Shown here piece by piece: positions 1 through 64,000 of a DNA stretch of 64,000 nucleotides. Positions within the stretch are counted from its first letter, which is position 1. Every line of letters starts with the position of its first letter. The position numbers and the translations under genes were made by a program. This DNA comes from Chondrosia reniformis. Its lineage: Eukaryota > Porifera > Demospongiae > Chondrillida > Chondrillidae. Below the pieces are notes generated by a model. The model did no database searches, was not told the origin of the DNA, and saw only the letters and a program-made list of their open reading frames with translations. The DNA lies in NCBI GenBank assembly GCA_947172415.1, contig OX359190.1:4402001-4466000 (forward strand), in the 5' to 3' direction.

Positions 1-1767
1 CAAAAGTGTGGATGCCATCCGGCCCAGGGACTGACCAGCTTTTTGCCTTTTTCAAGGTTTTCCTCAGTTTGGTCTCATCAATGCTATCGGGACCTTCAGA
101 GGAGGTTCTACCCACCCTCTTTTTGGTTCCCTTTAGCCATTCTTTCACCCCTGGGTCGTCTTTGTTGACCTTACCAACAGTACCTACAATCTTTGTCAAA
201 AAGTCTCTTTCTACCTCAATTGCAGGGGTTTCATTGGAGGCTAGAACATTGCCATTCATCCGGAACCTCCCTTGGGTATTCCAAAGGTGGTTTTGCTCCT
301 GGGATTTCCTGTGTTCAGCTGATCTGCGCTCTTTTAGGGTCCAGACCCTGAGTTTCCCCAGTGTCTGTTCTCGAGCTCTGACCAGAACATTCAGGTTTAA
401 TGAATGGAACTCCCGCCTAAGCTTTCTTTGGAGTATTTTCTGGCGTTTGGTCATAGGATTATTATTCTGTTGACGCACTATTTCCACATCCAACCAGGCA
501 AGCAGTCTTCTAAATCTAGGGCCCTTGGCCTTCCTGTCATTTACGTGACCTTCCTGTCTCTTACTACCCTTCGGATTGTCTGATTTCCTTCCATGGTTGC
601 ATGGCTGCGATTCATTGGTTGTTTTTCCCCTCACAGCCATAGCAACAGAGTAGACCAGGCAGTTCAGGTGCCAGGCCGACCTAGTGCCTTCCTGCCACTC
701 TTTCTCCACCCAATCATTGGCCTCCTGAAGCAGTGCTGGGTGAACATGGTTGAACCGCACCACCCCACAGAGTGTTCTATCAGAGAAATCTCCAGGTTTC
801 TTTCGGAGACAGGCATCTTTTGCTTTGCCTAAAAGTTCCATCAAATGATCATTGCCACTTGTCCTGGGACTGGGGTGACCATGTGTGGGAGTTTCAACAG
901 GGCTTGTAGGCAGCTCACCATTTTGTTCAGCCCCAGCTTGAACTTGGTGGAGCTCCTCCTGTCCCTGGGCTTCCACACCTTCTTCCACAGTCCCGGTTAG
1001 GGTGGCTACACCACGAGAGTCAGATTCCACAAGGTTTAGTCTCGGGAGTTTGACCTCTTCAGATTCTACCAACCCTTGCAGTTAGCGCTACCTTTGTGAT
1101 TTTATGGTCTGGCATTGCAGCATTCCAAGCTTGGTACAACCTCTCGGCATACCCCTTTTCCATGGGCTTACTTTCTCGGTAAAGCTCCATGAGGATATTA
1201 TCCCTCTGAAGGTTCCAGATCACCCCATGGATCCTTCTCCTTCTAGAGGCACCTTGTGGTGCATCATTAACCTAAATCTCTGCTATCCATTACTTGCAGT
1301 ACTCCATCTCCTGCCAAGTTCCTTTAAGCTTGGCAGGTAAGGGTTCGACCGGTCTGAGGCAAATTTGGGTATTTGCTCAGCCATTCCCGCTCTAAACACT
1401 TTTAGTGCCTTAGCCATTTCCTCGGTCCAGGAGCTTGGTAGGCCCAACACGGGGACCAAAGTAGGGCTATTACATTCAGGTACATCTACCTGTGCGGCAC
1501 CTGTGGAATCACCTATTCTGGTTGACCCAGGGTTTTCTTTACCACTGGTGCACCTAGGCCACAGCCTATCTTGAAAGTTTACATTCTCATAGCGCAACGT
1601 AACCCAGTGAAACTACCAGATGGGGGGTTAGCCCATGCTGGCAGGGAGGCTGATTTAGCCACTGGCTGCCACATGAAGGGCTAAGCACCCTGCTCCGTCG
1701 GGGGGTTGAACTGGACAATACCCATCCTCTTGTCAGCTGAGAACCACAGCCTTTAATTCCCACGACT
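1..1767 (-). mobile_element. RLE-type LINE, copy 1, 5' portion cut by the window edge
   Basis: The stretch is a diverged duplicate of 30490-32272: the same order and nearly the same bases from the RT-proximal part (base 1) to the element 5' end. The two copies stop matching at 1767 and 32272, which marks the 5' terminus. Minus-strand fragments at 1283-1597 and in 30-1080 correspond to the N-terminal half of the LINE protein (the 'GENPGSTRIGDSTGA' segment and a Myb-like 'WTEEM' segment). Frames are broken repeatedly, so the copy is dead. The RT core lies beyond the left edge. Confidence 0.8.
1283..1597 (-). pseudogene. N-terminal fragment of the RLE LINE protein
   Basis: This 104-codon reading frame aligns with 31791-32102 of the second copy over its first 60 residues, including 'STRIGDSTGA', 'VDVPECNS' and 'WTEEM'. 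The WTEEM segment begins a Myb-like helical repeat common at the N-terminus of RLE LINEs. The downstream frame is shifted relative to copy 2. No function remains. Confidence 0.65.
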
Positions 1768-2769
1768 TAACAATTATTCACATTCTCAGTGACTAACAAG
1801 ATCGGTAAACACGTTTGCCTTCAAAAATGGCCATGAACGGGACACGTGCGCAACTGTTGTCATCGCCATTTTGTTAACTTGCAGACTCAGCAACCACTTC
1901 ATGCTGCCTGGTAGAGGGACGTGCCTGTATCTACAGCATCCGATAAAGGAGGATTGAGTGTATATATATTTATAATCATCATCTTACTTACCATTTTTGT
2001 AGTAAAGCTGAAGCCAGTAACAGTTTAGCTATAGCCCTTGGAGTGGGAAGCAGTTCTTTGCAGAGATGGAATAATGAGTATTTTAGGAGGAAATATGACA
2101 TCTCAGGTGACAGGAGGGGAAAGTACAAAAGGTACAATTAAGTTACAGTGATATATCAATGCCACAATAACAATGTACATGTACCACTACATATAGGTCC
2201 TCACTACTTCACTAGGAAGATATCACCAGGAAGTCAGTAGAATGGTTGCGAGGTAAAATCCATGATGTAAAATACCACCTCACAAGTACCAACTACCAAG
2301 CTTTGTTTAACGAATATCTTCAGACTCTCACCTTGCCTATTAATTTCCTCAGAGAGATATTTGAGTCCACAGGAACCAGGTAAAATGTAGACTCAACCAG
2401 GTAAAATGTAAACATTTAAATGTACGATGACTGTCACCATAAAGCCTAATTATGCATTTCTGTATATATGTACATAAGAATACTTGAATTCAGCTACCAA
2501 GCTTACCGTCAGGGTTATAGGGATTGACATGAAAGACAGTATGTAGTTGATCACCGCAAAACCTATTTACACAAATAAAGCATCACATGGAAACTAAACT
2601 TCGCATAAATGCCCTGTTCAGAATGAAATGCATTATGTCAATGCAAAATGCATTTAATTTTTTACATAGGATAAAAGCATTGGAAGACTCTCACTTATCT
2701 CCTCCTACATGTGAGGATGGAATTCCATCTTGGAACTCATGCATTTTATTTGATACATTAATATATGAT
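1768..2769. other. No gene recognised
   Basis: AT-rich sequence with a short TATA-type run near 1960. I see no coding motif, RNA gene or structured repeat. Confidence 0.5.
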
Positions 2770-3769
2770 ATATGAAAGTAGGAAAACAACACCTTCATTG
2801 CTTGTGCACAGGTGATTCTGCGAGGCCTCGCTTTGTGGTTTTCATCTATCAGGATGAGACCGTATTCGATGCCCATGATGCGCAAACATCTGTGTGGGTT
2901 GATCCCATGAACGCATCTGCCATCAGACCCAAAGGTAAAGGAAATAGAATAATGGTCAGTGATTACATAGAAGAACATGTTGGCTAGATGAGACTGAGTG
3001 ACGAAGAGTTGTCAGAGGTTCGGTAGCAGTGGACTGCATTCCCACAGCAGGCTCACAAAGTGCTTCCAAAGTGATGGCTACTGGGATGCTGCAATTTTTT
3101 TGGAGAATGTGAAACAGCAGTCAGGATAGCTAAGTTCCAGTATCCCAGAGGCAGGTAACACAAATATCTCTTAGGTAGTTTTTCTACACTTTTGAGTGCT
3201 GTTTTCCTCTTGGCTTTACATTCATTCTACTGGTAACCAGTGTGTCCTCTCTGAAAGCAATACGAGCACTACTGTGGTCAAATATCCATACCTAGTCGTA
3301 TCTATATGGATTATACTTATGTGTTCTTTTAGCAGAAAACATAACTATAATCCATAGATATGACTAGGTATGGATATTGAACCACATTAGTGATGACATT
3401 GCTTTCGGAGAAGACGCACTGCTTACCAGTAGAATGAATGTAAAGCCAAGAGGAAAACAGCCAAGAATGCATCGAGGTACAGTTAATGATATAATTACCA
3501 CTACATTACCAAATATTACTACATCTTTATACACTAAATTACTTTGTATAGGACGTCTTCCAGATGGTGGCCCTCAAGAGAGGATGTTTCGAGATAGCAC
3601 ACCAAAGGAATTGGAAATTGTAGTGAGAGAGCGTGGTGTGAACACTGATGGTCTGACTAAGGCTGGTGTGGTGAATAAGTTACAGAAGTTGAATGATTTC
3701 AAATATGAGAAAAACCGTATGCAGATATACCTTGAAGAAAAGCGATACAGGTGCCTCGTCAGCCTCTAG
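2770..3769 (+). pseudogene. DDE-family transposase remnant, spliced
   Basis: Plus-strand segments read in order like one DDE transposase: 'FIYQDETVFDAHD' and 'PKGKGNRIMVSDYIEEH' (2830-2985, first acidic motif), 'GYWDAAIFLENVKTAVRIAKFQYPRG' (about 3078-3160 after a frameshift and stops), then 'FGEDALLTSRMNVKPRGKQPRM' (about 3405-3470) and 'ERMFRDSTPKELEIVVRERGVNTDGL' (3555-3660). A donor/acceptor pair fits at 3478 and 3551 (TTGTATAG). The order fits a DDE family found in sponges, cnidarians and fungi. The C-terminal third is missing and a short palindrome (3282-3377) sits upstream of the third block. Assignment to an exact superfamily is inference. Confidence 0.6.
3282..3377. repeat. 96-bp palindromic mini-element
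   Basis: Arms of about 34 bases, starting ATATCCATACCTAGTC and ending with its near complement, flank a loop of about 27 bases. It lies in what looks like an intron of the DDE remnant. This is the shape of a tiny foldback MITE. No other copy is obvious in the window. Confidence 0.75.
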
Positions 3770-3813
3770 GTATTTGAAACCCACCATGCATTCGGATCAA
3801 GGATTCAGATAAG

Positions 3814-5322
3814 ATGTTTCATGTTTATGTGCAGCATGAATGTTGGTTATGGTTACTAGCATGTCTGTTAGCTACATTTCTGTCTTTTGATCAAGGTTAC
3901 AATTATCTGAAGCAACCAGTGTCTTTGCCCACTTTCTGCAGGAATCCACCTACACAATGGGGTATGGAACATGACAGAGTAGTTCCTGCTCATCAACTTG
4001 AAGAAATGCAGAAATTGACACTATGTACACCTTGTATAGTTACATGTGACAGTAATTCATATTTCATTAATGAATTGTTGAACTTGAATCGGTCCTGCGG
4101 CTGGGACCAGCCCTGTTGCTGGGGCACTAAGTCCTGCTGCTGGGACAGTTGGTCCTGCAGCAGGGACCAGCCCTGTGGCTGGGGCACTATGTCCTGCTGC
4201 TGGGACAGTTGGTCCTGTGACTGGGACCATAGGCACTGTGAATGGGATCTTAGGATCTGGGGATGTGAGCATAAACTTAGTAGATGCAGCAATTATGAAA
4301 GTTACACTCTTAAAGAATTACCAATGTATGTTGCAGCAGTGCACGATTATGTAAGAATCACTGGCACTGCTGCAAATGGGAATTGTTACAGCCATTGTAC
4401 TACTATATTTCTGTACTGTAAAGATAAGACAATGAAGAATTATGCATTTATTTTCAGTATCATTGATACTGGTATGCGTACTTTCACTTGCCATAGGCAG
4501 TACTGGCTTAGATGCACACTGCAGCTGCTATTACACAGAAGGCGTTATTGTAAGCGTAATTACACTTTAGCTAAAGTGTTTAGTTTGTTATTGCTCCTTG
4601 GAGGAGACATAGAATCAAACCCAGGTCCTTCAAAGGAATGGCTTAGGAAACAGGCCAAGAAACAAAATTATCTGTTGCAAAGAGACAAAATATTGGAAAA
4701 GCCAAGGCTTGATTATGCAGAGAATCCAGAACCAAAACGACTAGCATCCAAAGCAAGCTATGAAAGTAATACAGAAGCCATGAAGGCTGCTGCTAAAGCA
4801 AGCTACTCTGCAAATCCTGAACCCAAGAAGGCTGTTGCTAAAGTGCATTACTCTGCCAACCCAGAAGCCAAGAAAGCTGCCTCTAGAGTAAAGTATTCTG
4901 CTAATCCTGAAGCCATAAAGGCTGCCGCTAAAGCGAGCTACTCTGCTAATCCTGAAGCCATAAAGGCTGCCGCTAAAGCGAGCTACTCTGCAAATCCTGA
5001 ACCCAAGAAGGCTGTTGCTAAAGTGCATTACTCTGCCAACCCAGAAGCCAAGAAAGCTGCCTCTAGAGCAAAGTATTCTGCAAAAACTGAACCCAAGAAG
5101 GCTGCTGCTAATGTTCATTACTCTGTAAATCCTGAACCCAAGAAGGCTGTTGCTAAAGTGCATTACTCTGCCAACCCAGAAGCCAAGAAAGCTGCCTCTA
5201 GAGCAAAGTATTCTGCAAATCCTGTACCCAAGAAGGCTGCTGCTAAAGTTCATTACTCTGCCAACCCAGAAGCCAAACGGGCTGCTTCTAAAGCAAAGTA
5301 CTGTAGTAACACTAATCCATGA
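3814..5322 (+). CDS. Helitron H1 N-terminal polyprotein region with 2A-like motif and tandem repeats
   Basis: A 502-codon open frame. The family start is probably the ATG at 3786 (CACCATG, also used by H2 at 24746), but H1 has a stop eight codons later, so 3814 is the first usable start in frame. Order: hydrophobic N-terminus (residues 5-30); Cys/Trp-rich repeats (94-151); a basic, Leu-rich stretch (227-263); the 2A-like motif GDIESNPGP (264-272); 'SKEWLRKQAKKQ'; then about 14 repeats of 14 residues around SANPEAKKAAxKxxY. 2A motifs make the ribosome skip the G-P bond, which would release the N-terminal 271 residues from the Rep/helicase part. The ORF ends by frameshift; family coding continues to about 5450. 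Confidence 0.8.
   Translation: MFHVYVQHECWLWLLACLLATFLSFDQGYNYLKQPVSLPTFCRNPPTQWGMEHDRVVPAHQLEEMQKLTLCTPCIVTCDSNSYFINELLNLNRSCGWDQPCCWGTKSCCWDSWSCSRDQPCGWGTMSCCWDSWSCDWDHRHCEWDLRIWGCEHKLSRCSNYESYTLKELPMYVAAVHDYVRITGTAANGNCYSHCTTIFLYCKDKTMKNYAFIFSIIDTGMRTFTCHRQYWLRCTLQLLLHRRRYCKRNYTLAKVFSLLLLLGGDIESNPGPSKEWLRKQAKKQNYLLQRDKILEKPRLDYAENPEPKRLASKASYESNTEAMKAAAKASYSANPEPKKAVAKVHYSANPEAKKAASRVKYSANPEAIKAAAKASYSANPEAIKAAAKASYSANPEPKKAVAKVHYSANPEAKKAASRAKYSAKTEPKKAAANVHYSVNPEPKKAVAKVHYSANPEAKKAASRAKYSANPVPKKAAAKVHYSANPEAKRAASKAKYCSNTNP
4093..4266 (+). repeat. Cys/Trp-rich coding minisatellite
   Basis: A 60-bp unit repeats twice (built from 15-bp subunits) and encodes CCWDSW, CGWG and CEWD type motifs in the frame that is open on both sides. 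H2 has the matching region as a 30-bp unit encoding CGWDYWPCGW. Other frames are also open and would read Gly-Pro-Val-Ala-Gly repeats. I prefer the Cys/Trp frame because it joins the flanking conserved sequence without a shift in both copies. Confidence 0.7.
4603..4629 (+). other. 2A-like ribosome-skipping motif in Helitron H1
   Basis: Encodes GDIESNPGP, an exact match to the D[VI]ExNPGP consensus, preceded by the Leu-rich run SLLLLLG typical of 2A upstream helices. The match is conserved in H2 (23937-23963). Activity is inferred from the motif. Confidence 0.85.
4708..5310 (+). repeat. 42-bp / 14-residue coding tandem repeats
   Basis: About 14 units with consensus YSANPEAKKAAAK (Tyr-anchored, Ala/Lys-rich), some units duplicated almost exactly (for example 4900-4941 and 4942-4983). 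H2 carries a more diverged version (23400-23830). Such repeats probably form a basic helical array; a nucleic-acid-binding role is conceivable but not shown. Confidence 0.85.
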
Positions 5323-5452
5323 AAGCTGCCTTAAGAGTGAGCTACAAATGCAAATCAAGTTTGGCAAAAGCAGCCTCCAGGGCAAACTACTTAAAAAGAC
5401 GATGGATTAAAATGGCTGCATCAAAGGCTAATTATGAACAGAAAAGGACCAT

Positions 5453-6304
5453 GTGAACCTTTATCGCAGAGGTAAGTATGCTCTAAACGAACCAAAGGCA
5501 TATGCTAGACATCAGTATGCAGTGAAGTTACAGAAAAAGCTATTTTCAAAGCCTTCCTTGAGACTGCTTTTACGAAAAGGCTTTAAAGAAAGTCATGAAA
5601 GCATTGCAAAGAAAATGTCAAAAGGTGTCTTGACAAAAACAGTATGCAGAATCACTGCACGAAGATTACTTGACAGGGTCTTCAAGAAGCGCAAAGAGAG
5701 AGTGGGACAGTTGCTCAAGTGTGTTCGAATGGTAAATTCCTTTGAACTGTCAATATTAAATTTGGGAGAAAGGTGGCATACTGCTTCGTCTGAGCCATTC
5801 TTTTATGACTCAACCTACATACCCACCAAGCGAGACACTGCCATACCAGTGGATGAGTATGGAAGGTGTTGCATTGCTGAGGAAGTAGGTGATCGAGACA
5901 AGAATACAATGAGCCCCAAAAAGTGGAAGTGCACAGAAGAGTGCAAGCTACCTACAGATGAAGAGCTTAGTTCCATTGTTGTAGCAAAGGAACAGTTCAA
6001 GATACCCATGCAAGAGCTCAGAAAAACACTCGAGTTCATGGACAAGGGCTGTCAGCATGGACACCATACAGATCGGTCCTTTGTAACTAAATTTGACAGC
6101 AAAGAAGATGAGCAAGAGCAGTTCCATGAGCTGCTAGGTCACCCACTTCCATGTGCTATTGGAATGTGCAATAGTCTGCTTAAAACACTCAGAGCTGCTG
6201 CCACTCACTACCCACAGTTGCGAAGGTTTCTGGTCTTGCTATATCCAGCAAAAAACCACCATCATCACATTTATACCATTGATGTGGCGTGGCACTCCAT
6301 TTAG
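5453..6304 (+). pseudogene. Helitron H1 middle region (post-repeat, unknown domain)
   Basis: A 283-codon frame homologous to 22262-23340 of H2. Conserved pieces include 'YRRGKYALNEPKAYARHQY', 'TVCRITARRLLDRV', 'LNLGERWHTASSEPFFYD', 'VDEYGRCC', and a Cys/His set 'GCQHGHHTDR' followed by 'PCAIGMCNSLLKTLRAAATHYPQLRRFLVLLYP'. It is separated from the repeat ORF by a frameshift around 5450 and from the next segment by a lesion near 6290 ('TIDVAWHSI', stop). No named domain recognised; the position suggests an N-terminal accessory part of the Rep-helicase polyprotein. Confidence 0.7.
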
Positions 6305-6390
6305 TTGATTTTGATCAACTAATGGAGGCTCCTGGCATCCTTCACTGTGAGGAGCTATGTTAGAGTGAGTGTGAATCATGTCAAGAGAAT

Positions 6391-7118
6391 TTGGCAGCAG
6401 GTCTTCCAAATCTGGAACCCTTCCTTCAAGTTAAGCATGCTACCCTGATTACTAAACTTGACAAGGAGGTGAGTGATGACCCAGAGTGTGCATGCTGTTG
6501 TTGTGAACGTTTGCACCAGAGAAAGAGTGTTACAAGCATGAAGAATAGTGACTCAAAATTTGTAACAAAAGCCTGGCAACAATTAAAGCACCACATATGC
6601 GAGCAGGACAGCGAAGCTGACATTTACTCTATGTACGTGTGCCAATACTGCAGGCCAATTCTTATTAACAATAAGATACCTTCACGCTGTATTCTGAATG
6701 GTTTGATAACTGAGCCTTTGCCTGCAGAACTATCTAACTTGGATGCTTTGAGCAGACAGCTTATACAACGAGCAAAAGCATTACAGACAATTGCACGATT
6801 AGGCACATACACAGCTACCCACAAAGGCCAGAAGAAATGGAGGAGGTTTGTCTGTATGATTTTCTTAAAGACTATGCAAAGTGCAGAGCCAACAATTCAG
6901 GACAGCGCAAGTATTGCAGACTTGCGAAGCCATGCCTCCCTAATCACAGGCTCTTTGATCCTAACAAAGAGAATCAGAGGGAAGATTACTTCTACTCCAT
7001 GTTGTTGTTGTTTGTGCCTTTCAGAAATGAAAGCACTCTGCTTGCAGAAAATGAAACTGCTGAAGAAGCCTTTAATCGCTCGATAGAGGCCAACTATGGC
7101 ATGTACAAGCACCATGAC
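6391..7118 (+). pseudogene. Helitron H1 DUF6570-like region joined by deletion to a post-Rep segment
   Basis: 6391-6815 reads a Cys cluster (ECACCCCERLHQ), 'YVCQYCRPIL', and 'PSRCILNGLITEPLPAELSNLDALSRQLIQRAK', the usual DUF6570-type lead-in to Helitron_like_N. After 'LGTYTA' (about 6815) the sequence jumps to what in H2 lies near 19290. From 6837 a different frame reads 'MEEVCLYDFLKDYAKC' and 'PNHRLFDPNKENQREDYFYSMLLLFVPF', a segment normally placed after the Rep tyrosines. About 1.9 kb with the HUH and Tyr motifs is absent. At 7118 coding is broken by the hAT insertion. Confidence 0.75.
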
Positions 7119-9993
7119 CAGGCCCGTCGGAAGCAGTTTTAGAGTGGTCAGGCCTATACCATCCCCTGCTACTGTTGCCCCCCATGTGCACTCCCAGATT
7201 CCGAGAATAAACATACCTGGGGCTACAAGACCTGGTTGTTTATTAAACTTTATAGTCATATTAATATTTATTGGCAGTTAAACTGCATGCATGGAACAAA
7301 AATCATGCAAAATAAACTTGAATAAGAAAATGTTCGGGCATAAGAAAAGGCAAAATGTTGTGTTACAGTAGGCTATATATCACTGAGAGTCACCTAAGTA
7401 AATTTACCAAACAGGGAAAGACGATGCTCACTGCCAATCACAAAGTCATTGAGGCAGTCAGCCAATGCAAGTGAATCACACCTGTCCTTGTGGACATGCA
7501 AAACAAGAAGGTTGTTCAGACTGACTTCAGACATGGTTGTTCTCAAGTACGTTTTCACTCTCCTCAAAGCAGACGCACTCCGTTCGCTAACAGCATTAGT
7601 AGCTGGCATCACCAGAAGCAAGTTGAGAAGGATGCACACCTGTGAAATGCTAACACGGACACCAGAGGAGAGGCTGCGAACGTGCTTGATGATCTCGTGT
7701 ATTCCAACAGTGGTGGCAGGGAATGCTGACTGGATAATGGATCGGAACAATTCCAACTGAGTGCGAAGTACCTGTGGATCAATGTCAGTGTCATAGAATG
7801 TTGCAATGAAACTGAGATCTTGTGTAAAGTCGGAACCAGCAGCTGCTGAAGTAAGAAGGCTCTCCAAGTGACAATAAGTCTGATACCCTGGCTGGTTAAA
7901 GCGCTGCCTGATACAAGCCAAGGTAGAATCGAGTAATTGGAAATACTCGGCATGAAAAAAATCTTGCACCGATGCTGGATGGGTGCCTTGTCCAGTGCCA
8001 ATCTCAAAGCGCTGTGGGACCTTGCGGTGACGAGGTAGTTCTGCGGCATTGACCTGATGCTTGTCTCGCAAAGCAGACACTTTACTCCACAGAAGTGAGA
8101 AAGATTCGTCGTTCCTCAGCCGTTCCAGAGTGGTACAAGTGAGTCGAGCCAAATGTTGGCTATCAGCAGCACTAAGTGATGGAGACTGTAGTGTCTTACT
8201 CAGGTTGTCTGTGTGGTGCATGATGCATGCTCCTAGGCAGAGGCCAAAGAGAAAATCAAACCTTTCCATCTGTGCTTTCACACCATTTATGCGGGCACGA
8301 CTTTCGGCATCGGCAGTGATCTCTCTAGCATCATCCCAGAACTCCAGGAACACGTCATAGTTGTCGATGATGCTCTGCAAGGATGCTGCTTTGACTGTCC
8401 ACCTGGTTAGGCATAGTGTGCGGAAGCCAGTGGTGCTAGGAGACATAGACACCTTAAGCTGCTGCTGTCACGCCTTGGAGAATATTTGAGCAGTTTCGAA
8501 ATTTCTCCAACAGTGTCCAGGACATCACACACCAGCTTACTTTGCTTCACAACATCAGCAACAGCCAAGTTTAGTGCATGGCCATAGCAGTGCGTAAATA
8601 CGGCACACTTCTCAACCTGGCATATTTGTGTTGCTGTTCCATTCCTGGATCCAGCCATATTGGCTGCTCCATCGTAGCACTGGCCTCTACAATTGTGCAG
8701 GTCCAAATTAAGACGAAGGATGACGTCTTTGATAACAGCCACAAGCGTATCAGCGTTAATTTTATCAACTTTGTGAAGGCCAACAAAATCCTCATGGGCG
8801 TCTAGTGTGCTGTCAACCCAACGAAAGCAGAGAACAACTTGTTCCCTATTGGAAGCATCTGTCACCTCATCTGCCATGATGGCAAAGTACTTTGCCTCTC
8901 GGATGGAGGTGGCAATCCCGCAGACAACAGAAAGTGCCATGGTCTGCAAAAGCTCATTCTGCATGGACCCAGATGTATACTTGTCTGTTTTCTTCATCAA
9001 CATCTCTTTGATGGCTGGATCGTCTTTGGCCCTCAACAGGAGAAGCTGATGAAAGTTGCTGTCTACCTCTGAGCCATCACCACGAATTGCTAGGCCTTGC
9101 CTTGCGAGATATCTCAAACATTCAGCTACACACATCAAGTTCTTACGATTTGCGGCCTTTTCCTTCGCATGTGCGCTGGATAACATTTCTCCAACATCTT
9201 TAGTTGTTGCGGGGATCGTTACCACAGCTTCCACAGCGGCTTTGTGACACCCACTGGCCTCGTGTCGACAGAAACCACCTTTCTTACCAGTAGCATCCTT
9301 CCAATTTTCATACCCACGAGAAATAAAACTGGCATCAGCTGTCTTCGCTGTTTTCAGAGTCTTGGATTGAGCAGCTTTAACACAAATGAAACAAAATGCT
9401 AAATCCCAAGCCTCGTCGTAATGGATCCAAGACCATTTCTGAAACCATTGAGGCTGAAACGATCGATAAACGACCGACTTGATGCCAAACGCTCGCTTAT
9501 GAAAACTAAATTTAGCTGGCTGGTTAGGGTGCTCACCGATGTCTGGCAAAGTTTCCAAATCGATACGATACTCATAGGATGAGCTTGTCATGTCACAGCC
9601 CTTCTCGCACGTAGAGCTAGAAGCGCTTACGCTTTGTCGTTTGGTAATTTATACAGTATGCATGCAATAGATTACACATAATGCGTGGGGTATTTCCGGA
9701 CACCTACGACGCTGCGCGTTCTCTTTGCACAAGAAGGGACTTCGACGTGCTGCTAGCCTACTTGCAGGAGGGCACAGTACTACTCTTTGCGCCACCAAAG
9801 TAATTGAGGCTCTTACTGCTTTCAACGCTAAGAAACTCAGCCCCAATCACTCATACTACTATCGCAGAGGTTGTTCAGTCCATGGGGGGTAGAAGATCTG
9901 TCTTACCCCATTTTTGGACATTTCTCAAGGACTACCCAGGACGAAAAGTGGTCAGGCCATGGCCCGAAAGCCTGACCTGGTGTGACGGCCTTG
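7119..9993 (-). mobile_element. hAT transposon inserted in Helitron H1, 5-bp target duplication
   Basis: Ends are CAGGCCCGTC (left) and, as reverse complement, CAAGGCCGTC (right). ATGAC flanks both sides (7114-7118 and 9994-9998). H2 preserves the empty site: its coding sequence reads CACCATGACAGATTG with no insertion, which proves the boundaries. GTGGTCAGGCC occurs near both ends as a direct subterminal repeat. Classical hAT elements make 8-bp duplications; 5 bp is unusual, though I recall hAT subgroups with shorter ones. Confidence 0.88.
7394..9591 (-). pseudogene. hAT transposase, ZMYM1-like, one frameshift
   Basis: Two overlapping frames make one protein of about 730 residues: 8407-9591 (start codon at 9591) and 7394-8452. 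Part 1 has a TTF-type zinc finger (WSWIHYDEAWDLAFCFIC ... GFCRHEASGCHKAA), then the DUF4371/RNase H-like core (FAIMADEVTDASNREQ, CRGQCYDGAANMAG, HCYGHALNLA). Part 2 holds the all-alpha insertion and the hAT C-terminal dimerisation segment (NAVSERSASALRRVKTYLRTTM, NNLLVLHVHKDR) with the expected catalytic Glu. The frame changes near 8450-8460 by a small indel. Apart from this it looks young. Confidence 0.85.
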
Positions 9994-10088
9994 ATGACAG
10001 ATTGCAGCAGATGTTGAAAGCACATGCCAAAGTAAAGGAGATAAATGAAGCTAGACAAGATGAGGTAAAGGTCATCAATGAGAAATAA
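9994..10088 (+). pseudogene. Helitron H1 linker resuming after the hAT insertion
   Basis: Reads 'DRLQQMLKAHAKVKEINEARQDE', matching H2 'RLQQMLKVNAKVKEINEARQEE' directly across the insertion site. It ends in a stop at 10086 where H2 continues with an acidic linker. Confidence 0.8.
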
Positions 10089-10112
10089 GACTGTAGCAAT
10101 GGACCCCAAATT

Positions 10113-12152
10113 GTGGGGGAAGCAACAGCAGCTATGAATGATGTGCAGGAGTTGCAAGCAGATTGTGCTGATGAACTCAGCCTTGAAGTGCGAATTGAAA
10201 TGTTGAACGTAGACCAAGCACGTGTCTTTAAACACATTTCTGAACACCTTCTTCACCAACAGCGGCATGAGTCGGGAGTTTGTGAATGCTCACAATTGCA
10301 ACCACTGCATATGTTTGTTAGTGGAGCTGGAGGGACTGGAAAGTCTTTCCTCATTGAAGCCATCAGAGCTCAGGTGGCTGCAATATGGAAGGACAAGCAT
10401 GAAGCACTTCTCTGGGCTGTAGCTGCACCAACAGGACTCGCAGCCTTTAATGTTGGTGGTGTCACTGTACATTGTTTATTTCAGTTACCCATTGAGCATG
10501 AAGGGAAAGAAGCCGGCTATTGGGGACTGCCACGAGACTCATTGAAGATCATGAGAACAACACTTCGAGATGTGAAACTTTTTGTTATTGACGAAGTGTC
10601 CATGCTATCCAGTCTCAACCTGGCCTACCTTCATTTGCGCCTGGAAGAGGTTTTTGGGACTGACAACTGGTTTGGGTCAATTAGTATTCTCTTTGTGGGT
10701 GATCTTTTGCAACTGCCTCCTGTCAATGGTGCACCTGTGTTTGATAAACTGAATACCAAAGCAGTTTTATCAAAGCTAGGTTGCATGACTTCTATTAACA
10801 TATGGAGGGAAACTATTGTATATGATGAGCTTACCATCAATGAGCGTCAGAAAAGAGACCCACAGTTCTGTGTACTTTAGGATGAAGTCCGAAGTGGTTG
10901 TGTGTCTGAAGAATGTATTAGGATTCTGGAAGAGAGAGTTATCCAGGGTCCCATAGCAGATAGGTTTGAGGAACTGATGCAGTCTGGTCAGTCACCTGTG
11001 TACCTATTTTCTACACGAAAGGCATGTGAAGAATTCAATAGTAAAATGCTCAGCAAGTTGCAGTGCAAAACTGTTGAAATTTGCTGCACTGACGAAGTGG
11101 ACGAAACTAAGGGCATGCATAAATGGAGCAAAAAAGAAGCAGAAGAGCTAAAGAGACTGAACAAAGACTGCAACCTAACTGCTGGTTTAGAAGTTGTGCT
11201 TCATATTGGTGTTGGAACACGAGTCATGTTGTGCAGAAATACTAATACAAGCTTGGGGTTAGTTAATGGTGCACTTGGTACGGTTGTGGCCATTGGTGCA
11301 CACAAAGTTACAGTGAAGTTTGATCATATGAGTACAGAGTATGAAGTTGAAAAGGTGAAGAGTAGATTTATTGTCATGAGAAGAGTGTACGTTTACAGGG
11401 TACAGTTTCCACTGACTTTGGCTTATGCTATTACCATCCACAAGTGTCAAGGCCTTTCACTCGACTGTGCCATGATGGACCTCTCTGATCAGGTTTTCAG
11501 TTCTGCCATGGCTTATGTTGCACTATCACGTGTAAGAACACTTGATGGGGTGCACCTGGTTGCCTTTGACCAAAAGTCAATTATGGTTAGTTCCAAGTCT
11601 CTACTGGAAATCAATCGGCTACGACAGTTGCATAGACCAGACTTGATGGTCTACGCTTTGCTACATGAACAAAGTGCTAATAGAAAGCGAAAACTCCGTG
11701 GCACTTGTATGATTTTACCTAATCCAAAGAAGCAAAAGGAGAATTTGAAAGAAAAAAATGCGAGTAGTAAACATTCTCAAAAAAGGCCACTTTGCCTAAC
11801 AAAGCAAGACAAAGGGCAACTTGCAAAGAAAAACAATAACGGAGGTTGGAATCAATTGGAGCGATCTTCCTTTCGGTTCCATCCAGTTGACTCTAAGTGG
11901 CAAAATGAAGCATGTAGTAAGGTTGGTGTCCAATACCAACGTCCTTGTCGTTTTGGGTATGGCAGTCCAGACTGCCTTCTGGCAGGGCCCAATTTTCAGA
12001 CGGATACTTGCAGATGGCAATTGCCTTTTCCGTTCTTTCTCAATGATCATTACAGGGTCACAAGAAGGCCATCTAGCAGTTCGAAGAGCAATCTTGAACC
12101 ACATGCAAAATATTGCACCTCTTCTATTAGGAGCACATGTGACTCAGGATAG
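10113..12152 (+). pseudogene. Helitron H1 PIF1-type DNA helicase
   Basis: Superfamily 1B helicase of the RepHel protein, thought to unwind the donor strand. The frame runs from 10113 to 12152 with one internal stop (TAG at 10878; H2 has Leu there). Motifs: Walker A SGAGGTGKSF (10321-10350), Walker B FVIDEVSMLS, FVGDLLQLPPV, then AYAITIHKCQGLSLD and AYVALSRVRTLDGVHLV near the C-terminus, all consensus. Upstream 'LNVDQARVFKHISEHL' is the usual PIF1 lead-in. The frame leaves the OTU reading frame after about 11850, so one frameshift separates helicase from protease. Confidence 0.88.
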
Positions 12153-12408
12153 CATTGCTGAGTACATTTAAGACACTCACATGGACATAAATGTAGCGTG
12201 GGGTACAGATGTGGAAATCCTCACTTTGGCTCATTTACTGCAGACTAATATTTATGTGTTTGACACTAGTTACAATTGGTGGCAACTGTTTAGCCCTTAC
12301 CACTTGGATCATAGTCTGCCAGTTGACAGCAGTGCAAAGTCAATGTACATTGTACATTTTCCTCAGCATTTCGAGGTAGTGTCATCTGTTGCAAAGGGTG
12401 CTACATAA
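11821..12408 (+). pseudogene. OTU cysteine protease domain of Helitron H1
   Basis: ADGNCLFRSFSMIITGSQEGH (Asp and nucleophile Cys, DGNC at 12013-12024) and, after a stop (YI*DTHMD, H2 has Gln), NIYVFDTSYNWW and SMYIVHFPQHFEVV with the C-terminal His. These are the OTU signatures. OTU domains deubiquitinate proteins; they are known in Helentron/Helitron2-type elements. Spacing between Cys and His (about 115 codons) fits. Fusion downstream of the helicase matches H2. Confidence 0.85.
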
Positions 12409-12848
12409 AATCCGTTTTGTACATAGAGTTGTATATGTAAACTCGGTGGCTTTGTTGCATGGTTTGTTCGCTGGCTGCATGGGGAAATTATTAAAGTTTA
12501 ACTTATTAGGTGCTATATTTAAGATGCCTGGGTGCTAAAAGAAGAGACATGGTATACATTTATAGTTGTCTATAGTCAATGCTTGGTCAAGCTGAGATTA
12601 GTGTTAATTTTTGGATATCAATGCAAGATTTCTACTTTTGGTATTCAACATCTTAATTTTACACAATTTATTATATCTTTACATTGCAAAGAATGTTAAG
12701 CCTATTTAAAGAGGTGAGAACTCATAATTAGTTTCCATATATTAATCACCATCATCAATCATAATCATAAATGTTTAGCTGCCACAAAAGAATGTTGATT
12801 TACACATGTAATTTAAAGAAGTTATGCAAGGAAGGTAATTCCCAGCAT
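12409..12848 (+). other. Helitron H1 3' untranslated region
   Basis: AT-rich stretch between the OTU stop and the terminal inverted-repeat region. No coding motif seen. Confidence 0.5.
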
Positions 12849-13836
12849 ATGCTCTATAAAAAGTACAGAAACTAGAAACAATAAAAATTTCCTACAAAAA
12901 AATAGTAAAGATGTAGGGATGGCACAAAAAAGCACAGAAACAAGAAAGAATGTTACACATTGAAGTATTATATAGCCATGCATAAATTATACAAGCAAGG
13001 ATGTTGCACCATATCCCTACATATGGCAGCATTTTGCATGTTTTGCCTACACTAGAAACTGGTGTCTACTTCCCATGTACATAGGTAAACAGGTAGCCTT
13101 GGTCCTTCCATTCTCATAGCTATATAGTGCAAACAAATGTTTTATTCCTTTGAACCACTTAAATTTTACACATAACGTGTAACAAACATCTTCTTTGCTC
13201 TACCCAAGAGAAATTGTGACCCTGTCGTAGTTCCCCTATATACTTATTTGCAGCCTTTATACTTGCTGATAATTTCACTGCATGTCTTTGGTGGAGTGAA
13301 TTTGTAATGATAATACATTAATAACCTCTCATGGCTCTTAGCTATATATATATACAGACCTTTTTTGTTATGCTTACATATGAAAACACCATTTGCAGTG
13401 GTTCATTCCTGAATGGTTATATCCAAGTATACATGAAAAATCTAAGAAACTATTTTCCTACATGCTACGTATGCCTATTCTGTAAAAGAGCCTATAAGGA
13501 ACTAAATCTGAAGAGAGCTTTGGATGAAGATATAGGAGTCTTTCTTCCTTCTCTTCCCATCTTCTTCTCCACTGGGTCAGACAGCCGTTTCTGGGAATTC
13601 CACCCTTCATCAGTGATCCTGAGAGTCTTTGTCTGTGAATCCTGTTAGGGTACTGCTGCTTCATTTGCCCCAATCCCTGTGCCAATGCTGCCATATTTAG
13701 GGATATGGTGCAACATACTTGCTTGTATAATTTATGCATGGCTAGATAATACTTCAATGTGTAACATTCTTTCTTGTTTCTGTGCTTTTTGTGCCATCCC
13801 TACATCTTTACAATTTTTGTGGAAAATTTTTTATTG
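12849..13836 (+). repeat. H1 3' region with about 165-bp inverted repeats
   Basis: Starts with TATGCTCTATAAAAAGTACA, then an arm (12873-13035) containing GATGTAGGGATGGCAC. The arm recurs inverted at 13665-13836. The roughly 630-bp centre is homologous to the H2 centre (15198-15678), for example 'TTATTTGCAGCCTTTA'. The same arm sequence forms the 3' end of the short non-autonomous elements, so this is the conserved 3' end of the family. Confidence 0.75.
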
Positions 13837-14374
13837 TTTTTCTTCTTCTTTTTCTTCTTCTTCTTCGTCAGCCATAACTAAAAAAACTATATAAGCTTTT
13901 GGACTAATTGTTAAACGAAACTATTGCAAATTTTCCGAGCTGTATTCTTTTGCAGAAGCGAGAGCGATAGCGCTATTATTGAGTATGACGGTTTTCATGG
14001 CCCCAGAGTCAAGACCTCAATAAATTCGCCTTTTTAATGACGTCATATTCAGTCGAAGATTGCGAAATCAAAATGGGTTTAAATTCAATCGAAATCCTAG
14101 CTTATGCTCCATAAAAAGTACAGAAACTAGAGAAAAATAAAAATTTTCTACAAAAATTGTGAAGATGTAGGGATGGCACAAAAAGTACATCAACAAGAAA
14201 GAGATGTTACACAGTGAAGCATTAGCTATGCATGAATCCTACAAGCAAGGGTGTTGTATGATTCATGCATATATAGCTAATGCTTCACTGTGTAACATCC
14301 CATTCTTGTTTATGTGCTTTTTGTGTCATCCCTACATCTTCACTATTTTTGTAGAAAATTTTTATTTTTCTCTA
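13837..14374 (+). mobile_element. Non-autonomous Helitron derivative, copy 1 (5'-truncated)
   Basis: Begins in a TTC-rich microsatellite, continues with the family body (GAGCGATAGCGCTATTATTGAG region), then TAGCTTATGCTCCATAAAAA and the 3' foldback ending TTCTCTA. It lacks the 5' hairpin present in the full copies at 21504, 33725, 50201 and 50952. It abuts the H1 3' end. Confidence 0.7.
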
Positions 14375-14389
14375 GTATTCATATATCTA

Positions 14390-15036
14390 TTGCAGCATGA
14401 TACATCAAGTGGAGTACCCTTTTACTGTATTAACCTGATAGAATTAGTAAAATGCCTCCTAAGTAGTGAATCAATTGCAAACAAGCTGAATCATTATTCT
14501 GAAGTTACAGATAAAATACGGTATGATATACATATGCTGCATGCATGTATATAATGTAACTGTTGTATATATACTGCAGGTATCTTTTTATCTAGGGAAC
14601 TCTGGCATGGTAGGAGGTGGCTGTCAGAGCCTTTGTTCAACTCCAGCTCAGCAACTATTCTGAATAAGGAAGTGTTTCCCAATGACTTCATAATATTTAA
14701 TCATGACAAGTATGGCGAAGTTTTAGGAAGGACTGTCAAATTTTTTATGAATGTAGGTATACATACATCATGGACACAATACCATACAAACACCCTATGC
14801 ATTTCCACCTTCCCTGCAGGCAAGCAATCTCTTTATGGCATGCTAAATATTGCTAACTTACAATCAGCTTGGTGACGGAGCACCACCTGGGTCTTCCATG
14901 GGTGACTTCTTTTTGATAGAGAAGGCATCCATAAGTACTGATACAATTGTATCTGTGAACCCATCTGTTAGACCCTACAAAATATGGTTTAAAGAAAATG
15001 GATTGTGGAAGAAGGCTTTACAACAGGTATGCCTAT
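14390..15036 (+). pseudogene. Fragment of a spliced gene, possibly KDZ-type transposase
   Basis: Three exon-like blocks join in frame: 14390-14519 (DTSSGVPFYCINLIELVKCLL ... VTDKIR), 14602-14751 (ELWHGRRWLSEP ... VKFFMN) and 14821-15026 (NQLGDGAPPGSSMGDFFLIEKA ... KENGLWKKAL). Introns of 82 and 69 bp have GT/AG ends (GTATGATATA to ATCTAG; GTAGGT to CCTGCAG), and a donor GTATGC follows the last block just before the H2 terminus. One stop occurs early in block 3. LWHGRRW recalls KDZ/Plavaka-type transposase genes, but this is weak. It is the only non-Helitron DNA between H1 and H2. Confidence 0.5.
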
Positions 15037-15041
15037 ATATA

Positions 15042-15868
15042 TAGAGAACAATAAACATTTTCTACAAAAATAGTGAAGATGTAGGGATGGCACAAAAAGT
15101 ATAGGAACACGAAGGGATGTTATACAGTGAAACCTTAGCTGTGCATGAATTATACAACCAAGGGTGTTGCAACATATCCCTACATCTGGCAACATTGGCA
15201 TTGGAACTGAGGCAGATGAAGCTGCAGTCCCCCTAACATGTATACTCCTCACAATTACCGTGATGCAGTGAAATTAGTGTAAAGGCTGCAAATAAGTATA
15301 GAACCTATCAGTCTTTTATCAGCTGAAGAAGGTCTGCACAAAGTATTATGTGTAACAATGTTTCCTCTATGTCCCGCTTCCCTGTATATATAAAATTTAA
15401 ATGGCTCAAATGAATAAAACAATTGTTTGCATATAGAATGACAAATTTTAAGGCTTCCTGTATGGTGGCATATACCAATGTATATATACGTCCTGAAATA
15501 ATCTTAATTGTTCTGACATGCTATATACGAATGATGCATGACTGAAAGCTGGATACATCTTCCCTACTATAGCCTTCACCAACAGAATGACAAAGGCTTC
15601 CTGTATAGTGGCATATATCAATGTACATGGGAAGAATAAGGTAGACACCATGTATTTTCTAGTGGGAAGCACACCATACAAAATGTTGCCAGATGTAGGG
15701 ATATGTTGCAACACCCTTGTTTGGATGATTCATGCACAGCTAATGCTTCACTGTGTAACATCCCTTTCTTGTTCCTATACTTTTTGTGCCATCCCTACAT
15801 CTTCACTATTTTTGTAGAAAATTTTTATTGTTCTCTAGTTTCTGTACTATTTATGGAGCACAAGCTGA
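15042..15868 (-). repeat. H2 3' region with about 155-bp inverted repeats
   Basis: Arms at 15042-15197 and 15679-15838 are inverted copies; both contain the motif TGTAGGGATGGCAC. The centre (15198-15678) matches the H1 centre. The short segment GTACAGAAACTAG precedes the arm as in H1 and in all non-autonomous copies. Confidence 0.78.
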
Positions 15869-16590
15869 TATATAATTTAGGGTAACCTCCATGCATACCC
15901 TATAATTAATTCTTCATTAATTTACATCTTAAATATTTAAATATAATAAACTTTGTGGCTTCCAAATGATTCAGATTAACAAAACAAAAGTAATTTAAGT
16001 GCAGTTGAATGTCATCTGTATATTGTCAATGCAGTTAGTAAAGGATAGTAAAAGGTGCACCCTGTTCATGGTGTAATTGTAAGATGTACTTGGTGTCAAA
16101 TTTTTGACTCTTAATTAGAAGAATTTTTCTTCATTTTACAAAACTTCATTTAGAGTAGGAGAATTCTGCAAGGACAAGAGTGAAAGTGTCTATCAACATT
16201 TGGTTGTGAACCAACATATGATAATGGCAATTATAATAGAAAATATAATGAGTTCTTACGCTTTCAATTGGAGTCTATGGGCACTTGAGAACTTGCAAAT
16301 TGTGTAAAATGTATGTAAACTTTAATGTAGAAAATGTATAAAATTAATATTATAAGCAAGAATAGATCTAAGACTCAAGGTGGCAGAGCATTCACTGTAT
16401 ATAGGCTAATTTACCATCTCTCAATCCTAGCCAAAGAGCAAGCAATGCACCAACGTCACTGTGTACACTATACTCCAGCCACCCATTTACAACTCCAGCC
16501 ACAGAGTTAACCACCTCAGCCACAGCCTGTAAACATGCACAATACATTAACCCTGTGTGTCTCAAGTCGCTGCCTTCACCACAGATGAGA
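15869..16590 (-). other. H2 3' untranslated region
   Basis: AT-rich with no recognisable coding motif. It lies between the OTU segment and the terminal repeats. Confidence 0.5.
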
Positions 16591-17154
16591 CTACCTCAAA
16601 ATGTTGTGGCTATGCACAATGTACATTGACTTAGCACTGCTGTCAACTGACAAAGTATGGTCCAAGTAGTAAGGACTATACAGTAGCCAGTTATCAGAAC
16701 TGGTGTCAAACACATAAATGTTAGTCTGCAGTAAATGAGCCAAAGTGAGGATTTCTACATCTGTACCCCATGCTCCATCCCTGTCCATGTGTGTGTCCTG
16801 TATGTACTCAGCAATACTGTTCTGAGTTACATGCGCTCCTAGCAAGAGGGTTGCAATCTTTTGCATATGGTTGATGATTGCATTTCTAACTGCAAAATGG
16901 CCTTCTTGTGACCCTGTGATGATCATTGAGAATGAATGGAAAAGACAATTGCCATCTGGAAGCATCCGTCTCACTGTCTGGAAGTTGGGTCGTGTCAGAG
17001 GGCAGCCTGGTGTGCAATGCCCAAATCGACAAGGTCGTTGGTACTGGACACCTACCCTACTGCATGCTTTATTTTGCCACTTTGAATCAACTGGATGGAA
17101 CCTAAATGAGCCGTTCCAATTGACTCCAACCTCTGTTGTTGCTGTCAATTCCAT
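16591..17154 (-). pseudogene. OTU cysteine protease domain of Helitron H2
   Basis: 187 codons. 'LPDGNCLFHSFSMIITGSQEGH' carries the Asp/Cys pair; 'THMDRDGAWGTDVEILTLAHLLQTNIYVFDTSSDNW' is the OTU middle; the frame ends 'SMYIVHSHNILR', where a small deletion destroys the context of the catalytic His kept in H1 (HFPQHFEVV). Upstream 'FRFHPVDSKWQNKAC' and 'RPCRFGHCTPGC' are shared with H1. Coding for OTU therefore follows the helicase in both copies. Confidence 0.82.
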
Positions 17155-17211
17155 ACATGGCTTCTCTGCAAGTTGCCTTTTATTTTGCTTTATCTGGTAA
17201 AGTGGCCTCTT

Positions 17212-17868
17212 TTAAGCATTTTTGGAGCTTGCAGTTGTACCTTTCAGACTCTTCTTTTGCTTTTTAGGGTCAGGTGGGGATGTGCAAGTACCACTGAGCT
17301 TTCTCTTTCTAATGCTACTTTGTTCAGGTGGCAAAGCATAGACCATCAAGTCTGGTCTATGCAATTGTCGTAACCTGTTAATTTCCAGTAGACACTTTGA
17401 GCTAACGATAATTGACTTTCTATCAAAGGCAACCAGGTGCACCCCATCAAGTGATCTTACTCGTGACCGTGCAACATAGGCCATATCTGAACTGAAGACC
17501 TGGTCAGAAAGATCCATCATGGCACAGTCAAGAGAAAGACCTTGACACTTGTGGATTGTTACAGCATAAGCCAATATCAGTGGAAACTGTTCCCTGTAAA
17601 CAAAGACTCTCCTCATTACAAGAAATCTGCTCATGACCTTTTCTACTTCATACTCTGTGCTCATGTGGTCAAACTTCACTGTCACTTTGTGTGCACCAAT
17701 AGCCACAACTGTGCCAAGTGCACCATGAACTAACCCCAAGCTTGTGTTAGTATTCCTAAGCAACATGACTCTTGCCCCAAAGCAATATGAAGCACAGCCT
17801 CTAAACCAGCAGTTAGGTTGTAGTCTTTGTTCAGTCTCTTCAGCTCTTATGCTTCTAATTTGCTCCAT
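17212..17868 (-). pseudogene. H2 PIF1-type helicase, C-terminal half
   Basis: Contains GARVMLLRNTNTSLGLVHGALG, LAYAVTIHKCQGLSLD (motif V region) and AYVARSRVRSLDGVHLVAF (motif VI, where H1 has the consensus ALSR and H2 a Leu to Arg change). Its start is frameshifted relative to the N-terminal half (lesions near 17880 and 17800). The tail is Lys-rich (PKKQKKSLK). Confidence 0.85.
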
Positions 17869-17890
17869 TTATGCATGCCTTTAGTTTCAT

Positions 17891-18712
17891 CTACTTCATC
17901 GTGCAGCAAATTTCAACAGTCTTGCACTGTAACTTGCTGAGCATTTCATTGTTGAACTCTTTGCATGCCTTTCGTGTAGGAAATAGGCATACAGGCGACT
18001 TCCCAGAGTGCATCAGTTCCTCAAATTTATCAGTTATTGGACCATGGATAACTCTCTCTTCCAGAGTTTTAACACATTCTTCAGACACGCAACCACGTCC
18101 GATTTCATCCAGAATTCCACAGAATTGTATGTCCTTTCTCTGACGCTCATTGACTGTCAGCTCATCATATTCCACAGTTTCCTTCCAGATGTTTACTGAA
18201 GTCATGCAACCTAGCTTTGATAAAACTGCTTTGTTGTTCAGCTTGTCAAACACAGGTGCACCATTGACTGGAGGCAGCTGCAGAAGATCACCCACAAAGA
18301 GAATATTGATTGACCCAAACCAATTGTCAGTCCCAAACACTTCTTCCGGGCACAAATAAAGATAGGCCAGGTTAAGACTAGATAGCATAGACACTTCATC
18401 AATTATGAAAAGTTTCACATCTCGAAGTGTCGTTCTCATGATCTTCAATGAGTCTCGCGGCAGTCCCCAATAGCCAGCTTCTTTTCCCTCATGCTCAATG
18501 GGTAACTGAAACAAACGATGCACAGTAATGCCACCAACATTAAAGGCTGCAAGCCCTGTTGGTGCAGCCACTGCACAGAGAAGTGTCTCATGCTTGTCTT
18601 TCCATATTGTAGCCACCTGAGCTCTGATGGCTTCAATAAGGAAAGATTTTCCAGTCCCTCCAACTCCGCTAACAAACATTTGCAGTGGTTGCAATTGTGA
18701 GCATTTACACAC
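17891..18712 (-). pseudogene. H2 PIF1-type helicase, N-terminal half
   Basis: Walker A SGVGGTGKSF, APTGLAAFNVGGITVH, Walker B LFIIDEVSMLS, ILFVGDLLQLPPVNGAPVF and 'YDELTVNERQR' are present. It is open from 18712 to 17891. Immediately upstream the reading changes frame (a small lesion near 18720) relative to the Rep-linker ORF. Confidence 0.87.
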
Positions 18713-19755
18713 TGTTTTTGTTGGTGTAGAAGGTGTTCAGACATGCGTTTAAAGACATGTGACTGGTCTGCATTCAATTTGTCAATTCGCACTTCAAGGC
18801 TGATTTCATCAGTACAATTTGCTTGCAGCTCCTGCATATCATTCATAGCTGCTGTTGCTTCCCCAACAATTTGGGGTCCTTTGTCCTCGTCCTCTTTGTC
18901 AACAGAGAAAGTTGCCTCTTCTTGTCTAGCTTCATTAATCTCCTTTACTTTAGCATTTACTTTCAGCATTTGCTGCAATCTGTCATGGTGGCTGTACATG
19001 TCAGGGTTGGCCTCTACTAAATGAGAAAAGGCTTTTTCAGCAGATTCATTCTCTGCAAGTAGATTACCTTCACTTCTAAAAGGCACAAACAACAGTAGCA
19101 TGGAGTAAAAGTACTCTTCCTTCTGATCCTCTTTGTTAGGATCAAAGAGCCTGTGATTTGGAAGACAGGGCTTGGTAAGCCTGCGATACTTGCGCTGCCC
19201 TGATTTGTCATCTTTACACTTGGCATAGTATATAACAAAATCATAAAGGCAAACCTCCTCCATTTCTGCTGGCCTTTGTGGGTAGTATGTGTCAATGACA
19301 CTGTCTTCAAAGATTTCAGTTGAATTTGGATCTTCTTTTCCAAGCTCTTGCAGCTTATTGTGATCCTTCAGTCTGTGTTTCCTTTTGTGTGGAAAGGTGG
19401 TGTCAATCCACTGAACTGTGTCAGACTTTTCACACAAGTGATCGCCAATCAACAGATCGCTTGCTTCATAGAGTCCACACTCTCGAGAACGCAAACTTCT
19501 GATACCAAAGCTCCAAAGTTGACTGTACACACTTTTGTTGGAGCCAATTTCCTGCCACAGATCCTGCATGTTACTTCTTTCTGCCTTTGCGACATATCCT
19601 GTCACATAGTGAGCAAGGGCTAGTGACGACTCGGCAATAAACTGTACATCAATGTTTGCTTTCCACAGCAAAAGCAACAGAGGATTGTAATCATTTACTC
19701 TTGTCTCCTCTTCTGCCCGTGGAAGAGGGTATATTTTTTTCTTGATTTGAGGCAA
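18713..19755 (-). pseudogene. H2 Rep C-terminal part (tyrosine motif) and linker
   Basis: Reads 'VNDYNPLLLLLWKANIDVQFI' and 'AHYVTGYVAKAERS' (about 19583-19611). The YxxxYxxK arrangement is the Helitron Rep catalytic tyrosine motif that attacks and covalently holds the 5' DNA end. Next come 'LPNHRLFDPNKEDQKEEYFYSMLLLFVPFRSE' and the acidic linker into 'ADQSHVFKRMSEHLLHQQ'. H1 keeps only the part after the tyrosines. The nominal frame continues to 18445 but is out of frame with the helicase after 18720. Confidence 0.85.
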
Positions 19756-20153
19756 TCTCCCACACTGTTCAAAGAGCCAGTGTCACTGACTTCCCGTGGA
19801 AATCCAAACTTGCATATAGTCACAAATGCTCCATTGTACCTTGCCTTTCGCTTGCAGTAGTTGCTGCATTTGTGCATCTGGTACCTAGTGACCAACCTGT
19901 GCAACTCTGGATTGGTCCTTTCTTCAGGTATTTGACAAGTGATTCTCTTCTGAATCCAATCTAGCACTCGCTTTGGCTGATCCTTGCCAATCACTGGTGC
20001 ATTTTGTAACCAGAGGACGACATGATAATGAGGTGCACCCCGTGTCTGATATTCCTTCTTGAAGAAACAGCGCTCTTCCTTGCCAAGAACCTGTCCTTTT
20101 AGAATCACAGTATTGAACAAGGCATGGAACTTTAGAGAAAACTTCCTAGACAC
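19695..20153 (-). pseudogene. H2 Rep HUH endonuclease segment
   Basis: 'FFKKEYQTRGAPHYHVVLWLQNAPVIG' contains the two-His HUH motif (H-Y-H at 20022-20030) that binds the catalytic metal. It is followed by 'VTRYQMHKCSNYCKRK' and 'CKFGFPR', the usual Cys-rich Rep stretch. The segment overlaps the next ORF in another frame, showing a frameshift near 19755. Upstream, an indel in an A-run at about 20215 separates it from Helitron_like_N. Confidence 0.87.
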
Positions 20154-20208
20154 TGATATGGGATCTTCACAGCACAGTTTCCCAACTGGATAGCTGTCAG
20201 ATACCTGA

Positions 20209-21490
20209 TTAATTTTTTAGGTAACTTCCAATCTCTGGAGACTCATATTCAGCACAACTGAATGTGAGAAACAGGGTAGGAGTACCCCATTCACGAAGCA
20301 TGCAACGCAGTTCATTTGACCTCAAGAACCAGTACTGCTTAGTGCCTCGAATGGACTGGAATATTGTGGACACGTTTGCTTCCACCAATTCATCAGCATG
20401 TGATACCTTGTCTAGGAACAACTGCACAGACATTCTTTGGTGTTCTGTCCTTTTCATCAAATTGTAAACCCCTGCAGAGAGCTCCCGTAATTCTTTCTGC
20501 CAAAGGAGAAAGCATACATATTGGGAATCTTTTCGAAAACGAGAGTCCTTGTTTAACAGCCGAGATTTGGCATACTCACTGGAGGAGATTTTTAATTCAC
20601 GTGGGTGAAACTCACCAAACCTACCGCTTGGGAACAGATGAGGAAAGCACATGACATCCAGGAATTTTTGGCGATTGTCAAGTGCATCCTCCTTTACACT
20701 AAGCAGTTTGTACTGTTCAATATCAGAAACTGTAGACTGCTTCACATTCAAACTACGAATGGTGTATGACTGAAAGCTGGACACATCTTCCTTACTAGCC
20801 TTTACTAACATGGTACTGGTTGCACTGTCTGCAGTTTCAATGACTTCTTGTGCAACCTCATTAATGCTTGTGTCAGCAACTTCTTTGTAAAGCCAATTTA
20901 TTTCTCCTAGCTTTCGAATGGCAGTCTTGACTGCACTCACATCAACATTGCTGTGCCAAATGACCTTCTCTGAAGGTATTCCATTGACCATGATGTACAA
21001 TTCAGGGTCAGGCAATGGCACATGTGGATCTTGGTCAGATTTCTGCGAGAGTGAATTGCTCTCTTGGTTGACAGTCTTCACATTTCCTAATGTTTCCAAA
21101 GTTTTTTTCAAAGGTAGGGGAAGAAAGAACATGGTTCCCTTACAAGCTTTCAGTGAATTGTAAATAGGCACTTTGGCTGTGTATGTGCCTAACATTACAA
21201 TTGTCTGAAATGCTTTCGCTCGTTGAATCAGCTGTCTACTCAAAACATCCAATTTACCTACTTCTGCAGGCATAGGCTCAGTTATCAAACCATTCAGAAT
21301 ACAGCGCGAAGGCACCTTGTTGTCATTCAGAATTGGTCGGCAGTATTGGCTCACATACAGAGAATCAATTTCAGTTTCATTGGTCTGCTCAAGTATGTAC
21401 TTCTTTAATTGCTGCCAGACCTTTGTCACAAACTTTAAGGCACTCTTCTTCATGCTTGTGACATTCTTTCATTGGTGCAAACGCTCACAA
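20209..21490 (-). pseudogene. H2 DUF6570-like and Helitron_like_N region
   Basis: 'VSQYCRPILNDNKVPSRCILNGLITEPMPAEVGKLDVLSRQLIQRAKAFQTIVML' is the DUF6570-type start. About 200 residues later comes Helitron_like_N: 'MCFPHLFPSGRFGEFHPRELKISSSEYAKSRLLNKDSRFRKDSQYVCFLLWQ', 'TIFQSIRGTKQYWFLRSNEL' and 'TLFLTFSCAEYESPEI'. 414 codons are open from 21453; homology extends back to the insertion point at 21503. H1 lacks everything after 'LGTYTA'. Confidence 0.85.
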
Positions 21491-21503
21491 CAGCAACATG
21501 CAC

Positions 21504-22262
21504 TAGAGAACAATAAAAATTTTCTACAAAAATAGTGAAGATGTAGGGATGGCACAAAAAGCATAGAAACAAGAAAGGGATGTTACACAGTGAAGCATTA
21601 GCTATATATGCACGAATCATACAACACCCTTGCTTGTAGGATTCATGCATAGCTAATGCTTCACTGTGTAACATCCCTTTCTTGTTTCTATGCTTTTTGT
21701 GCCATCCCTACATCTTCACTATTTTTGTAGAAAATTTTTATTGTTCTCTAGTTTCTGTACTTTTTATGGAGCATAAGCTAGGAATTCGTTGTATTTTAAA
21801 CCACTTTGGTTTTGCAATCTTCGACTGATTATGACGTCATTAAAATGGCGAATTTATTGAGGTCTTGACTCTTGAGCCATGAAAACTGTCATACTCAATA
21901 ATAGCGTTATCGCTCTCGCTTCTACAAAAGAATACAGCTCGGAAAATTTAGAGTAATTTCGATTAAGAAGTAGTCCGAAGGCTTATTTCGTTTTTTAGTT
22001 ACAGCGGGCGAAGAAGATGAAGAAGAAGATGAAGAAGAAGAAAACGAAAATGGGAGATTTCAAAGTTCGTTCGTTTGCCAACGATACACGGTCGCTTGCC
22101 TTCAAGGCCAATTTATAGCATGTTTGTTCTATATTCAACTCTACATAGTCTCGTTTTGGCGATTTTCAGCCTAATTCGGAATTTCGCTCCTATACCAATG
22201 TATGGGGAAAACGAAACAACCCGTACCATCCCTACATAGAGAGTACTACCGTACTCTCTGAT
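21504..22262 (-). mobile_element. Non-autonomous Helitron derivative, copy 2, full length, inserted in H2
   Basis: Element orientation is minus: 5' end ATCAGAGAGTACGG with a terminal hairpin, TGTAGGGATGGTAC, GAAGAAGAT-rich stretch, 3' foldback, end TTCTCTA. H1 shows the empty site: CCAGAGT directly followed by GTGCATG. H2 has the same flanks around the element with no base duplicated or lost. Absence of a target duplication and a 3' end shared with the Helitrons support rolling-circle mobilisation in trans. Confidence 0.82.
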
Positions 22263-23340
22263 ACTCTGGGTCATCACCAACCTCCTTCTCTAGTTTAGTA
22301 ATCAGATTGGCATGCTTTACTTGAAGCAAGGGTTCCAGACTAGGAAGACCTGCTGCCAAGTTCTCTTGAGATGATTCACACTCACTCTGACATAGTTCCT
22401 CACAGTGACTGATGCCAGCAGCATCCATTAGTAGATTAAAATCTACTAAACCAAGTGCCCCATCAATGGCATAAATTTGGCGATGGTGGTTTCTTGCAGA
22501 ATATAGCAAGACTAGGAACCTTCGCATTCGTGGGTAGTGAGTGGAAGCAGCACGGAGGGTTCTAAGCAGACTACTGCACATTCCAATGGCACAGGGAAAT
22601 GGGAGGCCTAGCAGGTCATGGAACTGCTCTTGCTCATCCAGTTGACTGGTAAATTTAGCTGCAAAGCACTGATCTGTATAGTGTCCATGCTGACATCCCT
22701 TGTCTATGGACTCAAGTCCATTTCTAAGCTCTTGCATGGATTTTTTGAAAAGTTCCTTTGCTGCAACAATGGAACTAATCTCTTCATCTGTTGCCAGTTT
22801 GCAATCTTCTGTGCACTTCCACTTTTTGGGACGCATTGTATTTTTGACTCTGTCACCCACTTCCTCAGCAGTGCAGCATCGTCCATACTCATCCACTGGT
22901 ATGGCATTGTTTTGCTTCATTGGCATGTAAGCGGTATCATAAAAGAATGGTTCTGACGAAGCAGTGTGCCACCTTTCTCCCAAATTCAATGATGACAGTT
23001 CAAAAGAATTTACCACTCGAACACACTTCAGCAACTGTCCCACTCTCTCTCTGCGCTTCTTGACTACCCTGTCAAGAAGTCTTCGTGCAGTGATTCTGCA
23101 AACGGTTTTTGTCAAGACACCTTTTGACAATTTCCTTGCAATATTTTCATGACTTTGCTTAAAGTCTTTCCTTAATTCCAGTCTCAAGGAAGGCTTTGAA
23201 AATAGCTTTTTCTGCAAATCTGCTACATACTGCTGCCTAGCATATGCTTTTGGTTCATTCAAAGCATATTTATCTCTACGATAGATATTCACATGTTCCT
23301 TTTTCTTTTCATAATTTGATTTTGATGCAGCTATTTTCAT
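22263..23340 (-). pseudogene. H2 middle region (post-repeat, unknown domain)
   Basis: Open from an ATG at 23340 to the insertion. Homologous to H1 5453-6304 plus 6391-6490: 'YRRDKYALNEPKAYARQQY', 'TVCRITARRLLDRV', 'ERWHTASSEPFFYD', 'GCQHGHYTDQCFAAKF', 'MRRFLVLLY', then 'LVDFNLLMDAAGISHCEELC', which H1 has lost. A nonsense codon (RR*MK; Trp in H1) and a 1-base deletion separate it from the repeat ORF, so the ATG at 23340 is probably not a native start. Confidence 0.72.
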
Positions 23341-24134
23341 CTATCGTCTTTTAACATAATTTGCTTTGAGGCAGCTTTTCTCACACCTGAGTTGAATTTG
23401 TACCTTTTTCTATCTGCAGCTTTCTTCGCTTCTGGATTGACAGCGTAACATGCTTTAGCCGCAGCCTTCCTAACTTCAGAGTTAGCCAAGTAGTTGGCTT
23501 TATAAGCAGACTTCCTGGCTTCTGGATCAGAAAAGTAACTTGCTTTAGCTGCAGCTTTCTTTGCTTCTGGATTGACAGCGTAACGTGCTTTAGCTGAAGC
23601 CTTTCTAGCTTCAGAATTAGTAGAGTAGTTTACTTTAAAAGCAGATTTCCTGGCTTCTGGATCAGCAAAGTGTCTTCCTTTAGCTGCAGCTTTCTTTACT
23701 TCTGGATTGATAGCGTAATGTGATTTAGCCGAAGCCTTTCTAGCTTCAGAATTAGCAGAGTAGTTTACTTTAAAAGCAGATTTCCTGGCCTCAATGTTAA
23801 TTTCATAGCTTTCTTTGGATGCCTGTCGTTTTGGTTCAGGACTCTCTGCATAATCAAGCCTTCGCTTCTCTAATATTTCTTCTCTTTGCAACATATACTT
23901 TTGTTTCTTGGCCTGTTTCTTAAGCCATTCTTTTGAAGGACCTGGATTTGATTCTATATCTCCTCCAAGGAGCAGCAACAAAGTAAGTGCTCTGGCTAAG
24001 GAGCAATTACGTTTACAATAGCATCTTCTGCATAGTAGAAGCCACAGTGTGTATCTGAACCAGTACTGCTTCTGACAAATGAATGTAGGCTTGCCAGCAT
24101 CAACAGTACTTAAAATAAATGCATAATTCCTCAT
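23337..24134 (-). CDS. H2 polyprotein segment with 2A-like motif and repeats
   Basis: 265 open codons. Residues 1-57: 'MRNYAFILSTVDAG ... YWFRYTLWLLLCRRCYCKRN' and the Leu run; GDIESNPGP at about residues 58-66; then 'SKEWLKKQAKKQKYML' and about 13 diverged 14-residue repeats (ANSEARKAS, DPEARKSAF types). The frame is open upstream as well ('NDFIRITITAAKG'), so the ATG at 24134 is an internal Met of a longer polyprotein. Matches H1 3814-5322, with the 2A motif and its upstream basic segment best conserved. Confidence 0.78.
   Translation of the reverse strand: MRNYAFILSTVDAGKPTFICQKQYWFRYTLWLLLCRRCYCKRNCSLARALTLLLLLGGDIESNPGPSKEWLKKQAKKQKYMLQREEILEKRRLDYAESPEPKRQASKESYEINIEARKSAFKVNYSANSEARKASAKSHYAINPEVKKAAAKGRHFADPEARKSAFKVNYSTNSEARKASAKARYAVNPEAKKAAAKASYFSDPEARKSAYKANYLANSEVRKAAAKACYAVNPEAKKAADRKRYKFNSGVRKAASKQIMLKDDR
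23937..23963 (-). other. 2A-like ribosome-skipping motif in Helitron H2
   Basis: GDIESNPGP, identical at protein level to H1 although codons differ (for example Asn AAT against AAC), preceded by TLLLLLG. Protein identity with silent differences suggests the motif was selected. Confidence 0.85.
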
Positions 24135-24746
24135 TGCTATGCTATTATAGTACTGAAGTATAGTATTTTCAGTATAATGACTGCGACTTGTCCCTTTTGC
24201 AGCTGTAATAGTGATCCTTATAAAATCATTTGGAGCTGCAACAAACTTTGGTACTTCCCTGAGAATCTCACTTTCCCAACTGCCACAGTTATGGGACTTA
24301 TGGCCCCAGCAACAGAAGGAATTACCCCAGTCACAGGGCCAATAGTCCCAGCCACAGGACCAAATGCCCCAGCCACAGGGCCAATAGTCCCAGCCACAGG
24401 AACAAATACCCCAGCCACAGGGCCAATAGTCTCAGCCACAGGACCAAATGCCCCAGCCACCGGGCCAACACAAATTCATTAATTCATCAGTGCAATTAAC
24501 ACTACATATGGTAAAAGGTAGACACAGGTTCTGCATATCTAAAAGTTCAATAGCAGGAACAACTGTTTGCTGTTCCTCACCCTGTACAGCAGGTGGAGTT
24601 CTGCAGAAAATAAGTAAAGAGTCTGACACTGGTTGAAACAGGAGAGTAGCTGACAAATATGCCAGAAACCACACGACACAGCCACATTTCACATAACATT
24701 GTAAATTGTATAACTTATCTGATCTTGGTTCCAAATCCATGTGCAT
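24135..24746 (-). pseudogene. H2 N-terminal region: hydrophobic segment and Cys/Trp repeats
   Basis: Start codon 24746 in CACCATGC context. 'YVKCGCVVWFLAYLSATLLF' is a likely membrane or signal segment. After 'ELMNLCWPGGWGIWSCG' a TGA replaces a Trp codon; beyond it the same frame continues with CGWDYWPCGW-type repeats (about 24290-24470) and joins 'FVAAPNDFIRI' in frame with the 2A ORF. The alternative sense frame reads GPVAG repeats and does not connect. Role unknown. Confidence 0.68.
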
Positions 24747-25084
24747 GGTGCATTTCCTCCTTGCTGTTCCTTTCCCAAATTTCTTGTTCTAAATTTTGTA
24801 AATAAGTTGTATATGCTCAACTGAAAGATAATGCAATGGATTTCATAACAACAGTAATTCACATGAATTTGTAGCGCTCATTTTGCAAAAGGTACTAGGG
24901 GTGCGGAGTAACATTATTCATATGCATGCACGCTATAATTGTATTCATAGACATTTATCTCTTAAGTAATGCAATACGTGATATCAGGGTGCAATAATTG
25001 GTAATTGCTAAAGTGATTGTTGATCAATTCTCCATCCTTTGAGTCACAGAGATTAGTTGCTATAACTTAAGACTGGCTTTTTAA
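24747..25084. other. No gene recognised; probably holds the H2 5' terminus
   Basis: AT-rich, no hairpin or coding motif that I can support. Confidence 0.4.
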
Positions 25085-26005
25085 CATCTTCATAGACTGG
25101 ATAGAGACAGAAGCAAGGAAGCAATTTTATGGCAGTGTGCAGTTAACCACTGGGAAGTTGGAGGTATTATTGTTTGCTGATGACCTGGTGATGCTGGCGG
25201 AAACTGAAGAACCATTACAGCACAATCTGCAAGAGCTGAATGATAAGTTGGAAGAATAGGGAATGACAGTGAATTGGCAGAAGACAAGAGCCATGAGGAT
25301 TGGAAGGAAAGATGAGGTATGCAGTGTCGAAGTGAATGGCGAGAGGGTGGAGCAAGTGAAGGAGATGCAGTACCTTGGTGTAATGATTAGTGGTGATGGC
25401 TATATGGATAGGGAAGTGGAGCAAAGAATAGGAAAGGCATCAAAAATGATTGGGGCAATTGGAAATACAGTGCTGGGAAGGAAGGAACTGATGAAGGGCA
25501 CGAAATTAAAAGTGGTAAATGCTATGGTGATACCCACCTTGACCTATGGATGTGAAGTGTGGGCTCTACAGGCAAAGCATAAGGGACGAATACAGGCTGT
25601 ACAGATGAGGGTGTTAAGACGGATAAAGGGGGTGTCAAGATTGGATAGAATAAGTAACATGGACCTTAGGGACAGATTAAAGCACGAGGGAGTTTTGGAT
25701 TGTGTGAGGAGACGGCAGCAGAACTGGAAGCAAAGGTTAGAAGAGATGAGTAGCAGTAGAGTGACAAAGAAAGTGCTCGACGGTAAGATCCCAGGGAAAT
25801 GCCCTAGAGGAAGACCCAGAAGGAGATTGATAAATAACTTTGAATAATTATTAACATTGTACATTGATACAGGAAATTTTTCTAGGCTAGTATAGTTATA
25901 AATATTAAACTCTGCCCGCAGAAAACTCTATATTTTGTTTGTTTGTAATCAGGGCTACCTCCCACTTGGGAGATAAAACCCTTCATGTTGTTTTGATTGA
26001 TTAAT
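25085..26005 (+). pseudogene. LINE reverse transcriptase, 3' fragment
   Basis: Before the ORF, 'LEVLLFADDLVMLAETEEPLQHNLQELNDKL' carries the RT FADD motif; a TAG at 25258 interrupts. ORF 25263-25847 continues 'MTVNWQKTRAMRIGRK', 'QYLGVMISGDGYMDREVEQRIGKA', 'TLTYGCEVWALQAKHKGRIQAVQMRVLRRIKGV' and 'GKCPRGRPRRRLI', the C-terminus seen in RTE-like 'endonuclease-reverse transcriptase' proteins. It ends in a TTGATTGATTAATTGA-type tail near 25995. It is 5'-truncated, as usual for LINEs. Clade uncertain. Confidence 0.78.
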
Positions 26006-26340
26006 TGAACTTAAGACAACTGAAAGTAAAGTCATTTTCAACGCAACTCTCTATCTCACAATTATGTGAAAGAGTCAAGAAAACGATGAGGCCGAAACGT
26101 ACGAAAGAAAGCTTTTATGATGTGGAAGTTGTCGAGCATAACATTATGACAGGCCAAGTGAAGGTCCATTACCGTGGTTATAATCATATGGTTTCGATGA
26201 ATGGAGGTAGCTATCCAGAGGACTTGGACATACAAGTTATTGAACGTTTTGAGTACAAAGATCTTTATCAGCAAACGAATGAGGTGGGAATGATACAGCC
26301 AGGTTTATATATAGGATGTGTGATGGGGAATGACAGTTAA
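26005..26340 (+). CDS. Small ORF with a chromo/Tudor-knot-like segment
   Basis: 111 codons. 'FYDVEVVEHNIMTGQVKVHYRGYNHMV' followed by 'YPEDLDIQVIERFEY' resembles the beta-barrel of Tudor-knot/MBT-type chromatin readers (wdAeV, kVHYrGy). Only one barrel is present and the Trp after the HYxGY motif is absent. It could be a host exon, a TE accessory domain or chance. It starts directly after the LINE tail. Confidence 0.35.
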   Translation: MNLRQLKVKSFSTQLSISQLCERVKKTMRPKRTKESFYDVEVVEHNIMTGQVKVHYRGYNHMVSMNGGSYPEDLDIQVIERFEYKDLYQQTNEVGMIQPGLYIGCVMGNDS

Positions 26341-26557
26341 TGTTTTAAAAAAGGTTGGCCGAATAATTAAATGAAGATTTTAAGTTAAACTGAATTAAAT
26401 GTGGTTAAATGATAGGATAAAAATTCAACATAGGAGTGCATGTAGTAGTAACTTCCTGATATGAGCGACAACGACGCTGGAGCGCTTAAAAGCACTGTTG
26501 AAGTTAAAAGCCCGAAGACTGTCAGAACATTTAAAGCAATCGCCATTTTTACGAATA
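26341..26557. other. No gene recognised
   Basis: Short AT-rich spacer before the pogo-type element. Confidence 0.5.
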
Positions 26558-27091
26558 CAGTGAAAACTGGTTAACGAGAAATTCTCGGTGCAAGCCAAAT
26601 CATTTCTCGTTAACAGTATTTCTTGTTATTAGATCTACATTCATGTAATGTAATGATCCAGAAGTGTATATATATATGTATATGCATATAAACATGCTTC
26701 ATAAACGCTTCGTCGATATCAGAGTAGGCTGCTTCGCGAAGACGTTTCCTACTCCTGTTGGCGCTAGAGTTTTCTACCTCGACTTTAGTCCTGTTCTTCA
26801 AGAACGTAGACATTGTCGAATTGGGAATGTCGTACTTTTTACAAATTTCCGACTTAGAGAGCCTTTTGGTGTCAATCTCTTCGAAATTTTTATCTTGAAA
26901 TCTATCGAGTAGCTTCGTTGCTTCTTCGCGACTGCCATCTTGACAAATTACACGTGTTAATGCCTTCGCGTTAACAGGCACTTTTTGCGTAAAACGTTAT
27001 ATTTAGTATGGTAAATAACCTGGTCTCGGCGAATTGTTTGTGTTAAGCAATATTTCGTGTAAAGCGACTTCGTGTTAACCAGTTTTCACTG
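26558..27091 (-). mobile_element. pogo/Tigger-type element, internally deleted
   Basis: Ends are CAGTGAAAACTGGTTAAC and its exact complement, flanked by TA at 26556-26557 and 27092-27093, the Tc1/mariner-pogo target duplication. At 534 bp it is too short for a full transposase. Confidence 0.85.
26640..26981 (-). pseudogene. CENP-B-like DNA-binding N-terminus of a pogo transposase
   Basis: 'QDKNFEEIDTKRLSKSEICKKYDIPNSTMSTFLKNRTKVE' is a CENP-B/psq-type helix-turn-helix; 'RKRLREAAYSDIDEAFMKH' begins the second HTH (Tc5 type). The frame then reads into AT-rich DNA; the DDE domain is absent. Start at 26981 within the element. Confidence 0.75.
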
Positions 27092-27093
27092 TA

Positions 27094-27354
27094 GGTTGCT
27101 AATGGAGTTACATTCATTAATTAATATAATAAAATGGCGAATTCATTGATGCGATGACTCTGGTGCCAAGAAAATCGTCATGCTTACTAATGTTATCACT
27201 CTCGCTCCTACGAAAGAATATAGCGAACCTTCTATATATGGTTTCAGGGACATAAAAACAGATCATTAATAAGGTCGATTTATCTCAACACAACTCTGTC
27301 ATTCCAAGCATATGAACAATCCATCTTAGGACTTAGATGGTCATATGAAAGTAA
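27094..27354. repeat. Helitron-derivative fragment and a 130-bp dispersed repeat
   Basis: 27130-27225 matches the body of the non-autonomous family (AAAATGGCGAATTCATTGA, TCACTCTCGCTCC). 27225-27352 recurs at 38932-39063 (CCTTCTATATATGG, GTCGATTTATCTCAACACAA, TTAGGACTTAGATGGTCATA). Confidence 0.7.
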
Positions 27355-27489
27355 CAAGTAGTTAAAGTTTAAAAACTCGTGGGGCTACCGCCCCCCCCCC
27401 CGAATTTACTCGAACTACTTGGCCGCATCGTTGGGCTTTGATATATTATTTTTAATCCTAACGATTGAGGACGCGTAAGTGTCCTGAAA
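27355..27489 (+). repeat. Hairpin-ended repeat family B, truncated copy
   Basis: 27355-27421 is the terminal module: outer stem CAAGTAGTT/AACTACTTG with internal GGGGCTaccGCCCC hairpin. The body stops at CCTGAAAATTA, where it meets the gypsy RT sequence. Confidence 0.8.
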
Positions 27490-28000
27490 ATTAGCACATT
27501 TCTCCTCCTTCACCCAAAAACCATACGACTGCAAGTGGTCCAGAACCTTGGCTAGGTGGCTCAGATGTTCTGGATCTGATGTACTGGTCACTAGGACATC
27601 ATCCACATAGCAAACTACCCTAGGTAGCCCTTGCAACACTATGGCCATAGTGCATTGGAAAATGGCAGGTGCTGAGGCCACTCCAAATGGAAGACAGTTT
27701 TAGCGGTATAAGCCCATATGCATGTTGATGGTGATCAACTCCTTTGCTGCTTCATCCATAGGTATCTGTTGGTATGACAGTGACAGAACCAACTTAGAGA
27801 ACGTTTTTCCACCAGCCAAAGTTGTAAATATCTCTTCTGGAGTGGGCAATGGGTGTTGATCCACTTGCAAGCAAGGATTGATTGTAACCTTGTAGTCCCC
27901 ACAAATGCGCAGTCCTCAATCCTTTGGTACTGGCACTATAGGGGCTGCCCACTCACTATGATTCACTTTAGAAACAAAAGCCTTAACGGAGAACCTTGTT
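27490..28000 (-). pseudogene. gypsy reverse transcriptase core
   Basis: Reads 'FVSKVNHSEWAAPIVPVPK', 'LRICGDYKVTINPCLQVDQHPLPTPEEIF', 'YQQIPMDEAAKELITINMHMGLY', 'LPFGVASAPAIFQCTMAIVLQGLP', 'VVCYVDDVLVTSTSDPEHLSHLAKVLDHLQSYGFWVKEEKC'. The catalytic YVDD is intact, but two stops lie upstream (near 27915 and 27700). The open part begins with the Met at 27681. Coding ends at 27490. Confidence 0.85.
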
Positions 28001-28032
28001 ACTTCTTGCCTTAGTTTACTAAGGCAAGGAGT
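28001..28032. repeat. Near-perfect 15-bp inverted repeat at the gypsy/LINE junction
   Basis: CTTGCCTTAGT and ACTAAGGCAAG face each other across two T residues, with flanking near-complement. It sits where gypsy coding resumes after the LINE 3' end. Confidence 0.7.
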
Positions 28033-28235
28033 ATCTGGCTTGGACAACCCTCAGTCAGTTATGTTTTCTCTTCTTTGGGTTTTTAGCCAGAAGCCTCGGC
28101 TTTGCCTCCTTCTGGCAGCGGCAGACAGGTGCACGTCGGGCCAAAGTTGACCATCATAATACGAGGGAGTACCTCCATACACCAATCCACCACTGCTTTC
28201 CAGAGGTCGACAGGCAAGGAGTGGGACAGGACTAC

Positions 28236-28875
28236 TTATCGTCCAGGCCCCAATCCCTCAACAGATAGATGTCGCCTCAATATCCTTAGAGCCGAACAGA
28301 GAACAGTTCTCTGCATGGCTCTCATCACTTCTACTGCACCTTTTGACAGCTTTGGAATTCCCCTAAGGTCTTCCAGGAGCGTGTTCACTGTCCCCAAAGC
28401 ACCAATTATCATAGGGACTACCTTAATTCGGTAGCCCCTAAATTGTTTCCTCATATCAGCTGCCAGCTTCTGGTACTTTTGGAACTTCTCTTGCCATCTT
28501 CCATTAAGATTGCTGTCAGTAGGAACTGACATCTCAATAATGATCCTCAACCACTAAGTCTGGCCTTCTTTCTGTCATTTCTTCATCTGTAGGGATACTA
28601 GGATACCACAAGATTTTGACAGACCTATTCTCATAGACTGGTTTTGCTTCTAGTTTGTACCAGGGCTCTTCCTGCTTGAATCCATATTCTTTCAACCATC
28701 TCCACAACACTATCAGTATTGCCCGGTCATGCCTCACTTTGTAGAGAGAAAATCCCTTGGGCTCACACATGTTTAGTATGTGTTTGACCGTTTCCTTAGC
28801 CTTGCCACATTCTCTACACATAAGGAGGCTAGAATTCCTCAGAATCCTATTTTGGTACCACCTAGTGTGCAGCAC
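28236..28875 (-). pseudogene. RLE LINE C-terminus: CCHC finger and restriction-like endonuclease
   Basis: 28534-28875 reads 'CRECGKAKETVKHILNMC' (CCHC finger) then 'YKVRHDRAI' and 'ERRPDLVVEDH'. The frame shifts by one base at about 28545 and 28236-28550 continues 'RIIIEMSVPTDSNL', 'KFQKYQKLAADM' and 'YRIKVVPMIIGALG'. RPD, the following Glu and the downstream Lys form the PD-(D/E)XK-like active site of R2-type LINE endonucleases, which nick the target for target-primed reverse transcription. Only the frameshift breaks it. Confidence 0.85.
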
Positions 28876-29009
28876 ATCATCTTGGGCTGTAGAATCAGAG
28901 CCTCAGTTTGAGGTCTGAGTCTCCCCATAGAAAGCCTCACATAAGACTCCCTATTTGTGACTTGTATGTGGTATGAGCCCTGGTGAAACTTTTCGGCTAG
29001 GTTACTTTT

Positions 29010-29462
29010 TTACCTTTCAGTCTGAGCCTTCCGGAGCTCACGTGCCACTCTCCTCCATTCTCTTACACTATTTTGTGAGGGATCTGTCTTTAGCCACATT
29101 TCCGGTCCTAGTTCTATTCCGTGGCTTCCCAGTATCAATCTGGCTTCTTTCAAGACAGTCCTCCTCTGCTTTGAGCACTCCAGCCACTTTTGGTGTTTAA
29201 CCACAACAGCTGTGAGTGGATCTTTGGCAGTATGGAGGTATATTGCCAGATTCACAACAGCCCTGTCATGATCCAAAGGAAAACTACAGAGCCCTCTACC
29301 ACCTTGAGAGCGAGGCAAGTTCACTCTCTCAATGGCAGAGTTATAGTGATGACACTGGTACTTTCTCATGATCTTTCTCACCATTCGGTCCAGTTTTGAA
29401 AGCTCACTTTGAGTCCACCTCAAAACTGGGTAGGAGTATCTCAATAGAGAGGCACACAACAT
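29010..29462 (-). pseudogene. RLE LINE RT thumb/linker region
   Basis: 'LLRYSYPVLRWTQSELSKLDRMVRKIMRKYQCHHYNSAIERVNLPRSQGGRGL' is the conserved post-RT segment of this LINE group; 'WLKTDPSQNSVREWRRVARELRKAQ' follows. Open for 150 codons; lesions flank it on both sides. Confidence 0.78.
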
Positions 29463-29762
29463 GTTAGAGGCTTATGCAGCATTCTTACCATTAAGGTGAG
29501 AGCCCCACACTTTGTGGAGTCTCCTCCTCAATTTGTTGATCAAGCAAGCTTTGACCTTGCTGTCATCTACCTCAAACAGTTGTTCTAGCCCTAGGTACTT
29601 CTAAGTAGTACCTTTTTCAAGGCTCCTTATGGATTCTTCACTGCGTTCAGGGTTGTCTGGGCCAGCCAGAACTTTCCCCTTTTGCATGTGAGCTGTTCCA
29701 CACTTTCTCACTCCAAACCTTATGCCAATGGCATTTGAGGTTTTCTCCACACATTCCATGGC

Positions 29763-30727
29763 TTACGTGAGTTTATCAGGCCCTCCAGCATATATCTTAA
29801 AACCATCCATGTACAACAAGTGTGACATGGTGTTCCTTTCCCCATTATGCCAGAGGGTATATCCCTTGGTTCTGTTAAGAACTTGGGATATGAGAGTTAT
29901 GGCCAGACAAAAGAGGAGTAGCGATAAGGAGTCTTCTTGGAAGAGTCCACTGTTATATTTAACAGGGGTGCTCCTAACCACCTTCCCCGCAGTCCTCAAC
30001 TCAAGCACAGTAGCCCAGTGTTTGGAGAAGAGCTCTATAGACCTCCGGATCCAACCTGGGCACTTGATGGTTTTTAGCACCTTCATCACCCACTTGTGAG
30101 GGACTCTGTCATATGCCTTCTCATAATCGATCCATGCCACACTAAGTGGCTTGCCCATAATTTTGGCATCTAGACCGATTGATTGATCCAGCAGTAGACA
30201 GTCCACACAGCCCCACCTCCCTTTCCTCATGGCCCTTTGGGCCATAGGCAAAGATCATTAGTGTAGGTGTAAGTGAGTAGTTCTGATGCAATGTATGCTG
30301 TGACAGCCTTGTACATTGTGTTGAGACACGCAATAGGTCGGTAGTTGGCCACACTTTTCGGGTCACCCTTTTTGGGGATGAGCAGAGTGCGACCCCTTGT
30401 AAGCCAGTCTGGGACTGACAGGTCTCCGCTCACCACCCTCCGTAGTACATCTGCCAAGGCAGACTGTGCAGAGGGGAGTGCTTTCCACCAAAAAGTGTGG
30501 ATGCAGCTTTTTGCCTTTTTCAAGGCTTTCCTCAGTTTGGTCTCATCAATGCTATCGGGACCTTCAGAGGAGGTTCTACCCACCCTCTTTTTGGTTTCCT
30601 TTAGCCATTCTTTCACCCCTGGGTCGTCTTTGTTGACCTTACCTACAGTACCTACAATCTTTGTCCAAAAGCTTCTTACTACCTCAATTGAGGGAGCTTC
30701 ATTGCAGGTTGGAACATTGCCATTCAT
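29763..30727 (-). pseudogene. RLE LINE reverse transcriptase with altered catalytic box
   Basis: 30227-30727 gives the N-terminal RT: 'RGRTLLIPKKGDPKSVANYRPIACLNTMYK'. 29763-30251 continues after a frameshift: 'CVDCLLLDQSIGLDAKI', 'SVAWIDYEKAYDRVPHKWVMKVL' (first catalytic Asp), 'GLFQEDSLSLLLFCLA' and 'LLYMDGFKIYA'. The expected YMDD box reads YMDG, and QGDxLSP reads QEDSLSL, so two active-site positions are lost. Confidence 0.83.
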
Positions 30728-30884
30728 CCGGAACTTCCTTTGGGTATTCCAAAGGTGGTTTTGTTCCTGGAATTTCCTGCGTTCAGCCGATCTTCGCTCT
30801 TGTAGGGTCCAGACCCTGAGTTTCCCCAGTGTCTGTTCCCGAGCTCAGATCAGCCCATTCAGGTTTAATGAATGGTACTCCCTC

Positions 30885-32102
30885 CTAAGCTTTTTGGCAT
30901 TTGGTCATAGGATTATTATTCTGTTGACGCACTATTTCCACATCCAACCAGGTAAGCAGTCTTCTAAACCTAAGGCCCTTGGCCTTCCTGTCACTTATGT
31001 GACCTTCCTGTCTCTTACTTCCCTTCTGATTGTCTGATTTCCTTCCCTGGTTGCATGGCTGCGATTCGTAGGTTGTTTTTCCCCTCACAGCCATAGCAAC
31101 AGAGTAGACCAGGCAGTTCAGGTGCCAGGCCGACCTAGGGCCTTCCTGCCACTTTATCTCCACCCAATCATTGGCCTCCTGAAGCAGTGCCGTATCAACA
31201 TGGTTGAACCGCACCGCCCCACAGGGTTTTCTACCAGAGAAATCCCCAGGTTTCCTTCGGAGACAGGCATCTTTTGCTTTGCGTAAAAGTTGAATTAGAT
31301 GATCATTGCCACTTGTCCTAGGAGTGGGATGGTCATGTGTAGGAGTTTCAACAGGGACTGAAGACAGTTCACCATTTTGTTCGGTCCCAGCCTGAACTTG
31401 GTGAAGCTCCTCCTGTACCTGGGTTCCCACACCTTCCTCCACAGTCCCAGTTAGGGTGGCTACACCACAAGATTCAGGTTCCACAAGGTTTAGTCTCGAG
31501 AGACCTTAACCTCTTTGGATTCTCCAAACTCTTGCAGTTAGCGGTACCTTTGTGGTTTTATGGTCTGGCATTGCAGCATTCCAAGCCTGGTACAACCGCT
31601 CGGTATACCCCTTTTCCATGGGCTTACTTTCTCGGTAGAGCTCCATGAGGATATTATCCCTCTGAAGGTTCCAGATCACCCCTTGGATCCTTCGCCTTCT
31701 AGAGGCACCTTGCGGTGCGTCATTAACCAAATCTAAATCTCGGCTACCCGTTACTTGCAGTACTCCGTCTCCTACCAAGTTCCTTTTGGCTTAGAAGGCG
31801 AGGGTTCGACCGGTCTGAGGCAAATGTGGGGATTTGCTCAGCCATTCCCACTCTAAACGCTTCTGATAGCCACCTCTTTTGGGTTCAGATCGCTCATAGT
31901 AATCAATTAGTGCCCCAACCATTTCCTCAGTCCAGAGGGCTGGTTGGCCTGTCACAGGGACCGAAGAAAGGCTATTACATTCAGGTACATCTACCTGTGA
32001 GGCACCAGTGGAATCACCTATTCTGGTTGACCCAGGGTTTTCTTCACCACTAGTGCACCTAAGCCACAGCCTGTCTTGAAAATTATCATTCTCGTGACGC
32101 AA
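30885..32102 (-). pseudogene. RLE LINE N-terminal region
   Basis: Three frames in series: 31791-32102, 31506-31778 and 30885-31484. Two Myb-like repeats, 'WTEEMVGALIDYYERSEPKRGGYQKRLEWEW' and 'WNLQRDNILMELYRESKPMEKGYTERLYQAWN', precede a Ser/Thr/Pro linker and 'RFNHVDTALLQEANDWVEIKWQEGPRSAWHLNCLVYSVAMAV'. Such repeats probably bind target DNA. Matches copy 1 at 60-70% or better by eye. Confidence 0.72.
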
Positions 32103-32679
32103 CGTAACCCAGTGAAACTGCCAGACGGGGGGTTAGCCCATGCTGACAGGGAGGTCGATTTAGCCACAGGATGCCATATGAAGGGCTAAGCACCCTTCTC
32201 CATCGGGGGGTTGAAATGGACAATACCCATCCTCGTGTCAGCTCGGAACCACAGCCTCCAATTCCCACGACTAATCCGGTAATTTCCTGACCTACAGCAT
32301 CTTTGATAGGAAATGGCACACTTCTTGGGCAGAACTTGGGCTGTGCACCTTCCTTGAGTGTAAGAGAAGACTTCAGGTTGCGCACCACACCCAATTCCTT
32401 GTTAAAGACATCCTGGTGTCTCTCTAAAAGACCCTACAATGTAACAAAAGTGTCCCGCCTTAGGTGATTGACACTGTCAGTTGAGTGTTTCCAGTCCAAC
32501 TACAAATGTGCTAACCAATCCCTACCCATCAAGGTTGGCCCAGTACCACCTATGACTAGCAGTGGTAGGTCTTTGACTGGGTTGCATAGACAACGTTGGT
32601 CTGGAACTCATCACACATCTTTATTGCTTCATTGGTGTATGTGCGAAGGATAACAGGCGTCTGTTTCAATGGCATGTTT

Positions 32680-32879
32680 TGATACAATTGCTAAGTCATC
32701 ATTTCAGATATCACTGACCGAGCAGCCCCTGTGTCAACTTCCACATGAACCTCCTTGCCTTTGATAGCCATAGCTACAACCATGGGTGAATTCTCTGTGT
32801 GGCCTAACATGAAGAGAGGGTGGTCCTGGGGACCAGGCTCCACATCTGGGGACTCTCTAGCCACATGATTGTGTCCCAC
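32680..32879 (-). pseudogene. gypsy aspartic protease fragment
   Basis: 'MVVAMAIKGKEVHVEVDTGAARSVIS' contains the DTGA active-site motif of retropepsins. A stop follows soon (MMT*), and only scattered RT-proximal residues ('LTLKEGAQPKFCPRSVPFPIKDAVGQE', 32394-32290) continue. Confidence 0.8.
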
Positions 32880-32980
32880 TTGTACCTTCTTGGAGCGACA
32901 GACCTTAGCTACTTGGCCTACCTTCCCACAATTGTGTCCTTGAATTTACATGAATTGGCTTTATGCTTAGTGCTACCACA

Positions 32981-33594
32981 TCAGTAACACTTGGGCTTGG
33001 AACTGCGTTTCCCCTTTGCATTGCCTACAGAAGATGAGGATTGATAGGACACTGTGGAAGCTTGCTCAGCACCCTTTAACTGCTGAGTATTGTTGTTGGC
33101 AGCCTTGATGCTGAGTGCTATGGTGAGAGCCTTAGAGAAGGTCAAGTGAGACTCAGCTAGCAGACGCTTTTGTGTGCTTTGACTGTTCATGCCACAGACC
33201 AAACAGTCACGAAGTGCCTCATCAAGATTGCCACCAAACTGACATGTGTGAGTTAACCGTTTTAAATCTGCCTGATACTCGGCAATTGACTTAGTGAGTG
33301 CTTGCATCCTTCGATGAAAATGAAAGCGTTCGGCAATGATAACAGGCTTAGGATCCAAGTGTGCCTTTAGAACATCAACTAGTTGATCATATGAGCGATT
33401 ACTAACCTGTGTAGGTGAAACCAAATTCCTTAGAAGCCCATACATCTTTGCTCCTTTTACACTAATTAAAACAGGAACCATCGCTTCCTTAGTGATTCCA
33501 TTGGCCCTGATAAATCTTGAAGTCTCTCCAAATAACTAGAGATAGACTCAACTTCAGACTAAAACTCTCACATACTGCCAATAGTCGCCATCCT
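32981..33594 (-). pseudogene. gypsy gag
   Basis: Begins at an ATG near 33594 ('MATIGSM', then stops) and is open from 33481: 'PVLISVKGAKMYGLLRNLVSPTQ', 'LVDVLKAHLDPKPVIIAERFHFHRRMQ', 'EYQADLKRLTHTCQFG', 'ALRDCLVCGMNSQSTQKRLLAE'. It ends at 'KPKCY', where a stop interrupts a CCHC knuckle (CYxCGSTKHKANSC). Typical Ty3/gypsy capsid order. Confidence 0.82.
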
Positions 33595-34276
33595 TCCCCG
33601 TCGCCAACTTTGTAATGTTCTATGGGTTTAAATAATTGAGCAAACTTCACTAGCTAAGTAACACACTTGAACTTCAATTATCTATTTCAATGAATGACAA
33701 AAACAATGCAATAGCACTTATATAAACAATAAAAATTTTCTACAAAAATAGTGAAGATGTAGGGATGGCACAAAAAGCATAGAAACAAGAAAGCGATGTT
33801 ACACAGTGAAGCATTAGCTATATATGCATGAATCATACAACACCCTTGCTTGTAGGATTCATGCGTAGCTTATGCTTCACTGTGTAACATCCCTTTCTTG
33901 TTTGTATGCTTTTTGTGCCATCCCTACATCTTCACTCTTTTTGTAGAAAATTTTTATTGTTCTCTAATTTCTGTACTTTTTATGGAGCATAAGCTAGGAA
34001 TAGACCATTTGCACACAAGGGTTTAGGAATTTCATTATGTATGACGTCACATCCGGCGGCGCTCCTATGGCCTTTTTAAGTACAGAAAAGATAGAATTCC
34101 GCATTCCATTCGTTTGACACTCGCAGGTGTCTAAACGGTGCCATATATTACGCTTATGTAAACACGACGTAAACGTATAGATCTTTGGCTTCGTAACGGC
34201 GTTCGAAGTAAAGAAATCGTCCGAAGCTCGAACGAAAACGAAAAGTTTCTGTAAAGTACATGTACGTAACGATGCA

Positions 34277-36194
34277 ATGTCTGCAGAAGCTGAAGAGAAC
34301 AGCAGTGGTAACCTAGTATCAGTGGTACTAACAGCAGAAGACATACCGGGAGCAAATTTATGCGAACCTTTCGAATCCCAAGCTGTGCCTGCGCTGAGAT
34401 GGTGGCTGTTATGCAGGGGAATTAAATCATTCACAGGTCTGAGAAAGGCTCAACTGATTAGTCGGTAAGACTGTAGACTTTTGATGCTTGCAAACGGTCA
34501 CTAATTGACAGAAGTCTATTGTTTCACCTTATAGCATACATCAAGCTATCAAGGACAGTGCCCCAATTGTGGATGTGGATGGATCATACCTCTACAAGAA
34601 AAAGAAGAAACTTGAAGACTCTGGACAAATGTTATCATTTTTGGGCCTGCCATCTGCTCCACTCACTGGCTGGGAGACTGTAACGGAAGCCAATGCCAAC
34701 AGCCTGGCCAAGAAAATCCCTCGGGTCACAAACGGTTTTGTTTATGCTTACCTTTCCACCCATGCTGGCCAGGGTAGTGGTAGTGGAACATTTAGGGCTC
34801 TTACACGGGGATACATTCACTGGGCATCAGGACGCATTAGCCTTCTGGAGATGAATGTCCAGCATCCTGAATACTGTCACATCAAATCAGTAATGAAGCC
34901 TTCCATGAAGCCTGGTAACTACAATGTGTGGATACTGCTTGGACACACTGGACCATTTGCCACTATTCGGTGTGCTACATGTGAATGTGCTGCTGGGTGA
35001 GTGTGCATACATGCCAAACATGCATGTAAATGTGCATGCTTGTCATATTTGAAGTGTTCTATGGTTGTTTATATCTCTTAACTGTATCACCATGCTGGAA
35101 ATCAGCAAGCTGTACACATGTTTCTGCACTGTTACATGCACTTGTGTCTGTAACAACACCTCAGTTCCAGTTACAGCCAAGTGAGTCCCCTGAAGTTCTA
35201 TTGAATATTCAGAGAAGGTTGTGCCAGTGACATCAAGGCCATGTGAGTGGAAACCCCCAAAAAGAGAAAGGAAAGTACCATGGCACTATCAGATACATCC
35301 TTTGAGAAGCCTGAGTATGGCAAGGAAAAGAAGAGAAAACTGGAGCCACTGGAGTATTTTGATCCTCGTCCTGTAGAATTTAGAGGAATTGCTTGTGCTA
35401 ACCTCCCAGCCCTTCTTGAAAAAATCCATGGTGAGCAGCTGTGCATATCACTGCTCTTTGACAAGCATTTTTGCTATTGGGATCAAAGTGGTAGCTCTAT
35501 GACAATCCCCACACCTCCAGATCCAGCAGTCTTAAGGAAAACGGTAGATGAAATTAAGGCCAGTCTAAACCTATCAGATGAAACCATATGAGAAATTGAA
35601 AGTGACACAAGACAACAGAGGAATTCTCCATTGTGGTACAATGTGAGGCGTTATAGAATCACTGCTTCAATGTTTGGTAATGTCCTTAGATGGAAACCTA
35701 CCACTCCTGATGTGTTGGTATTGAGCATTCTACAGCCAAAGCAGTTTAGCTCAGCTGCAACTGAATGGGGAATTCAGCCAGAACCCATTGCTATACAGCA
35801 GTACATTGAGTACAAACAAAGCCACGGTCATCCAAATTTGGCAGTTACCCCATGTGGTTTCCACATCAGTCAGTCACACCCGTACCTTGGTGCTACCCCA
35901 GATGGTGCAGTATTTGACCCATCAGCCCAGCAAGAATTTGGCTTTCTGGAAATCAAGTGTCAATATACACACCGGAATATTACACCAGTAGAAGCCTGCT
36001 CAACCTCTGGATTCTGCTGTTCACTGGAGGTTAATTTAGATAGTACTCCTCAACTTCTTCTACGCACAAACCACATTTACTCTGCACAGGTGCAGGGCCA
36101 AATGGACATTAGCAATAGACAGTGGTGTGACTTTGTAGTATACACCACAAGGGGTATTCATGTGCAGCGGATAGATTTTGACAAAGTCTACTGA
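34277..36194 (+). pseudogene. ISL2EU SWIM/YqaJ nuclease protein, spliced, with stops
   Basis: Exon 1 34277-34464 (SAP-like 'ALRWWLLCRGIKSFTGLRKAQLISR'), intron 34465-34534 (GTAAGA to TATAG), exon 2 34535-34996, intron 34997-35109, exon 3 from 35110. CATCECAAG joined to CTHVSALLHALV forms a SWIM zinc finger (CxC...CxH) across the second intron. YqaJ nuclease part 35631-36194: 'YRITASMFGNVLRW', 'HPYLGATPDGAVFD', 'FGFLEIKCQY' (PDG and ExK active site). Lesions: TGA at 35228, frameshift near 35245, TGA at 35589. YqaJ-type exonucleases are related to lambda exonuclease; the role in transposition is unknown. Confidence 0.83.
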
Positions 36195-36654
36195 GAGAGG
36201 ACACTTCTACCAAAGCTAACAGAGTTTTATGAAAACTGCTTAGGGCCAGAAATTGTTAGCCCTGTACATGTACTAGGACTTCCTGTACGTAATCTGAAAT
36301 GATAAGAGTCCATGAAGAAAATGCATTAAATGCAAACTAGTATATAGTTTGCATTTAATTCAGTTTCTTGTATATATGCATGGTCATGCAGGTCCTGCAT
36401 TGATTTGTAATTATATGCAGTAACACTTTTGTTGTAAAAAGTAAAGATGAGGTAAATGTGTCCACAGACAGCTAGGTGAATGAAATAAAAAACTAAAGAT
36501 GAGGTAATGTGTCCACAGACAGCTAGGTGAATGAAATAAAAACTAAAGATGAGATAAATGTGTCAACACAGACAGCTACGTGAATGAAATAAAACTAAAG
36601 ATGAGATAAATGTGTCAACACAGACAGCTACGTGAAATTAAACTATTAAGACTT
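36195..36654. repeat. Intergenic spacer with four 54-bp tandem repeats
   Basis: 36440-36645 holds about four units containing AAACTAAAGATGAGATAAAT and GACAGCTACGTGAATGAAAT. They lie between the convergent 3' ends of the two ISL2EU genes. Confidence 0.8.
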
Positions 36655-38197
36655 TCAGAGATCTTCCTGATCAGAATCTGACCACTCCTCACATTCACTT
36701 TCAGCTAGGCCTTCAATATACTCCTCTACATCACTTTCTGGTGTGCCTTGTGGTGGAGGCACAAGAGCAGGCTGGAAGTTGGAGAGGAATGCACACACCT
36801 GTACAATTTGTTTAATGAGCTGAGCCAAATTTAGGGGGACTACTTCATTGAAGATGGTAAAGTTCTTCAGCCTTCCAATTGCCCTTTCAACATGTATTCG
36901 GAGTGATGCAATCTTTCGGCCTTCTTGAACTTCAGGAGGTAATTGTCTTCTGCCCTCCATAAAAGGTGGAAGATTAAGTTCAATGTTGAGCTCCTTTAAC
37001 ATATCCCTTATAGTAAATCCCCTGTCAGCCATTATAGAAATACCAGGTTTGCCTTCCAGCGTTGTGAGGAACCCTGAAGTCCTAGTCAACTCGATATCGG
37101 ATATAGATCCAACAAACACTGGAGAGATATAACTTATGGCTCCATTAGGTGTACAAGCAACCAGAAACTTTGCAGTATTATGGTGTTTGTACTGGCTCCA
37201 AGTGGAAGACTGCATATGCAAATCTGATGGTGTTTGTATGAAAATTTCGCTTCCATCAATAATTGCATAGGTATTAGGATATTTTTCGCGGAACGAGTGT
37301 GGTAAAGTACCCACTACTTGTTCCACTGATGGTGACCAATCAAGCCCCTTCAAGTGATGATGCAAAAAACAAAGCCAAGTGGTTAAGTATCGAGACACAG
37401 AGCTTGCTGATATTCCGAATCTAAAGGCAAGGTCTTCAACCTTTAGATTGCGCCTAAGCCTAACTAGTAATAGAAATAGCTGATTCTTTGGGTCTAACTT
37501 ACGAGAGTACTGCTTTGACGAGGTTGTTCTCTTGATCCCCAGTAATTCAGTTTGTGAACAACAGGTCCCAAAAAACTCAAAGAAAGCAAGGAAAATTGCA
37601 AAAGAAGTAAACCTAGTATAGAAACAGAAAAGGTGGTCGTCATGCTGGACTTGCTCAATCCTGAAGTACTGTGGTTTGCTGAGGCTAGCCTTAAGACGAT
37701 CATCCTCAGCCTCTAGATACTCTATTCTAGCTAGTAAGGCAGTGTTCAGCAGTACCCCAGTGCTGTCTGATGGACTCTCCCTTGACTGCATCTGTGATGA
37801 AGAAGAAGCATCAGTGCCTTCGCCATACTCACTCAGACCTTCGTCATGCTGTCTTACTGAGCTGCTGGAAAAGCTGGAAGATGGTGTTTGAGGGCTACTT
37901 TGCTCAGCTTCTAGCTTAGTAGCCTCTCTTACCTTGGTTCTCTTAGCTCTGGGTAGCTTTCCTTTTATTGGTGAAGCGAATCGCTTCCCTATCGTCATTA
38001 GAGGATCTTTCTTCCAAGTCGCCCTCAGGAAAGTGCCTACAACACACGCGCGAATGGTCTCTCAGCTGCTCTTCGGCGATTCCAAAAACTCTAATCCATC
38101 CTGCTCTTCTACGTTCATCCTTCGGAAAACGATGAAAGGAAGCACTTGGATCAAGCGATGGTTTGTTACCGCACACGATACAGGTGTCTCCAGGCAT
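36655..38197 (-). pseudogene. ISL2EU transposase: THAP finger plus DDE domain, one frameshift
   Basis: 37943-38197 encodes a THAP domain: 'CIVCGNKPSLDPSASFHRFPKDERRRAGWIRVFG' to 'CCRHFPEGD' (C2CH). After a 1-base shift near 38010 the other frame continues 'MTIGKRFASPIKGKLPRAKRTK' and runs to 36655. DDE core: 'YAIIDGSEIFIQTP' (D), 'ISIMADRGFTIRDML' (D), 'RIHVERAIGRLKNF' (E), all intact, with an HTH before it ('LAFRFGISASSVSRYLTTW'). About 510 residues. THAP binds element ends, DDE cuts and joins. One frameshift is the only visible lesion. Confidence 0.88.
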
Positions 38198-38930
38198 TTG
38201 GATATATACTATATCTTGTTGGCTTTCGTTTGAACTTCAGCCGATTTCTTTACTTCGAATGCCGTTGCGAAGCCAAAGATCTATACGTTTACATCATGTT
38301 TACATAAGTGTAATAAACGGCACCGTTTAGACACTTGCGAGTGTTAAACGAATGGAATGCGGAATTCTCCTATCTTTTCTGTACTTAAAAAGGCCATAGG
38401 AGCGCCGCTGGATGTGACGTCACTTACATTCCACGCATACTTTACCTTCCGTGCAAATGGTCTATTCGTTGTATTTTAAACCACTTTGGTTTCGCAATCT
38501 TCGACTGAATATGACGTCATTAAAATGGCGAATTTATTGAGTTCTTGACTCTGGGGCCATGACAACTGTCATACTCAATAATAGCGTTATCGCTCTCGCT
38601 TTTACAAAAGAATACAGCTCAAAAAATTTAGAGTATTTTCGCTTAAGAAGTAGTCCAAAGGCTTATTTCGTTTTTTAGTTACAGCGGGCGAAGAAGATGA
38701 AGAAGAAGAAAACGAAAATGGGAGATTTCAAAGTTCATTCATTTGCCAACAGTACACGGTCGCTTGCCTTCAAGGCCAATTTATAGCATGGCTGTTCTAT
38801 ATTTAACTCTACATAGTCTCGTTTCGGCCATTTTCAGCCTATTACAGAATTTCGCTCCTATACCAATGTATGGGGAAAACGAAACAACTGGTACCATTCC
38901 TACATACAGAGTACTACCGTACTCTCTGAT

Positions 38931-39211
38931 ATAGCAAACCTTCTATATATGGCTTCAGAGACATAAAAACAGATCATTAATTAAGTCGATTTATCTCAAC
39001 ACAACTCTGTCATTCCAAGCATATGACCAATCCATCTTAGGACTTAGATGGTCATATGAAAGTAAAAAGAGAGTTGCATACAGAGAATCATATGGTGGCC
39101 TAAGTATTATTAATTATTATTATTCATAAACAGTTTAAAGAAAATAATAAGTAGCCGAAAGTCATTCACAACTAGACTAACGTTCCAAACAAATATACCA
39201 ACGACATTAAG
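38931..39211. repeat. Dispersed 130-bp repeat and AT-rich spacer
   Basis: 38932-39063 matches 27225-27352 in the same orientation; both follow a piece of the Helitron-derivative family. 39064-39211 shows nothing. Confidence 0.65.
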
Positions 39212-40573
39212 TATAATCAGGATAAAGTGAAGAGAACGGACCAGCAACGGATCATAACGAATGACGTCATGTGACATCACGGGGTATTACGTAATTGTTT
39301 ACTAAGTCTTTTACGGTCGACTATGAACAATAGTTCTCTTCAGGAAAAAGAACGTTACAGCACACTATTTCTTACTTTTGGAACGAAAAGGACTAAAGTA
39401 AAGGCAAAGTAGAAAAAGATAAGTGGATAGAAATCTTAAGTTTGTGCATCTATATGCGGTACAAGCCAGTAAAAAGAACGGGTTGTCTATGTATGCCTTC
39501 ACCCGTCGCTCTAACGTGTTAAAAGAAAGAATCGTATATATGATTGTATAAGCAGTTCGAATAGTATCTAATTTACAGAATAAAAGTTCGCGATGTGGGC
39601 CATGATGTTTTCCATGGTGTCGCTAGCTGTCTTGCCAAATCTCTCCCGCCACATAAACTCGTCAAGGTACGAGGGCAGCTGCTCAGCTCTGACACCCTTC
39701 ATCCTCTTTAGCTTTAGCTTTGACCGACTCCAGTAGGATTCCACATTTTGAGTGTGGACCCCATTTGGAGCGACAAAATTCACAGAGTGATTCACTATCT
39801 GATACTGGCTAACATTTGGCAGTGAGCCTACCCGCCTGTAGGCACTCTATTCATCAGAATGTATTGTAGTACCAGGGAGAACATGCTGCTGGATGATTGG
39901 GAGGAGTGTAGTAGTTGTTCTGTCTGGTACAAGCTCCATGTACCCAAGCGAAGGAGTGGTAGAAGTATCTACCATTCCAAAGACCCATTTCTCCTGTGTT
40001 GTTGCTTTGCCTCTGTGGTACTAGAGATTATGAAGATGTGTGCAATGTTGTAAATGTGATGTAATTCTGTAATTTGGGAAATTTTGTGTACCTTAGGTTT
40101 ATGTCTGAATTGACTTTCGTCTATCTGGACGACCTTCCCTGTTCCACCCAATGTAATGGTCATCTGCAACAATTGACGACTACAGATTTCCCTTAGCCAT
40201 TGATAGACAGCAATGGCCATGCGGTTTGAAACCCCTGCTTCTTCCTCCGCTTCAGAAACAGGGTACTGTCTAGCCCACCAATATAGCAGAATCAGCCACT
40301 TCTGCAACGTAATTCTGGACTTTTCAAAAAAGCTTCCGGAACGGATTGTAGCTGTTTTCCTGCAGTTGGCATTGGGGCACCTCCACCGATATAGATAGAT
40401 AGATAGAATTTTATTTTACAACAGGAATGCTGTATCTACAGTACACAGTAGATTTTCATACAGGTCCTGGAAAAAAAACAAAAACAAAAAGTTTAGTACT
40501 GAACAGTTAACAACAACAATATCAAAAGTAATGAAAATAGTGATCCATTCGATGAATAGTACAGTAGCTAATT

Positions 40574-43500
40574 CTACAAGTCAGAATCTCTTCTATGTCT
40601 AAGCACGGCATCCCTGAATAGCTTCCTCTCCTGTAACTCTCGGATAGTCGTGGGTAGATTATTAAACATCTTGGCACCTTGAAACTCAAAACTTGCGTGA
40701 TAAAATTTAGTCCTAGGATGTGGTAGCTGTAGTTTGGTTGAACCTCGAGTCTTTGCATAGTGTAGACTTGAGTTAGATGTAAACTTAGAGGAGAAGTAAG
40801 ATGGTGCTTGATTTGTAACACAACGATGGACCTGGCAGACCAATGCATTTCGTCTTCTCACTTCCAGAGTAGTCCACCCCAGTGTCCGTCTAAGCAATTC
40901 ACTACTTGTAAGTGGTGGCTTCCGCAAAATCAACCTGAGGGCATAGTTCTGCACCCTCTCTATGCGCTTGCTCAGTGTTGCCCCACAGGAGTTCCATACC
41001 ACCGAGCAGTAGTCCAGGTGTGGAAGCACAAACGCTTGGTATAACAGCTTCCTGATGTGGCAGGGCAGGTATGACCCAGCTCTTCTGATTGCTGCCAGCT
41101 TTCCCATGCACTGATTGTGTACCTTCTGAATATGGGCCTTCCACGTCAGATCCCTGTCGATCTCAACTCCAAGGTACCTCACACAACTTTGTTGTTGTAG
41201 CTCCACTTCCCCAATCTTCACCCGTACAGAGTCAGCCTCCTCACGCCTCCCTCTTCTGCTAAGGACCATCAGCTGTGTCTTTGCCACATTCAGTCTTAGT
41301 CCATTGGAGTAAATCCAAAGGGCTACTCTGCCTAGGTCCTTCTCCACTCTCTCTCCAAGCACCGTTGGGTCAGAGTCCGCTGAGTAGATGGCTGTGTCGT
41401 CTGCAAAAAGGTTAATGGATGTCTCCTGTACAACATCCGGTAAGTCATTCACAAACAACAGAAACAGTAGGGGTCCGAGGATAGATCCTTGGGGGACACC
41501 CATGGTGACCCTTGCCCACTCTGATGGAACACTGTTCAATACCACCCTCTGTTTCCTCCCTGACAAGTAGTCAGTGAACCATGCCAATTCTGCACCTTGT
41601 ATGCCATAGGCATTCAGTTTCCTCAGCAGCAGATCGTGATTGATGGTGTCAAAAGCTTTACTGAGATCAATCATTATTGTGGCTACAATCTGGCCAAGAT
41701 CCAGGGCTTTCTTCCAGTCATCAGTTGCTCTTAACAACACGTCTTGGGTTGATCTGTTTTGTCTGAACCCAGCTTGCTCTTCGTTCAGAATCCTATTCTT
41801 CTCCACGTACTCAAAGAGTTGGTCATAAACAATGCACTCAAATACTTTAGCTAACACAGGTATCACTGAGACAGGACGGTAGTTATTCACTTCATGTCTG
41901 TCCCCAGATTTGGGCACAGGCGTCACATTTGCCTCCTTCCACTCAGTTGGAAAATGACCTTGTGATAAGCTAGCATTGAGTATAGAAGTAAGACTATTGG
42001 ATATAGCAGGGGCAACCATTCGAAGGAGTTTGGCAGATAGACTGTCAGGTCCAGTGGCCTTTCGCTCGTCCAGTTGAGACAGTTTCTTTAGGACATCTTC
42101 CTCCAAGACAGCGGTAAATGAGAATTTGCTGAGAATGGGTTGTACATGGCATTCCAAGTTGGTTGATGATGATTGCTTTGAAGAGCTGAAGTGCTGCACA
42201 AACCCATTGGCAATGTCTGAGGGTTGAGCCAAGACTCTTCCTCCCCAGTTGATTGCATCAATAGCACCATTCACCTTCCTTCCCAGAGCAGTGTTGAGCT
42301 GCCTCCAGGTGAACCTGGGCTGATGGGAGATGTCCTTACATACTCTCCTAAAGTGCTCAGACTTGGCGACCCGCAATCTTCGGTTCACTTCATTTCTGAT
42401 AGCTTTGAATTTGTGCCAATCCTGCTCTGCACGGGTCTTTCGATGTTTCTTCCTATAGTAATTCCTAGTCCGCATCAAACTCCGCAACCCTGAATCGATC
42501 CAATCATCATCTTGATTCTTAGTCTTCATTCTAACCTTCATGAGTGGCGCATGCTTATCAACAACACTGAGGAAGAGGGTCATCCAGTAGCTCAATTTGT
42601 CATTGACGTCGTCAAAACTGTCTATTACCTGCCATGGAGCACTTTCTAGGTCTGATAGTAACGCTTTCTCTTCACACTTCTTGAAGCTTCTGACTGTACG
42701 CACCTTTGCTGGTAACTTCACCTCTTCTATGTGTTCACCAAAAATCATGAGATGGTCACTTCCTACACACTCGGTTGCTCCTGAAGAAGAAAACACATCA
42801 GGAGAAGAGGTAAAAAGAACATCCAGGAGAGTTTGTGAGTGGTCGGTGATGCGGGTTGGCTCTGAGATCAGCTGCTTAAGATTATTCTCACTCGTAATGA
42901 GGAGAAGTCTGTCAGTCTGAGAGGATGGAGTCAGTAAGTTGATGTTGAGGTCACCCATCAAGACCACATCCCTGCATTCGGCTGCCACCCTCTCCATCAT
43001 TACTTCAAAGTTGGAAAATACACTCAAGTCAGCATTTGGCGGTCTGTACATGTTGCCCAACAGGATAGTCATTTTGTTCAATCGCACTTCAACCCAAACA
43101 CACTCAATCTCGTCATCCTCTAGATCCAGTCGCCTCTTACTTTTGCATCTCTCTGGCACATACACTAGTACTCCCCCACCTCTGCTTTTGCGGTCACGTC
43201 TAAACAACTTATAGGAGGGTATGGCAACCTCACCATCAGGGACATCACTCTCCAGCCATGTCTCACTGATTCCGAAGATCGCAGGCCTCTTAGCATTAGT
43301 GAGAATGGATCGCAATTCATCCATCTTGTTTCGCAGGCATTGGGCATTGAGGTGGCAGAAGACAACCTTGTTGGTGCAGCTGTCTAGTGGCGATGAAGTT
43401 TTGGATATATCAAGCGGGCTGGGACGGAAGGTGTCCGTGGTCAGGCTTTCTTCAGCGAACGACAGCTCCTCAGATAAACACGATGCCCTGCTGTTGGCAA

Positions 43501-43981
43501 ACGGTAGTTCATCAGAAACACACGCTGGACATAGCCAATCGTTAATGCAGTCAAGGCTGAGCTGATCGTACTGATCGTTTGACACACGACAGCAGCAGGC
43601 ATGGGTCCACAAGTTACAGACATCGCAGCACAAGCCGCGCTGGTTCTTCTTGACGGGATTCTTGCAGATGGTGCAAGGAAACTTCACCGGCCCTGGGTTT
43701 AGCTCTATATCCCCCGACAGCAACAGAAGCCAGTAGTAGGAAGGGATAGTAGGCGATCGTGACCTACGCGATTGGATGTGAAAATCGGGGCGAAGGTGCG
43801 AATTTCTCATCCACAAGCATTGGACAAATCCAGAATAACTGCCCTCGTTGAAAACCCGCGGTGCGAACAGCAGCTCCCTGTTAGACGATTGGGAGGCTTG
43901 GGGGAGTTCGTAGTAGCCAAAAATCCGGAAAATCAGCAAACAGATCCACAGGTAAGCGCGCAAGAATCTCCATGCCGCCAT
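40574..43981 (-). CDS. LINE polyprotein: 2A-like motif, PHD finger, APE endonuclease, reverse transcriptase
   Basis: An uninterrupted 1135-codon ORF. Order: hydrophobic N-terminus (residues 4-23); 2A-like GDIELNPGP (about 90-98) after YYWLLLLS; PHD-type zinc finger (CTICKNPV ... CCDVCNLWTHACC ... WLCPAC, about 102-155); APE endonuclease (HLNAQCLRNKMDEL, ISETWL, LMGDLNINLL, GSDHLMIF, about 208-440); RT (VTPVPKSGDRHEVNNYRPVSVIPVLAKVFE, IMIDLSKAFDTINHDLL, GVPQGSILGPLLFLLFVNDLP, NLFADDTAIYS, about 680-910); C-terminal thumb region (YLGVEIDRDLTWKAHI). All catalytic residues of APE and RT are present, so it may be active. Ribosome skipping at the 2A would split off a signal-like N-terminal peptide. 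Confidence 0.93.
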   Translation of the reverse strand: MAAWRFLRAYLWICLLIFRIFGYYELPQASQSSNRELLFAPRVFNEGSYSGFVQCLWMRNSHLRPDFHIQSRRSRSPTIPSYYWLLLLSGDIELNPGPVKFPCTICKNPVKKNQRGLCCDVCNLWTHACCCRVSNDQYDQLSLDCINDWLCPACVSDELPFANSRASCLSEELSFAEESLTTDTFRPSPLDISKTSSPLDSCTNKVVFCHLNAQCLRNKMDELRSILTNAKRPAIFGISETWLESDVPDGEVAIPSYKLFRRDRKSRGGGVLVYVPERCKSKRRLDLEDDEIECVWVEVRLNKMTILLGNMYRPPNADLSVFSNFEVMMERVAAECRDVVLMGDLNINLLTPSSQTDRLLLITSENNLKQLISEPTRITDHSQTLLDVLFTSSPDVFSSSGATECVGSDHLMIFGEHIEEVKLPAKVRTVRSFKKCEEKALLSDLESAPWQVIDSFDDVNDKLSYWMTLFLSVVDKHAPLMKVRMKTKNQDDDWIDSGLRSLMRTRNYYRKKHRKTRAEQDWHKFKAIRNEVNRRLRVAKSEHFRRVCKDISHQPRFTWRQLNTALGRKVNGAIDAINWGGRVLAQPSDIANGFVQHFSSSKQSSSTNLECHVQPILSKFSFTAVLEEDVLKKLSQLDERKATGPDSLSAKLLRMVAPAISNSLTSILNASLSQGHFPTEWKEANVTPVPKSGDRHEVNNYRPVSVIPVLAKVFECIVYDQLFEYVEKNRILNEEQAGFRQNRSTQDVLLRATDDWKKALDLGQIVATIMIDLSKAFDTINHDLLLRKLNAYGIQGAELAWFTDYLSGRKQRVVLNSVPSEWARVTMGVPQGSILGPLLFLLFVNDLPDVVQETSINLFADDTAIYSADSDPTVLGERVEKDLGRVALWIYSNGLRLNVAKTQLMVLSRRGRREEADSVRVKIGEVELQQQSCVRYLGVEIDRDLTWKAHIQKVHNQCMGKLAAIRRAGSYLPCHIRKLLYQAFVLPHLDYCSVVWNSCGATLSKRIERVQNYALRLILRKPPLTSSELLRRTLGWTTLEVRRRNALVCQVHRCVTNQAPSYFSSKFTSNSSLHYAKTRGSTKLQLPHPRTKFYHASFEFQGAKMFNNLPTTIRELQERKLFRDAVLRHRRDSDL
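43688..43714 (-). other. 2A-like motif in the LINE
   Basis: GDIELNPGP fits D[VI]ExNPGP and follows a Leu-rich run. 2A-like sequences are known in APE-type LINEs and in trypanosome LINEs; activity here is inferred. Confidence 0.85.
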
Positions 43982-43985
43982 CTTG
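43974..43985 (-). promoter_or_regulatory. TISU-type start (CAAGATGGCGGC) of the LINE
   Basis: Exact match to SAASATGGCGGC with the ATG as LINE start codon, only about 21 nt from the element 5' end. TISU elements combine a YY1 site with efficient initiation on very short leaders. An internal promoter role is inference. Confidence 0.65.
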
Positions 43986-44491
43986 ATCTTGCTATATCAC
44001 AGATCCATCAGATATGTCAGCCCTGACTTCCCACTGCATTGGCTGAGGTGCACTGAGGGAACTACAATTAGGGCAATTCTTTGCCCTAGCTAGCAGATCT
44101 TTGCCTGTGAAATAATATGTGCATATAGGTTTAGAGTCCCTTATTTTAACTGTTTTAGCTTAATGTAGTTAGTAATGTAGTTACCTTTCATATAGCTTAT
44201 TATGCCATCAGTACTTCCAAAGATCACTGGACCAAGACCAAAAAGAGACATTTTACTAAAACTGGATGAAATCCCACCATAAAAGCATTAATTTCCTCTC
44301 AATTATTTCCGATGATTACATTTTAACACTTAAATTAAAAATAATAATGAAAGAATGGTGAAATTGTTAATCAGTTCATAAACGATGACGTAATACCCGT
44401 GTGATGATGACGTAGTACCCCTGTGACGTCACATGACGTCACTCGTTACGATCCGTTGCTGGTCCGTTCTCTTCACTTGATCCTATAATCA

Positions 44492-44744
44492 TTATTAAGC
44501 TACGTAACGTAACACACAGAACATTTAGCCGATAATTTCAATTTGAAAGTCAAACATTGGCCCGAACATCTTGCCAAACCGAATCAGGCGCAATTACTAG
44601 CTAGGTACTTACATAACATATAGACAAACAAAGTACAACTAACTACTGGATTTCTTCTTCCTTGCGCAATTCATAGTAACTTCTATCAAATCTAATATTT
44701 CTTGAAGTTGACTACGTAAATTGTTTCTCGACTTGGTTGCTATG
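44492..44744. other. No gene recognised
   Basis: Non-coding spacer between Merlin and the next repeat. Confidence 0.5.
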
Positions 44745-45202
44745 GATATTACGTCATTAAAATGGCGAATATATTGAAGCCTTGACTTTTGGGCCACGAA
44801 AACCGTCATGCTCAATAATAACGTAATCGCCCTCGCTTCTACAAAAGAATACAGCGCGGAAAATTAGGAGTATTTTCGCTAAAGAAGTAGCCCGAAAACC
44901 TATTTCCTTTTGTAGTTACAGCGGGCAAAAAAGATGAAGAAGAAGATGAAAAAGAAGATGAAGAAGATGAAGAAGAAGAAAACGAAAGTGGGATATTTCA
45001 AAGTTCGTTTATTTACCAACGGAACACGGTCGCTATCCTTAAAGGCCAGTTTATAGCATGGATAGTCTAGTGTTGACTATACATAGCCTTTTTTCGGCCA
45101 TTTTCGGTCTAATTTGGATTTTCGCTCCTATAAACATGTATAGGGAAAGCGAAACAACCCGTACCATTCCTACATAGAGAGTACTATACCGTACTCTCTG
45201 AT
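44745..45202 (-). mobile_element. Non-autonomous Helitron derivative, copy 4, lacks the 3' foldback
   Basis: Body with ACGTCATTAAAATGGCGAAT, a GAAGAAGATG microsatellite, and the 5' hairpin end (CTCTCTGAT) at 45202. The 3' foldback is absent; the break is near 44745. Confidence 0.78.
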
Positions 45203-45636
45203 AAACCACACACAGACACACACACCATCCATCCATTTGCTCCTGAGCTGCGGAAACAGCAATGGGGTGAGGATATGCCAACCATTCAGGCTGGTTCTAC
45301 GTGGCTGGTGGTCTGGATTGACAGAAACGCTGGTGGTTGTGAATCCCCTGCAGATGAAATGTCTGGTGGCAGTACTGACACTGGATCGTTCGCGTGGTGT
45401 AGTGGCGCTGTCATTGGTGATTGGTCAGACCTGCCTGATTCCGCGCTTGTAGCAGTGTAGAGCACTCTCAGCGACAACAAGACACTCTTGTCGTCGTCGC
45501 TTCTTCTCATCTTTGCATGCACTCACCTAATCTCAGCACCGCTTTCTCCCTTCCATTTTATTTGACAACGAATAAAATGTCATACTAAAATGGAAGGGAG
45601 AAAGTGGCGTATATAATCACATGTTAAAGTAGCAGC
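45203..45636. repeat. Spacer with a 74-bp hairpin
   Basis: 45539-45611 has arms CGCTTTCTCCCTTCCATTTT and their complement around a 25-base loop, MITE-like. The open frame 45237-45460 has no recognisable domain and I do not call it a gene. Confidence 0.6.
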
Positions 45637-46060
45637 ATGAAACGTCATAGCGACAGCAGCCTCAAGATTACCAACTTCTTCTTTACCTCTTATGAGCCCA
45701 GTGCGCCATTACCACCGTCAGACGTACGGAAGAAGAGCGACGATCGGAGCATGAACGAAGTCGGCGGCAGGGTTGATTCTGAAGCACGGAAAGATACGAG
45801 AGCGGGGATCGCGTAGCGAGTGGAAGATGCGCTGACAAGGCCAAACATAAGACAGGGTACAACAGTAGATGGGAAAAAGAGCACCCATGGCTTTTCCATT
45901 TCGACGGAGAGGGGAGATATTGCAAGCTTTGCCGCAAGTTTGACACCAAGAACTGACAAAATCAGTCGAAGGTATGGAACATAGAAGCATGCACAACTAT
46001 ACTTAAAGATGTACTTGTAAGGCACAAGCTATCCAAGATGCTCAGGGAAGCACTAAGAGT
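45637..46060 (+). pseudogene. N-terminal fragment of a hAT-type gene (TTF/ZNF862-like)
   Basis: Plus strand reads 'MKRHSDSSLKITNFF' then, after a frameshift near 45840, 'YNSRWEKEHPWLFHFDGEGRYCKLCRKFDTKN' and 'SKVWNIEACTT', followed by 'RHKLSKML'. W-x-W/C-x2-C spacing with a later KVW matches the TTF-like finger of ZNF862-type hAT derivatives. The catalytic core is absent. Short and broken, a relic. Confidence 0.6.
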
Positions 46061-47397
46061 ATATCCACTGGAACAGAAGGTGTACGTAGTAATAAAACCT
46101 ATGAGGGAATAAGTGTATATAATTTTTAAGGCCAACAAGTTATAAAAGACATGCATTAAAAGGTAGGGTATCCAAGGTCAAACATGAAAGTAGTCTAATT
46201 TGTTTTAATACAGTAATAGTCAGCAAGTCCACCTAGTTAAAGCTGGAAATCACACTAAACTGGATTTGCAGGGCTATCTTTTAAGATACGCGCAAATTAC
46301 TAGAAGCGAAAATTCCGTGAATGTAGGTATGTGACCTAAAAGTTTGTTCGTACAATTGCCTTCATGTGGTGAGTTCTTTTAGGACTAGTATTGAATGAAA
46401 TGGCTTTGGCGACGTCGTGGGCTGTCTGGAGCTCTTCACTCCCGATTCTACCCATTATACTTAATCTGCTTAAGCAAAGACTTGTCGGCGACTTTTAAAC
46501 TTACTAATTAGGACACTACCTGGTTTGCGACTAATGCATGGGATGTGTACAGCTTCACTCACTTAGCATGATATTCAGGGGCAGCAGGGTGAAGTTGATC
46601 CTTGGCACTTATTTTGAAATGAGTGTGTCTGCTTATGTTGGCTGGGAAGTTGAATGTTTCCAGTGATTTTGGACTAGATAGTAAAGAAAAGTAATCACTG
46701 CATGTAGGAGGTTTATAAGATTAAAGTTGTATGGTTATGGCATGTTAAACCTAAATCCTATCCATTCCATTGTTAGTTAACATGTGCCAGTTTGTATGAG
46801 TGTGTGTCTGTGTGTGCCTGAGAGGCCCAGATTGGTGTATACGTTTTGGGGCCAGCCTGCATGAGCAAGTCCCATGCATGCACACATACAATGCGCATCT
46901 GGTAGTCATTGATTTTTTGACCACTTAATATGGCTTCCATTATCCCCGGACAACATGTCATCTATCTTCCATGCTTTTGCTCCTGGATTAACTTGTACCT
47001 ATTATTTAGTATAAACTAATTGACATCTGTTATCATTACTTTGGACTAAACTGCAGTAAAATCAAGATATAACTAGACGGGACATAATAAAATAACATTT
47101 TTTTAATTACAATGCACAATTAATTATACATTCTGTATAGCAGGAAAATTTGGCAGGCAAAATGCCCGATTTTAGCATTTGGTGAGTTTTCAGATTGCCT
47201 CGTAACTATGATGCAATTGTTATGTTTGAAATCAATAACTGCATTTGTGAATTTGGCCAAGAATTAAATTTGGCGAGCTTAAAACTACTTGCCAAATCAC
47301 AAAATTTAAGTCCTCACTAAATTTTCCCACTATACGGTAATCACTAAGATTCAATCCAACATGCATATCTATCTTTAAATGCATTCTTCCATGCAGC
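46061..47397. other. No gene recognised
   Basis: AT-rich, no convincing ORF or repeat structure. Confidence 0.5.
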
Positions 47398-47515
47398 GTA
47401 ATGGAGGAGATACAGCAAGGAACAGATTCACGGCAAGGAGCGGATTCACAGCAAGGAGTGGATTCACAGCAAGGAGCGGATTTACAAGAGCAAAGAGTGG
47501 ATTAACAGCAAGGAA
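47398..47515 (+). repeat. 18-bp minisatellite, about six units
   Basis: Units like CAGCAAGGAGCGGATTCA repeat; in one frame they encode ARSGFT, on the other strand LLAVNP. A 65-codon ORF (47379-47576) contains them, but nothing shows it is a gene. Confidence 0.8.
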
Positions 47516-47817
47516 TATACTGTCAGCAAGGGATAAAACCACTGAAGTTACAGCAAAAAAATTAAATATAGGATAGAGGAATTCGAACAGAAATTCAAAA
47601 TACTGCAACAGATATTTTACGGGTGGAGTTTGTTATCAATACTTACCCTGACTTGTTAAAATGGCAGTCTTCATGTTTGAAGGAATATATGAGCACAAAA
47701 AGATGGATGTAATGATTCCTACCTACATTGACAGTCACAAAAATTAAGTTTCCTACTAAGGACTTCTCACCCTTAACTCCTCAATTTATGTTGTTACAAT
47801 TGTTGTCCTTTATTTAG

Positions 47818-48230
47818 GGGCTGCCACAGGGAGCCCCTTATTTTGTTTTAATTTGCCGATTACATTGTATGGCTTCATGTTACGGAAAGATATATATATA
47901 TATCCATATATATAATACGGGTTGATACGCAACTATTATAACACTTTATTTATACGTCGATATATATTTAATACAGGTTCATATATACGCAACTATTATA
48001 ATACTTTATAATACTTAATTTATACGTCAATACATCGTTTTACAAATGGCGGCGTTTAGGAAGCTTTAGTTACGAAGCTTTTCTGTCGCTATTTATAATG
48101 TTCAGGACACTTAAGCGTCCTCAATCGTTAGGATTAAGAATATATATATTAAAGCCCAACGATGCGGCCAAGTAGTTTGAGTTAATTCAGGGGGCGGTAG
48201 TCCCACGAGTTTTTAAACTCGAACTACTTG
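47818..48230 (-). repeat. Hairpin-ended repeat family B, full copy
   Basis: One end (47818-47840) is a hairpin GGGGCTgccacaggGAGCCCC. The other (48169-48230) is the complex hairpin with outer stem CAAGTAGTT/AACTACTTG. Between them lie a TA microsatellite, GGCGGCGTT, TATTTATAATG and the near-palindrome AGGACACTTAAGCGTCCT. No coding capacity. Confidence 0.8.
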
Positions 48231-50200
48231 TTTAGTGTAATATGTAATTTTTGCAAAATGAATATAAAAATGAGTAGCAATCGTGAGGCTTATTTGTATT
48301 TTTCATACTAAGAAGTTTCCATGCATCCAGATTATCTATATAAGCTCATTCTGAATTAAATAATTATAAATAATTTATAGCATACATGTAGCATATAAGA
48401 CAGATAAACATTGTTATGCTTATATAGCCACAAGGAATATTCTATGACTTTGTACATGTTTCTATAGCTGGCTTGCATTTCTGACTGCCAACTACAGTAT
48501 TTAAGATTGTTACTGATTTAATTGTGCATGCATGCATGGAGTTTTAAGAAACTCAAAAACATTACATAATATATAAATCTCCAGAAAAAAAATCTTTTTC
48601 AATTTCATTGAGTGTAAACAAGCATGTTTCATCAGTTTCATGATAATGAACAGTTAACCATTTATATCTAATACTTGAGAAAATAGTCCCCTCTTACCAC
48701 CGCAGAGATCCACCCTCATTAAATTGGTGTTTGATCTTTACCATTCCCAATAGTGATGGTTTAGAAAAAACAACAAACAATTGCTGATGAGCTAAATGGA
48801 TGCTCTCTTTCTTTTGAACTTTCAGTAATGATTGTTGAAAACTCCTTCAGCAGTTCCAACACTGGTCTTGGTTTCCCTTTTTCTGTCATGTTTATCTTTA
48901 TTCCTTTCTGTTGATATACCAATGTTCGAAGTTGTACCGGCCTGATTGCTTTGTTGAAAGTAAACTTAATTTACTTTGCTAGAAGTAATAATTATACTAT
49001 TAAGCCTACCGAAGATGACAACTTGGACTAATCCAAAGAATTAACAGGTGATTCACCGGATGCAATACACATCCAAATTAAACAAATATCCTGTCGATTG
49101 AGACTCAAAGACGAGGTGGAACCAGTTAATTACAATAGTTTCATAGCAACTGTTGAGGTAAGGCCTGTTTTTATCGTCTTTCTTGGCGTTCATGTGTAAA
49201 ACAGAAAATTGGGCGTTTATGCCATGTGCCCGGAGCAATCGGCAACTGGTCTACCTCTGAGAATGTTATGAGGCACTAGTAAGTTGTGAGGCAGCCTTTT
49301 TCTTTAACAACGACGTGAGTGGTTATTTGCTACATAAACTAAAGCAGCAGTATACCAATAGGAAATTTTCTATGGAAAATTGGCAATGTATTCTTGAGAT
49401 GGTAGAGGAGACTGAACTGAAACATTACATATATAGATGCAGAATATATGGGAAAATGGTTGGGTTTTAATCATCACTTTCCAAGTGTAACTTAACAATG
49501 ATTGTGAATGTTTTGGATTCAGGAGGGGTTAATGGAAACCGTAGAGTTGAAGAGGCGTATAACCAAAGGAATACAAGGGTAGACGTGCTAATAGGAAGTC
49601 CATGAAGAAGCCGTGTGAAAGACCTTACTTTCATTAAATCATAAGGCTTTGGTTACTTTAAGGATAACCTACGAAGGATGAATAAAAAGAAGTCTCCCAA
49701 AAAGCGTGCATTGTATATAAATAAACATGAAACTTCGAGATAATGAGACCAACTCAATGAAAAGTGTTCGATTTAATTACTATTAGACAGCTCGAGTTAG
49801 AACAGACCCATTTGACATGTTAGAGTGCGTTTTCGATGGTAATAGGAACTCATGCGATGAAAGTGACTTGCTGCTACCGTCTACAAATGGATTATAGGAA
49901 GAAATTGAATCAGAGGATGATGAAATAAAAATGGATAGTACAAATTTCAATGCAGTTGACATTTATGATGACAGTAACCTTGCAGATACAGTTCTTGAAA
50001 TACCTATAGTAAGTATATAATAAATAGATGTGCAACTGGATTAAACACAATCTGAGATACACATGCAGCCTCGGATTTCAAAGTTTAAGCACACTAACTA
50101 TCTTGCTAGCTATATTATGGGAATATATATATGGTGTATGTTACAATATACACTAGTAATCAAATTTATATTATAATATAATCAATTTGAAAGTGTCAGT
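48231..50200. other. No gene identified; a few exon-like open stretches
   Basis: 49052-49155 (after AATTAACAG, before GTAAGG) reads 'AIHIQIKQISCRLRLKDEVEPVNYNSFIATVE'; 49800-50008 reads an acidic stretch with 'EIESEDDEIKMDS' before GTAAGT. These could be exons of an eroded gene or TE. I recognise no domain. Confidence 0.3.
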
Positions 50201-50928
50201 ATCAGAGAGTACGGTAGTTCTCTCTATGTAGGGATGGTACCGGTTGTTTCGTTTCACTATACATTTGTATAGGAGTAAAAAAAGAAATAGGCTGAAAACC
50301 GCCGCTATTTATAGTTAAAAATAGACCAGACATGCTATAAATTGGCCTTTAAGGCAAGCGACCATGTTCCAAATGCAAATGAACGAAGTTTGAAATATCC
50401 CATTTTCGCTTTCTCCTTCATCTTCTTCGCCCGCTGTAACTACACATTGAAATAAGCTTTCGGGATACTTTTTAAGTGAAAATACTCCAAATTTTCCGCA
50501 CTGTTTTCTTTTGTAGAAGCGAAAGCAATAACGTTTATATTGAGCATGACGGTTTTCGTGGCCCAAGAGTCAAGGCTTCAATAAATTCCCAATTTTAATG
50601 GTGTCGTATACAGTCGAAGATTGCAAAACCAAAATGGTATATTATCTAATTCCTAACTTATGCTCCATAAAAAGTACAGAAACTAGAGAATTATAAACAT
50701 TTTCCCCAAGAATAGTAGAAGATGTAGGGAGGGCACAAAAAGCACAGAGACAAGAAAGGGATGTTACACAGTGAAGCATTCTTTATGCATGAATCCTACA
50801 AGCAAGGGTGTTGTATGATTCATGCATAAATAATTCTTCACTGTGTAACATCCCTTTCTTGTTTGTGTGCTTTTTGTGCCATCCCTACATCTAGTACTAT
50901 TTTTGTAGAAAATTTATATTGTTCTCTA
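50201..50928 (+). mobile_element. Non-autonomous Helitron derivative, copy 5, full length
   Basis: 5' end ATCAGAGAGTACGG with hairpin, TGTAGGGATGGTAC, body, GCTCCATAAAAAGTACAGAA, 3' foldback, end GTTCTCTA. No target duplication visible. It points towards copy 6. Confidence 0.83.
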
Positions 50929-50951
50929 ATATTTATATATGTATATATATA

Positions 50952-51711
50952 TTAAATATTAAAAATTTTCTACAAAAATAGTGAAGATGTAGGGATGGCA
51001 CAAAAAATAGAGAAACAAGAAAGGGATGTTACACAGTGAAGTATTAGCTATGCATGAATCGTACAACACCCTTGCTTGTAGGATTCATGTATAGCTAATA
51101 CTTCACTGTGTAACATCCCTTTCTTGTTTCTCTACTTTTTGTGCCATCCCTACATCTTCACTATTTTTGTAGCAAATTTTTAATATTTCTAGTTTCTGTA
51201 CTTTTTATGGAGTATGGGCTAGGAATTAAAATTGTATACCATATTGGTTTCGCAATCTTCGACTGAATATGACGTCATTAAAATGGCGAAATTATTGAGG
51301 CCTTGACTCTGGGGCCATGAAAACCATCATACTCAATAATAGCATTATCGCTCTCGCTTCTGCAAAAGAATACAGCTCGGAAAATTTGCAATAATTTCGT
51401 TAAACAATTAGTCCAAAACCTTATATAGTTTTTTAGTTATGGTTGACGAAGAAGAAGAAGAATAAGAAGAATAATAAGAAGAATATGAAGAAAACGAAAA
51501 TGGGAATTTTTAAAGTTTATTATTTCGCCAGCAGGACATATTCGCTTGCTTTTAAGGCCTATTTAGAGTATGTATATTGTATATTTAGCTATACATAGCC
51601 TTGTTTTGTCGATTTTCGGCCTATTTCGGGATTTTGCTCCTATGCTGATGTATGGGGAAAACGAAAAAAACGCGTCATCCCTACATAGGGAGTACTACCG
51701 TACTCCCTGAT
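50952..51711 (-). mobile_element. Non-autonomous Helitron derivative, copy 6, full length
   Basis: Same family in opposite orientation: 3' foldback first, then body with GAAGAAGAAT stretch, 5' hairpin ending CCCTGAT at 51711. Its 3' end lies about 24 bp from that of copy 5, so the two are tail-to-tail. Confidence 0.83.
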
Positions 51712-51949
51712 ATAGTGCAAGTTACTAACAAATATATAAAATATTAAAATTACAATCAAGTACTACACAGTACAAGTTACAAATTTATGAGGTCCAAGTG
51801 ACTATATAATATATATACTAGCTACACATGCAGTAGTAGTTACAAAAAGTTAAAAAAGTTATAAGAGATCCAAGATCCCAAAGATATTTTAAACAGTACA
51901 GTACCATGATATATGTCGGTTTCAAAGTTATCTGACAAACAGAAAGTTT
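51712..51949. repeat. Dispersed repeat shared with the 63.4-kb region
   Basis: 51715-51860 (AAAATTACAATCAAGTACTA, CACAGTACAAGTTACAAATT) matches 63370-63500 in the same orientation and the left arm at 58900-59050 inverted. Confidence 0.7.
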
Positions 51950-52372
51950 TAGGGGCTACCCTTATATTGTTTTTAGGGGCTGCCGCAGGCATCCCCCTGT
52001 ATTGTTTTCATAACGCGATTTATGTATGGCTTCATGTTACGGATATATATATATATATAAATATATATATAATACGAGTTCATACGCAACTATTATAACA
52101 CAGTTTATACGTCGATATATGTATAACACGAGTTCATACGCAACTATTGTAACACTTAATTTATACGTCAATACATCGTTTTTGCAAATGGCAGAGTTCA
52201 GTAAGCTTTAGTTAACGAAGCTTTTCTGTCGCTATTTATAATTTTCAGGACACTTAAGCGTCCTCAATCGTTAGGATTAAGAATAGTATATCAAAGCCCA
52301 ACGATGCGGCCAAGTAGTTCGAGTAAATTCGGGGGGCGGGAGCCCCACGAGTTTTTAAACTCGAACTACTTG
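51950..52372 (-). repeat. Hairpin-ended repeat family B, full copy
   Basis: Same layout as 47818-48230: GGGGCTGCCGCAGG end, TATGGCTTCATGTTACGG, TA run, GGACACTTAAGCGTCC, and the terminal module 52311-52372 with a perfect 14-bp outer stem. Confidence 0.82.
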
Positions 52373-52680
52373 TTTTCATTTGCCGATTACGTTGTATGGC
52401 TTCATGTTATATATATATATATATATATGTATAGATATAATACAGGTGGTTACACGACTATTATAACACTTAATTTATACGGCGATGTATGTCTAATACT
52501 GGTTCAGACGGAATTATTATAACACTTAATTTATACTTCTATACATGGTTTTTGCAAATGGCGGCCTTCATGAATCTGAAGCTTTTCTACCATGTTCAGG
52601 TCATTTAAGCGTCCAGAATCTCTTGGATTACCACTAGATAGCCATATTGTAGCCCAATGAAGTGGCCGAGTACTTTTAAT
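52373..52680 (-). repeat. Hairpin-ended repeat family B, copy lacking the terminal module
   Basis: Follows the previous copy directly: TGCCGATTACGTTGTATGGC, TA run, GGCGGCCTTCATGAA, then decays at GGTCATTTAAGCGTCC. Confidence 0.7.
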
Positions 52681-52789
52681 TAGAAGCGCAATGAAAAAGA
52701 CAAATAAGGTTGGTCAATATCTATGAATCCTCTTTTGATTCAAGTAAATACTGTAATACTGCGTGTGTCTAGGCCTATGTCCGTCTTGA

Positions 52790-55700
52790 AAGACGTTCTA
52801 ATGAGAGAGGCATTCTAAGTCTGTCTAATATTGTTCGAGTGTAGCTTAGGAGAGGGGTTCTAAGTGTGTCTAAAGTTGTATGAGTGTAGCTTAGCAGAGG
52901 GGTTCTATGTATGTCTAAAGTTCTTCAAGTGTAGCTTAGCAGAGGGATTCTAAGTCTGTCTAAAATTGTTCGAATGTAACTTAGCAGAGGGGTTCTAAGT
53001 GTGTCTAAAATTGTATGAGTGTAGCTTAGCAGAGGGGTTCTACATTTGTCTAAAGATGTTCGAGTGTAACTTCACAGAGGCGTTCTAGGTCTGTCTAAAG
53101 TTGTTGGAGTGTAGCTTAGTGGAGGGGTTGTACATTTGTCTAAAATTGTTCGAGTGTAGCTTAGAAGAGGCGTTCTAAGTCTGTCTGAAGTTGTTCGAGT
53201 GAAGCTTAGCAGAGGGGTTCTACATTTGTCTAAAGATGTTCGAGTGTAACTTCATAGAGGAGTTCTAGGTCTGTTTAAAAGTTGTTCGAGTGTAGCTTAG
53301 CAGAGGGGTTCTAAGTCTATCTAAAGTTAGTCAGTCACTGAAGAAGACCCCCAGGGTCGAAATGTTTGGTGGCAGAAAGAAGAATCGAAAAAACTTACTC
53401 TCTAGACGCTCCCAAAATTAAAAGATGAATATATACAAAGATAAATTTGACTGAGTTAGAAGAAATCCTTATTCCATTACTGTCTAAAGTTATTCGAGTG
53501 CAGCTTAGTAGAGGCGTTCTAAGTCTGTCTAAAGTTGTTTAAGTGTAGCTTAGCAGATGCGTTTTAAGTTTGTCTAAAGTTGTTAGAGTGCAGGTTAGGA
53601 GAGGGGTTCTACATTTGTCTAAAGTTTTTCGAGTGTAACTTAGCAGAGGGGTTCTAAGTGTGTCTAAAATTGTACGTATGTAGCTTAGCAGAGGCCATCT
53701 AAGTCTGTCTAAAGTTGTTCAAGTGTAGCTTAGCAGAGGGGTTCTAAGTGTGTCAAAAATTGTACGAGTGTAGCTAAGCAGAAGGGTTCTACATTTGTCT
53801 AAAGTTGTTCGAGTGTACCTTAGCAGAGGGGTTCTAAGTCTGTCTAAAGTTGTTCGAGTGTAGCTTGAGAGAAGCGTTCTAAGTCTGTCTGAAGTTGTTC
53901 GAGTGAAGCTTAGCAGAGGGGTTCTACATTTGTCTAAAGATGTTCGAGTGTATCTTCATAGAGGAGTTCTAGGTCTGTCTAAAAGTTGTTCGAGTGTAGC
54001 TTAGCAGAGGGGTTCTAAGTCTATCTAAAGTTAGTCAGTCACTGAAGAAGACCCCCAGGGTCGAAATGTTTGGTGGCAGAAAGAAGAATCGAAAAAACTT
54101 ACTCTCTAGACGCTCCCAAAGTTAAAAGATGAATATATACAAAGATAAATTCGACTGAGTTAGAAGAAATCCTTATTCCATTACTGTCTAAAGTTATTCA
54201 AGTGTAGCTTAGTAGAGGCGTTCTAAGTCTGTCTAAAGTTGTTTAAGTGTAGCTTAGCAGAGGCGTTTTAAGTTTGTCTAAAGTTGTTCGAGTGTAGGTT
54301 AGGAGAGGGGTTCTACATTTGTCTAAAGTTTTTCGAGTGTAACTTAGCAGAGGGGTTCTAAGTGTGTCTAAAAGTGTACGTATGTAGCTTAGCAGAGGCC
54401 ATCTAAGTCTGTCTAAAGTTGTTCAAGTGTAGCTTAGCAGAGGCGTTCTAAGTCTGTCTAAAGTTGTACGAGTGTAGCTTAGCAGAGGCGTTCTAAGTCT
54501 GTCTAAAGTTGTACGAGTGTAGCTTAGCAGAGGGGTTCTAAATCTGTCTAAAGTTGTTCGAGTGTAACTTAGCAGAGGGGTTCTGCATTTGTTTAAAGTT
54601 GTTCGAATGTAGCTTAGCACAGGCGATCTAAGTCTGTCTAAAGTTGTTCGAGTGTAACTTAGCAGAGGGGTTCTAAGTGTGTCAAAAATTGTACGAGTGT
54701 AGCTTAGCAGAGGCGTTCTAAGTCTGTCTAAAGTTGTACGAGTGTAGCTTAGCAGAGGGGTTCTAAATCTGTCTAAAGTTGTTCGAGTGTAACTTAGCAG
54801 AGGCGTTCTAAGTCTGTCTAAAGTTAGTCAGTCACTGAAGAAGACCCCCAGGGTTGAAACGTTTGGTGGCAGAAAGAAGAATCGAAAAAACTGCCTCTCT
54901 AGAGGCTCCCAAAGTTGAAAGATGAATCTATACAAAGATAATTTCGACTGAGTTAGAAGAAATCCTTATTCCATTACTGTCTAAAGTTGTTCGAGTGTAG
55001 CTTAGCAGAGGCGTTCTAAGTCTGTCTAAAGTTGTTCAAGTGTAACTCAGCAGAGGGGTTCTAAGTGTGTCTAAAGTTTTACAAGTGTAGCTTAGCAGAG
55101 GGGTTCTACTTTGGCTAAAATTGTTCGAGTTTAACTTGACAGAGGCGTTGTAAGTCTGTCTGAAGTTGTTCGAGTGAAGCTTATCATAGGGGTTCTACAT
55201 TTGTCTAAAGTTTTTCGAGTGTAGGTTAGCAGAGGTGTTCTAAATCTTTCTAAAGTTGTTCGAGTGTAGCTTAGCATAGGGGTTCTACATTTGTCTAAAG
55301 TTGTTCAGGTGTAACTTGACAGTGGCATTCTAAGTCTGTCTAAAGTTGTTCAAGTGTAGCTTAGCAGGGGCATTCTAAGTCTGTCTAACGTTGTTCAAGT
55401 GTAGCTTAGCAGGGGCATTATAAATCTGTCTAAAGTTGTTCGAGTGTAGCTTAGCAGAGGGGTTCTACGTGTGTCTAAAGTTCTACGAGTGTAGCTTAGC
55501 AGAGGGGTTCTACATTTGTCTAAAGTTTTTCGAGTGTAGGTTAGCAGAGGTGTTCTAAATCTTTCTAAAGTTGTTTGAGTGTAACTCAGCCGAGGGATTC
55601 TAAGTGTGTCTAAAGTTGTACGCATGTAGCTTAGCAGAGGCGATCTAAGTCTGTCTAAAGTTGTTCGAGTGTAACTTAGCAGAGGGGTTCTAAGTGTGTC

Positions 55701-56830
55701 AAAAATTGTACGAGTGTAGCTTAGCAGAGGCGTTCTAAGTCTGTCTAAAGTTGTACGAGTGTAGCTTAGCAGAGGGGTTCTAAATCTGTCTAAAGTTGTT
55801 CGAGTGTAACTTAGCAGAGGGGTTCTGCATTTGTTTAAAGTTGTTCGAATGTAGCTTAGCACAGGCAATCTAAGTCTGTCTAAAGTTGTTCGAGTGTAAC
55901 TTAGCAGAGGGGTTCTAAGTGTGTCAAAAATTGTACGAGTGTAGCTTAGCAGAGGCGTTCTAAGTCTGTCTAAAGTTGTACGAGTGTAGCTTAGCAGAGG
56001 GGTTCTAAATCTGTCTAAAGTTGTTCGAGTGTAACTTAGCAGAGGGGTTCTGCATTTGTTTAAAGTTGTTCGAATGTAGCTTAGCAGAGGCGTTCTAAGT
56101 CTGTCTAAAGTTAGTCAGTCACTGAAGAAGACCCCCAGGGTTGAAACGTTTGGTGGCAGAAAGAAGAATCGAAAAACTGCCTCTCTAGAGGCTCCCAAAG
56201 TTGAAAGATGAATCTATACAAAGATAATTTCGACTGAGTTAGAAGAAATCCTTATTCCATTACTGTCTAAAGTTGTTCGAGTGTAGCTTAGCAGAGGTGT
56301 TCTAAGTCTGTCTAAAGTTGTTCAAGTGTAACTCAGCAGAGGGGTTCTAAGTGTGTCTAAAGTTGTTCAAGTGTAACTCAGCAGAGGGGTTCTAAGTGTG
56401 TCTAAAGTTTTACAAGTGTAGCTTAGCAGAGGGGTTCTACTTTGTCTAAAATTGTTCGAGTTTAACTTGACAGAGGCGTTCTAAGTCTGTCTGAAGTTGT
56501 TCGAGTGAAGCTTATCAAAGGGGTTCTACATTTGTCTAAAGTTTTTCGAGTGTAGGTTAGCAGAGGTGTTCTAAATCTTACTAAAGTTGTTCGAGTGTAG
56601 CTTAGCATAGGGGTTCTACATTTGTCTAAAGTTGTTCAGGTGTAATTTGACAGTGGCATTCTAAGTCTGTCTAAAGTTGTTCAAGTGTAGCTTAGCAGGG
56701 GCATTCTAAGTCTGTCTAACGTTGTTCAAGTGTAGCTTAGCAGGGGCATTCTAAGTCTGTCTAAAGTTGTTCGAGTGTAGCTTAGCAGAGGCGTTCTAAG
56801 TCTGCCTAGAGTTGTTCGAGTGTAGCTTGA
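52790..56830. repeat. 45-bp satellite array with four 153-bp inserts
   Basis: The unit includes TAAAGTTGTTCGAGTGTAGC and TTAGCAGAGGCGTTCTAAGT, about 80 units. Because 45 is a multiple of 3, the minus strand stays open in long runs (54423-54620, 55395-55868) encoding RTPLLSYTRTTLDRL repeats. Inserts at 53328-53480, 54031-54185, 54824-54978 and 56111-56263 share GTCACTGAAGAAGACCCCCA, and blocks between them are duplicated, giving a higher-order structure. I doubt the ORFs are genes. Confidence 0.9.
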
Positions 56831-58544
56831 AAGGTGTAAACCTTACAAGGTAACATTATTAGCAGTAACGTGTGGAATGGATGTAAACGCATATCTATAT
56901 GCGAGTCTTTTGAGTGACACATTACAATGCTTGAGTAAACGACTCAAGCTAAATACTTTAATTAGAAAAGAGCTAAGCTTATCAGTAGCGTGAATGAATT
57001 ATTGGAAGGCCTATGGCTACGTAGCTTAGCGCTTTTGCTTATACCTAGCATGTATGACATAATCTACGACTGCATGTGTTTCTATGGTACAAGACAGAAA
57101 AATGTTGATGTATTACTCCCGTATATAAACCCGTAATAGGATACATATATAGCAAAAGCGTATACGTTTTTATCTATGCCCATAGAAAAGGTGTAGACAC
57201 ATATGTACGTAACCGCTAACCGTAGATCGAATAAGCACCTTACGCGCTAACTACTTTTCGGCTATTATTCCTTGATTCTGACTAATATCACACCTAGTAG
57301 AAGTACGTTAACACGTCTTTCATTATTTCAATTTGTCGATTAATACTACTTTAGTATGCCCATAGTGATAACCGAAAGAAAGGCGTAGCAAATTTATTCT
57401 ACGCCCGTAGTTAAACCGTAGGATGACACGTATGTGCATACGTAATACACACGTATTCCATCAACTTTTTTCTGTCTTGTACCGTATGTAGTATTCAGTG
57501 CTTAGTTGATGTAGACATTCTTTAAATCTATAATTATGGTTGGATATAGCATGGAAGCGTTTCTGGGTGCAAGACTTCACTAATTTGTTGGTAATGAGAA
57601 TATGCATCAAAAACTATCTAACGAAGTCTTGGCATCCCTCTTTGCTTGCTGGTTAGTGTTGAACGTCAACTCATGTTAAATGAGACAAACAAATAAATAA
57701 TAGTTAATAAATCGATATGGAGTTTATGTAGCGCATGAAATGAGCCTTTGGCGGTACCTACTATCACTTTGGTGATAACCTTCGCCTTTACAGTGGACTG
57801 CAAAGATAAATGTTCAGTTTCAAGCTGTATGAACGTCACATAATTCTCACTATAGGACTATAAGTTTAAAATATCTTCTTACACGTTAAATCTATAAGGT
57901 TGAACAACCGATCAGTAAGGTCAAAATCATATCCCCTTTCGATCTACACTTAAGAAGAACTTCCGCTAAGTTAAATACTTTAGTTACAATAAAACTGACG
58001 AGTAAGCATTATTTCCTGTTGATTTGTTTAGTATAAACACTCATTGTTTATCATATACACTCTATTGTTTTGTATTAACATCCTAATTATTAATCACCTA
58101 TATACGGTACAAATTATAAAAAAGTTAAAGGTCAACGCCTGCTTGCAACCCGTACTACGATATTAAACCTGTACGTGTTAGACAGAACGCCCGTATACAT
58201 CCTTTGTAGGGATGCGTACGTTTCGACGAATACGCCCGTAGCTACAGAATGTACGGGTATGGCAATAATTATTTAGAATGTCACAAGGCTCATCTTGAAG
58301 CGTGAAGGAGATTCATGGACTTAAGAACTAATAGCACACCAATGTTATACCTTAAGATTAACAAATTTAACACGTAATACCTCGTGACGTAAAAAACAAG
58401 AATGTTCAAAGAATTAACACTTTTATCGTGTACACCCGTACATTTTCTCCCCTACGCCCGTCGATCTACCTAACTCGCAGCCGTGCCTTTTGTACCCCTA
58501 CGTTTCAGTATGCATCGAACGTTTTTATAATTTGTACTGTATAT
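56831..58544. other. No gene recognised
   Basis: Non-coding DNA with a scatter of short CCCGTA-containing motifs (57120-58460). No ORF of note. Confidence 0.5.
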
Positions 58545-58605
58545 TGTTTTCATAACGCGATTTATGTATGGCTTCATGCTACGGATATATATATATATAT
58601 ATGCG
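58545..58605 (+). repeat. Family B repeat end fragment
   Basis: TTGTTTTCATAACGCGATTT, TATGGCTTCATGCTACGG and a TA run, as at 51998-52060. Confidence 0.75.
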
Positions 58606-58611
58606 AATGCA

Positions 58612-59341
58612 TGCATGCAACCGACCATCAATATTCTTAGCTCCCTCACAAGGCAAATCAAATCTGCTGTGGTTATTAGCTGGGACCCCTTAAAGACTGG
58701 AACCTTTGTTGATATATGGCATTCAGATGCATCATCTTCAGTCTATACTAAGGTGTGAAAAGATAATTAGTAGGCCATGTGATCTACCTTGCAATTGGAT
58801 GATCTGTATCAACTACTACTCTCTATGCAGTAGTTGAGTATTTCAAAGCCTGCAACTATACGTACTATTAAAATACTGATTATCCTAGGGGTCACCTCGA
58901 TCTCTTTAAATTTGTAACTGGCACTGTGTAGCTAGTACTTGATTGTAATTTTAATATTACATAGTCACTTGGAACTCTTAAATTTGTAACTTGTACTGAG
59001 TAGTACTTGATTGTAATTTTAATATTTTATATATTTGCTAGTAACTTGCACTGTGTAGTGTACTTGAGTGTAATTAGCTAACATACTTATAGGCATTCGC
59101 TATGAGCAATATCGTTACTGTATGTAGTACACATGGAAAACGTACACACATAGATAAGAATAAGCCTAGTTGAACATCAGCAACATGAATTTACTAATTC
59201 TGGACGTTTCGACCCAGAGGTCTTCATCAGCAATACATGAGGAGTGGGAATACGTTTCAGTATAAATAGGAAATTAGTAAATTCATGTTGCTGACACTCA
59301 ACAAGGCTTTATTCTCGTAATGATTGCAACAAACACTCCAC
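58612..59341. repeat. Left arm of a large inverted repeat
   Basis: Matches 63060-63815 inverted with few indels, for example TTTGTTGATATATGGCATTC and TGGAAAACGTACACA. It contains a small conserved open stretch ('DPLKTGTFVDIWHSDASSSVYTKV') present in both arms. At its inner end (59165-59341) lies a smaller palindromic element with a hammerhead-like core (59206-59230, minus strand). Confidence 0.85.
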
Positions 59342-60180
59342 ATAGACAAGTAAAAACTGAAGACTGAGACTAAAATTGTAAATACTTAACTGTACACCTA
59401 CATTCTTTTTGGCAGGCAGTTCCCTTCAATAAGTGAAGACTTCTATAACTTTAGATTTACGCAATACTCACGTTAACACACTGACAATATAAATTTGTTA
59501 CATTACCGCAACTTAAATATTATATAATACAGTACAATGTATATTTATAAGTGAGTAATGCCAGTAGAAAATTACAAAAAATGGCCTCAGTTTTATATCG
59601 AAATAAAAATGGCGGTAGTATATTCATACGAAACCTACACAACTACAGGGAAAATAATATTACAGAAGAAGATACATGTTTTGCATCACTATAAACGCAT
59701 AACTTAGACCTGCATTGGGGAGACATGAGGAGTGAGCAAGCATTTCATTAGCAAGTCTAACAAGTAAGTGTACATATAATATGATTGCTAATAAACTCAT
59801 GCACACCACTACGAAGTGCTGTTAATTTGTAAGTGTACTCTTTTCCTTCAGGTATCCACATATTGTTTCCAACAAATTAATGCATTTCTGAGAAGCACTG
59901 GATAAACATGTTTGCAACCAAAGAAAGAAACCATCCCCATACCATATCGGTCATATATCATTTATTGCACTATTAACTTACACGTCATTTTAGTGCATAC
60001 TTCAGTGTTCCTGCAAAACAGATGCTTGATTGTACCAAGAGTTAATACTCGTCCCTCACACTCTTTTTTCTGTTTCAAATGTACTTATTAGTTGATGGTT
60101 GATCATAGAAGTGTTTAATACAATATACCAGTAGTATAAACATGATTGGTAATAACAAGGACACAGCGACTGAAGGGAGC
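59342..60180. other. No gene recognised
   Basis: AT-rich interior of the large inverted structure. Confidence 0.5.
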
Positions 60181-60240
60181 CAAGTAGTTCGAGTTCATTC
60201 GGGGGGCGGTAGCCCACGCGTTTTTAACTTGAACTACTTG
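60181..60240. repeat. Solo terminal hairpin module of family B
   Basis: CAAGTAGTTCGAGTT to AACTTGAACTACTTG with GGGGGCGGTAGCCC inside; no family B body beside it. Confidence 0.8.
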
Positions 60241-60245
60241 TTTAT

Positions 60246-60350
60246 CAATATAACACATGGTTTCAATATAAATTTCCTATAGGTTTTCTATAGTCTTATG
60301 GCATTTTATATACAGACTTTGTCCTCCGTTTTCTACCAAACACAGACCTA
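60246..60350. repeat. Inverted repeat, left arm (partner 62457-62562)
   Basis: Both arms carry GACTTTGTCCTCCGTTTTCT or its complement; about 105 bp each, 2.1 kb apart. Confidence 0.8.
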
Positions 60351-60356
60351 AATCAA

Positions 60357-61141
60357 CAAGTACAGCTGAGTCCAAATGTGTCGAACTCATTTGACTCGAA
60401 TTTCTGCTTAAATAATGTTATAGTCCCCTTTCAGAATATGTACAATCACATACAAATTTTGCCTGATAACTCGATTTTCAACAACTCGATTTCTGCATAA
60501 CTGGAGTAAATTTACGAACCCGTGCTCACACAAAATTGTTAATCTCAAAGAACGACAGTTATGTCCAGTCAAAAACTTCACAGATTGAACTCATTGATGC
60601 TGTTGAGAAGCGCCCAACTGAGAAGAAAAAGAAGGAAATTGCAGAAGAATTCGGTATCGTTCCAAACACCCTACGATCTTGAAGGACAAGGAGAAGTATC
60701 GCCAGGTGTTTTATGCAGGGCAAATAAACATAAACAAACAGGGGCAGCAGGCTCCTACACACGATGATATCGACGAGGCACTCTTATGCTCACATAGGGC
60801 CTATCCTAGACATTTTGGATAAGTAGAACATCTGATAAGCGGAAGTTTTTTATTTGTTCCAAGAGATTCGACTTATCCAGACTCAACTGTATTTTGAGTT
60901 TAAAAACTCGTGGGGCTGCCGCCCCCTGAATTTACTCGAACTACTTGACCACATCGTTGGGCTTTAATATATATATTCGTAATCCTAACAATTTAGGACG
61001 CTTAATTGTCCTGAACTTTATAAATAACGATGGAAAAGCTTTCATAACTAAAGCTTCCTGAACGCCTCCATTTGCAAAAACGATGTATTGACGTATAAAA
61101 TAAGTGTTATAATAGTTGCGTATGAATCCTTATTATATATA
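60357..61141 (+). repeat. Family B copy interrupted by a Tigger-type element
   Basis: CAAGTA at 60357-60362 and TATTTTGAGTTTAAAAACTC from 60890 rejoin into the family B terminal stem when 60363-60889 plus one TA is removed. Body continues to the TTATATATA end. Confidence 0.75.
60363..60889 (+). mobile_element. pogo/Tigger-type element, internally deleted
   Basis: Ends CAGCTGAGTC and GACTCAACTG inside TA at 60361-60362 and 60890-60891. 60590-60785 contains a decayed CENP-B-like HTH: 'RPTEKKKEIAEEFGIVPNTL' then, after a frameshift, 'DKEKYRQVFYAG' and 'APTHDDIDEALL'. No DDE domain. Confidence 0.82.
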
Positions 61142-61878
61142 CAGTACAAGTTACAATATACTAAGGTAATATAATATAAATAAACAAGTTGTTCGAGTAA
61201 AAAACTCCGCACTCGAACTACTTGGCCGCTTTCAGATGATTTTGTATACTGTCATATTCTAAGCTTAAGATATTCTCAAGATGTAAATTGTAGAATATTT
61301 TTGCAACTTCTATTATCATATATGTCTATGATATGAAATGAAATACTTAGAAATGAATACAGTAAATGGAACTAATAAATGCAGCTCTAAAAGAGTGTTA
61401 CCAAAAGTTAGTGAGAAAAATAAATTTGTCAGGAAACCTGAAGTTCAGAGTTAGGTTTATGTAAGTGAATATAACCATGCAGAAATTAGTAGCAGACTGG
61501 TTCCAAATTGACTTGTCCAGTTATTCAAATTTGGGTTTGCAAGAATTAGTCTCTCCTATATAAAGAAAGAGATTTTAACACTGAATGTAAGATGTGTGCA
61601 AACCAACAATAGTGTAAAGTATCTACTTACCATGTGGCATTAAATAAAATGCTTCTTTTGCATGACATCCCCAGAATCACTAAGTATAACTTGATCTGCA
61701 TTTTCCTTCTTGTGCAGACATAAACTTTAAGTGGCTATAAAACTGGATAACCTGCAATTAAAGAAAATATTCATTGCAATGTAAAAAATGATTATTAATT
61801 GGCTTACCAGTGACATTACTCCTCCTTATCCTTTTTTGCAATAGAAATAGAAAAGTATGTGAACATGCATACGATTAA
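61142..61878. repeat. Spacer with a short family B-like hairpin
   Basis: 61195-61224 folds as CAAGTTGTTCGAGT/ACTCGAACTACTTG around a very short loop. The remainder (61225-61878) shows nothing. Confidence 0.55.
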
Positions 61879-62145
61879 CAAGTAGTTCAAGTTTAAAAAC
61901 TCGTGGGGCTCCCGCCCCCCAAATTTACTCAAACTACTTGGCCGCATCGTTGGGCTTTGATATAATATTCTTAATCCTAACGATTGAGGACGCTTAAGTG
62001 TCCTGAAAATTATAAATAGCGACAGAAAAGCTTCGTTAACTCTTCCTGAACGCCGCCATTTGCAAAAACGATGTATTGACGTATAAATTAAGTGTTAAAA
62101 TAGTTGCGTATGAACTCGTATTATATATATATATATATATATACT
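61879..62145 (+). repeat. Hairpin-ended repeat family B copy
   Basis: Terminal module 61879-61940, then TTGGGCTTTGATATAATATT, GGACGCTTAAGTGTCC, ATTATAAATAGCG (TATA-like), GCCGCCATTTGC, and a TA run. Confidence 0.82.
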
Positions 62146-62157
62146 CTAAATAAATAA

Positions 62158-62455
62158 ATAAATAATTAAATAATTCATATGGCTCCAATAAAGGATGTAG
62201 AAACAAAATGGGCATATCACCATAAAGTATAAGGTATAAAACCCGTTTTAAATTAAGGGATTTTTTATTTTCAATTTGTCATTATATATATATATATACA
62301 GTATACTAAAGTAATCTAATCTAATATAAATAAATAAATAAATAATATAATATAAATTATTCATATGGCTCCAGGAAAGGACCTAGCAACAGAATGGGCA
62401 TAGTATCATAAGGTTTAGGGTATAAAACTCATTTTAAATTAAGGGATTTTTTATT
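62158..62455. repeat. Tandem duplication, two 118-bp units
   Basis: 62158-62275 and 62337-62455 share AATTCATATGGCTCCA and TTTAAATTAAGGGATTTTTT, separated by a TA microsatellite. Confidence 0.8.
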
Positions 62456-62456
62456 T

Positions 62457-62562
62457 AGGTCTCCGTTTGGTAGAAAACGGAGGACAAAGTCTGCATATAA
62501 AATTCCATAGGACTATAGAAAAGCTATAGGAAGCTTATATTGAAACCAAGTGTTATATTGGT
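62457..62562. repeat. Inverted repeat, right arm (partner 60246-60350)
   Basis: AACGGAGGACAAAGTCTGCA pairs with the left arm. Confidence 0.8.
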
Positions 62563-63059
62563 AAAAATTATCAATTGGTTAGATCACTGTGAAACCGACA
62601 TATATCATGGTACATGTGTTTGACAAACGTCTGGCCAAGTTTTCTTTAATTAAAGTTGCAAAATATTCAAGATATAATGAAGAATGCAAGCTTATGATTG
62701 CACAATTTGGTGATGTATTGTGATGTTTCTCTAGTGCCTCACCAACACTCTCATATGTCGCTCCGTACATATTTAATGGATTATCATGTGACGTTGCGAA
62801 AACGTCACCCCTTTGTTGTAAAGAAGATCATCCTTTTGAGAACGGCTATGACAAGTCGACACTCTCCTACGAGAAGGAGCTATGGAATAAACAAGTTGTA
62901 GCGAGGTTAGATAAAGCATATTTGTGGACGTTTCCATTAAGTTTGAGGCATAATTGACCCTATTTTCATGCAAAAGAAATTCGTTTAGTCGACCGTATTA
63001 AAACTTTGGTAATTTAAGCTCTGTCTTCTCTTCTTACGTTTTTTGTTCATATTTTTACT
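62563..63059. other. No gene recognised
   Basis: Short open frames only; no motif. Confidence 0.5.
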
Positions 63060-63815
63060 TGTCCATGTGTAGGAATTAAGAGTGTTGTTGCGATCATTAT
63101 GAGAATAAAGCCTTGTTGAGCGTCAGCAAGATGAAGTTACTGATTTCCTACTTGATATTCCCATTCCTGTATTACTGATGAAGACCTCCGGGTTGAAACG
63201 TCCAGAATTAGTAAATTTCTGTTACTGATGTTCAACAAGGCTGTATTCTTATCCATGTGTGTACGTTTTCCATGTGTACATACATGTACAGTAGAATCTC
63301 ATAACGAAATTGCTCATAGTGAATGTTGAAGTACTTTGCTGGCTAATCAGTACACTCAAGTACACTACATAGTGAAAGTTACTGGTAAATATATAAAATA
63401 TTAAAATTACAATCAAGTACTACACAGTACAAGTTACAAATTTATGAGGGCCAAGTGGCTATACAATATTAAAATTACAATCAAGTACTGGCTACATATG
63501 CAGTGCAAGTTACACCCCATAGGATAATCAGTATTTTAAACAGGACAAGACTTTAGTCACACTGTTGCAGGCTTTGAAATCCTCAACTATACTGCATAGA
63601 GAGTAGTAGTTGATACAGATTATCCAAGGCAGAACACATGGCCTACCAATTACCTTTTCACACCTTAGTATAGACTGAAGATGATGCATCTGCATGCCAT
63701 ATATCAACAAAGGTTCCAGTCCTAAAGGGGTCTCAGCTAATAACCACGTGCACAGCAGATTTGATTAGCCTTGTGAGTGAGCTAAGAATACCGACGGTTG
63801 GTTGCATGCATTTGC
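63060..63815. repeat. Right arm of the large inverted repeat
   Basis: Inverted copy of 58612-59341. Its inner part (63100-63253) is a palindromic element with a hammerhead-like core at 63175-63199. 63370-63500 also matches 51715-51860. Confidence 0.85.
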
Positions 63816-63884
63816 ATAATCAACAGGGTTGGAGACCATTTTGTAACTTGTACACAAGGGACATCATATGACATATGTATGTAA

Positions 63885-64000
63885 AGGCCTTGGCCTTTTA
63901 TGTCTCTTGATATGTGGCATGCATATATGGTAATTGGTAGGCCATGTGTTCTACCTTGGATGATCTGTATCAACTACTACTCTCTATGCAGTATAGTTGA
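63885..64000. repeat. Partial third copy of the arm sequence, cut by the window edge
   Basis: TTGATATGTGGCATGCATAT and GATGATCTGTATCAACTACT match 58705-58845 in the same orientation, facing the 63060-63815 arm head to head. Confidence 0.75.

Follow-up and report, generated by a model that had tools for sequence, protein, structure and literature searches.

Within the window (that is, the whole 64,000-nucleotide stretch of the Chondrosia reniformis genome analysed here), two Helitrons each encode the peptide GDIESNPGP, which conforms to the core (D/G/C/N)(V/I)ExNPGP of 2A, or StopGo, sequences. The question that this locus raises is whether the peptide is incidental, a fragment of some other element, or a site within the transposon's own polyprotein at which one ORF would be translated into a separate leader and a replicase (the Rep-helicase protein, termed here RepHel). 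The comparisons described below point to the last of these: very probably these elements possess a conserved 2A ribosome-skipping site within a single-ORF Helitron polyprotein.

As holders of 2A sequences the accessible portion of PMC11512398 (2024) names viruses, non-LTR retrotransposons (trypanosome L1Tc and APE-type LINEs of animals) and NLR sequences. No description of a 2A in Helitrons was found in the literature searched, whose scope excluded most subscription papers, among them the survey of eukaryotic 2A by Rao et al. (2025); should Helitrons figure in that survey, the present observation would be less novel. As judged from sequence, a known mechanism would here appear in a new setting, and a 2A conserved in a class of DNA transposons would widen the natural range of 2A recoding. 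It would also imply that two or three proteins arise from one ORF, RepHel not being the sole product of these Helitrons; that gene models starting past the 2A miss the leader; and that the full ORF, if expressed, should give a replicase with an N-terminal proline.

Two disrupted Helitrons and a shared motif

Scanning all six frames of the window for NPGP or D-x-E-x-NPG yields three places, namely one in each Helitron (termed copy A and copy B) and one in a LINE. In both Helitrons GDIESNPGP directly follows a Leu-rich run, just as the preliminary description had stated (Table 1), and two of the nine core codons differ between the copies, both silently. The LINE (40574-43996, minus strand), which has RVT_1 and endonuclease matches, carries a 2A of its own near the N-terminus, LLLLSGDIELNPGP (DIELNPGP after LLLLSG), and represents a known kind of 2A use.

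Matches across pieces of the two copies combined identify them as Helitrons: in Pfam, copy A matches DUF6570 and PIF1, and copy B matches DUF6570, Helitron_like_N and OTU. Neither copy is intact: copy A is interrupted by frame breaks and by an insertion that bears hAT-type domains on the minus strand, and several frame breaks interrupt copy B. The bounds first given for the copy A polyprotein have to be revised, for the ATG at 3786 is in a different frame from the motif, whose own frame has its first ATG at 3814, and the end at 5450 lies past a frame break, the frame stopping at 5320-5322. Immediately upstream of copy A is an inverted repeat (3198-3461) with arms of 108 nt that are 89% complementary and a spacing of 48 nt.

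Table 1. Parts of the two window Helitrons (positions in nucleotides of the window) and of two uninterrupted relatives (positions in residues of the open frame)
Feature	Position	Strand	Remarks
Copy A leader, from first in-frame ATG	3814..4602	+	Cys/Trp 7-residue repeats, basic block, LLLLLG run
Copy A 2A/StopGo motif, GDIESNPG|P	4603..4629	+	directly after Leu-rich run
Copy A predicted break	between codons 4624-4626 (G) and 4627-4629 (P)	+	
Copy A post-2A 15-residue (45 nt) repeats	4630..5322	+	stop at end, frame broken
Copy A polyprotein continuation	5438..7086	+	split into open pieces 5438-6304 and 6364-7086; the latter contains DUF6570
hAT-like insertion within copy A	7394-9648	-	DUF4371; Dimer_Tnp_hAT below curated cut-off
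Copy A PIF1-type helicase part	10089..12152	+	two open pieces, beyond the hAT-like insertion
Copy B OTU-like cysteine protease domain	16591..17211	-	
Copy B helicase piece	17891..18736	-	genome-wide query; nine best other matches 85-95% identical
Copy B DUF6570 and Helitron_like_N (Rep)	20209..21468	-	
Copy B post-2A repeats and replicase N-terminal part	22246..23936	-	frame break near 23340
Copy B 2A/StopGo motif, GDIESNPG|P	23937..23963	-	directly after Leu-rich run
Copy B leader, open part	23964..24431	-	Cys/Trp repeats, basic block, Leu run
L069 2A	290-298		after leader; followed by 15-residue repeats and DUF6570
L069 Helitron_like_N	1168-1355		
L069 PIF1	1797-1999		
L069 OTU	2379-2494		
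L070 2A, GDVELNPGP	263-271		after leader; followed by different (STPR) repeats, DUF6570, Rep and helicase

Single open frames in related copies

Because relatives elsewhere in the genome (117,379,552 bases in 15 contigs were searched) read through as single open frames, the motif can be placed within the transposase polyprotein. L069, which belongs to the window family (family A), has a single open frame of 2,510 aa; L070, which belongs to a second family (family B) that is 36% identical to the window family in the helicase query, has one of 2,312 aa. Each contains, within one protein, an H-x-H motif, a Tyr pair and a PIF1-type helicase; the first two we take to be the catalytic signature of Helitron Rep (HUH Rep, two tyrosines). 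A Pfam-type domain search found no OTU match in L070, and at E values of up to 0.01 neither L069 nor L070 matched RVT_1 (reverse transcriptase). At a third locus (family C, C1:5.09 Mb; part of the frame was read, as L072), a leader match and a helicase match share one open frame of 2,523 aa.

The in-frame link of the 2A to Rep/helicase is present in three families (A, B and C), in agreement with the original proposal that a leader and RepHel(-OTU) are joined in frame through the motif. The preliminary description had also named an observation that would count against it, namely a motif region lying outside the transcribed Helitron ORF; the single ORFs of L069 and L070 include the motif. Skipping is predicted to divide the L069 product into a leader of 281 aa and a RepHel with OTU of 2,213 aa, and the L070 product into a leader of 267 aa and a RepHel of 2,042 aa. 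Helitrons begin with 5' TC and terminate in 3' CTRR with a terminal hairpin; such ends were not found at L069, where similarity between copies extends to the 5' end of the stretch.

Linkage of motif and helicase across the genome

The genome contains 126 matches (91 and 35 in the two parts of the search) to a codon pattern that specifies D(V/I/M)ExNPGP, and one match to the reversed control pattern. The helicase piece of copy B, used as a query, gives at least 138 matches, which merge into 115 loci; among the matches listed, 72 of the 115 loci have a 2A on the same strand within 15 kb upstream, as against an antisense 2A at three and a downstream 2A at six. These antisense and downstream counts are a better control than uniform placement (expectation about 0.9), because transposons are clustered in the genome. 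In the 72 paired loci, which draw on 70 distinct 2A places, the median distance from 2A to helicase is 4,155 bases (about 4.2 kb), and in 56 of them the 2A is sited 4.0-4.9 kb upstream. Where the helicase match lies in an open frame of at least 1,000 aa, the upstream motif is present in 21 of 23 cases (counted by eye). Two simpler accounts are excluded by these searches: a chance match, by the 126 matches against one for the reversed control and by the 72 of 115 helicase loci with an upstream 2A; and a feature confined to the window copies, by the leader and motif matches throughout the genome.

The remainder of each set was also considered. Fifty-six of the 126 pattern matches are unpaired, some of them being Helitron leaders (e.g., C5:4073786, C6:4212680 and C14:2913526) and one the window LINE; others have spellings such as DVEANPGP and DVETNPGP, in several copies. 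Conversely, 43 of the 115 helicase loci listed have no exact 2A within 15 kb. Five of these 43 were inspected, and the core was found mutated in two and a deletion across the site in one: L075 has GDVELNPGL; L079 (C6:4227802; helicase frame of at least 1,000 aa) has GDVELNLGP and a stop in the leader; and L076 has a deletion spanning the 2A site. The stretches fetched at the other two contain no Helitron leader (L077) or no recognisable leader (L078, C10:2814433; helicase frame of at least 1,000 aa). The three readable losses look like decay.

Motif class and selective constraint

Defined by codon spelling together with helicase identity, six Helitron families (A-F) retain the 2A in different codon spellings. 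Families B and C have the same leader type as the window family, A, and the leaders of D, E and F are unlike it. The residues before the D of the core are LLLLGG (A and B), LLLLAG (C) and LLLLSG (D), and end in HG in E and F; the core of family E, DMEQNPGP, has M in place of V/I and so falls outside the V/I core. The frame stops about 70 codons past the 2A in the D copy (L071) and about 30 codons past it in the E copy (L073), and in the F copy (L074) no stop is met within the stretch read; in these three families the 2A is tied to RepHel by distance and strand, and the tie is putative.

Among 22 copies of the window family aligned at the site (two partial-duplicate rows and six family B rows being left out), 13 fit D(V/I)ExNPGP. 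An in-frame stop within a matched stretch occurs in all nine copies whose core is changed, and such stops are likewise common among the 13 copies with an intact core.

Selection upon the motif was gauged by dN/dS from simple Nei-Gojobori counts over few codons. L069 and L014, which represent two subfamilies of the window family, differ by 10 silent and 8 replacement changes from position -20 to the end of the core (-20..+8), giving a dN/dS of 0.17; the core itself has 2 silent changes and no replacement. This 0.17 stands against 0.79, 0.87 and 0.49 over the rest of the leader, as expected under the protein-level selection that had been suggested on the basis of silent codon differences; beyond the core, dN/dS is 0.18 in the first stretch, 0.32 in the repeats and 0.23 in the post-repeat region. 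Between L069 and window copy A the corresponding values are 0.15 for the 2A stretch, 0.65, 0.72 and 0.60 for parts of the leader, and 0.57 for the stretch after the core. The leader, which evolves faster, has the 2A at its C-terminal edge. Families B and C are separated, over the nine codons of the core, by 4 silent changes and no replacement. Between families A-C and D-F, replacement differences per site amount to 0.65-0.78 at -40..-15 and 0.51-0.76 at -14..-1, and to 0.05-0.16 in the core. The check proposed at the outset, namely to collect related Helitrons through the Rep/helicase sequence and to assess conservation and dN/dS over the motif, has in this way revealed a conserved 2A block. 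Conservation of the Cys/Trp repeats as protein is not claimed, because a 21-nt repeat can remain open in any frame.

Helitron proteins from other sources

A database search with the Rep region found 223 proteins, 120 of which were listed; the motif occurs in 11 of these 120, two of them having G or N for the first D. Among the proteins listed with at least 600 aa before Rep, 11 of 77 have a 2A and 66 do not. Related Helitrons without the motif, which, if intact, the preliminary description would have counted against its proposal, do therefore exist, and a universal Helitron feature is excluded; yet the motif recurs in six families and in other sources. The 2A is a feature of a lineage, not of Helitrons at large. 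The elements described here have in common with Helitrons and Helentrons with OTU (some relatives of which also have an endonuclease) DUF6570, a Helitron_like_N Rep with H-x-H and Tyr pair, a PIF1 helicase and, in family A, the OTU domain; they differ in the leader joined via a 2A that is added here. The named Helitron proteins listed, from oysters, other molluscs, fishes, lancelets and moths, have no 2A, and some of their models start late.

Searching with the leader region of L070 yields five proteins (P0003, P0004, P0005, P0008 and P0019), all with a 2A. Each has two such sites, 158-223 residues apart (these being five of the 11 proteins with the motif), and in P0003 and P0004, which were printed in full, a Cys-containing repeat cassette lies between the sites; skipping at both would yield three products. 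The first 350 residues of P0062 find 19 proteins, P0062 included, of which 13 have a 2A; the other six begin in apparent post-2A repeats, and their models may be incomplete at the start. In P0062, P0121 and P0130, which form one clade, about 30 residues separate the 2A from the predicted start.

The 2A label was traced on a tree of 135 rows, 21 of which have a 2A; family A is on a very long branch there, and many of the rows lacking a 2A begin past the point where it would lie. The label requires 10 changes (well-supported branches force 9 of these), as against 19.9 for shuffled labels: it is clustered, yet is spread over several clades. Both recurrent gain and an old presence followed by losses, together with truncated models, fit this tree.

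Proposed mechanism and alternative explanations

The 2A in these Helitrons appears to be genuine and conserved and, as predicted from its sequence, is probably functional. As described in the accessible text of PMC12846837, a 2A class that was measured to be active is marked by an L-rich hexapeptide whose last two residues are a small one and G, by D at position 12 and by a preference for S at position 15; the hexapeptides of families A-D match the LLLLSG-like class of that source when compared by eye. Efficient skipping is expected here, since the same sequence class was measured active by others. At NPGP, the nascent peptide (the Leu run followed by GD(V/I)ExNPG) would block formation of the glycyl-prolyl bond; the leader (of the length given above for L069 and L070) would then be released, and the same ribosome would proceed to RepHel, starting with proline. 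Were there no skip, the hydrophobic, signal-peptide-like start of the leader in L069 and L070 would draw the replicase to the ER membrane; the 2A would free it for the nucleus, a step that we infer and that is the weakest of the scheme.

How general this hydrophobic start is was examined in 11 leaders by Kyte-Doolittle hydropathy (19 residues, mean of at least 1.6). The threshold is passed near the start in L069, L070 and P0062, and further in within L071 (family D) and L074 (family F); no part of the leader reaches it in window copy A or in five of the six database proteins. A Leu/Ile-rich run ahead of the motif is present in all seven contexts compared.

That run, together with the hydrophobic starts of the L069 and L070 leaders, is what one would also see if the stretch were kept as a membrane or signal segment, with NPGP incidental and no skipping; hydrophobicity alone, however, would not keep G-D-(V/I/M)-E-x-N-P-G-P across families that are otherwise unlike upstream, nor would it give 126 matches against one, and we regard this explanation as very improbable. 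Hardly credible is the notion that a LINE or viral 2A fragment was captured by chance beside a Helitron, outside its protein: the window LINE does have DIELNPGP after LLLLSG, but L069 and L070 are single ORFs with Helitron domains, the spacing is near-constant in 56 of the 72 paired loci, and the same leader block recurs in other sources, where the five matches all have a 2A. As the present state, a stray LINE fragment is ruled out by the single ORFs, an old capture being possible as the origin. A Helitron leader query against the genome gave no match at the window LINE.

Dual targeting of the kind found in sea-urchin NLR proteins deserves somewhat more attention, though it too is unlikely. 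Leader and 2A would then form a removable signal, and ribosomes that fail to skip would send RepHel to the secretory pathway on purpose. The hydrophobic starts of L069, L070 and P0062 would fit, as would the placement of the 2A some 30 residues from the predicted start in P0062, P0121 and P0130, which resembles that of the SpNLR signals in the accessible part of PMC4981915. A secreted replicase, however, is of no evident use to a transposon; the L069 and L070 leaders, at 281 and 267 aa, are not short signals; and P0121 is below the hydropathy threshold.

Ribosome skipping within the polyprotein may also be viewed more broadly. Tentatively, and as a possibility that we would not press, Helitrons may have acquired, perhaps repeatedly, a polyprotein that is divided during translation as in viruses, the 2A splitting from the nuclear replicase a leader that is peculiar to these elements and may be membrane-bound or secreted; some lineages, with two 2A sites, would make three proteins, and in the leader rolling-circle transposons would have a second functional protein, as yet undescribed. 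A signal-like leader start is seen in two families (L069 and L070), and the leader is Cys/Trp-rich. Modelled from a single sequence, the family B leader gives a mean pLDDT of 38, which is uninformative on fold.

Among the known systems compared with the site is the LLLLSG-like class of RNA virus 2A, which is alike in the core D(V/I)ExNPGP, in the G before D and in the Leu-rich hexapeptide; the S at the variable position matches the window family, and both precede a replicative product. The Helitron site differs in lying within a rolling-circle DNA transposon and in being known here from sequence alone. The 2A of non-LTR retrotransposons is alike in lying inside a transposon ORF, and differs in that neither L069 nor L070 has a reverse transcriptase match. 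The SpNLR signals likewise combine a hydrophobic N-terminal segment with a 2A, the short version in P0062 being similar, whereas the L069/L070 leader is long and Cys/Trp-rich and the downstream product is a Rep-helicase; in the sea-urchin NLR, according to the accessible part of PMC4981915, recoding is reduced when the proximal hydrophobic run is altered.

Further features of the leader region and of the window

Upstream of the main frame of L069 is an open stretch of subfamily A1 (L069:292-381), MAIALNVLTVFGLLTLTVLLSAPASLSLVS, with the look of a signal peptide and a donor-like GTAAGT at its end; an AG stands immediately ahead of the main frame. This stretch is possibly a signal-peptide exon of the Helitron gene, as the reading of its sequence suggests. 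Its counterpart in window copy B (26546-26457, minus strand) has GGAAGT where L069 has GTAAGT, and the surrounding 210 bases match the genome at 13 places.

Elsewhere in the window, an ORF for a DDE_Tnp_4 transposase (36655-38061, minus strand) adjoins one for a YqaJ-like exonuclease (35592-36194, plus strand), and an open frame at 55395-56114 (minus strand) is built of a repeated LLSYTRTTLDRLRTP-like unit.
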